Source of the DNA: Methanomassiliicoccales archaeon
GTDB lineage: Archaea; Thermoplasmatota; Thermoplasmata; Methanomassiliicoccales; UBA472
Assembly (NCBI GenBank): GCA_038740345.1
Contig: JAVYMA010000020.1
Location: forward strand, 1 to 36,423
Direction: 5' to 3'
DNA length: 36,423 nt
Positions 1 to 36,423 of this stretch are shown here, piece after piece. The position numbers and the translations under genes are program-made. The first letter of the stretch is position 1, and each line of letters opens with the position of its first letter. The notes beneath the pieces are model-generated. The model searched no databases. It had not been told where the DNA came from and saw nothing but the letters and a program-made list of their open reading frames with translations.

Positions 1-9
1 ACTTAAATC

Positions 10-417
10 ATGCCGCTGTTAGAATGGTCAGAAGAGTTAACCTGTTATATAGGAGAAATAGATGACTAGCATAAGCGCCTTCTCGAAATCCTAAACGAAT
101 TGCATAACGCAATGATAATGGGCAGAGGACAGAAGGTCCTCAGGGAAATCATCGATGAGCTAGCTGATTATACGTTATACCATTTTCGTACCGAAGAAAA
201 ATACATGAAAATAGGACCCTATCCAGGGCTAGAGAAGCATCTACAGGAGCATAGTGAGTTCATAGCTCAAATATCCAAGTTTAAAGCACAATATGAGCAG
301 GGAAAATTTGGGTTATCAATTAAAATACTCAGATTTTTAAGTCAATGGTTATCATGCCACATCAAAGTATCTGACAAATCAATCGGCCTTTTCATAAGAC
401 AATTAGGAATGACATAA
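10..417 (+). pseudogene. Bacteriohemerythrin interrupted by an in-frame TAG
   Basis: Read from the ATG at 10, the frame gives MPLLEWSEELTCYIGEIDD, then TAG at 67-69, then HKRLLEILNEL and an open frame to TAA at 415-417, 136 codons in all. The family normally has Asp-x-Gln-His here, so the TAG sits where Gln is expected and one C-to-T change from CAG explains it. All seven di-iron ligands of the family are present when the stop is read through: H21, H58, E62, H77, H81, H117 and D122. Bacteriohemerythrins bind O2 at a di-iron site in a four-helix bundle in the cytoplasm. A restart at TTG 100 would lose the first helix and H21, so a functional shortened protein is unlikely. I call it a recent pseudogene. 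A sequencing error or amber decoding are the alternatives. Confidence 0.75.
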
Positions 418-951
418 TAACTAATCATTTCTTCATCTCGACTCTCTAAAAAATTTGATGAAGCATAATTATCATACTTTCAAATAATGTGATCGAGGAT
501 TAGATGTTGATGAAGTTCTTTTTGTGAAATTAAAAATTATTTTTTATTAATAAATTTATATTTTTAAACATTAAAAGAGTTTGTTATTTTTTATAATACA
601 TCCGTAGCTGCGATAAAGCATGCAAATTCCAATCAACTTTATTCACAATTCAAAAAATTATTAATTCTGGCCATATATCAGGCATCATTATTAATCGTTT
701 GTTATCACGCTATCCCATCGATTAGTTGAGAAATATGAATAAAGCATTTTTAATATTATGTGAATTTGGTCATTAAGTTTTATTATTTTTTCATAATAAA
801 GAAATCATAATCAGATTTGGCATCTTGAACTCTAATGTGATAAAATTATTTTATCAATATCAATAATCTCATGAAGGTATGTTTCTGATCATGTAATTTG
901 AAATCGAATATAAACGCTAACGCTATAAGCAAATGATTATGAAGGCATGTG
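418..951. other. AT-rich intergenic region, no gene seen
   Basis: This stretch of about 530 bp is very AT-rich and has stops in all frames. I see no tRNA-like cloverleaf, no repeat array and no Shine-Dalgarno site followed by an ORF. The next gene, with its promoter, begins at about 952. Confidence 0.6.
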
Positions 952-960
952 TTATTTAAT
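952..960 (+). promoter_or_regulatory. Candidate TATA box for the zinc-finger gene
   Basis: TTATTTAAT is centred about 26 bp upstream of the ATG at 982 and no Shine-Dalgarno site precedes that ATG. This is the spacing expected of a leaderless archaeal transcript. The surroundings are AT-rich, so the call is weak by itself. Confidence 0.4.
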
Positions 961-981
961 TAATTAAATGCTTTTAAAAAA

Positions 982-1161
982 ATGATTGATATGGTAGAAA
1001 AAGAAAAGAGTCAAAAGGATGTAGAGTGCGCTCTTTGCGCTCCCTTTGAACAGGCAGGTACATGGCGTTGTAAAGAATGCGGTGCGATGAACATTAACAA
1101 ATGGAAGGCGTGTTGGAAATGCAAATCGCCTCGATATATGGAGGAAGCCTCCAAGCCTTAA
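982..1161 (+). CDS. Small RanBP2-type zinc-finger protein
   Basis: This is a 59-codon gene. An N-terminal CALC pair (C16, C19) is followed by W28-x-C30-x2-C33-x3-N37-x6-C44-x2-C47. That spacing matches the RanBP2-type zinc-finger consensus W-x-C-x(2,4)-C-x3-N-x6-C-x2-C. The charged N-terminus (MVEKEKSQKD) and short C-terminus carry no other domain. RanBP2 fingers bind single-stranded RNA or ubiquitin in eukaryotes; here only zinc binding can be inferred, and nucleic-acid or protein contact is a guess. The ATG at 982 lies about 26 bp after a TATA-like box; the ATG at 991 is an alternative. An ORF on the opposite strand (964-1185) is a shadow of this gene, which is favoured by its ordered Cys motif. 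Part of its 5' end is repeated near 29476. Confidence 0.75.
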   Translation: MIDMVEKEKSQKDVECALCAPFEQAGTWRCKECGAMNINKWKACWKCKSPRYMEEASKP

Positions 1162-1243
1162 GATTCTATACTCAAAAGTTTTCATTTTCTATAATGATAG
1201 TCGAAGGGCCATTCATTTAAAGATTTGAGATCTAGTATCAAAT

Positions 1244-2476
1244 GTGTTTGTTAAAAGTTCAAAATGTAATTCTAAAAAGAGAATTATTCATCGGTTAGAA
1301 GTTCATAAAGATTCTTCATCCCTTGAAGTGAAGCATCTTAGTTCTAAGGAATCTGATAACGAGTTAACGAGCAAAGTCTCCTGCAAAGATCTTGTTTTTG
1401 AGAACCTAAATAATAGCAGCAATGACAAGAGTGTAGAAATAAATAATCACGACCATAAGAAAATCAAAGAAATATTACAATTTCTCGACTTGGATTTTGC
1501 GAAATCGGAAAAAAATGCGAAAAGCCACGATGTTATTGAAAATAGCATTAAAAACGAGATTCATTTTAATAACCTCAATCACTCTACAACTAAGACTTTG
1601 GCTGGAGTCATTTCTTTATTTTCTAATAGCAGGTTTCTTCCCACTCTAAGAATAAAAATCAAGAGTGCAGAATCTCATTTTCAAACTAGAAATGCAGGTC
1701 TGAAAAATCTTGATGAAAGTTCGAACCTTCAACCATCGTTTTCTAAAGAAATAAGAGAATTTTTCAATGAAAAAATAGATATTCAAATCAAGTCAGAAGA
1801 ACTTCAAAAGAATGAAATTAAAGTCGATAATATCGACGAGGAAACTTGCTTAAACACAGTTACTTGCATAATACCACATGGAAGCCTGATTCTGGTCGAA
1901 GGTTCAGATACAGATATTATTAACAATCTCGTCGATCACATTTCTCTCTCAATTCTAAGTCAAAAACATACCCTAACCTATATCTCCACAAAACGCGACT
2001 TCAAACAGATCATCGATTCGATGTTTCCTAATTTTGTTAATTTTTCGCGGGTTCTCAGTGACATGCGACTTTTAATTGTACCTGTATATCCCTTGATTCA
2101 TGGAGAACCCGCGGAAAAAAGTACTTTGTTCGATAAGCTCTGCGGTTCTCCGCAATTGTTTGAAAAAGAATCCTTAGTTCTCAATCGAATAACAGATTTC
2201 TTAGAAATTGATGAAGACAGGTTGAAAGCATTAAAAATCTGGCCATTCCTAAGAAAATTGACCAATATTGGAAAAGTGGTATTAATCTCTGGAGATGAAA
2301 GTCATCCTGCCATGACCAATATACGCGAGGCATGTAATTTGCGTTTGCGTGCGGTGAGAGGAAAAGAAGGAAAACTCATAACAGAAGTTATGAAATCCCC
2401 AACTCCAGGGCCTACAGTAATCCCTTTGGCTCATGTAATATTGCATAATGCAAAGGATTTTTCTAACGCCTCTTAA
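1244..2476 (+). CDS. FlaH-like pseudo-ATPase with a long polar N-terminal region
   Basis: The protein has 410 residues. Residues 1-200 are Lys/Asn/Ser-rich, low in complexity and unrecognised. Residues 207-402 follow the FlaH (KaiC/RecA-fold) pattern: PHGSLILVEG at 211-220, TYISTKRDFKQIIDSM at 245-260, VPVYPLI at 279-285, then a SPQLFEKESLVLNRITDFL segment and a VVLISG strand at 345-350. Each matches the bona fide FlaH at 7080-7808, for example its FPVYPLI and SPVLYRNDLLFVDSLSTL. The Walker A loop is gone: EGSDTDIIN stands where FlaH has EGEEGSGRS, so ATP hydrolysis is not expected. FlaH is the cytoplasmic ring protein beneath the archaellum motor ATPase FlaI; a partner or decoy role at the motor is inference. 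The start is GTG with no clear Shine-Dalgarno site, and in-frame starts downstream are possible. The 3' end overlaps the convergent gene by 4 bp. Confidence 0.6.
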   Translation: MFVKSSKCNSKKRIIHRLEVHKDSSSLEVKHLSSKESDNELTSKVSCKDLVFENLNNSSNDKSVEINNHDHKKIKEILQFLDLDFAKSEKNAKSHDVIENSIKNEIHFNNLNHSTTKTLAGVISLFSNSRFLPTLRIKIKSAESHFQTRNAGLKNLDESSNLQPSFSKEIREFFNEKIDIQIKSEELQKNEIKVDNIDEETCLNTVTCIIPHGSLILVEGSDTDIINNLVDHISLSILSQKHTLTYISTKRDFKQIIDSMFPNFVNFSRVLSDMRLLIVPVYPLIHGEPAEKSTLFDKLCGSPQLFEKESLVLNRITDFLEIDEDRLKALKIWPFLRKLTNIGKVVLISGDESHPAMTNIREACNLRLRAVRGKEGKLITEVMKSPTPGPTVIPLAHVILHNAKDFSNAS

Positions 2477-3573
2477 TCTGGACCGTAAAAGTTCCGATTT
2501 GCTTCCTCAACTAATTTGGCGTTATCGACTATTTCCATCAAATCTATTCTGTTGGCTAGACCGTCTATGAATCGCTTCATTACCACATCATCTTTTTGAA
2601 TTTCATAGGTGTCTAAAATTGGTGACTTATTACTTTTAATTTCAAAAGGTAGTCCTTCTAAAAAGCGAAACCGGTTTTGTTTAAAAGACCTCTCGTTTTC
2701 ACTCATCCTATCAACTAATATTCTGGATATAAGCCGAAAAGTCAATTCTCTTGCTAATTCCTTTTGACGTTGCTTTCTTGATTCAGGGCTCATTTCTTCT
2801 AAAAACATAATATCATCTCCCACGATCATAGATGTATTTCTAATTGGAACTTGAGTCAAACAAAAAATTACATGTTTCCCATCGGGTGAGAAAGCTTTCC
2901 CCTTTAATTGAACATATTCTTTCTCGCCACGACGACCTAATAAATTTAAGACCAGAGCTTGTCCTGGTTTAGATAAGCAGTGTGAAATCGCTTGGCAAAT
3001 CCTTAGGACTTCTTTACGATGAAAGATTTTCATTATACTGCGATTTATTATTTGTTCGCCATCCACACAAATAATTTCGGTACCAGCAGGATTTAGGAAT
3101 AAAACCGTGGCCCGTTTATCAACGACTAAAATCATATCATCACATTTAAGGATAATTTCCTCAAAAGCTTCTCTTTTAGGTAGGGAATCGTGACACACAT
3201 TTCCCATTTTCACAGCTATTTCAATCATATTTCCTAACTCGTTGATCAAGAGTGCGGGGTCACTGCATTTTTTTAAGTAGAATACTGCTCCCAACTCTAT
3301 AGCTTCTTTTTCCAAATCATCGCGATCTCGAGGTATCAATATGATGAACGGAACACTTTTCCCGATAGCTCTGATAATTTTTAACGCTTCAGCCCCTTTC
3401 ATATCTGGAAGCTCAGGATTGATTATTATTGCATCTGGATTATACTCTCGCAGGTTCACGAATAAATCTTCAGCGCAGTTCGCCAGAAGCGTCTCAATAC
3501 TATGAACCTGCCAGAGTATGGCTTCAGCCATGGAGAGGAAATCTTCATCTCCATCAGCGATTAAAGCTCGCAA
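2473..3573 (-). CDS. Pseudo-receiver plus PAS signalling protein
   Basis: The protein has 366 residues. Residues 1-120 have the CheY-like receiver layout: an acidic pocket (D7, D9, D11), NPELPDMKG at the phosphoacceptor loop, and a conserved-type lysine at 101-102. The phosphoacceptor position is N52 rather than Asp, and the usual Thr/Ser after strand 4 is missing (IILIPRD). A PAS-like domain follows at about 135-245 (ILVVDKRATVLFLNPAG). Residues 255-366 are helical, charged and unrecognised, with no kinase, GGDEF or DNA-binding domain. The start is TTG at 3573, supported by AAGGTG seven bases upstream. It lies downstream of flaJ on the same strand after a 122-bp gap and could read out sensor state to the archaellum without phosphorylation; that is inference. 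The stop codon overlaps that of the convergent FlaH-like gene in a shared TTAA. Confidence 0.6.
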   Translation of the reverse strand: MRALIADGDEDFLSMAEAILWQVHSIETLLANCAEDLFVNLREYNPDAIIINPELPDMKGAEALKIIRAIGKSVPFIILIPRDRDDLEKEAIELGAVFYLKKCSDPALLINELGNMIEIAVKMGNVCHDSLPKREAFEEIILKCDDMILVVDKRATVLFLNPAGTEIICVDGEQIINRSIMKIFHRKEVLRICQAISHCLSKPGQALVLNLLGRRGEKEYVQLKGKAFSPDGKHVIFCLTQVPIRNTSMIVGDDIMFLEEMSPESRKQRQKELARELTFRLISRILVDRMSENERSFKQNRFRFLEGLPFEIKSNKSPILDTYEIQKDDVVMKRFIDGLANRIDLMEIVDNAKLVEEANRNFYGPD

Positions 3574-3695
3574 ATATCTGCACCTTTCGTTAATAAAGAA
3601 TGAAGATCCGCTTCTTAAGTCCTGGAGTCCCGGTTTGTAATTATTGAGAAAGAGAATGCCAGATTTTGCTCAAGCTATGATGATGTAGTTTAAAA

Positions 3696-5417
3696 TCATA
3701 TACCTAGCAATCCGCTCAACATTAAATCTACAGCCAGCTGCGCAGCAGAAGCTAACCAAAGCATCACAATAAAATGGATAGCGGCACCTGCTAGATGTCC
3801 ACCTCTTAAAAGAGGTAGCATAAGAGATGAAAAGAGAGCATGAAGTAAAATCACCGCGAACGCCATGTTCATTAGAGGTTCAATGCTGAAATCCGAGTTG
3901 AAAATGGTATTGAGGAAACCCGATGTCATGAAGCCTTGGTTAGCTAGCACTAGTTTAGAGATGATATCTGACATGTATTCAGCTATCCCTATTGTAACAT
4001 ACAAAGTGAATGCTAGTGCGACCATTACACCGTAAAGGACTCCAAGGAAAGATGATGAGACCACATGCTTTTTTTTCCTTATTGCTAAGATTTTGAACAT
4101 GTTATTGCTTATGAAAAGGCTTGTCTCCTCAGGCTTCGCTCCGTTTAATGCGCATTCTGTATACATTTGGCCGAAACGCTTAATCAGGTTGCTGCTTGCC
4201 TCGGCAGAGAAATGCTTCCATGCGTCGACTGCATTGATATGCAAACTGAGCCTCTTAGATAAATTATTGACCATGGGGGTCAACGGTCCAAATTTATGTA
4301 GTGCTAATTTCTTTACCGCATCAGGCATCGTCTGACCGCTCACAGAGCAGCTCCTACCCAAAGAGCGGATGAAAGCTCCATAAATGTTGTCTCTTTTTTC
4401 TATTCTCCTTTCCTCCCTCCATATCAATATCCCGGGAATCAGGAAAGGAAGGAAGACACTTGATGCCAATAGCATATTAGGCAATCCAAGAGGTATGAGT
4501 AAGATTGATAGAGAAATGGTACCTGCAATAGCTACCAAGACAGAAATGAATAACACCCTGTCATGATCCTTCACTAGTTTGCCCCTCCACTTACTCCTCC
4601 ACGGATACCAAATTTCGTCCTTTGGAACCTTGGAATAGATATAATAAACAAACATCCCCTCCATGGCGGCAAAGGTCATCACAATGCCAAAAAGAAAGGC
4701 ATCCGTACTTTGTGCACCTAGCAAAGGAACAATGGAGATGAAAACGCATATGAAAATCAATGAGGTAATAATGCCAGTGAAAAGCTCTTTAACGAAATCA
4801 AGGTCTTTAAGAACGCTTTCGCATTTCAACACATATTCATCCATTATCACATCGTGCTCGTTCTTCATAAATCGGTCGAGGCGCTCTCCCACTTCTAGAG
4901 CGTGAGCCAGTCGATTGAGGAAATCTTGCTCTAATATGCTTGGTGTGCGGGCGGCGACGAAGCGACAGGCATCTGCAGCAGAAACATGATAGTGGTGGAT
5001 TAAGCGGAAAATTTTTTTGCTATCCTCTGCTAAGGGACCGTGCTCAGAACGAGTGGAAAGCACATAGAATATCTTATCGATGGGCATCTCAGAGGTCGAG
5101 AGGGCTGCCATCTCGGTTACGAAAAGCGGCATAATTCTTTCTACTACGACTTTTTTCTTTGAAGATGCCATAATTGGAAAGATGGCCACCACAAAAATCA
5201 TAAAAATAGGAATGGCATAAATTGTGTACGAGGCGATTCCTGTAAGATAATCGCTAAGAACGTAATTGATTATGCCTGGGATTATTAATCCACACGTGAC
5301 TATAGCTATAAGAACTAAGGTAAAATATCGCTTTGGCTCCATTTTGCTATCTCGGAGGCCAGCATTAAGCTTGTATGCCAGTTTTTGTCTGAGCCCAAGT
5401 TTGAAAGCTACGGCCAT
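3696..5417 (-). CDS. flaJ: Archaellum platform membrane protein FlaJ/ArlJ
   Basis: At 573 residues this polytopic protein has the FlaJ/TadC (GspF-like) layout: paired N-terminal membrane segments at about 32-95, a cytoplasmic helical domain with the TEMAALSTSEMPIDKIF motif near 120, further segments at about 212-255 and 290-330, a second cytoplasmic domain (FIRSLGRSCSVSGQTMPDAV near 348), and a C-terminal hydrophobic cluster. FlaJ is the only polytopic membrane subunit of the archaellum motor and anchors FlaI. The ATG at 5417 follows the flaI stop by 8 bp. It is the last clear gene of the archaellum operon. Confidence 0.93.
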   Translation of the reverse strand: MAVAFKLGLRQKLAYKLNAGLRDSKMEPKRYFTLVLIAIVTCGLIIPGIINYVLSDYLTGIASYTIYAIPIFMIFVVAIFPIMASSKKKVVVERIMPLFVTEMAALSTSEMPIDKIFYVLSTRSEHGPLAEDSKKIFRLIHHYHVSAADACRFVAARTPSILEQDFLNRLAHALEVGERLDRFMKNEHDVIMDEYVLKCESVLKDLDFVKELFTGIITSLIFICVFISIVPLLGAQSTDAFLFGIVMTFAAMEGMFVYYIYSKVPKDEIWYPWRSKWRGKLVKDHDRVLFISVLVAIAGTISLSILLIPLGLPNMLLASSVFLPFLIPGILIWREERRIEKRDNIYGAFIRSLGRSCSVSGQTMPDAVKKLALHKFGPLTPMVNNLSKRLSLHINAVDAWKHFSAEASSNLIKRFGQMYTECALNGAKPEETSLFISNNMFKILAIRKKKHVVSSSFLGVLYGVMVALAFTLYVTIGIAEYMSDIISKLVLANQGFMTSGFLNTIFNSDFSIEPLMNMAFAVILLHALFSSLMLPLLRGGHLAGAAIHFIVMLWLASAAQLAVDLMLSGLLGI

Positions 5418-5425
5418 AGAATCAC

Positions 5426-7078
5426 CTAAACGGTAAAGGGCAGTGATTCGGGCCCTTTTTCGTAATAATCTTTCAAAATCTTGTTAACCTCATGATAGCC
5501 AGTAATATTCAAATCGACCATCTTCTGAATTATTTTCTCCCTGAACTTCAGTTCCTTGTAAATCTCTTTTTTATCAGCATATCCATGCTCCAACGCTATA
5601 CGATTCTCTAGAATGTGAGAGTTGTTCATACCACGGAAGAAAAGTTTGTCTCGAGCTGAATCCCATTTGAAAACCGTTCTTGTCATCACGCCTCCTGCTT
5701 CGCGGCTATAGCCAACAAACTCTTCTACATGGGTAACACGCCTCAGAAAACGACGGTTTACATTCACTGCTGATTGGAATATGATGACATTTACATTATC
5801 TATGAAAGATATAGGAATATTGACTGGCTGTCCAGTCATCCTTTGTATGAATTTAGTAGCTGATGAGGCATGGAACGATGCAATTACTGGGATACCCGTT
5901 TGCATACATTGGAAGGCCACTCTAGCCTCCTCTCCTCTGATTTCACCTATAGCTATGTAGTCAGGTCTAGAACGCAGAGCGGCCCGAAGAAGGTCGAACA
6001 TGGTCACTCTAGATTCTTCGGGCCCTGACTCTCTGGTTACACATCTCTGCCAAGATTGTTGTGGAGGCTTTACTTCAGGGGTATCCTCAACAGAGTAGAT
6101 TTTTCCACGATGGTCGATGAAAGAGAGGATAGCGTTTAGAGTAGTAGTCTTGCCTGATGCCGTTTCGCCAGAAATCATTATATTCATCTTATTCTCAAGA
6201 CAAAGCCAAATATAGGCAGCGAATTCAGCGGAGAAAGTCCCAAACTTAATGAGCTGGATAGGCGAAATGGGCTCCGCGGCGAATTTCCGTATGGTAAAGC
6301 TAGAACCCCTAGCAGAAATTTCATTTGAATATATCATGTTGATACGGGATCCATCTGGGAGAGTTCCATCAACAATAGGTCTGGAAGCAGACACTGGTCT
6401 TCCCATGCGTTCGCTCATTGCAATGAAGAAATCATTCAAGGATACCTCATCATCAAAGCGGATATTGGTTTCTAGGGAATATTGGAAGGCTTTATGGGAG
6501 ACGCGTATACGCGCTGTACCTACCAAATGTATGTCTTCGATGTATTGATCTAGAATTAAGGGTTCGATGACACCGAAACCAACCACCTCTCTGCGAATGA
6601 AATGCTTTATCAGCTCATACTCATCCTTTTTCAGAGGTATCCTGCCGCCTGTTCCTAAATAAAACCTGCGTGCTCCGCTGGAACCATCGACTACCTCAAC
6701 CGATGCATCATATAGCTTGTTAAGTATTCTTTCCAGATCTTCCTTCGTTTCTGAACTCTCCTCATCGGATGCCTTCTCGAGTATTATATCTCGAATTAAT
6801 CTCATCTTGTCCTTCTGTTCTTGTGTGAGCTGCTTCTCAATGCTTATATATTGATTTCTCTGTGGCCAGATATGAACGAAACCTTTCCCTACTCGATATA
6901 TGATATTTGAGGCGTTGGGATTCAATATGGCTTCCTTTCTTATTTCTGCCAAATCTTTAACGCTTAGGTTTTCGAAATATCTTGGTAGTTTGCAGCCTTC
7001 TTTGCGTATACCCTCAACATATTCCTTGAGTAACGGGACCTTTTTCATCTGCTGCAACATGGCTTCGTCTTCAGCCAT
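5426..7078 (-). CDS. flaI: Archaellum motor ATPase FlaI/ArlI
   Basis: This 550-residue secretion ATPase of the PilT/VirB11 superfamily drives both assembly and rotation of the archaellum as a hexamer under FlaJ. Visible landmarks are the Walker A loop GETASGKTTT, the SVEDTPEVKPP Asp box, RPDYIAIGEIRGEEA as Walker B, and the His box FHASS. The N-terminal domain carries the conserved IRFDDEVSLNDF and GSRINMIYS segments. The motifs look fully competent, unlike those of the neighbouring FlaH. The ATG at 7078 lies one base after the flaH stop, which suggests translational coupling. The stop is TAG, 8 bp before flaJ. Confidence 0.96.
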   Translation of the reverse strand: MAEDEAMLQQMKKVPLLKEYVEGIRKEGCKLPRYFENLSVKDLAEIRKEAILNPNASNIIYRVGKGFVHIWPQRNQYISIEKQLTQEQKDKMRLIRDIILEKASDEESSETKEDLERILNKLYDASVEVVDGSSGARRFYLGTGGRIPLKKDEYELIKHFIRREVVGFGVIEPLILDQYIEDIHLVGTARIRVSHKAFQYSLETNIRFDDEVSLNDFFIAMSERMGRPVSASRPIVDGTLPDGSRINMIYSNEISARGSSFTIRKFAAEPISPIQLIKFGTFSAEFAAYIWLCLENKMNIMISGETASGKTTTLNAILSFIDHRGKIYSVEDTPEVKPPQQSWQRCVTRESGPEESRVTMFDLLRAALRSRPDYIAIGEIRGEEARVAFQCMQTGIPVIASFHASSATKFIQRMTGQPVNIPISFIDNVNVIIFQSAVNVNRRFLRRVTHVEEFVGYSREAGGVMTRTVFKWDSARDKLFFRGMNNSHILENRIALEHGYADKKEIYKELKFREKIIQKMVDLNITGYHEVNKILKDYYEKGPESLPFTV

Positions 7079-7079
7079 A

Positions 7080-7808
7080 CTAACCAGAGACCTCCGTGAT
7101 CTCGATTATCATTCCTACGCCTGCCTCAATACGATAGCGCACTAGATCCCCCACTTCCCCTCGAGCCCGGGCAAAACGCTTTACATTAATAACTCTGGCC
7201 AAGGTACCTGCTGATTGCTTTAACTCCAAGGAAAGATAGATGTCACTCGCTAATCTCAATGCCTCAAGGGCCGTATGTCCTTTCTCAGCGGTAAGAACGA
7301 TACTCTTATTCTCTTTTGTAAGCTTTTTTAAAAAACCCAGAAGCCGGAGCACTCCACGCTCATCGAAATTAGATTTAACTAATGTTGACAACGAGTCCAC
7401 GAAGAGCAAGTCGTTGCGGTACAGGACAGGGGAAGTAATCATCTTATCAAGGAATTTATCTCGGCTAGGAGTAGGATTTCCAATAAGGGGATAGACAGGG
7501 AAGAACTCGAGCTTTCGAGATATTAGATATTTGTCAATCCTGTAGTTAATTGACCACATCTGATCTATGAAATCCCTTATCGTCATCTCTGTGGAAATGA
7601 AGCTGGCTGACCTATTGTCATTTAAAACTCCATAGAGAAGCCTTTGGCATAAAACGCTACGGCCGCTACCTTCCTCACCTTCAATCAGGCAAATACAACC
7701 CTTGGGTAGACCACCGCCCAATTTAGCATGCAACTCATCACCTTTTAGCTGAATTCTGTATAAATCATCTTTATTTGCATCTAAGGTAGAAGCGGAGCTC
7801 GCACTCAT
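7080..7808 (-). CDS. flaH: Archaellum ATP-binding protein FlaH/ArlH
   Basis: FlaH is a KaiC-like RecA-fold protein that forms a ring with FlaI in the motor and whose nucleotide binding regulates assembly. The chosen ATG at 7808 is preceded by GGAGG nine bases upstream, giving 242 residues; the frame extends nine codons further without a better site. The Walker A loop is GEEGSGRS, with Arg at position 50 in place of the usual Lys (codon CGT, 7659-7661). The Walker B-like strand LLFVDSLSTL is present. The C-terminal ISTEMTIRDFIDQMW and FPVYPLIGNP segments are typical of the family. It sits between flaG and flaI in the standard order. The Lys-to-Arg change may weaken nucleotide binding; whether it is usual in this lineage I cannot tell. 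Confidence 0.93.
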   Translation of the reverse strand: MSASSASTLDANKDDLYRIQLKGDELHAKLGGGLPKGCICLIEGEEGSGRSVLCQRLLYGVLNDNRSASFISTEMTIRDFIDQMWSINYRIDKYLISRKLEFFPVYPLIGNPTPSRDKFLDKMITSPVLYRNDLLFVDSLSTLVKSNFDERGVLRLLGFLKKLTKENKSIVLTAEKGHTALEALRLASDIYLSLELKQSAGTLARVINVKRFARARGEVGDLVRYRIEAGVGMIIEITEVSG

Positions 7809-7850
7809 AGTACTGCCCCTCCAGCATGATTGCATGTAAATTTGATAAGT

Positions 7851-8291
7851 TCAAATCCTGAACCAAAACTGGTCACAGGCGCCATTTGCCGTCACCACCT
7901 TCGCCACATGGTCTCCGGACGATAGGACAACATGAATTTTTACTTCGATTACTTTCTGCGGCAACCATCCCGTAGGTGCAGTAGCGCTACTTTCCACGGT
8001 ATAGTTGCAAAATAGTCCGTCTATCAGGATGGTGAGGTCATTCCTGGTCAGCGTCGCCGTTCCAGTATTTTTTATGTATAGTGTTAAAATGCAATCAGAA
8101 TATGGAACGATTACGGGATCATTTATTATCGTGATATCTGATTGGAGTTGGTGTCCCAAAGCTTCGCCACGGTTTTCTATGGTCTTGCTCATGCTATTAG
8201 CGATTCCAATAAATGCCCCTGCCAAAGATCCCGCGACAAGCACGGCCGCAACAAAGAACATTATATGCGAAACCGAGCTATCGGCTGCCAT
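7851..8291 (-). CDS. flaG: Archaellum stator-type protein FlaG/ArlG
   Basis: The 146-residue product starts MAADSSVSHIMFFVAAVLVAG, the typical FlaG N-terminus with one membrane helix at about 10-32. A beta-rich domain of the archaellin-like fold follows (ILTLYIKNTGTATLTRNDLTILIDG). FlaG and FlaF form the pseudoperiplasmic stator that links the motor to the S-layer. The ATG at 8291 was chosen because AGGGGG lies seven bases upstream; an in-frame TTG at 8309 has no such site. There is a 26-bp gap to the flaF stop upstream and a 42-bp gap to the flaH start downstream. Confidence 0.88.
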   Translation of the reverse strand: MAADSSVSHIMFFVAAVLVAGSLAGAFIGIANSMSKTIENRGEALGHQLQSDITIINDPVIVPYSDCILTLYIKNTGTATLTRNDLTILIDGLFCNYTVESSATAPTGWLPQKVIEVKIHVVLSSGDHVAKVVTANGACDQFWFRI

Positions 8292-8317
8292 AGGTGACCC
8301 CCTTTCCAACCTTCCGT

Positions 8318-8737
8318 TCAGCCATAATAGGCTGAAATCCCGTTTCCAGCGATGACTTTTATACGGGCATTGTCTATTTCACACGAAAATCTGATGGTCA
8401 GCCTCTCATGCGGTGCCCATACTTTAGATCCCTCGTATCCATGAACCTCCATTTTGATTATTTCTCTATCTAACAACACCCCATTCACTAACACATTCAA
8501 AGCGGATGGACTCAATACTATGCTACCAGAGTTCAACAGGGTGATGGTGTCATTGGCTTCGTCGACGCTCTCAACAATAAAATTAGTCTGTCTCTTCTCG
8601 ATCATTAGCTGTTGACTTTTATCCATGGATTGAGAATATAACTGCTGTGCATGGTCCACGGCCTGGAATACCACGCCAAAGATGATGACGAAAGCAGTAA
8701 AGAGCACCGCAGAAGCGGCAGACACGCTCAATCCCAT
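8318..8737 (-). CDS. flaF: Archaellum stator-type protein FlaF/ArlF
   Basis: The 139-residue product begins MGLSVSAASAVLFTAFVIIFG, the FlaF-type N-terminal helix, followed by a beta-sandwich (ITLLNSGSIVLSPSALNVLVNG). FlaF binds the S-layer and works with FlaG in the archaellum stator. I place the start at the ATG at 8737 because it overlaps the stop codon of the preceding gene by one base (TAATG) and fits the family N-terminus. A longer frame to 8773 would overlap the previous gene by 37 bp. Confidence 0.85.
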   Translation of the reverse strand: MGLSVSAASAVLFTAFVIIFGVVFQAVDHAQQLYSQSMDKSQQLMIEKRQTNFIVESVDEANDTITLLNSGSIVLSPSALNVLVNGVLLDREIIKMEVHGYEGSKVWAPHERLTIRFSCEIDNARIKVIAGNGISAYYG

Positions 8738-9636
8738 TACTTCACTCCCACCATCATTAATTCTTGCATCCAATGTTCTAGCATTTCCAATTCTTCTAAG
8801 GGGACTTCCTCCCCCCTGCTCTTTGCTATATAGACCTTCTCAAGTTGATAATCCACTAACTTATAGATCTGCCTTAGTGCATAGCTGTCTATTCTGATCT
8901 TCTTATTTGACTTTGAGATTAAAGGAGCATCCTGCTGCAGTGGAGTTGCTTCGGAAATCATACTGGCTTTTTCAGACTGTTTAATTTTCGCTTTTTCACC
9001 CACTTCTTTGTCAATTTCCTCTACATTTATATCGAGATTAGCCGCTATGGATGAGTTATCATCGAATTTCAGCACCTTGTCTAAAGGCGCATTCAGATCT
9101 CTCGCCATTTGTATCTCGCCTTCCTCATCCACTATAGGGATACCCATCTCTTTATCCAACTTTGTTACTGTTTGCGGAACAGTCTCCTCCTTGAACGAAG
9201 GGACTTTGGGTGCAGCTTGATCCACGAAAGGATTGTACTGACGGCTCACTGCCTCATAAACTCCTAGCAGATTTTTGATGGAGTCGTTAATACTTTCAAT
9301 TTCCTTTCTCATCGACTCTACTTGCCCTTTAATGGAAGTCGAAGTATTTCCAATGGTCTCCACTTGATTCTTGAGCTCGTTGACGGTACCTTCCAACTGA
9401 TCGATCTTTTCATTCTTCGTGGTTAGCCCTGAAAGGATCTCATCTCCTCTGCCTAGCTTTCCACCGATGGTCCCCAATTCTCCGATTGATAGAGTATCCT
9501 CGTCTTCTCCCAATCCTAGCTCTTCTACATCGAGTTTCGCTGATAGGTCCTCCCCTCCCGCCTTCTTGTGTTTTCTGAACGGGAATGCCGCAAGAAAAAC
9601 AAAAGAGGAAGGGAGGGGAGCTGCACGGCGTTTCAC
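8737..9636 (-). CDS. Archaellum accessory protein of the FlaC/FlaD/FlaE family
   Basis: The signature is SIKNLLGVYEAVSRQYNPFV (about residues 120-140), typical of FlaC/D/E proteins that form the cytoplasmic ring around the motor and receive the chemotaxis signal in euryarchaea. A coiled coil precedes it (LEGTVNELKNQVETIGNTS to about residue 120). The C-terminal region (IDSYALRQIYKLVDYQLEKVYIAKSRGEEVPLEELEMLEHWMQELM) resembles the FlaD/E C-terminal domain, so this may be a single fused FlaCDE protein. The GTG at 9636 is preferred over that at 9645 because GGGGGAG lies 8 bp upstream of it, giving 299 residues. Oddly, residues 7-20 are hydrophobic (PLPSSFVFLAAFPF), which is unusual for a cytoplasmic protein. 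Confidence 0.82.
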   Translation of the reverse strand: MKRRAAPLPSSFVFLAAFPFRKHKKAGGEDLSAKLDVEELGLGEDEDTLSIGELGTIGGKLGRGDEILSGLTTKNEKIDQLEGTVNELKNQVETIGNTSTSIKGQVESMRKEIESINDSIKNLLGVYEAVSRQYNPFVDQAAPKVPSFKEETVPQTVTKLDKEMGIPIVDEEGEIQMARDLNAPLDKVLKFDDNSSIAANLDINVEEIDKEVGEKAKIKQSEKASMISEATPLQQDAPLISKSNKKIRIDSYALRQIYKLVDYQLEKVYIAKSRGEEVPLEELEMLEHWMQELMMVGVK

Positions 9637-9665
9637 CGTTATCACTCCCCCTTATTTTTTTTAGA

Positions 9666-9694
9666 TCTTCAGTCTGCTTATTTCAGGCTGAAGA
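9666..9694 (-). terminator. Hairpin spanning the archaellin stop codon
   Basis: The arms TCTTCAG (9666-9672) and CTGAAGA (9688-9694) are perfect 7-bp complements around a 15-base loop that contains the archaellin stop codon. There is no T-run after it on the minus strand; the following bases are A-rich. It could be a partial terminator, or an RNA stabiliser that keeps archaellin transcript above the level of the downstream fla genes. Confidence 0.4.
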
Positions 9695-10280
9695 ACTCGT
9701 TCGGGAAAGCCTCGCCAGTCTTGAAGGTGATCAGCGTTACCTGACCATAGGCCGGCATAATCTTGATCTCTCCGTCCTGGTTGAAGCCTATTCCCAGCGC
9801 CTTGTCCGTGGAGGTTATGGTGATCTTTATCATATCACCCTGGCCTACCACATGGGATCCAGTGCTCCATTGGAAGTCGGCTATGTTGACTTCCCTGCTA
9901 GCACTATAGGTCGTATCTCCGGCTGTATCACCGTATGCCAGGAACATGTTAAGGTCACCGCTCACGAGTGTGATGACCACATTGTCCAGGTTTATGGCTG
10001 GGGAGCCAGCGGCTAGCCTAACGTATATAGTTATGTTATCAACGCTGGCGCGTGTGCTCTGGTTAACTTGTGCCACAACGTCCTGAACCACGAATCCTGA
10101 AGCGACGTTGTTAATAGCCTGGTCACCAGTGGACTGAGCCTGCTCCCTTACCTGGTTTGCAGTGCTGATCAAGACGGACGCGGCTACGGCGGCAACCAGC
10201 ACCATGGCGATGAAGACGATCATCGTCCCGATGCCGATCTCACCTCTCTTGTCCTTCTTCATCCACATTTTCTTGTGCAT
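9678..10280 (-). CDS. flaB: Archaellin, major filament subunit
   Basis: The 200-residue precursor has a class III signal peptide: basic leader MHKKMWMKKDKRG, cleavage expected after G13, then EIGIGTMIVFIAMVLVAAVA, the hydrophobic helix that packs into the filament core. The rest is a beta-rich archaellin globular domain. Two N-glycosylation sequons are visible (NQS and NIT). AAGGAG nine bases upstream supports the ATG at 10280. Codons are GC-ending and uniform compared with the neighbours, as in very highly expressed genes. The prepilin peptidase that would process it is not in this window. It is the first gene of the archaellum operon. Confidence 0.95.
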   Translation of the reverse strand: MHKKMWMKKDKRGEIGIGTMIVFIAMVLVAAVAASVLISTANQVREQAQSTGDQAINNVASGFVVQDVVAQVNQSTRASVDNITIYVRLAAGSPAINLDNVVITLVSGDLNMFLAYGDTAGDTTYSASREVNIADFQWSTGSHVVGQGDMIKITITSTDKALGIGFNQDGEIKIMPAYGQVTLITFKTGEAFPNEFFSLK

Positions 10281-10309
10281 TTACGCTCTCTCCTTGCTGC
10301 TTGCCGATC

Positions 10310-10323
10310 GAACACTAATGTTC
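10310..10323. promoter_or_regulatory. Inverted repeat in the archaellin 5' region
   Basis: GAACA-CTAA-TGTTC is a perfect 5-4-5 inverted repeat 30 bp upstream of the archaellin ATG. Its left part, GAACACTA, is also repeated in inverted form at 10374-10381 (TAGTGTTC). If transcription starts near 10385-10410 both lie in the leader and could form an RNA hairpin across it. Otherwise they are operator-like. Confidence 0.35.
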
Positions 10324-10409
10324 AACGTCGGGCCGCATCGGACTTGTTTTACCCAATTGTGTCTTGCTTGTTGTAGTGTTCACGGCCCTTCATTGCTTCC
10401 AATTGGGCT

Positions 10410-10441
10410 CTTATAACTCGAACTAATGCACAACCTAATAA
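10410..10441 (-). promoter_or_regulatory. Candidate TATA boxes of the archaellin promoter
   Basis: On the minus strand two boxes are possible: TTTATTAG (10434-10441) and GTTATAAG (10410-10417). Either would give a leader of about 105-130 bases before the archaellin ATG. The 16-bp dyad at 10464-10479 lies 22 bp upstream of the first box, close to its distance at the mcp promoter. Confidence 0.45.
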
Positions 10442-10463
10442 AGGCCCAAGGCACGGTTATCAT

Positions 10464-10479
10464 GAATCAAAGTTGATAA
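10464..10479. promoter_or_regulatory. 16-bp dyad, copy A (archaellin promoter)
   Basis: GAATCA-AAGT-TGATAA, one mismatch from the shared TWATCA-N4-TGATWA element. An extra TTATCA half-site precedes it at 10457-10462. It lies upstream of the archaellin TATA candidates, where an activator or repressor would bind. Copies B, C and D are at 11570, 13610 and 23019. Confidence 0.55.
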
Positions 10480-10520
10480 TAGCCAGGAATGAGAATAAAA
10501 AAGAATTCATGGGTATGTGT

Positions 10521-10534
10521 TATCTATTTAGATA
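10521..10534. promoter_or_regulatory. Perfect palindrome between usp and archaellin genes
   Basis: TATCTA-TT-TAGATA is a 6-2-6 palindrome in the AT-rich spacer downstream of the second usp gene. The rest of 10480-10669 shows no ORF. It may be an operator or an RNA hairpin; AT-richness makes chance occurrence possible. Confidence 0.25.
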
Positions 10535-10669
10535 GTAAAAATAGAGGGGAGTTAATAATATATTACAATTACAAGCGAGCAAAATGTTGAAAAAAGATTT
10601 TTCTATAAATGTACTAATAAAAAATTATTATCAATTAAAACATTATTTTATTAGATCTCTTTAAAAAAT

Positions 10670-11056
10670 CTATTTTGCCACGATGACTGTGCATGTAGAC
10701 TCCCGGATTACAATTTCTGGAAGTGTTCTGGAAAGAAGGTGAAATCCTTTCTGATATGAAGTTCCCACAACCAAAACATCGGCTTCAATCTCATTACTTA
10801 AATCGAGAATTTTTTTTGAAGGCTCTCCCGCTTCCATCATAGTTACCACCTCAACACCCTCCTCTGCTCCGCGGTTCTTAGCCTTTTCTAATGCCTTAAT
10901 GCCATTTTTCAACTCTCGAGTTTTGTAATTCTCTTTTCTTGGCTCTATTACATATAATACATATAATTTAGCACCAAAGGCTTTAGAATAGGACAATCCA
11001 GTTTGGATAGCCTTATCCGAATGTGCTTTTCCATCCGTTGCCACCATTACCTTCAT
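10670..11056 (-). CDS. Universal stress protein (UspA family), second copy
   Basis: The product has 128 residues from the ATG at 11056, which has GAGGT seven bases upstream; an in-frame start at 11086 would overlap the previous gene. The Usp fold is visible as MKVMVATDGKAHSDKA, KLYVLYVIEP, then EADVLVVGTS and CTVIVAK strands. The ATP-binding loop (G-x2-G-x9-G-S/T) is lost, as the sequence is GTSYQKGFHLLSRT, so this is likely a non-ATP-binding type. It probably pairs with its upstream paralogue as a heterodimer (inference). The genes are adjacent and co-transcribed, 5 bp apart. The role is unknown beyond stress or energy-state response. Confidence 0.85.
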   Translation of the reverse strand: MKVMVATDGKAHSDKAIQTGLSYSKAFGAKLYVLYVIEPRKENYKTRELKNGIKALEKAKNRGAEEGVEVVTMMEAGEPSKKILDLSNEIEADVLVVGTSYQKGFHLLSRTLPEIVIRESTCTVIVAK

Positions 11057-11061
11057 GCCTT

Positions 11062-11448
11062 CTACCTCACGACGGTAACCGTGCAATGAGCGTTCTTGAA
11101 TATTTGCTCCGAAGTACTCTTTCCACCTAAAAGTCCCCCGCTCCTACCTGAAGATCCGATGACCAACAAATCTGCCTCGATTCTTTCCGCAGCTCCTACA
11201 ATAGTATCTGAAGGATCTCCAGCTTCTAATAGGGCATTGACCTCAACACCCAACTCTGCACCACGGATTTTTGTTCTTCCCAATACCCTCATGCCATTTT
11301 TAATATTCTTATCCTTATCCTCATTAGATTTAGGCGAAACAACATAAATAACATACAATGCAGCCTTAAACGCCCTGGAAAAGGCGAAGGCGTACTCTAC
11401 GGCCTTTTCTGAATGGGGTTGTCCATCTGTTGCTGCAAGTATTATCAT
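11062..11448 (-). CDS. Universal stress protein (UspA family), first copy
   Basis: The product has 128 residues. It begins MIILAATDGQPHSEKAVEYA, with the Usp N-terminal Asp, followed by ALYVIYVVSP, EADLLVIGSSGRSGG and CTVTVV. The GSSGRSGG loop keeps the first half of the ATP-binding motif, whereas the downstream copy does not, so the pair looks functionally split. A TATA-like box on the minus strand (TTTATATTG, about 11529-11538) and a small hairpin at 11504-11517 precede it. The gene is divergent from cheR, with motility dyad copy B in the shared promoter region. Confidence 0.87.
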   Translation of the reverse strand: MIILAATDGQPHSEKAVEYAFAFSRAFKAALYVIYVVSPKSNEDKDKNIKNGMRVLGRTKIRGAELGVEVNALLEAGDPSDTIVGAAERIEADLLVIGSSGRSGGLLGGKSTSEQIFKNAHCTVTVVR

Positions 11449-11503
11449 GACGCATCACTCGCAAGGTATTGAAGGAAATGTTTTCATTCTATTTTCTTTC
11501 CAA

Positions 11504-11517
11504 CCTGCTTTCGCAGG
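11504..11517. promoter_or_regulatory. Short hairpin in the usp leader
   Basis: CCTGC-TTTC-GCAGG is a perfect 5-bp stem with a 4-base loop, 56 bp upstream of the first usp ATG and just downstream of its TATA candidate. It may be an operator or a leader hairpin. Confidence 0.3.
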
Positions 11518-11569
11518 CTCATCCGTTTCAATATAAACCAATCTGCATAGATAAATGAAATAGCGGTGG

Positions 11570-11585
11570 TAATCAAGGCTGATAA
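11570..11585. promoter_or_regulatory. 16-bp dyad, copy B (usp/cheR divergent region)
   Basis: TAATCA-AGGC-TGATAA. Read on the minus strand (TTATCAGCCTTGATTA) it matches copy D in 13 of 16 positions and copy A in 13 of 16. It lies 31 bp from the usp TATA candidate and 39 bp from the cheR BRE, so it could act on either gene. Confidence 0.6.
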
Positions 11586-11623
11586 CAACCCAGGATACTG
11601 GCTATCAACTAAAGCTATTTAGA

Positions 11624-11637
11624 CCGAAAAAATAACT
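11624..11637 (+). promoter_or_regulatory. BRE/TATA promoter of cheR
   Basis: A CCGAAAA BRE-like run is followed by the AT-rich AATAACTT, centred about 30 bp before the ATG at 11665. This predicts a leaderless or nearly leaderless message. A CTATTTAG box at 11615-11622 is an alternative and would place the start near the TTG at 11641. Confidence 0.45.
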
Positions 11638-11664
11638 TTATTGCATAAATTCTCAAATTGGGGT

Positions 11665-12501
11665 ATGAGTATCAATTACCTTGATCGAGATAAAGATTTT
11701 TTAGAGCTAAAAAGGAAAATCCTTAAAGAGTGTGGTCTGGACTGTAGTCAATACAAAGATTCCTATCTTTCTCGAAGATTCGCAATTCGCATGAGGGCTA
11801 GGGGAGCATCCTGCTATAAGGATTACCTATCAATATTAGAAAGAAATCCAGAGGAATACGACGCACTTTTAAATGATCTTACTATAAATGTAACGCAATT
11901 CTTCAGGGACCCCCCTGTATTTAAAGCCTTAGAAGATGAAATAATTCCTATTCTAATCTATGAAAAGGTAATGAAAGATGAGGGCTCCATCCATATCTGG
12001 AGTGCAGGGTGCTCTAGTGGAGAGGAGCCCTATTCTGTCGCTATGATGATAAGTGAGCTACTGAGTGACCAAGCAGAATCTTTCGACATTCGAATCCTAG
12101 CTACTGATATCGACGAATCAATTTTGGAGAAAGCTTTAGAAGGCAAATACCATCCTAAGCAATTAGTGAGTGTACCAGATAATTATATTAATAAATATTT
12201 TATATTTGATGGAGATTTTTATAGAATAACGGATAGTATTAAGGATATGGTCGATTTTAAGAAAATGGATCTTATATCTCAATCTCCTAAAGGATGCTTT
12301 GATATGATATTATGTAGAAACGTAGTAATCTATTTCACAAGAAAAATGCAAGAAACATTGTATATGAAATTCTATAATTTCTTGCGTGAGGGTGGATATT
12401 TTGTAATGGGAAACACTGAGACATTATTAGGCGAAGCGTCTAAATTTTTTATTCCAATTAATAGTAAAGGGAGAATTTATAAAAAAAAGGATATTAATTA
12501 A
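11665..12501 (+). CDS. cheR: Chemotaxis protein methyltransferase CheR
   Basis: CheR methylates glutamates of chemoreceptors using S-adenosylmethionine. The 278-residue product has the helical N-terminal domain (SYLSRRFAIRMRARG, TQFFRDPPVF) and the Rossmann-like domain with the SAM loop IWSAGCSSGEEPYSVAM, ILATDIDESIL, and the typical FDMILCRNVVIYF and LLREGGYF-like strands. The ATG at 11665 is preferred because the promoter lies about 25-35 bp upstream; an in-frame TTG at 11641 would add eight residues. It is the only chemotaxis gene on the plus strand, separate from the main che operon but sharing the dyad element in its promoter. Confidence 0.95.
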   Translation: MSINYLDRDKDFLELKRKILKECGLDCSQYKDSYLSRRFAIRMRARGASCYKDYLSILERNPEEYDALLNDLTINVTQFFRDPPVFKALEDEIIPILIYEKVMKDEGSIHIWSAGCSSGEEPYSVAMMISELLSDQAESFDIRILATDIDESILEKALEGKYHPKQLVSVPDNYINKYFIFDGDFYRITDSIKDMVDFKKMDLISQSPKGCFDMILCRNVVIYFTRKMQETLYMKFYNFLREGGYFVMGNTETLLGEASKFFIPINSKGRIYKKKDIN

Positions 12502-12654
12502 TTTCTTTTAAAAATAGCAGTGCTAAAAATTAGAAAATTGATTAAAATTTTTTGCTAATTTTTAAAAAACAATCAGTATCGATGATATTTTAATCGATAA
12601 TCGAAATGTTGAAATACTATTCTTCCTCATTGTCTTAATGCTGCATTTACGCTC

Positions 12655-12688
12655 TCTCGGTGTAGGTCGTGATGGATTCTCACCGAGA
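12655..12688. terminator. Hairpin between convergent cheR and the membrane-protein gene
   Basis: TCTCGGTG (12655-12662) and CACCGAGA (12681-12688) form a perfect 8-bp stem with an 18-base loop. It lies between two convergent genes and probably ends transcription from both sides. The left arm overlaps a 17-bp copy of the archaellin start region. Confidence 0.5.
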
Positions 12689-12703
12689 AACACTTTTCTT
12701 TCT

Positions 12704-13561
12704 TCACTCTATTGAAAATATCTTCACGGCAATTCGACCACCATCGAATTTGGAAACAAGTGCTACTGTCCATTGACCAAAAGGAAGAGTAGTTCCTGTG
12801 GAGATTATGTCTATAGTGTCTCCTGATTGGGGTATTCCGTATCTATTCTGCGCAGTAATTGAGATCTCAATCTCATCACTATAGCGCACAATCTGCTCTG
12901 TTCCTTCTCCAAGATCAAGATATTTTGGAAGCCGATCTTCAGAGATCCCAGGAGGATCTAAGTAAAGGCGGCAATAAGAGTAGTCTGTGGGTGGGGAGAT
13001 GATCCCGACTTCTAATCTGTACCTCCTATTGTCGATTTTATAAGCTGAAATAAAATCTCCTGTGGGATGGCTATCCATATCGGGAGAAACCAACGGTCGC
13101 GAAGCTATAGTTCTACCTGTCTTCTTAAAAATTAGATTTAAATTCCAAATACCTTTCTCAAGAGGATAATTGTGATAGAGTACAAGAAAATCTTCCGCGT
13201 CAATCTTCCCCATTGAAGTTGAATCACTAATACGAATTTCCGTTAGCTTAGTGAATAAGCCAGTGAGAGGATAAATGAGTTTGCTATCACTCAGTTCTAA
13301 AATGCATCTTTGATTGTCAGGTGATATTATTAATAAAAGGCAATCAGTGAAATTGACCGAAGGATTGCACTGACCGAACCAAACATGAATTTCATATACA
13401 CTTCTAAAGCTCACTGCACCAAACTCACCTTGAGGAGTGATTATCTCTTTCTCTGGCTCAATCAAATTGGATATTATAGGAATAAGAGCTATAGCTAAAA
13501 CAACTATAATTGCAGTTAGAACAGCATAGATGATTAGATAATGGTCTTTCTTCAGTCGCAT
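12704..13561 (-). CDS. Unknown membrane-anchored extracytoplasmic protein
   Basis: The 285-residue product has an N-terminal basic stretch (MRLKKDHY), one membrane helix at about 8-33 (LIIYAVLTAIIVVLAIALIPII), and a beta-rich exterior domain with few Cys. I do not recognise the family. It lacks a class III signal, so it is not a pilin or archaellin. It sits between cheD and cheR but has its own upstream region with dyad copy C 49 bp before the ATG and a CTTATTAC box (13589-13596) between them, so it is likely expressed with motility genes. Possible roles are an external sensor domain, a stator or cell-envelope partner of the archaellum; all are inference. Confidence 0.75.
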   Translation of the reverse strand: MRLKKDHYLIIYAVLTAIIVVLAIALIPIISNLIEPEKEIITPQGEFGAVSFRSVYEIHVWFGQCNPSVNFTDCLLLIISPDNQRCILELSDSKLIYPLTGLFTKLTEIRISDSTSMGKIDAEDFLVLYHNYPLEKGIWNLNLIFKKTGRTIASRPLVSPDMDSHPTGDFISAYKIDNRRYRLEVGIISPPTDYSYCRLYLDPPGISEDRLPKYLDLGEGTEQIVRYSDEIEISITAQNRYGIPQSGDTIDIISTGTTLPFGQWTVALVSKFDGGRIAVKIFSIE

Positions 13562-13609
13562 GCGTCAACATTTACCAGGGAAGAGGGCGTAATAAGACCT
13601 ACCGCACGA

Positions 13610-13625
13610 TAATCATCTATGATAA
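13610..13625. promoter_or_regulatory. 16-bp dyad, copy C (unknown membrane protein)
   Basis: TAATCA-TCTA-TGATAA, a full match to TWATCA-N4-TGATWA. It is 13 bp upstream of a TATA-like CTTATTAC on the minus strand and 16 bp past the cheD stop. Its position implies independent, motility-linked control of the gene at 12704-13561. Confidence 0.6.
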
Positions 13626-13641
13626 TTGTGTATTTGGAGAT

Positions 13642-14220
13642 CTAAATCTCGTATGTCTCTTGGCCTTTGCTTATTCGATATGTGCCGGTAGAAGGATAAA
13701 AGAAAACAGTGCGACCTTTATTTCCACCGCAGTCTTCACTGATCAACGGAACGCCTTCTTTCATGAGTGCTAACCTTGCTGATTCCGCATTCTTAAGACC
13801 TATATTTAGCATGTCGTTAGTGGCGAACTGGAACATCTGCGCACCACCCGCCATCTTAGCGCGTAAAGATGATTTTTTAGCCCCTTTCTCGATCAATTCA
13901 TCCACCATGAGAAAAACCGCAGTGTCCGCATATTTGGCAGCATTGCTCTTATCGCGTCCGAATTCATAGCAAGGAAGCATAGCATGCGCCAATCCTCCAA
14001 TTTTATTGTTTGGATCCCATATAGCAATGCCTACGCATGATCCTAAGCCCAAGCATACAAGATAACCCCCATCCTCATCGCACAGCGCAAACTCGCCAAC
14101 GCCAACTACGTTATCGCCTGTTTTGGACCTGACAGAACCAATTTTCCGTCTTTCAAGAGAAGTGGCTAATGAACTTATATCATCACTCGCTATGCTACTT
14201 GAAAAGGGAATAGAGGCCAT
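13642..14220 (-). CDS. cheD: Chemoreceptor glutamine deamidase CheD
   Basis: CheD deamidates receptor glutamines and, in Bacillus, binds CheC to control its activity. The 192-residue product carries the catalytic Cys in CLGLGSCVGIAIWD and the His in GGLAHAMLP, with the downstream AKMAGGAQMF and NIGLKNAE segments of the family. The N-terminal 30 residues are Ser-rich and not conserved. The ATG at 14220 lies 4 bp after the cheC1 stop. It is the last gene of the che operon and is adjacent to two CheC genes, in keeping with a CheC-CheD partnership. Confidence 0.94.
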   Translation of the reverse strand: MASIPFSSSIASDDISSLATSLERRKIGSVRSKTGDNVVGVGEFALCDEDGGYLVCLGLGSCVGIAIWDPNNKIGGLAHAMLPCYEFGRDKSNAAKYADTAVFLMVDELIEKGAKKSSLRAKMAGGAQMFQFATNDMLNIGLKNAESARLALMKEGVPLISEDCGGNKGRTVFFYPSTGTYRISKGQETYEI

Positions 14221-14224
14221 GTGC

Positions 14225-14866
14225 TCACTGAGTCAACCCGAATTTGTTCAATAGCAGTCTGCGAGATTCGCGGTCCGGAAGATATAGAATTGAACCGCCA
14301 TATGAATTGCCTTCATATATGAATCTAGTCTTTATTACCACGACGTGATCCATTTGCTCTGCCACTAGGGCCGCTGGATATTGTAAGATGGCAGCAAGCA
14401 TGTCGATAGCAACAGCTGGAGGAGATGGAATCATAGTCTGATCTAGGAACTGAGATATGGCACTAAGATACGCTGAAGCGCATATATTCCCTATCTCTGC
14501 CACAGCTGCCATATCATCCTCATCCAAATCACGATTTAAGGTGGGCTGCCGGCCTATTAATAATTCAGAAAGTGATTTGGCCATTTCTTGAGGAAAAAGG
14601 ATCAATATGGCTCCTTTCTCATTGGCTATGGCGTCTAAAAAGCAAGCGACTACTACCTCTTCTTGATTTCCGAACGTGGAAGGAAGCTGCTCTGCCTTAC
14701 AAATAAAACATTCAGGGACATCGACCATTATCGTCCTTTTTACAAGATTAGTCAGAGCCGTGGAGGCATGCGCCGCGCCGATGTTTCCTATTTCACGTAG
14801 AGCATCGACCTGCATGGCATCGAATTCTGATATAGGTGAGGGCTTATCATTTTCCACTATCGTCAC
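14225..14866 (-). CDS. cheC: CheY-P phosphatase CheC, copy 1
   Basis: CheC removes phosphate from CheY-P. This 213-residue copy has both active-site helices: LREIGNIGAAHASTAL, with the Pro 23 residues after the Asn (VDVP), and VAEIGNICASAYLSAI, with a Pro-rich IPSPP in the matching place. Both sites look competent. Translation starts at GTG 14866, preceded by GAGGTGAT that overlaps the stop codon of the previous gene, so the two are probably coupled. Confidence 0.94.
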   Translation of the reverse strand: MTIVENDKPSPISEFDAMQVDALREIGNIGAAHASTALTNLVKRTIMVDVPECFICKAEQLPSTFGNQEEVVVACFLDAIANEKGAILILFPQEMAKSLSELLIGRQPTLNRDLDEDDMAAVAEIGNICASAYLSAISQFLDQTMIPSPPAVAIDMLAAILQYPAALVAEQMDHVVVIKTRFIYEGNSYGGSILYLPDRESRRLLLNKFGLTQ

Positions 14867-14875
14867 AATATCACC

Positions 14876-15550
14876 TCAGCAAATTGTACTAACTCCGAAC
14901 TTGGCGAAAATGGCCATTTGTGTTTCTGTGTCCACCCCGAACTTCTTAAAGGTAAGTTCTTGGGTCTCTTTTTCAGGTATGAATATAATGCTTCCTTGGA
15001 AGGTTTTTGTTGCGTCGACAAAGTTGGTCTCAATCCAAACCTGGTGGTCCGCATGAGTCTTAAGCACCCATTCAGGAAAGCTTTGTTGTGGGCCCACGAT
15101 ATCGATATATACCGTAGGTGGTGTGGGCATCATATCAGTGCCAAGAAAGCGCGAGATGGGATTGAGGTATTCACGAATGCAAATATCTCCCATTTCAACT
15201 AAGGCGTCTTTATCATCCTCGGCCAAATTGCGAGCGGGATCGTGAGCTCTACCAAAAAGAAGGTCTGACAACCAGGTGATAATGTTCTTGGGAAAGAGCA
15301 TCAGGATATGGTCTTTATCACTTCCATTGATATCAATGGTAATTATGGCTACGGTTTCCCCTGGACGATCGAACCAATGCGGCATTTTATTCAGGGGTTC
15401 CGTATGGCATTGTGTTACATCTATCAACATATCTTTCATGGCGAATTTGGACAGGGCGGTGGAAGCCCATGATGCGCCAACATTACCTAGTTCTTTCAAT
15501 GCGTCTATTTGCAGTTCGTCGATTTCCGTGACACATGTTTTTCCGCTCAT
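14876..15550 (-). CDS. CheC-family phosphatase, copy 2 (imperfect sites)
   Basis: The product has 224 residues from the ATG at 15550, whose ATGA overlaps the cheA stop. A longer frame to 15697 lies inside cheA and has no support. The first site, LKELGNVGASWASTAL (E20, N23), lacks the trailing Pro, with Thr in its place. The second, LVEMGDICIREYL (E119, D122), has Asp instead of the catalytic Asn. Each phosphatase site is therefore altered, in contrast to copy 1. It may be a regulator, a CheD-binding protein or a heterodimer partner rather than an efficient phosphatase. A C-terminal tail of about 20 residues follows the last family motif. Confidence 0.88.
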   Translation of the reverse strand: MSGKTCVTEIDELQIDALKELGNVGASWASTALSKFAMKDMLIDVTQCHTEPLNKMPHWFDRPGETVAIITIDINGSDKDHILMLFPKNIITWLSDLLFGRAHDPARNLAEDDKDALVEMGDICIREYLNPISRFLGTDMMPTPPTVYIDIVGPQQSFPEWVLKTHADHQVWIETNFVDATKTFQGSIIFIPEKETQELTFKKFGVDTETQMAIFAKFGVSTIC

Positions 15551-17517
15551 ACAAATGCCCCTACATCCAATATCATAGCCACTTTCCCATCCCCAAGAAT
15601 GGTGGCACCGGAGAAATAACCGGTGGAGCGTAGATCTTTTCCCACGCTCTTCACCACAATTTCCTGTTGACCGATTAACCTGGAGACAAGAAGGCAAGCC
15701 CTGTTATCATTTTTCTCCACGATTATGGCTGGCACATCCTTGCCCTGTTCTGTGATTGAACCACCGAAAACAGAATGTATGTTGATAACTGGTAGAACCT
15801 CTTCCCTTAGACGAAACATGGCCCTCGAGCCCACTTCATGCACTTTTGTCGTGTCTACACGTACGGTTTCTCTTACATTTTCTAATGGTATAGCATATTT
15901 TTCTTTGTTGACTTCAATGAGCATAGCCCTAATGATACTCATGCTGGGAGGTAATTTTAGGGTGAATTTAGTCCCTTTTCCGATTACAGTATCCACCTTG
16001 ACAAATCCTCCCAGACTTTGGATTTTTGTCTTTACGACATCCATCCCCACGCCACGTCCAGAAATATCTGTAACTTTTTCCGCGGTGGAAAATCCTGGGA
16101 GGAAGATAAGGTTTACTTTTGCTCGCTCATCCATGCGGTCCGCTTCTTCCTGACTTATCATACCTTTTTCCACTGCTTTCCGCGCCACCTTGTCGGGGTC
16201 GATTCCTCTCCCGTCATCCTCGACAGTTATTACTACATTACCTTGTTCCTGAAAGGCACTCAATATCAAAGTTCCCGTAGGATTCTTTCCCGCGGCAATC
16301 CTCTGTTCCTTTGATTCGAGTCCGTGATCTACACCATTGCGTAATAGATGAACTAATGCATCACCTATTTCTTCCAGCAGAGAACGGTCTATCTCGATAT
16401 CGTTACCTCGCATTATGAAATCAATGTTCTTACCTGATTCAACTGCCATATCCCTGACCATTCTGGGAAACCTCTTAAATATGAAATCCACTGGCACCAT
16501 TCTAGTCTTCAGCACAATATCCTGAAGATCAGTCATTAGCCTGGCATTGGATTGCAACGTCTGTTTTAATTCTCGGTTTTTTAAGTTGCTCGCGATCTGA
16601 TTTATACGAATATTGTTTATCATTATCTCGCCAACAAGATTCAGAAGTTGATCCAAAAGTTTGGCCTTAACACGTATCGATGCCCCTGAGCTATGGCCAT
16701 CCCCCTTCGTATCCGTACTGCTCCCCTTTTTCTCCTCTGATTCCTTTTCCATTTGGATTTCCTTTTCTACTTCAATCTCGTAGGTGGTGATATTTGCATC
16801 AGCAATGGCCGTAACATTCTTAGCAACGCGAAGAAGCTCATCATCATCATGGTTCGTAGCGAGAAGTATGCTGAATTCAGCATCCTCTTCCTTGACCTCG
16901 TTAATGGTGGGAAGGGAAGATATTACAATCCCCACCTTCGAAAGGTTTCTTATTAATTGAAACGCCCTACCCTCTTTCAACTTACAGCCCGGTGAATAAT
17001 AGGCAGTAAGTTTTACCAATTTCTTGCCTTCTTTTACAGCCTCCAACAACTGCTGTCGTTGGTCTCCAGCTAGGCTAAATCGTCCTCCCCCTGCCCGGGA
17101 AACAGGATTCTGCGAATCAATACGCTTTTGTTTTTTCGTCTCTTCAAGCATACATCTGATTCTTTCTTTAATTTCCTCGATGCTCGAATTCGTGGAGCCG
17201 CTGTAGGCTAACTCATTTAACATACGCTCAATGGTATCAAGGCCGCAGAAGAGAAGGGAAACCTGCTCCTTAGAAGGGGACTGTGCCCTTTCTTTAAGGA
17301 CATCGAGAAAATCCTCCATCACATGACTAAGCTCTGAGATTGGCTCGATTCCCATTACAGCCGCAGTACCTTTTATAGTATGCAGAATGCGGTACGCTTC
17401 TTTAAGGGCTTCAGCTGAATAACCGTGTTCCTCTAATTGTAAAAGGGCAGAATTTACTATTTGCAGATTATCTCTCGCTTCCTCGATGAACGCGTCCATG
17501 TACTGCGTCTTATCCAT
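15547..17517 (-). CDS. cheA: Chemotaxis histidine kinase CheA
   Basis: CheA phosphorylates CheY and CheB in response to receptors. The 656 residues show, in order: HPt domain P1 with H46 in LHTIKGTAAVMG; a P2-like ferredoxin-fold domain (about 165-250); the P3 dimerisation helices (about 280-345); the P4 kinase with N box HLLRNGVDHG, G1 EDDGRGID and G2 GRGVGMDVV; and a CheW-like P5 domain to the C-terminus. The linker 251-278 is charged and flexible. The ATG at 17517 is 4 bp after the cheB stop. The size and domain order are typical of archaeal and Bacillus-type CheA. Confidence 0.97.
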   Translation of the reverse strand: MDKTQYMDAFIEEARDNLQIVNSALLQLEEHGYSAEALKEAYRILHTIKGTAAVMGIEPISELSHVMEDFLDVLKERAQSPSKEQVSLLFCGLDTIERMLNELAYSGSTNSSIEEIKERIRCMLEETKKQKRIDSQNPVSRAGGGRFSLAGDQRQQLLEAVKEGKKLVKLTAYYSPGCKLKEGRAFQLIRNLSKVGIVISSLPTINEVKEEDAEFSILLATNHDDDELLRVAKNVTAIADANITTYEIEVEKEIQMEKESEEKKGSSTDTKGDGHSSGASIRVKAKLLDQLLNLVGEIMINNIRINQIASNLKNRELKQTLQSNARLMTDLQDIVLKTRMVPVDFIFKRFPRMVRDMAVESGKNIDFIMRGNDIEIDRSLLEEIGDALVHLLRNGVDHGLESKEQRIAAGKNPTGTLILSAFQEQGNVVITVEDDGRGIDPDKVARKAVEKGMISQEEADRMDERAKVNLIFLPGFSTAEKVTDISGRGVGMDVVKTKIQSLGGFVKVDTVIGKGTKFTLKLPPSMSIIRAMLIEVNKEKYAIPLENVRETVRVDTTKVHEVGSRAMFRLREEVLPVINIHSVFGGSITEQGKDVPAIIVEKNDNRACLLVSRLIGQQEIVVKSVGKDLRSTGYFSGATILGDGKVAMILDVGAFV

Positions 17518-17521
17518 AGGA

Positions 17522-18559
17522 TCATACTCCTACTTCCGTCATCGCCATGACGATATGCCTAGCAATCTGGTCTATAGCCGCCACTCTATCTGCTATACCT
17601 GCGTCAACAATGGCTTTAGGCATCCCATAAACCACACATGAACTCTCATCCTGAACTATTGTCTTGCCTCCCTGCCGTTTTATTTCTTTCATGCCTTCAA
17701 GACCATCGAAGCCCATTCCGGTAAGAATCACGCCTACGCATCGAGGCCCATAAACTGGTGCGACACTGATCATCATCGGATCCACAGCAGGCCTAACATA
17801 ATGCACCTTCGGACCCTCATCGAGATGGATTCGATTTTCCTTGAGCACCATATGTTTATTTCCAGGTGCTAACAAAGCCACTCCTTTCTCTATTCTGTCT
17901 CCTTCTTGAGCCTCCCTAACTTCGATGGACGAGATCCAGTTAAGGCGCTCTGCGAATGAACGTGTAAATCCCTCGGGCATATGTTGAACTATCAGGACGC
18001 CAGCTGGGAGATCAGAAGGAAGGCGGGAGAGAACTTCTGGAAGTGCCTTAGGGCCCCCTGTAGATGCTCCGATCATAATGACCCAGTCGCCAGCGGTTGA
18101 TTTTACCTCACAACTTAGAATAGGTTTCTCATCTGAGGGTGGTAAAGGCCTTACTTCAGCCTTTGCTGCAGCCTTGACCTTTTGAATAATCAGATCTCTT
18201 TCCATCTCAAGATCTAACGATAGAGAGGCGCCGGTCTTTGGAATGAAGTCCACTGCGCCTCTTTCAAGAGATTTCAGTGTGAGTTCGCTCTGCCTTTTTC
18301 CAACAGCAGAGAGCATGACGACAGGAACTGGGCTTTCTACCATTATGTGTTGCAAGGCTGTGAGACCATCCATCACAGGCATCTCGATGTCCATGGTTAC
18401 AACATCAGGATGCACCTCCTTAACCATCCGAATTGCCTCCATACCGTTCTTGGCCGTGGCTATGACCCTTATGGAAGGATCCTTTTCGAGAATTTCAGCT
18501 ATTATCTTACGCATCACCGCCGAATCGTCCACCACCAGAACCCGCAATGGTCCGGTCAA
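17522..18559 (-). CDS. cheB: Receptor methylesterase CheB
   Basis: CheB is a receiver-controlled methylesterase/deamidase of chemoreceptors. The receiver domain has D11, D12, phosphoacceptor D57 (TMDIEMPVMDG) and the Lys of FIPKTG. The catalytic domain has the Ser in IGASTGGP, the His in VQHMPEGFT and the Asp in GMGFDG. I favour the TTG at 18559 (345 residues) because GAGGAG lies nine bases upstream; the TTG at 18568 is directly adjacent to that site. It follows cheY in the operon by about 20 bp. Confidence 0.95.
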   Translation of the reverse strand: MTGPLRVLVVDDSAVMRKIIAEILEKDPSIRVIATAKNGMEAIRMVKEVHPDVVTMDIEMPVMDGLTALQHIMVESPVPVVMLSAVGKRQSELTLKSLERGAVDFIPKTGASLSLDLEMERDLIIQKVKAAAKAEVRPLPPSDEKPILSCEVKSTAGDWVIMIGASTGGPKALPEVLSRLPSDLPAGVLIVQHMPEGFTRSFAERLNWISSIEVREAQEGDRIEKGVALLAPGNKHMVLKENRIHLDEGPKVHYVRPAVDPMMISVAPVYGPRCVGVILTGMGFDGLEGMKEIKRQGGKTIVQDESSCVVYGMPKAIVDAGIADRVAAIDQIARHIVMAMTEVGV

Positions 18560-18580
18560 GCCACACAACTCCTCTTCTCT

Positions 18581-18949
18581 TTAAGCGCACGCCTTACATG
18601 CCGCCTCAACTAGGTCCTTATGCTCAAAAGGTTTGACTACAAATTCCCTAGCTCCGTTTTCCATGGCTTGCATCACTAGATTTTTTTGATTTAGCCCAGA
18701 GACCATCAGGACTCTGGCATTGGGGTCAACAGCCATTATTCTCTTTACGACCTCAATCCCAGTTTCTCCAGGCATGATAACATCCATGGTAACAAGGTCT
18801 GGTTTCAGCTTGGTATAGAGCTCAAAGGCCTCTGCGCCATTCTTAGCTTGTCCTACCACTTCAAAACCGTTCTTGGACAGGATATCTTTTATCATCGACC
18901 GCATGACAACCGAATCGTCCACGATCAGAACTCTTTTCGCACCACTCAT
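18581..18949 (-). CDS. cheY: Chemotaxis response regulator CheY
   Basis: This is a 122-residue single receiver domain with D11, D12, phosphoacceptor D56 (TMDVIMP), Ser84 at the Thr/Ser position and K106 in VVKPF. In archaea CheY-P acts on the archaellum motor, usually through CheF and FlaC/D/E. The ATG at 18949 has GGAGG within the end of cheW and lies 3 bp after its stop. Next to cheA and cheB this is the diffusible output of the pathway. Confidence 0.95.
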   Translation of the reverse strand: MSGAKRVLIVDDSVVMRSMIKDILSKNGFEVVGQAKNGAEAFELYTKLKPDLVTMDVIMPGETGIEVVKRIMAVDPNARVLMVSGLNQKNLVMQAMENGAREFVVKPFEHKDLVEAACKACA

Positions 18950-18952
18950 TCA

Positions 18953-19477
18953 CTAAGCCTCCACTTTTTCACCTTTTCCTGTGCTGATTACCATATTCAT
19001 TTCGCCTTCTTCGCTGATAATCTTCTCCAGGTCCAGCAGCATTATCAGTTTATTTTGGAGCTTACAAATTCCATGAAGGAAGGAGGATTGCAGATCGGCA
19101 GAGAGTGTCTTCGGCACAGGAGAGATAGAATTTCGTGGAACTCTCATAACGTCCTCTACCGAATCCACAATGATTCCTAATTGGTGTTCTCCTATCTCTG
19201 CCACGATTATCCGGGATTGAGAGGTCCGTTTGGGGCCATCCTCGGATATTATTCCAAAGCGTTTCTTCAAATCGATGACAGTGGTTATCTGACCTCGGAG
19301 ATTCATGACCCCTTCCACATATTCTGGCATCTTAGGAATGTGGGTGATGTCCTGGACTTTTCCTATTTCCCTCACCTGCGCAACCTTGACAGCGAATGTC
19401 TCTTTTCCCAGGCGGAAGGATACGATTTGTTCTTCATCTCCAGTTAGCTCAATCTTCTCTCTTCTTCTGCGCATCAT
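18953..19477 (-). CDS. cheW: Chemotaxis coupling protein CheW
   Basis: CheW couples receptors to CheA in the signalling array. The 174-residue SH3-like product has the standard segments QIVSFRLGKETFAVKVAQVREI, IPKMPEYVEGVMNLRGQITTVIDL and LGIIVDSVEDVMRV, with the family's NLRG loop. A short basic N-terminus (MMRRRREK) and a C-terminal tail of about 20 residues are extra. AGGAGG lies just upstream of the double ATG (19477, 19474). It is 9 bp after the receptor gene stop. Confidence 0.95.
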   Translation of the reverse strand: MMRRRREKIELTGDEEQIVSFRLGKETFAVKVAQVREIGKVQDITHIPKMPEYVEGVMNLRGQITTVIDLKKRFGIISEDGPKRTSQSRIIVAEIGEHQLGIIVDSVEDVMRVPRNSISPVPKTLSADLQSSFLHGICKLQNKLIMLLDLEKIISEEGEMNMVISTGKGEKVEA

Positions 19478-19486
19478 TAACCCTCC

Positions 19487-22400
19487 TCAGGCCTCGATTC
19501 CGCGTTTTATCAACGCTTCCCTAACCTTTTTAGGCATAGCTACCTGCCCTTTCCCCGTCTCTTTTTTACTTCCCTCTACAACTTTGCTCTGCGATGGCTT
19601 TTGCTGCTTTGCTTTACTCTCCAGCTCATCATTTATTTTAAATTGAGATGACACTTTTTGCAGTGCCATAGCCATCTCTGAGAGCGCTTGGGCCCGCGCA
19701 GTCATATCCTCCATACTTGCAGTAAGTTCCTCTGTGGATGATGCACTTTCTTCCGCTGCAGAGGCTGTCTCCTCAGCTATAGATGCTATTCCATCCACCG
19801 CCTTGGCTGATCTTAGCATCTGGTCTTTCTGTTGGTCAATCAGTGGTCCAAGCCTATCAAGAGATTCATCAACGGAAGTTGCTAAGCTATCAATCTCCTG
19901 GAAGGCTTTACCGGTCCGATCCGCGATTTCAATGCCTTCGGCTGTCTCTTTCGTACCACGTTGCATGCTCTCCACTGCCTTAGCAGTCTCGGCCTGCACT
20001 TCCTTGATCATCTTGGCGATGCGCTCGGCGGCCTCGCGCGAATCCTCTGCTAGATTCTTCACTTCCTCGGCCACCACGGCGAACCCTCGTCCCTGCTCTC
20101 CGGCCCTGGCCGCTTCGATGGCGGCGTTCAGAGCCAACAAGTTGGTCTGGTCAGAGATATTGGTGATTACATCCACTATCTGTCCAATCTCCTCAGATCT
20201 CTTACCCAAAGAAGCTATTACCTTTGCCGACTCTTCCACCACTGCTTGAATCTCCCTCATCTTTTTGATGGTCAAATCCACCGTAGATCGTCCCATCTTC
20301 GCCGACTGTGAAGACGCTTTCGCAGCATCAATGGCGGCTTTTACAGTCGAACCAACTTTCTCGCTAGAAGAAGCCATCTCAGCCATCATTTTAGCTGTGT
20401 CCTCCACCTGAGCCGCTTGATTCTGCGCCCCTTTAGAAATTTGCTGAATAGCACTCGAAACTTGCTCGGTTGAAGCATTCATCTCTTCTGCCGAAGATGC
20501 GAGCTCCTGAGAGGTAGAGGAAACCATAGCCACAGAGTTATTTACTTCTTTTAGAAGCTGGGTAAGTGACTCCCCTGTGTGATTAAGGGCATCAGCGAAT
20601 CTCTTGAAATCACCCTTTAGATCGATATCTATCCTAGCAGTCATATCTCCTTTGGAATAGGCTTCTGCAACTCTCATCGCCTCTTCGATCGGACCTATAA
20701 CTGCGTCCAGAGTGCTGTTCACACCCTCGACAATGATCCTATATTCACCCTGATGGCGCGATGCATCTGCCCGTGTGGACAATCTGCCTTCGGTCGCTGC
20801 TTCGGTGAGCATTCGAGCGTCGGCCGTTAGGTTAGAAATCGCCTCTACAACTTGAGCCAGCGAAGCATTTATTTTCGAAAAATTCTCTTTTGCCTCTACA
20901 GTGTATTGGTCTCCTTCACCAACCATGGTGTCAAGCTCAAGTTGGCCCTGGGAAAGCTTCTTTAGATTTGAGGCAACGCGCTCCACCTCTTGCTTCATAT
21001 AATTAGCGTTCTTCTGCGTCGCAGTGATATCTTGGACGACTTCTATGTGGCCGACATTTTCACCTTTGGCATTCTTAATGAAGGCAACGTCCACCTGAAA
21101 ATTCATGCCAGCTTGCTCGAAGAAAGTCCTCGTTTCACCATTGCGCAATTTGGCTATTCCGCAATTCTTTGTTCCACAAATGTTTGCATTCCAATTGCTG
21201 CATTTTTTACCTAAAATGTCCTTCCGTTTAATCTTTAAAAGATCCTCCACTGCTTTATTTATGAAAGTCCAGTTCATTTCTTTGTCAGTCACAGAAAGAG
21301 GCATAGGAACAGCATCCAAAAGCTGCTCATACCAAAAGATCTTGTCCACTATGGTATCAAGGGTGGCGTTAAAACCAGCCACGACTTTAGCATAGTCGCC
21401 CTTATGCCTGGTAACATCAGCTCGAACATTGAACTTTTCTGCTTTCGCGGCATCTGCGAGCATCTCAGCGTCAATGATGAGACTGCTAATCGCCTCGACT
21501 ACCTGCGAAAGGTTGGCATTCATCTTGATGAAATTTTCTCTCGCTTCTTTGGTATATGAATCGCCTTCTCCGACAGCAAGATCCAGATTAAGATCGCCAG
21601 CAGAAAGCCTCTTCAAATTAGCAGCTATTCGCTCTACCTCTGATTTGGTATAGAGATTTAAACTGCGAGCCGCGGTGACATCTTGGAGGACTTCCACATG
21701 ACCGATCTTCTCTCCCTTAGCATTCGTCAGGTATGCCACATCTATCTTGGTATGCTTTCCATCCCTTCCAGTGTATGTTGTTGTTTGACCTGATCTCAAT
21801 CGAATGATTCCGCACTGATCGGTGTTGCATATCGGCCCTTGCCAACAAGAGCAATGCTTTCCCAGTACATTCTTTCTCGAAGTTTTTAAAACATTCTCCG
21901 AAGCCTTGTTGATGAAAGTTATTTTCATATCGGCATCAGTCACTGAGAGAGGGAATGGAATAGAATCTAGAATTTGCTCATACCAATAAGTCCTATCAAC
22001 CACCACATCTAAAGTCTGATTAAGGGCATGCACTATGGCTCGATAATTACCTTCATACTTTGACTCGTCCGCCCTGGATGAGAACTCTCCTCTCTTGGCC
22101 GCCTCGGTTAATAATTCCACATCTTTTGTTATTTCGACCTCGTTAGAGATATCCACAATATGTTCTACAGCTCCCACTACTTTACCATTTTTATCAAAGA
22201 CTGGTGAAGCTGAAACACGAATAGGAATCTCTCTTCCTTCTTCTGTACGTGCTACTGCGTCCCCATGGACAGATTTTCCCTGAATGGCCATTTTTACAGG
22301 ACAATGCTCTGTTCTGCAAAATTGTGTGTTGAATAGTTTGTAGCAATCCTTTCCGAGAACATCTTTCTCTTCCTTTTTTAGAAGGTTCAATGTCGCTTTG

Positions 22401-22879
22401 TTGGCGTACATTATTTTATAATCCAGATTAATTGCTACGATAGGAGTTGCGACTGCATCTAAGTAAGCACTGCACATATCCTTATGAAGCGAGATCTCTT
22501 TGATGAACCCTATTCCACCAATGACCTTACCTTCTCGATCTAATATCGGCTTTGCGGATATGGAACATAAGCGCTCCTCGTCTTCAAGCTTTAAATTAAC
22601 TTGTTCAAGTTCGATCGATTTGCCATTTTTGATGCTCTCTGCCAATGGACACCCTTTACCTCCGATGGAACCCCCGAATACGTCCTTGATCCGCATTCCT
22701 ATTGCCTCATCTTCAGTGATGCCTGTGAGCTTTTCCGCTCTTTCATTGAAATGGGTTATTTTCATATTCGCATTGATTGCAAAAGCTGCTAAGGGGAGAG
22801 TGGAAATCATCTCCTCAACCGCGAAATAATGACTTTCTTCAGCTTGTCCTTCCATTTCATACACCTCTGTTTTCATCAT
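19487..22879 (-). CDS. Soluble methyl-accepting chemoreceptor with four PAS domains
   Basis: This 1130-residue receptor has no membrane segment, so it should sense cytoplasmic signals. In order: PAS1 (22-130), PAS2 (135-250), a HAMP-like unit (256-297), PAS3 (300-405), a helical linker, a second HAMP-like unit (473-511), PAS4 (515-620), a third HAMP-like unit and HAMP (690-775), then the signalling domain (790-1085) with the tip [20 protein letters not shown]. Residues 256-472 and 473-689 are tandem copies with an exact 217-residue period. PAS2-4 share a C-x7/8-C-x4-C motif near their ends (C179, C188, C193 in PAS2), a possible metal or redox site. The start at 22879 lacks a Shine-Dalgarno site; the ATG at 22855 has GAGGTG six bases upstream and may be the true start. 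It heads the che operon under dyad copy D. Confidence 0.93.
20813..22114 (-). repeat. Tandem 651-bp duplication inside the receptor gene
   Basis: The two units are 22114-21464 and 21463-20813 (minus strand), each 217 codons. Matching landmarks are [16 protein letters not shown] and [34 protein letters not shown] and [18 protein letters not shown], and [20 protein letters not shown] and [21 protein letters not shown] third, truncated start of the unit follows at residue 690. The copies have diverged considerably at the protein level. Confidence 0.85.
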
Positions 22880-22990
22880 GTCCAGATATTCGTCGGTTCA
22901 TAGACCCCTTGCTTAGGCCGTTATGCATGACCGCTAGTGACACTTTATTAAGGTGCAAATTTAACGGCAGAAATAGGACGATAAAGAAGG

Positions 22991-22998
22991 ATTATAAG
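22991..22998 (-). promoter_or_regulatory. Candidate TATA box of the mcp-che operon
   Basis: CTTATAAT on the minus strand lies 20 bp downstream of dyad copy D and would give a leader of about 90 bases before the receptor gene. A second possibility nearer the gene is TTAAATTT (about 22956-22963). Confidence 0.4.
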
Positions 22999-23018
22999 CG
23001 CTAATATCCCATTATCTT

Positions 23019-23034
23019 TTATCAGCACTGATAA
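23019..23034. promoter_or_regulatory. 16-bp dyad, copy D (mcp-che promoter)
   Basis: TTATCAG-CA-CTGATAA is a perfect 7-2-7 palindrome and the most symmetric of the four copies. It lies between the divergent mcp-che operon and the epimerase gene, 20 bp upstream of the mcp TATA candidate. Confidence 0.65.
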
Positions 23035-23128
23035 TATTTCAAGATAAAATAGTCTTAATTCTTAATCTTCGGTAATCTTTTTCATAATGATCCGCACAAA
23101 ATAGAAAGAATTATCCTTAAAAATCCAC

Positions 23129-24034
23129 ATGACTATAAAGATGAAGATCGTTATTACTGGCGCATCTGGGCAATTGGGTTCGTATTTAATGGATTTGGCA
23201 ATGGAGGATCATGACGTTCTTGGAATAGACCTGCGCCCATCCTCTTTCAGAAATCACGTTTCGAAGATTAATGTTGGAGACATAAGAGACCGGAACTTAA
23301 TAGAAAATAGCTTGAGGAACTGTGATGTGGTAATTCACTGCGCTGCTCAAGTAAGCGTCGTAAATTCTATTAGGGATCCCTGGTACGACTTGGATGTGAA
23401 CGTCGGTGGAACTATTACACTGCTAAATGCTTCCGTTAATGCAAGAGTTAAGAAATTCATTTATATCTCATCGGCAGCAGTCTATGGTGACCCCATTTCG
23501 ATTCCGATCAAAGAGTCTCATCCACTCAACCCAAAATCGCCATATGGAGCGAGCAAAATGTCAGCAGAACAGTATTGTAAGGTGATGTCAGCAATCTCCG
23601 ATTTGCCGTTCGTGATTATTCGTCCTTTTAATTTCTATTCGCCAAGAGCCGATCCAAAATCACCATATTCTGGTGTGATAACGAGATTCGTGGAATGGGC
23701 AAAAAAGGGCCAGCCATTAAAAATAGAGGGGGATGGAGAGCAGACGCGGGACTTTATCCATGCTAAGGATGTAGCTAGAATGATAATGATGATTGCCTTA
23801 TCCAGTGTTAGGGGGATTGCCTTCAATTGTGGATCTGGCAGAGGAACGAGCATAAATGCCTTAGCAGAAGCTGTGGTGGAAGCGTGTGGTAAGAAAATCG
23901 ATGTTATACATGTTTCTCCGCGTCCTGGGGATATTCGTAACAGCATTTCTGACATGTCTCTTGCCAGAAATTGCCTGCAGTTCAAATCGGAGATAGATTT
24001 ACATCAGGGGCTTCTCGAGTTCTTTAAAGATTAG
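23129..24034 (+). CDS. NAD-dependent sugar-nucleotide epimerase/dehydratase
   Basis: This is an extended short-chain dehydrogenase of 301 residues. The NAD loop is GASGQLGS (G11, G14, G17). The catalytic set is SSAAVYGDP (S114/S115) with Y139 and K143 in SPYGASKMSAEQY. The substrate-domain motifs FNFYSPRADP and GDGEQTRDFIHAKDVA follow the UDP-glucose/UDP-GlcNAc 4-epimerase (GalE-like) pattern. The exact sugar cannot be told. It could supply glycans for the archaellin sequons or the S-layer. The ATG at 23129 is chosen; a second in-frame ATG at 23141 is possible. The gene diverges from the mcp operon and converges on a winged-helix gene across a hairpin. Confidence 0.88.
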   Translation: MTIKMKIVITGASGQLGSYLMDLAMEDHDVLGIDLRPSSFRNHVSKINVGDIRDRNLIENSLRNCDVVIHCAAQVSVVNSIRDPWYDLDVNVGGTITLLNASVNARVKKFIYISSAAVYGDPISIPIKESHPLNPKSPYGASKMSAEQYCKVMSAISDLPFVIIRPFNFYSPRADPKSPYSGVITRFVEWAKKGQPLKIEGDGEQTRDFIHAKDVARMIMMIALSSVRGIAFNCGSGRGTSINALAEAVVEACGKKIDVIHVSPRPGDIRNSISDMSLARNCLQFKSEIDLHQGLLEFFKD

Positions 24035-24059
24035 AATAAAAAATTTTTACACTTTCTAT

Positions 24060-24113
24060 GGAATGTAACTACCCCCCTCTCACACCCTATGTTGTGATGA
24101 GAGGGGGCATTCC
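24060..24113. terminator. Strong hairpin between convergent genes
   Basis: CCCCCTCTCA (24073-24082) and TGAGAGGGGG (24098-24107) are perfect 10-bp complements with a CAC/GTG continuation inside. Outside them GGAATG (24060-24065) pairs with CATTCC (24108-24113). It is placed 26 bp after the epimerase stop and 45 bp beyond the end of the opposing gene, so it probably separates the two transcripts. Confidence 0.65.
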
Positions 24114-24157
24114 ACAACCACTCTCTTCAGAGTAGATCGATATCGTTTGTCTTGCTA

Positions 24158-24526
24158 TTACATTTTCGCAACAGGGATTGCGTTCTGCATAAAGACGGAC
24201 ATATCGATATCATAATTATAATCCTCAGTAGTTCCGTCAATCATCTCAAGTCTCGCTTTTATTTTATTTTTCTCGAAAATTATCTGGGCATTCATTACAC
24301 GTGATTTATACATAGACATGCGCTTTCCGCTTTGTGTTAGCTTTCTTTCAGCGCATATCAAAAGACCTGCCTCCTCTAGTGACCTTATCTTCCGATAGCA
24401 GGCAGCTATAGGAATCCCCAGCTTTTCGCTCAATTCGAAAGCGCTCTTAGGTCTACCCATCGTGGCAAGGAGAATTTTCGCAGAATACTCCTCGGTCAAC
24501 AGCTTCGATGTTTCAAGTGCGTGCAT
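24158..24526 (-). CDS. Winged-helix DNA-binding regulator (ArsR-like)
   Basis: The 122-residue product starts with a winged helix: TEEYSAKILLATMGRPKSAFELSEKLGIPIAACYRKIRSLEEAGLL (about 11-56), followed by the wing. A C-terminal segment of about 45 residues (IIFEKNKIKARLEMIDG) has no recognised ligand motif. GGAGGT eight bases upstream supports the ATG. A TATA box (minus strand TTTAAATA, 24579-24586) and a 17-bp inverted repeat directly upstream of it suggest autoregulation. EarA, the archaellum activator of methanococci, is also a winged-helix protein, but I cannot claim orthology. It is a plausible regulator of the nearby motility or CO dehydrogenase genes (inference). Confidence 0.82.
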   Translation of the reverse strand: MHALETSKLLTEEYSAKILLATMGRPKSAFELSEKLGIPIAACYRKIRSLEEAGLLICAERKLTQSGKRMSMYKSRVMNAQIIFEKNKIKARLEMIDGTTEDYNYDIDMSVFMQNAIPVAKM

Positions 24527-24578
24527 TTTTCTTACCTCCCCGTAATGATTTTATCGGTAAGGAAAGCCTTAGCATATC

Positions 24579-24607
24579 TATTTAAAAAATATTGATTGAG
24601 AATCAAT
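24579..24607 (-). promoter_or_regulatory. TATA box and operator-like inverted repeat of the winged-helix gene
   Basis: TTTAAATA (minus strand, 24579-24586) is preceded by ATTGATT-GAG-AATCAAT (24591-24607), a perfect 7-3-7 inverted repeat that covers the BRE position. A winged-helix dimer bound there would block TFB loading. Confidence 0.5.
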
Positions 24608-25028
24608 TTTGATTCGAGGATAAAACATCATGCCAGAATTAATATCCAGCATGATTTCTTTTAAGAAAAATCTAATCAAATAAGACTTCAAGACATCATT
24701 TTTTTGTTACATGATTTAAGTTTTTCTTTCCAAAAAACTGTGCCTTATAAATTCGCTCGCCCTAAAATAAATTAGAACGTTTTCTTAATTATATCCTAGG
24801 CAAATTTGGTTATTCACCCATATATCATAATCTATGCATGTGATTGAAATGTATGGTAAATGTTTTATTTATTATTCTTTTCCGTCAATGAAATTATTTC
24901 GAGTAACACGATTTTCAATGAGATATTTATTGGCCAGATTTTTTGTATTCTTAAGAAAAAAAGCAAAGTTTCAAATATTAATGTAAATCATCATAGCCTT
25001 CTGATTATCCGCAAGGAGGTGCGATAAC
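24608..25028. other. AT-rich intergenic region with one inverted repeat
   Basis: No gene is seen in this stretch. ATCATGC (24627-24633) and GCATGAT (24649-24655) form a 7-bp inverted repeat with a 15-base spacer. A weak TATA candidate AAATATTAAT (about 24973-24982) lies some 50 bp upstream of the microprotein gene at 25029. Confidence 0.4.
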
Positions 25029-25091
25029 ATGTCCTGTGGAAAGTGCGGAACAGACAAGAAAAAGAAGGATCAGCCTAAGAAGAAAGGCTGA
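25029..25091 (+). CDS. 20-residue CxxC microprotein
   Basis: The ATG at 25029 follows AAGGAGGTG by nine bases, one of the best ribosome-binding sites in the window. The product is MSCGKCG followed by TDKKKKDQPKKKG: one Cys-x2-Cys pair and a Lys-rich tail, then TGA. A pair of such peptides, or one with a partner, could bind zinc, iron or nickel. The gene lies 225 bp upstream of the Ni-CO dehydrogenase on the same strand, separated from it by a hairpin and a TATA box, so the two are probably transcribed separately. A role in metal delivery to the dehydrogenase is possible but is inference from position. I do not recognise a named family. Confidence 0.7.
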   Translation: MSCGKCGTDKKKKDQPKKKG

Positions 25092-25125
25092 AAAATAAAC
25101 TAACCTTTGATTCAATAATAAATTA

Positions 25126-25144
25126 CCTGTCCACATAGGACAGG
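25126..25144 (+). terminator. Hairpin downstream of the microprotein gene
   Basis: CCTGTCC-ACATA-GGACAGG is a perfect 7-bp stem with a 5-base loop, 34 bp after the microprotein stop. It is likely a terminator or 3' stabilising hairpin for the short transcript. Confidence 0.5.
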
Positions 25145-25235
25145 GAGATCATTTATAATCTCGTCTTTGTTCCTGATTTGAAAAATTGACTTACATTTTC
25201 CTTGTTCCATCGTTTCGGATGAAATAATAATTACA

Positions 25236-25286
25236 TTTATATAAAGAATCAATGAAAAGGGAAAATGTTCTTGACGCTTGCAAGCG
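25236..25286 (+). promoter_or_regulatory. CO dehydrogenase promoter with a 12-bp palindrome
   Basis: TTTATATA (25236-25243) matches the archaeal TATA consensus and predicts a start near 25267. Just downstream, CGCTTG-CAAGCG (25275-25286) is a perfect 12-bp palindrome and a GC-rich island in AT-rich DNA. In that position a bound regulator would block transcription, which suits repression relieved by a metal, CO or redox signal. Confidence 0.55.
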
Positions 25287-25316
25287 CTATTAAGCAAATT
25301 AACGAGCTGATCCATC

Positions 25317-27257
25317 ATGGCTGATGAAGAGAATGTCGAGATTATTTCTGTAGAGTGTCTTCGTGTTAAAGCCAAAGAGCTGTCACCGGAAAAGATAATT
25401 GAGAAGGTGGAAGAGAGGACTATAGACTTATCCACCAAAGCCGTTTTGAAAAATGCCATGATGCAAAATATAGAGACGGTCTGGGATAGATATGAAAAAC
25501 AGCAACCCCCATGTAAATATTGCGCGACCGGAGTATCATGTCAACGCTGTGCTATGGGGCCTTGCAGGCTCATGGGTGGTGATAGGATTCGAGGCGTTTG
25601 CGGAGCAGACGCAGATTTAATCGTTGCAAGAAACTTATTGGATCACATTGCCACGGGAGCAGCATCTCATTCTGATCATGGTAGAGAAGTGGTTGAAACC
25701 TTGCTTAAACTTGCTAAAGGGGAAACAACATCATATACTATCAGTGACGAAAGTAAGTTGAGAGAACTTGCGGTAGAATATGGCATATCAGAATCCCTTC
25801 CGCAGAATAAAATCGCGGAAGAATTAGCGAGATTAATATTGGAAGAGTTTGGAACTCTTAAAGGCGAGTTGACTCTAGCCAAAAGAGCCCCCCCTTCTAC
25901 TTATGAAATCTGGAAAGGACTTAACTTAATTCCAAGAGGAATCGATAGAGAAGTAGTTGAGGCCATGCACAGGGTGCATATGGGGGTAGGTGCAGACTAT
26001 AGAGATTTCTTAATGCATGGATTGAGAACTGCTTTAGCTGATGGATGGGGTGGCTCAATGGTCGCTACGGAGATCTCTGATGTTCTTTTTGGGACTCCAG
26101 ATATCAAGTATTCTAGAGTGAATTTAGGCGTCCTGAGAAAGGATATGGTAAACATATCTTTGCACGGTCATAACCCCATATTATCTGAGATGGTAGTAAG
26201 AGCCGCGAATCTGCCAGAAATGAAAAACGACGCAAAAGCCGTTGGTGCAGAAGGAATCAATCTTGTGGGCCTGTGCTGCACTGGAAATGAACTTCTCCAA
26301 AGAAAGGGAATCCCTCAGGCAGGTAACCATTTGGATCAGGAATTAGTTATATCTACAGGAGCTCTAGAGATGATGATTGTGGATTATCAATGTATTTTTC
26401 CTACTCTTCCAAATATAGCAGCTTGCTATCATACAAAAGTGGTTACAACATCTTCTAAGGCACGGATAATTGGAGCGCAGTATTTTGAGATAACACCAGA
26501 GAACGCATTCGAACAATCAAAGCATATTATCAAAATAGCGATTGAAAATTATCCAAATCGGGTTAATTCACGAGTTACAATACCTGATTCGCCTGTAGAT
26601 GTCATGGTGGGGTTTTCTGTAGAAAGCATAAAGAAGATATTGGGAGGAAACCTTAAACCTCTATTGGAAGCCATCAAATCTGGAAAAATAAGAGGTTGTG
26701 TTGGCGTTGTTGGTTGTAACAACCCCAAAATCAAGCACGATTATGGACATGTAACTCTCGCAAGTGAACTTATTAAGCGAAATATTTTGGTTGTGGAGAC
26801 TGGTTGCGCTAGTATAGCTTGCGCCAAAGCTGGATTGATGTTGCCTAACTCTGTTGAATATGCAGGAAAAGGTCTCAGAGAGGTTTGTGAGTCCCTAGGC
26901 ATACCGCCCGTTCTTCATATGGGCTCCTGTGTGGATAATACAAGAATATTAAACTTAGCGGCGGCTTTGGCCAAGGAGATTGGGATAAGAATAGATCAAC
27001 TACCATTAGCTGGAGCGGCTCCTGAATGGTATTCGTCTAAAGCTGAGGCTATTGCTTGCTATTTCGTCGCATCAGGTATCAGTGTATGTTTGGGAGTCAT
27101 GCCTAGAATCGAGGGTAGTAACAAGGTAGTGAAATTATTGACCGAAGATCTTGAGAAAAAGGTTTTGGCGAAATTTTGGGTTGAGCCCGATCCTAAAAAA
27201 GCAGCGGCCATTATCTGGGATCATATTGAAGGAAAAAGAAGAGCTTTGGGTATATAA
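25317..27257 (+). CDS. cooS: Monofunctional Ni-containing carbon monoxide dehydrogenase
   Basis: The enzyme oxidises CO to CO2 reversibly at a Ni-Fe-S C-cluster. The 646 residues contain the B-cluster ligands C75, C78, C83 and C95 and the C-cluster set H285, C320/C321 (LVGLCCTGNE), C359 (YQCIFP), C467 (GVVGCNNP), C497 (VETGCASIA) and C538 (HMGSCVD), plus K575. At the D-cluster position it has C66-x2-C69, with Ser at 74 where the Carboxydothermus-type enzyme has its second ligand. That short spacing is like the [2Fe-2S] D-cluster type reported for the Desulfovibrio enzyme. No CooC, CooF, hydrogenase or acetyl-CoA synthase gene is in this window, so the electron partner is unknown. The ATG at 25317 has only a weak GAGCTGA upstream. 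Confidence 0.95.
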   Translation: MADEENVEIISVECLRVKAKELSPEKIIEKVEERTIDLSTKAVLKNAMMQNIETVWDRYEKQQPPCKYCATGVSCQRCAMGPCRLMGGDRIRGVCGADADLIVARNLLDHIATGAASHSDHGREVVETLLKLAKGETTSYTISDESKLRELAVEYGISESLPQNKIAEELARLILEEFGTLKGELTLAKRAPPSTYEIWKGLNLIPRGIDREVVEAMHRVHMGVGADYRDFLMHGLRTALADGWGGSMVATEISDVLFGTPDIKYSRVNLGVLRKDMVNISLHGHNPILSEMVVRAANLPEMKNDAKAVGAEGINLVGLCCTGNELLQRKGIPQAGNHLDQELVISTGALEMMIVDYQCIFPTLPNIAACYHTKVVTTSSKARIIGAQYFEITPENAFEQSKHIIKIAIENYPNRVNSRVTIPDSPVDVMVGFSVESIKKILGGNLKPLLEAIKSGKIRGCVGVVGCNNPKIKHDYGHVTLASELIKRNILVVETGCASIACAKAGLMLPNSVEYAGKGLREVCESLGIPPVLHMGSCVDNTRILNLAAALAKEIGIRIDQLPLAGAAPEWYSSKAEAIACYFVASGISVCLGVMPRIEGSNKVVKLLTEDLEKKVLAKFWVEPDPKKAAAIIWDHIEGKRRALGI

Positions 27258-27258
27258 C

Positions 27259-27265
27259 TTTTTTT
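27259..27265 (+). terminator. T-tract after the CO dehydrogenase gene
   Basis: A run of seven T directly follows the stop codon. Archaeal RNA polymerase terminates at such tracts without a hairpin. Confidence 0.5.
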
Positions 27266-27381
27266 CAACATCATAATTTAATTTTTAATGTAGATAATTT
27301 TTCATATATGGTAAAAATTATTGCTTGGAAAATTTCGACACAATTATTTACATTGTATTTTCTCAATGTAATGGAGAGAGC

Positions 27382-28959
27382 ATGCCGTTTAAAAATGAGA
27401 TGACTTGGATTAATTATGCTAAAACTGGAAGAGAATCGATTTTTCATAGCAGATATGAAAAAGAAATATCTGAACTCCGAGATGATATCAAGAATCCAAT
27501 TATTCACGAGAATATTATTGGAGGAAAAAGGACGAAGGATAGAGAAATCGTATTGAAAGTCAGTCCGAATGATAATTCTTTGCCTCTTGGATATTTCCAG
27601 AAAGCACAAATTGAAGATGTAGCATCGGCGGTAAAGTTGGCTAGATCTGCCTTTGAAATTTGGTCAGAAACAGATTATGTTGAGAGAGTTAGCATATTCG
27701 AAAGAGTTGTTGAACTTTTTAAAAGAGAAAAATTCGCTTTGGCAGCTGCGCTTACTTTGGATAATGGAAAAAATCGTTTCGAGGCGCTAGCTGATGTAGA
27801 CGAGGCAATTGATTTCATGTCATATTATTGCAATCAAATGAGATTGAATGATGGCTTTGAAAAATTGTTACCTCCTGCTTATGATAATGAAAGGTCTGAA
27901 AGCTTATTAAGACCTTATGGAGTTTGGGCTGTTATATGCCCTTTTAATTTTCCTGTGGCGATAAGCATCGGTATGGCATCTGCAGCAATGCTTACGGGGA
28001 ATACTGTAGTAATCAAACCATCTACAGCCGCACCTTTTGCTCTATATAAAGCATTCTGCTTGATGGAAAGAGCTGGCATCCCTCCTGGGGTAGCAAACTT
28101 CATATATGGCAGTGGAGGAGAGATAGGATCCGCATTGACTTCCCATCCTGAGGTCGAAGGAGTAGCCTTTACGGGCTCAAAAGAAGTTGGGTTCGAGATA
28201 ATCAGAGGATCTTTACGGTCATACCCTATCCCTGTAATCGCAGAAATGGGTTCCAAAAATCCTGTTATAGTAACGAAGAATGCTGATTTTAAGGAGGCTG
28301 CAGAAGGAATTGTGAATAGTGCATTTGGTTATGCAGGTCAAAAATGCTCAGCATGTTCACGTCTTTATATTGAAAGGGAAGTCCGAGATGATGTTTTACA
28401 GGAAATATTGCATTTAACGAAAAATATTAAAGTCAAAGATCCGGCGGAACGTGATTGCACCTTTGGCCCTTTAATAGAAGAGCGTAAGGTGATTGAATAT
28501 CTAGAAGTTGCTAAAATTGGTTCAAGGGATGGTGCAATCATCATAGGTGGTCATCGAATCATAGAGGGTAATTTGATTCGAGGTTTTTATGTAGAACCGA
28601 TGATAATTGATGCTCTTCCTCAAGAGCATGAATTGATGAGGACAGAACTCTTCATGCCAGTTTTATGCATTGATACATTCGATTCTTTGGATGAAGCAAT
28701 TTCAAAGGCCAATTCATCCGCATACGGCTTGACTGCAGGAATATTCACTCATGATGAAAATGAGGTCGACTTATTTTTCCGTAAAATAAAATCAGGCGTT
28801 GTTTATTCAAATCGTCGAAGAGGTGCTTGCACTGGGGCAATGGTAGGAGCGCAATCATTTGTCGGGTGGAAATCATCTGGTTCAACAGGCAAGGGGACGG
28901 GAGGGCCTTACTATTTACAGCAATTTTTAAGAGAACAAACTCGAACAAAAGCTTGGTGA
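27382..28959 (+). CDS. L-glutamate gamma-semialdehyde (pyrroline-5-carboxylate) dehydrogenase
   Basis: This NAD(P)-dependent aldehyde dehydrogenase converts glutamate semialdehyde to glutamate in proline breakdown. The 525 residues show N189 in PFNFP, E288 in EMGSKNP and catalytic C322 in FGYAGQKCSACSR. That GQKCSACSR stretch and the C-terminal GAMVGAQSFVGWKSSGSTGK region are typical of the RocA/PruA group, so the assignment is fairly specific. The ATG at 27382 is preferred because GGAGAG lies just upstream; the frame extends to a TTG at 27325 without support. Base composition is AT-rich like cooS. Whether it works with the CO dehydrogenase or is only a neighbour is unknown; the T-tract between them suggests separate transcripts. 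Confidence 0.87.
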   Translation: MPFKNEMTWINYAKTGRESIFHSRYEKEISELRDDIKNPIIHENIIGGKRTKDREIVLKVSPNDNSLPLGYFQKAQIEDVASAVKLARSAFEIWSETDYVERVSIFERVVELFKREKFALAAALTLDNGKNRFEALADVDEAIDFMSYYCNQMRLNDGFEKLLPPAYDNERSESLLRPYGVWAVICPFNFPVAISIGMASAAMLTGNTVVIKPSTAAPFALYKAFCLMERAGIPPGVANFIYGSGGEIGSALTSHPEVEGVAFTGSKEVGFEIIRGSLRSYPIPVIAEMGSKNPVIVTKNADFKEAAEGIVNSAFGYAGQKCSACSRLYIEREVRDDVLQEILHLTKNIKVKDPAERDCTFGPLIEERKVIEYLEVAKIGSRDGAIIIGGHRIIEGNLIRGFYVEPMIIDALPQEHELMRTELFMPVLCIDTFDSLDEAISKANSSAYGLTAGIFTHDENEVDLFFRKIKSGVVYSNRRRGACTGAMVGAQSFVGWKSSGSTGKGTGGPYYLQQFLREQTRTKAW

Positions 28960-29472
28960 TAAAAAAAGTGAAATATTTTATAAAAATTCTCTTAATAAGA
29001 AGAGTACAACCATTAGTGATTTTAATAAAGTTATTTAATTATATTTTATAATATAATATTTTTAAAATTTTCTTTATATTCATTATGTAAAATTTATTAC
29101 GAAGTAATTCCTTATGTTTATTTACAGTAAGACCGAAATTTAAATGCTCTAGTTTAATTAAAATTCTTTTTAGTTTAATAAACACATTCAATAAACGAAT
29201 TCATTCTTGTAGAATTTCAAGCCAATAGTTTTTGTTGATTTATGCTATCATTTCTATTTATATTGACATTTCGAATCAAAAAATTTTTTTTAGAATATTA
29301 AACTATATATATTTTTATAATAAAACTAGGGCAAAATTAATGATGGTAAAAAATATAAACAAAAGTCTCATGAGAATTTTTATATAAATTATATAAAATT
29401 TTAATTAGGTCAAGGTGAACGGATTATCTTAATTATCAATAATTTAAAAAAAAAGGTAAAAAAGATTAATTG
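28960..29472. other. AT-rich intergenic region with an orphan promoter-like site
   Basis: About 510 bp has no convincing ORF on either strand. GACCGAAATTTAAATG (29131-29146) is a textbook BRE plus TATA arrangement on the plus strand, but no gene starts within 300 bp of it. A small RNA starting near 29165 is possible; I see no strong fold to support it. Confidence 0.4.
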
Positions 29473-29514
29473 ATGGAAAAAGAAAAGAGTCAAAAAGAAA
29501 TATTGCTAAACTGA
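29473..29514 (+). CDS. 13-codon leader-like ORF upstream of the histidine phosphatase
   Basis: ATG at 29473 encodes MEKEKSQKEILLN and ends in TGA at 29512-29514. The stop overlaps the GAGAGG ribosome-binding site of the next gene, an arrangement suited to translational coupling. The first nine residues match the start of the zinc-finger protein at 982 (MVEKEKSQKD), with 20 identical bases (29476-29495 and 997-1016). It may be a leader peptide or the remnant of a duplicated zinc-finger gene. There is no evidence that it is translated. Confidence 0.35.
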   Translation: MEKEKSQKEILLN

Positions 29515-29524
29515 GAGGGCGTCA

Positions 29525-30199
29525 ATGAAGAAAGGATTGCGCATACTACAAGACATTGCACTTGTCCCCCCAGGAAAAAATTGCACGATCATAATTAGAC
29601 ATGCTGATAGAGACGGTGCTTTGGACAATTTAATAGATAATGAAATTGGGTTAAATGACATAGGACGCAGGCGAGCCATAGAGTTTGGAAAAGCTTTGCA
29701 GCAATTCAATTCACTTCAAATGTTTACTTCCCCGGTCAAACGATGCGTTGAAACCTGTAATGCCATTGCTTCGGGATTTGGAACTGATTATACTTTAGAA
29801 ATAACGGAATTATTAGGGATGAGCTCCCCCATCATGTCTCAACCTGAAGTAGCTTATTCTTTGATGCGCTCTATGGGCTTAAATGGTTTCATAGAAGCCT
29901 ACATTAGCGGAAAAATCGATAGAAAGATTGTAACTCCTACTGAAGAAGGATTGCGAATTATTTTATCTTTTGCTTTGGGGAAAATGCGAGATTCTACAGC
30001 CAGAGCGTTTATTATGGTCACTCACGATATGATAATCACGCCTGCGTTAGTAAAATTTTTTGGTTATGATTATCGAGCAAAAGGCCTTGTTCCCTTTCTT
30101 GATGGAATGGTTCTTTATGAATCGGATTATGGATTAAGATTATGTTACGCAGGAAAGATACTTAAGGTTTCAAAAGATGGAACAGTGAAAACTCAATAA
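29525..30199 (+). CDS. Histidine phosphatase superfamily protein
   Basis: The 224-residue product has the phosphohistidine motif IIIRHADRDG (R25, H26), an Arg pocket in SPVKRCVET (R73) and the second His in VTHDMII (H167). The HD pair resembles the phytase/acid-phosphatase branch, but the length suits phosphoglycerate-mutase-like proteins, so the substrate is open. There is no signal peptide; it is cytoplasmic. GAGAGG upstream of the ATG supports the start and overlaps the stop of a 13-codon ORF. The next gene has its own promoter. Confidence 0.82.
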   Translation: MKKGLRILQDIALVPPGKNCTIIIRHADRDGALDNLIDNEIGLNDIGRRRAIEFGKALQQFNSLQMFTSPVKRCVETCNAIASGFGTDYTLEITELLGMSSPIMSQPEVAYSLMRSMGLNGFIEAYISGKIDRKIVTPTEEGLRIILSFALGKMRDSTARAFIMVTHDMIITPALVKFFGYDYRAKGLVPFLDGMVLYESDYGLRLCYAGKILKVSKDGTVKTQ

Positions 30200-30258
30200 T
30201 ATTTTATCATTAATCGCTAAAGTCAACTTTCTTTGCTCTTAATTACCAGATGCAATCG

Positions 30259-30266
30259 TTTTATAG
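30259..30266 (+). promoter_or_regulatory. TATA box of the surface-protein gene
   Basis: TTTTATAG is centred 25 bp upstream of the ATG at 30288 and no Shine-Dalgarno site is present, so a leaderless transcript is expected. Confidence 0.5.
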
Positions 30267-30287
30267 TTACGGGTCGATTCTGTATTC

Positions 30288-33200
30288 ATGGGATGGAGGA
30301 AAAAAATCTCAGTTTTAATTATTGCTTTTCTCACCTTATCTGTTATACCAACATCCACTATGGATATAGTTATGTATACATTAGCGGCTCAACCTACAAA
30401 TGGTGTTATCGTTAACTCGCAAGTTGCCGGTAATCAGCTTAACCCTAAATCTTTTGTTTCAAAAGATGGTACTATTTATGTAGTGTGGGAAGATGTTTCC
30501 TCAAATGGTTCCAGAATTTTCCTTTCCAAATCTGTTGATGGTGGAATTACTTTTTCTCCGAGGATAAGAGTAGACGACATACCGAGCGGCATGAAATGCA
30601 TAGCAAGGGATCCATCAGTAGTGGTGAACTCCACAGGTTGTATCTTCGTTGCTTGGAGCGATAACAGGACTGGGACTTATCAGATTTATTTTTCATCCTC
30701 TTCCGACGGCGTTCATTTCAGTACAGATGCCCTGGTTGCACCTACATCTAATTGGGTTAACCAAACTATGCTTGATATGACTATTGAAAATGATAATCTT
30801 TACCTTGTCTGGTCTCAACAGCATCCATCAGCAAATGACAATACCTATGTGAAATTTACTTATTCAACCGATTCCGGAGTTACATTTAGTAGTGCTGTTC
30901 GCATCGATTCGACCGTTAACGTTAAAGAACTTTATCCAAGCATTTCAGTTAAAGGAAGAAAAGTCGTGATTGCATGGCACGATTCCAGGGATAATCCGTT
31001 ATTTGATATACGTGTATCTATATCAAATAATAATGGACAGACGTTTAGTTCAAGTATAAAAGTATCCACGTCAACTTCTATCGAAAATTGGTATCCATCT
31101 GCTGAAATACTTCCTGATGGAAGAGTTTTTATTGCATGGCAACAAAGAAACGGGGGCAATTTTGATGTATTTGGCGTTATATCAACTATTAATGATCAAA
31201 CCTATTCATTGCCCTCACTGCTGATTGGAGGAGTAGAGGATCAAACATTTATTTCATCTGCTGTAGAGTCTAGGGGGATAATTTGGCTCGCATATCGCAG
31301 TGTGTTGGATGGAAGGCATGTCGTCCAATACTCTCGTTCCTTAGATGGTCAAACCTTCTCTACTCCCATCAGTCTAAATCCAAATACAACTTCAGAACAG
31401 AACGCTGTGGATGTTGTTTGTGATGATAACGGGACTGTATATTTTGTATTCCAAGATGATGGCCAAGGAACAGAAGACATAATGTTCTGTAAAATTGAAA
31501 ATGAACGGCCAGAAATCGATATTCTCTCTCCAACCATAGGATGGGAATGGTCAAATCGAGTTAATTTGGCTGGAACATGTAAAGACCCTGATAATTCACC
31601 TGTTTTAAAAGTCTTCATTCAAATAAAAGAAAAAAATGGAACAATAGTTCTCCCTTGGAGTGAAGCCGTAGTGACTAATATGTCGGTTTGGAATATCTCT
31701 ATAGATACTACAATATATAAAAATGGGCAATATGAAATTTTTGCCAAATCTTTTGACGGCGTAGCCTATTCAATCGTATCTAAGCTTGAAGCCGTATTCA
31801 ATAATGGTATACAGCCATTTGTAGAATTTAAAATTGAACCCAGCGATATTTCTTATACACCTTTAAATCCTAAAGAAGGTGATATTGTTACCGTTAGTGC
31901 CAAAGTAAGCAACCTGGGAAATAAAGATGCAGAATATGTACAGATTAGATTCCTTTTAGAAGGATATAACTTGGGAACGGTAATCATTCCCAGGTTGCCA
32001 GCGGGCTTAAAAGATGAAGCAATCTTGAATTGTAATTGCTTAGAAGGGACTTTTGAGCTTCGAGTCATAGTCGACCCTGAGAACCAATTTGAAGAGCCAA
32101 ACGAAACCGATAATTCGGCTTTAATTTATTTGACAGTTTTACCAAAACCAGAAATATTTCCTGATCTTGCAATAGATTCAAATAATATAACTTGGTCGCC
32201 TTCTATTATTCATAAAAATGATGTGGTGATTTTTACCGCAAAAATAGTCAATGTTGGAAAGATTTTGGTAAATGATGTGAAAGTCGAATTCCAGATTAAC
32301 AATCAATATTATGATTATTGTTGGACCGGCCAAATATTGCCTGGAGAATTCTTCATAGTTCAAACAGATTGGAACACTAATATTGTGGGAAATTATACCC
32401 TTACGATTATAATTGATCCATATCCTAAACAATTAAACGAAGAAAGGATAGATAACAATCAAGCCAGCTTAGCTTTCAGCGTTTTTCCCGAAAATACATT
32501 TAAACCTGATTTAATGATAAATAATGCAACTGTAATTATTCAACCAGCATCCCCAAAGATGGGACAAGTGGTTATTTTTACCGCAATTGTCTCCAATCTG
32601 GGGGATATCACAGCTGATATGGTTCAGGTCACTTTCTATGTCGATGATTTATTATTAGGCTCTCCTTTAACGATTCCCCAAATAGGTCCTGGAGAAACAA
32701 TAGATATAACTACTGCTTGGACTGCTGCAATTGGCGAACGAATGCTGAAGGTTAAAATAGATGAAATAGAAGTAATTAAAGAATTAAATGAATCAAATAA
32801 TGTTGTAATAAAATATTTCATTGTATATCCTCCATTTTCTACCAAACCAGACCTGAAAGTTTCTTCTCAAAATATCAGTTATTATCCAAATCCACCAATA
32901 ATTAGTAAACCTGTACGATTCAATATTACGATTTGGAATTTAGGAAACGACTCAGCATATAATATAAAGGTGCAGGTTAAGATCGATGGAAAACAATTAG
33001 GAAATACGATAATCATACCTTATATATACCCATATAGTTCCATTAATATAAGCGTAATATGGATTGCTAAAGGAGGTCAACATTCTTTTCAAGTAATACT
33101 GGATCCTGATGATGAAGTCGAAGAATGGGATGTTGAGGAGAACGAAGCCCAAATAACACTCTCACTTCCCCCTGAGCCGTTAGAAATTCCTTGGATGGCT

Positions 33201-33290
33201 ATTTTTGCTTTCGCTGCATTTTCTGTATTGGGATACGGTGTATACTCATATTTAGGAAAGGTCAAAAAGAAAAAGGGCGGTGAATCATAG
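30288..33290 (+). CDS. Large BNR-propeller and CARDB-repeat surface protein
   Basis: The 1000-residue product has a signal peptide (1-34), an N-terminal beta-propeller region (35-400) with five Asp-box-like repeats (SVDGGITFS, SSDGVHFS, STDSGVTFS, SNNNGQTFS, SLDGQTFS), an Ig-like segment (405-505), four CARDB adhesion-type repeats (about 511-617, 624-733, 739-846, 853-960), one C-terminal membrane helix (968-988) and a basic tail KVKKKKGG. Many NxT/S sequons indicate an externally glycosylated protein anchored to the membrane. The propeller resembles sialidases, but the catalytic Arg triad and Tyr of sialidases are not evident, so ligand binding or adhesion is more likely than enzymatic activity. 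The TAG stop is ordinary. Start chosen from the promoter spacing. Confidence 0.87.
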   Translation: MGWRKKISVLIIAFLTLSVIPTSTMDIVMYTLAAQPTNGVIVNSQVAGNQLNPKSFVSKDGTIYVVWEDVSSNGSRIFLSKSVDGGITFSPRIRVDDIPSGMKCIARDPSVVVNSTGCIFVAWSDNRTGTYQIYFSSSSDGVHFSTDALVAPTSNWVNQTMLDMTIENDNLYLVWSQQHPSANDNTYVKFTYSTDSGVTFSSAVRIDSTVNVKELYPSISVKGRKVVIAWHDSRDNPLFDIRVSISNNNGQTFSSSIKVSTSTSIENWYPSAEILPDGRVFIAWQQRNGGNFDVFGVISTINDQTYSLPSLLIGGVEDQTFISSAVESRGIIWLAYRSVLDGRHVVQYSRSLDGQTFSTPISLNPNTTSEQNAVDVVCDDNGTVYFVFQDDGQGTEDIMFCKIENERPEIDILSPTIGWEWSNRVNLAGTCKDPDNSPVLKVFIQIKEKNGTIVLPWSEAVVTNMSVWNISIDTTIYKNGQYEIFAKSFDGVAYSIVSKLEAVFNNGIQPFVEFKIEPSDISYTPLNPKEGDIVTVSAKVSNLGNKDAEYVQIRFLLEGYNLGTVIIPRLPAGLKDEAILNCNCLEGTFELRVIVDPENQFEEPNETDNSALIYLTVLPKPEIFPDLAIDSNNITWSPSIIHKNDVVIFTAKIVNVGKILVNDVKVEFQINNQYYDYCWTGQILPGEFFIVQTDWNTNIVGNYTLTIIIDPYPKQLNEERIDNNQASLAFSVFPENTFKPDLMINNATVIIQPASPKMGQVVIFTAIVSNLGDITADMVQVTFYVDDLLLGSPLTIPQIGPGETIDITTAWTAAIGERMLKVKIDEIEVIKELNESNNVVIKYFIVYPPFSTKPDLKVSSQNISYYPNPPIISKPVRFNITIWNLGNDSAYNIKVQVKIDGKQLGNTIIIPYIYPYSSINISVIWIAKGGQHSFQVILDPDDEVEEWDVEENEAQITLSLPPEPLEIPWMAIFAFAAFSVLGYGVYSYLGKVKKKKGGES

Positions 33291-33337
33291 ATTTTGATAT
33301 GAATGGTTAGTGATTTTACCCTCAGCACGGACACACA

Positions 33338-33345
33338 TTTAATAT
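33338..33345 (+). promoter_or_regulatory. TATA box of the PRC-barrel gene
   Basis: TTTAATAT is centred about 34 bp upstream of the ATG at 33376. A GGGGTAGGG stretch lies immediately before that ATG, so a short leader with a weak ribosome-binding site is plausible. Confidence 0.4.
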
Positions 33346-33375
33346 GAATGTTACGAATACACTCATGGGGTAGGG

Positions 33376-33948
33376 ATGCTAAGATTAGATGAGATCATTG
33401 GATTAGAGGTTTTAACCTCTGATGCAAAACTATTGGGCAACGTAGAAGGAGTTGCAGTGGACACTCAAGATTGGCATGCTAGGGCCCTTAGGATAACCCT
33501 TAAGAAAGGAAATGAAGAAAACGTGGGCGTTCGCAAACCATTATTCGGAGCCGCAAGAATAGCCATCGACGTTTCCAAAGTATCCTCAGTGAGAGATGTT
33601 ATAAAATTAAGGGAGTCTATATTAAAATTAAAAGAATTATTAATTGATATAGACGCCGTCCCATTCAGCGCAGGTGATATTATAAATCGAAGAGTAGTTT
33701 GCGCAAAAGGTCGAGAAATAGGTATTACAAGTTCTCTCTATTTTGACCCTGAAGGAGGTTGGAGAATTCCATTTTTTGAAGTTGAGATGTATCGCGATGC
33801 GTTTAAAGAAATGGACTTGAAAAAAGCGAAACTAAAAAGAAGAGAAGTCAAAATTCCCACTTCGCTTATCTCAACGGTTGGAGATCTAATAATCTTGAAC
33901 ACCAGCGAAGAGGAATTACGGCGTATATTAGAACTAACTCCAAAGTAA
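33376..33948 (+). CDS. Tandem PRC-barrel domain protein
   Basis: The 190-residue product has two PRC-barrel-like halves: residues 1-75 (MLRLDEIIGLEVLTSDAKLLGNVEGVAVD) and about 95-170 (FSAGDIINRRVVCAKGREIGITSSLYFD), with a short helical linker. PRC barrels occur in RimM and in photosynthetic reaction-centre H subunits, and are common as stand-alone archaeal proteins of unknown function, probably protein or RNA adaptors. There is no membrane segment. The neighbours do not suggest a pathway. Confidence 0.8.
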   Translation: MLRLDEIIGLEVLTSDAKLLGNVEGVAVDTQDWHARALRITLKKGNEENVGVRKPLFGAARIAIDVSKVSSVRDVIKLRESILKLKELLIDIDAVPFSAGDIINRRVVCAKGREIGITSSLYFDPEGGWRIPFFEVEMYRDAFKEMDLKKAKLKRREVKIPTSLISTVGDLIILNTSEEELRRILELTPK

Positions 33949-34122
33949 AATTTTAAAAAATTTACAAAGATTTTTATAATAATCTTCTAAACAATCAAGA
34001 AATATATAAATAATTCATCATTTGAAATGTTGTAATTTTATATATATTTTTAGATAATATAATTTATAATGAATTTTAAAAACCTTAATTATGATTATAT
34101 TGTGCAATAGCGATTAAGATTT
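33949..34122. promoter_or_regulatory. AT-rich spacer and promoter of the UDP-GlcNAc 2-epimerase gene
   Basis: The spacer is over 80% A+T by eye and holds no ORF. ATTATATT (34094-34101) is centred 25 bp upstream of the GTG at 34123, consistent with a leaderless message. Confidence 0.45.
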
Positions 34123-35202
34123 GTGAGCACACGTTTTTGTGTAGTTGTTGGAACAAGACCTGAAATTATTAAAATGTCACCTGTTATTAGAGAATTAGAT
34201 CGGCTCGGCTCAAACTATTTTATATTACATACGGGTCAACATTATTCTTATAAAATGGATTACATATTTTTTCAAGATTTGCTTCTTCCAAAACCAAAAT
34301 ACAATCTAGAAGTAGGTTCTGGCTTACAGGGAGAACAAACAGGTAAAATTTTAACGCGTAGTGAACAAATATTAAAGGAAGAGAAACCAGATATAGTACT
34401 TGTTCAAGGCGATACCAATACCGTGCTGGGAGTTGCACTCGCTGCTTCGAAATTGGGTTTGACCATCGGTCATGTTGAAGCTGGTTTGAGATGTTATACA
34501 AAAGGAATGCCTGAGGAACTTAATCGGATATTGGTTGACCACATTTCAGACTTATTATTTGCTCCCACACAAAATGCAGTAAGGAATCTAAACAAAGAAG
34601 GAATTATAAGAAATGTGTTTTGCACAGGTAATACAATAGTAGATGCAGTAAAGCAGAATTTAGTAATCTCCCAATTTAACTCGAAAATACTTCAAGATTT
34701 AAAATTAAAAAAAGATGAATATATTTTAGCTACAATACATCGTCAGGAAAATGTGGATAATTTTTGTAACTTAAAAGAGATAATCGACGGGTTTAAGAGG
34801 GTGGGAATCAAGACTGGATTGTTAGTGATATTCGTAGTTCATCCGCGCACAAGAAAAATGCTACAAGAAAAGAATATTGATACAGATGGCATTTTGCTAT
34901 TAGAGCCAGTAGGTTATATAGACTTTCTTTCATTGGAAGCATCGTCACGTCTTATCCTTACTGATTCTGGAGGAGTTCAAGAAGAGGCATGTATATTGCA
35001 TGTCCCTTGCGTCACAGTGCGTCAAAGTACAGAAAGACCTGAAACGGTGGAAGTAGGTGCAAACACTATAGCTGGTATCGATTCATCTAAAATAGAAATA
35101 GCAGCACAGAAAATGATGAGTTCTGAACGAAATTGGAAAAATCCTTTTGGTGATGGAAATTCAGCAAAACGAATAGTGCATACGTGTCTTAAGACATTAT
35201 GA
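34123..35202 (+). CDS. wecB: UDP-N-acetylglucosamine 2-epimerase
   Basis: The enzyme interconverts UDP-GlcNAc and UDP-ManNAc for cell-surface glycans. The 359 residues show the family start CVVVGTRPEIIKMSPVI, then LVQGDTNTVLG, GHVEAGLRCY, PEELNRILVDHISDLLFAPT, ATIHRQENVD, and the C-terminal LTDSGGVQEEACILHVPCVTVRQSTERPETVEVGAN. The length is typical. It starts with GTG and has no Shine-Dalgarno site; the TATA box 25 bp upstream supports the start. With the epimerase at 23129 it implies surface or archaellin glycosylation. The next gene has its own promoter. Confidence 0.94.
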   Translation: MSTRFCVVVGTRPEIIKMSPVIRELDRLGSNYFILHTGQHYSYKMDYIFFQDLLLPKPKYNLEVGSGLQGEQTGKILTRSEQILKEEKPDIVLVQGDTNTVLGVALAASKLGLTIGHVEAGLRCYTKGMPEELNRILVDHISDLLFAPTQNAVRNLNKEGIIRNVFCTGNTIVDAVKQNLVISQFNSKILQDLKLKKDEYILATIHRQENVDNFCNLKEIIDGFKRVGIKTGLLVIFVVHPRTRKMLQEKNIDTDGILLLEPVGYIDFLSLEASSRLILTDSGGVQEEACILHVPCVTVRQSTERPETVEVGANTIAGIDSSKIEIAAQKMMSSERNWKNPFGDGNSAKRIVHTCLKTL

Positions 35203-35230
35203 AAAAAGTTGAGGAAAGATTGAAAAGAAT

Positions 35231-35246
35231 ACTCGAACTTTATATA
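35231..35246 (+). promoter_or_regulatory. BRE/TATA promoter of the metallohydrolase gene
   Basis: ACTCGAAC followed by TTTATATA (35239-35246), centred 25 bp before the ATG at 35267. With no ribosome-binding site, this is the clearest leaderless promoter of the window. Confidence 0.6.
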
Positions 35247-35266
35247 CGATTGATTATTGTAAGTTT

Positions 35267-35947
35267 ATGAAAGTTCAATATTTAGGTCACTCGGCCTTTT
35301 CAATAGTTACGTCCAAGGGAACATTCTTGATAGATCCTTTCCTTTCAGGAAATCCATGCACTTCAATTAGAAGTGATGATGTGGTTGCAGATGTAATTCT
35401 CGTGACTCATGCACATGGGGACCATTTGGGCGACTCAGTGGAGATATCCATTCGAACTGGAGCCTGTATAGTGGCTACATTTGAACTATCGAATTATTGT
35501 TATAATCGGGGCGCAAAGACGTTGGATGTAAATTTGGGAGGTACGTTGGATCTCCAGATAGGCAGGGTAAAAGTATTTCCTGCTTTCCATACTTCCTCGA
35601 TTGATAAAGGCCCGAGTTTGGGGCAAGCTACTTCATTCGTTATAAGTGGGGATGGTAGAAATATTTATCATGCTGGTGACACAGCCTTATTCAAAGATAT
35701 GGAACTGATATCTGAAGAATATGAATTAGATCTTGCTTTATTACCTATCGGAGGTCGCTATACTATGGATATAAAAGACGCTGTGAAAGCAGTAAAATTG
35801 TTAAAGCCACGTTTCGTAGTGCCAATGCATTTCAATACTTGGCCTATTATTAAGGCTAATCCTGAGGTTTTTAAATCTAAAGTCGAAACGGAAACAAGGT
35901 GTAAATGCGTTATATTGAATCCAGGTGAAGTGATAACCCTGGACTAG
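35267..35947 (+). CDS. Metallo-beta-lactamase-fold hydrolase (UlaG-like, UPF0173 type)
   Basis: The 226-residue product has MKVQYLGHSAFSI, LIDPFLSGNP, the metal motif THAHGDH (H48, H50, D52, H53), then FHTSS (H108), YHAGDTALF and the C-terminal PMHFNTWP, the complete two-metal set of the family. The UPF0173 group is widespread in archaea and bacteria; its true substrate is not established. It ends in TAG. The NUDIX gene follows 36 bp later and is probably co-transcribed. Confidence 0.9.
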   Translation: MKVQYLGHSAFSIVTSKGTFLIDPFLSGNPCTSIRSDDVVADVILVTHAHGDHLGDSVEISIRTGACIVATFELSNYCYNRGAKTLDVNLGGTLDLQIGRVKVFPAFHTSSIDKGPSLGQATSFVISGDGRNIYHAGDTALFKDMELISEEYELDLALLPIGGRYTMDIKDAVKAVKLLKPRFVVPMHFNTWPIIKANPEVFKSKVETETRCKCVILNPGEVITLD

Positions 35948-35983
35948 AAAGCAAGAGAAGGTTACTCAAAGTAGGGCGGGCAT

Positions 35984-36423
35984 ATGGTGCGTACAGACCA
36001 CCAAATCTTAGGAATAATTTTTAAAAAGGGATATTCAGGAATATATTACTTGGTTTTAAAGCGAAATACCATGCAGGGTGGTTTTTGGCAGCCAGTGACT
36101 GGAGGGGTAGAAGATAATGAGACTCTAGAAGAGGCCCTAAGACGGGAAATAAGAGAGGAGACTGGTATCAAAGATATTGTTAGAATAATTCCTGGAATTC
36201 AAGCTCATCGATTCTATGCTCCAAGAGCAGTTTATGAATACGCCTTTGGTGTGGAGGTTCGGCCTGGGACGAGGGTCAAACTTAGTGGGAAAGAGCACTC
36301 AGATGCTCGATGGTGCGATTATAAAACTGCGCGTTCTTTAATGGTCTGGCCAGGCAATCGAACAGCCTTGGAGAGATTAGATTCTATACTAAGAAATGAA
36401 CAAAATAATGCCGAAACTTCGCA
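35984..36423 (+). CDS. NUDIX hydrolase, cut by the window end
   Basis: The frame stays open from the ATG at 35984 to the last base (146 full codons). The NUDIX box is complete: G-x5-E-x7-REIREETGI, beginning GGVEDNETLEEALRREIREETG at about residues 41-62. MQGGFWQPVTGG before it is typical of (dihydroneopterin or other) nucleoside-triphosphate pyrophosphatases, though the substrate cannot be assigned. A GGGCGGG stretch upstream may serve ribosome binding. The stop lies beyond the window, probably not far, since the usual family length is about 140-160 residues. Confidence 0.85.
   Translation, partial: MVRTDHQILGIIFKKGYSGIYYLVLKRNTMQGGFWQPVTGGVEDNETLEEALRREIREETGIKDIVRIIPGIQAHRFYAPRAVYEYAFGVEVRPGTRVKLSGKEHSDARWCDYKTARSLMVWPGNRTALERLDSILRNEQNNAETS

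Follow-up and report, generated by a model that had tools for sequence, protein, structure and literature searches.

A TWATCA-N4-TGATWA dyad at archaellum and chemotaxis promoters of a Methanomassiliicoccales archaeon, a probable operator of a CsmR-like winged-helix protein

The window, that is, the whole stretch of 36,423 nucleotides analysed here, is one entire contig (C20) of a 1.79-Mb, 47-contig, Methanomassiliicoccales-like genome. It carries an archaellum (arl) cluster and a set of chemotaxis genes (Table 1). The nearest relative of its archaellin among named genomes is 80% identical and belongs to the Methanomassiliicoccales MAG Prado233. Within the arl cluster, the 151-aa protein is likely ArlF, judging only from gene order and a weak match, and a Pfam search with the 285-aa protein encoded at 12704-13561 matched no family. 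The order mcp-epimerase-winged-helix (wHTH) gene is retained in the nearest relative (G001).

Table 1. Genes, dyads and TATA-like boxes of the window, with their positions and strands.
Feature	Position	Strand	Remarks
Archaellum genes 3' of archaellin	3696..9645	-	FlaC-domain protein, 151-aa protein, arlG-like, arlH (KaiC), arlI (T2SSE), arlJ (T2SSF)
Archaellin	9678..10280	-	PF01917, family match; opens the arl cluster
TATA-like box TTTATTAG	10435..10442	-	Archaellin promoter; begins 22 bp past dyad A
Dyad A, TTATCA-ACTT-TGATTC	10464..10479	-	One mismatch; faces archaellin
Second usp-like ORF	10670-11086		3' of the first usp
Universal stress protein, usp	11062..11448	-	PF00582
TATA-like ATTTATC	11550..11556	-	14 bp past dyad B, usp-facing; sequence read directly
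Dyad B, TAATCA-AGGC-TGATAA	11570..11585	.	Separates divergent usp/cheR
cheR	11641..12501	+	TTG start as listed, ATG at 11666; at least 56 bp from dyad B
285-aa protein	12704..13561	-	N-terminal hydrophobic segment (by eye)
TATA-like CTTATTA	13590..13596	-	About 14-15 bp past dyad C
Dyad C, TTATCA-TAGA-TGATTA	13610..13625	-	Faces the 285-aa protein
mcp-cheW-cheY-cheB-cheA-cheC-cheC-cheD operon	13642..22879	-	
TATA-like CTTATAAT	22991..22998	-	About 21 bp past dyad D; retained in G001
Dyad D, TTATCA-GTGC-TGATAA	23019..23034	-	5' of the mcp-che operon
NAD-dependent epimerase	23129..24034	+	Divergent from mcp
Winged-helix protein (wHTH)	24158..24526	-	122 aa; candidate regulator
TATA box TTTAAATA	24579..24586	-	wHTH promoter; 14 bp past dyad E
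Dyad E, GAATCA-AAAT-TGATTC	24600..24615	-	74 bp 5' of the wHTH start; putative autoregulatory site

Dyads A to D had been pointed out in a first-pass annotation of this DNA as a shared motif of motility and chemotaxis promoters, and the four sites lie where it had placed them, all of them in intergenic DNA. Exact matches to TWATCA-N4-TGATWA occur three times in the window versus 0.02 expected from dinucleotide shuffles, and three or more were found in none of 100 shuffles; the earlier estimate had been fewer than 0.1 full matches by chance. When one mismatch is allowed, the four sites compare with 1.17 expected, a number reached in 6 of 100 shuffles and therefore not significant on its own. 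Dyad A, which carries this mismatch, gains support from the two closest archaellin promoters, since both bear a dyad at a similar position. In a scan of the window over spacers from 0 to 12, ATCA/TGAT pairs were most frequent with a gap of 4, where seven were counted; none of the other gaps gave more than four. Counts of short 5-mer palindromes without flanks were weakly informative because coding palindromes dominate them. Dyad E (GAATCAATTTTGATTC, 24600-24615) has two mismatches with respect to the consensus of the first-pass annotation and was therefore missed by it.

Regarding the promoters, three of the four sites had been described as lying 13-22 bp upstream of a TATA-like box. Once the dyads are oriented to their genes, archaellin and mcp show a distance of 21-22 bp, and the 285-aa protein one of 14-15 bp. 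Dyad B had been placed about 30 bp from its nearest box, and this has to be corrected, as ATTTATC stands at +14 and faces usp. The cheR-facing side of dyad B has no good TATA box, and usp is, judged by the box position, the apparent target of this dyad. Among the motility promoters with a clear box, the distance from dyad to box start is mostly 14-17 bp, and the spacing of 21-22 bp is that of archaellin and mcp in the window and in its nearest relative; a clear TATA box is absent from several of the motility promoters examined. The dyad is placed upstream of BRE/TATA at a nearly fixed spacing and overlaps neither the TATA box nor the start site.

In the whole genome the motif is rare, and its intergenic copies include motility and chemotaxis promoters. 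Six exact copies, three of which fall in a 12-kb part of the window, were found versus none for the reversed control, and one-mismatch copies numbered 42 versus 10. Ratios to this control, here and below, possibly overstate the enrichment, as the reversed pattern contains ACTA/TAG, a sequence that may be depleted. One-mismatch intergenic copies precede the second (C44) and third (C2:48189) archaellin genes, a response regulator gene (C2:50660) and the gene of MCP2 (C15:38956), so that both MCP genes of the genome have a dyad, and an exact intergenic copy precedes a response regulator-PAS gene (C16:18063). Further intergenic copies are found at a divergent DUF835/clostripain-like pair (C2), a camelysin-like gene (C26) and the TBP gene (C36). 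About one third of the one-mismatch copies fall within ORFs, presumably by chance. The earlier statement that no copy lies inside a gene is true of the window, but genome-wide one of the six exact copies (C11:3327) falls within an Fe-ADH-like ORF.

Concerning the relatives, 41 genomes of the order contain 55 exact copies versus 2 for the control, and dyads are kept at the promoters of archaellin, mcp, cheR and cheC genes, as the first-pass annotation would lead one to expect. Exact dyads precede archaellin genes in G005, G008, G014 (two) and G018, mcp in G001, G018, G029 and G032 (in the last two placed between mcp and cheR) and cheC in G018, and the 16-mer of dyad D is identical in G001. With target genes picked by family search and not by motif, a site of at most one mismatch was found for 8 of 11 MCP genes and for 9 of the 20 archaellins evaluated (four others could not be evaluated), versus 6 of 113 other genes (about 5%), most of which are divergent neighbours of targets. 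The corresponding Fisher p values are about 4e-7 for MCP and 2e-5 for archaellin, in related genomes that are not fully independent. No site was present at several archaellin promoters, namely those of G011, G016 and G025 and two of G005. Most of the scanned loci with target matches have 53-62% G+C, and the sites are therefore not explained by AT-richness.

The sites are not restricted to swimming. The first-pass annotation had proposed a regulon dedicated to motility, and this part of its proposal is not supported: the dyad also precedes the gene of the candidate regulator, its paralogues, response regulators, large surface proteins and, in three genera, clostripain-like (secreted) proteases. 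Both dyad and wHTH persist in relatives without archaellins. Its other part, an operator of the dimer type before motility and chemotaxis genes, is supported by the conservation in relatives and the rarity in the genome. Class-wide, 60 genomes with the wHTH contain 153 exact sites versus 4 for the control. The idea that the motif strictly tracks the wHTH was rejected, since 91 genomes in which the wHTH was not detected contain 91 exact sites versus 19 for the control, mostly in family f18. Family f22 has wHTHs and no exact dyads.

The wHTH protein matches HTH_20 with 30.9 bits (cut-off 27) and is encoded 1.1 kb away from dyad D and the mcp promoter. Orthologues, 59-97% identical over the alignment, occur in most families of the order; genus g6 and most f2 genomes yielded none. 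TCA-N4-TGAT is found about 70 bp upstream of the start codon in each of the 30 orthologues examined (ATCA-N4-TGAT in 25 of them). Essentially all of these promoters have a TTAWATA box 15 bp past the dyad, and the surrounding sequence has diverged. Because the dyad precedes the gene at a fixed position in 30 of 30 orthologues, the winged-helix protein that had been suggested earlier as the one to test for binding appears to be the most likely regulator. Its scores for the named Lrs14, Phr and ArsR families are below the curated cut-offs (NF040939, 13.2 versus 90; NF053602, 18.4 versus 320; NF033788, 12.1 versus 55), and a single-sequence AlphaFold2 model had a mean pLDDT of 46, which does not suffice for a fold search.

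A comparison with known systems points to CsmR (HVO_1209), a motility regulator of Haloferax volcanii described in PLoS Genetics in June 2026 (PMC13286277). CsmR, a winged-helix protein of 13 kDa, has the ChIP-seq motif TATCA(N4)TGATA, which adjoins the TATA box on its upstream side at arl and che promoters, and the gene has been reported for the most part from Halobacteria, besides some Thaumarchaeota (PMC13286277). The CsmR system also comprises a KaiC-like partner, CirA, and the cell-shape targets sph3/rdfA. The wHTH of the window is likened to CsmR through operator, position, targets and the published description of the protein. The operator is identical to the dyad core found here, it lies next to and upstream of BRE/TATA in both cases, archaellum and chemotaxis genes are the targets in both, and both proteins are small (about 13 kDa; 122 aa here, encoded near motility genes). 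Phr of Pyrococcus furiosus (2P4W) is a further link, being the reported Foldseek match of CsmR (PMC13286277) and, by sequence, the solved structure nearest to the wHTH. The differences are that the present lineage belongs to another class (Thermoplasmata), that the regulator gene stands beside mcp-che and not beside arlA, that a dyad at a fixed position precedes the regulator gene itself, and that a family of paralogues exists. By sequence, the heat-shock regulator Phr is the best match of the wHTH domain, though a weak one, with a score of 18.4 for NF053602 versus a cut-off of 320 bits. EarA of Methanococcus maripaludis and P. furiosus is also a winged-helix protein and binds the arl promoter immediately 5' of the BRE, but it is of another family (PF07381) and binds TACATA hexamer repeats, not a TTATCA dyad (PMC10665913, PMC5512572). 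EarA was found in none of the 21 genomes of the relatives sample, the window's own included (the M. jannaschii control was positive), and the lineage of CsmR likewise lacks it.

These data suggest, with a probability of about two in three, that a CsmR-like wHTH uses TWATCA-N4-TGATWA as its operator and so controls archaellum and chemotaxis genes in archaellated Methanomassiliicoccales, the protein encoded at 24158-24526 being the likeliest regulator. That the dyad is a real and conserved operator seems clear from its distribution, and the system is most likely of the CsmR type in a lineage where none was known. It would not be a new kind of system, as the same operator is known from CsmR, published for Halobacteria and not for this order; the first-pass annotation had not known it to be described for this group.

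It is very improbable that AT-rich intergenic DNA has produced the dyads by chance. Sites with up to one mismatch exceed the chance number only modestly in the window, and family f18 has many copies with the wHTH undetected, but this explanation is already contradicted by conservation at orthologous promoters, and the exact count against shuffles, the genome-wide control, the conservation in loci of 53-62% G+C and the fixed spacing in all 30 wHTH promoters also speak against it. Another question is which protein binds the motility sites. The genome encodes at least five wHTH paralogues; those compared have in common the recognition helix IPIAxxYR or a close variant, and in several of them a dyad of this half-site, differing in its flanks, also precedes the paralogue gene itself, so the family probably recognises the core of the dyad. 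The motility dyads could then be bound by another paralogue (C1:50921, the C34 tandem pair or C1:136619) or by competing paralogues, with the flanks deciding. The motility sites read TTATCA..TGATAA, those before genes of the window type GA/AA-ATCA..TGAT-TC/AA, and those before C1:50921 and the tandem-type paralogues GTATCA..TGATTC and CTATCA..TGATAT. The shared helix and the mismatch between the flanks of the motility sites and those of either type of wHTH promoter lend this some weight, but the window copy is the one linked to mcp-che, here and in G001, and the alternative seems unlikely. Among the paralogues, the che-linked copy is favoured as the probable binder.

Under the preferred reading, the 122-aa wHTH would bind the dyad as a dimer, with one recognition helix (IPIAACYRKI) per ATCA half-site, and would sit just upstream of BRE/TATA, from where it would most likely help to recruit TFB/TBP at the archaellin, mcp-che and other promoters; through dyad E it may also control its own gene. 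Binding, dimer state and activation are what we infer here. Recruitment is the likelier action because the site lies just upstream of the BRE, the position from which archaeal activators such as EarA act (PMC5512572). The term activator is not secure, since in H. volcanii the deletion of csmR abolishes motility and yet arl and che transcripts rise (PMC13286277). The rise of these transcripts would fit a regulator that represses motility genes from an upstream site, but a dyad which stands upstream of BRE/TATA at near-fixed spacing and overlaps neither TATA nor start site has the position of an activator such as EarA (PMC5512572), and repression appears less likely.

Concerning the significance of these results, a literature search found no report on transcriptional control of swimming in the methanogens of Thermoplasmata, and Methanomassiliicoccus was cited as non-motile in a 2016 census (PMC4858521). 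An operator, a candidate regulator and a list of targets are supplied here together. That a lineage which lacks EarA and lies outside Halobacteria has the operator of CsmR at its motility promoters suggests two alternative systems of archaellum control in euryarchaea. Moreover, a second lineage becomes available in which the conflict between activator and repressor in the Haloferax data can be tested.

A wider possibility, put forward tentatively, is that ATCA-N4-TGAT and the IPIAxxYR wHTH form an old archaeal family common to Halobacteria and Thermoplasmata, whose paralogues would keep the half-site, be auto- or cross-regulated and split motility, signalling and surface genes among them by the flanks, CsmR being one haloarchaeal member. 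None of the haloarchaeal wHTH homologues inspected was linked to archaellins, their neighbours being queuosine, transposase, transport and sensor genes, and queries with archaellin and ArlH found no arl cluster on haloarchaeal plasmids. The wHTH proteins of these plasmids are at most 39% identical to that of the window (E 2e-12) and have the recognition helix IPIATCYRRI. Three haloarchaeal homologues were checked for a dyad before the gene: two lack it, and the third (L190) has a two-mismatch dyad at -34.

The exact operator dyad (TWATCA-N4-TGATWA) was also counted in other families of the class, with the reversed pattern as control. One 2.6-Mb genome of family f19 (G090), which encodes nine members of the winged-helix family, contains 23 exact dyads versus none of the control. 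In the 26 genomes of family f18 without a detected winged-helix protein of this family, 67 exact dyads were found versus 11 control matches; here the site may be used by a different regulator or by a diverged winged-helix homologue. Perfect copies of TTATCA-N4-TGATAA are also present in family f16 (6-10 in genomes G050 and G065, whose loci L215-L226 have 53-57% G+C), many of them intergenic and upstream of genes outside the motility set, and these dyads apparently represent a further regulon using the same operator.

A tandem pair of winged-helix paralogues was found repeatedly across the class (L201, L204-L207), and most of these loci present a CTATCA/TTATCA-N4-TGATAT dyad at about -70 of the pair's first gene.

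Regarding the window's own genome, one-mismatch dyads precede the TBP gene and a gene encoding a clostripain-like secreted protease; clostripain-like genes of the related genomes G005 and G011 carry exact dyads. With the TATA box at +21/22 rather than +14, as for dyads A and D, an additional GATAA-like half-site lies 7-8 bp past the second half of the dyad (TGATTCATGATAA and GATAAAAGATAA).

Features of the window and of two other contigs of its genome
Feature	Position	Remark
Dyad A	10464-10479	archaellin promoter
Dyad D	23019-23034	mcp-che operon promoter
Prismane/CO-dehydrogenase-family gene	25317-27257	
Dyad before the TBP gene (contig C36)	L043:1509	one mismatch; TATA-like box at +13
DUF835/7TM protein / protease divergent promoter (contig C2)	L020:5637-7192	two one-mismatch dyads

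A very short peptide ORF with a cysteine is located at about 25030, ahead of the prismane/CO-dehydrogenase-family gene. Moreover, an ORF judged hemerythrin-like by eye (100-417) is close to the methanogen's arl cluster.
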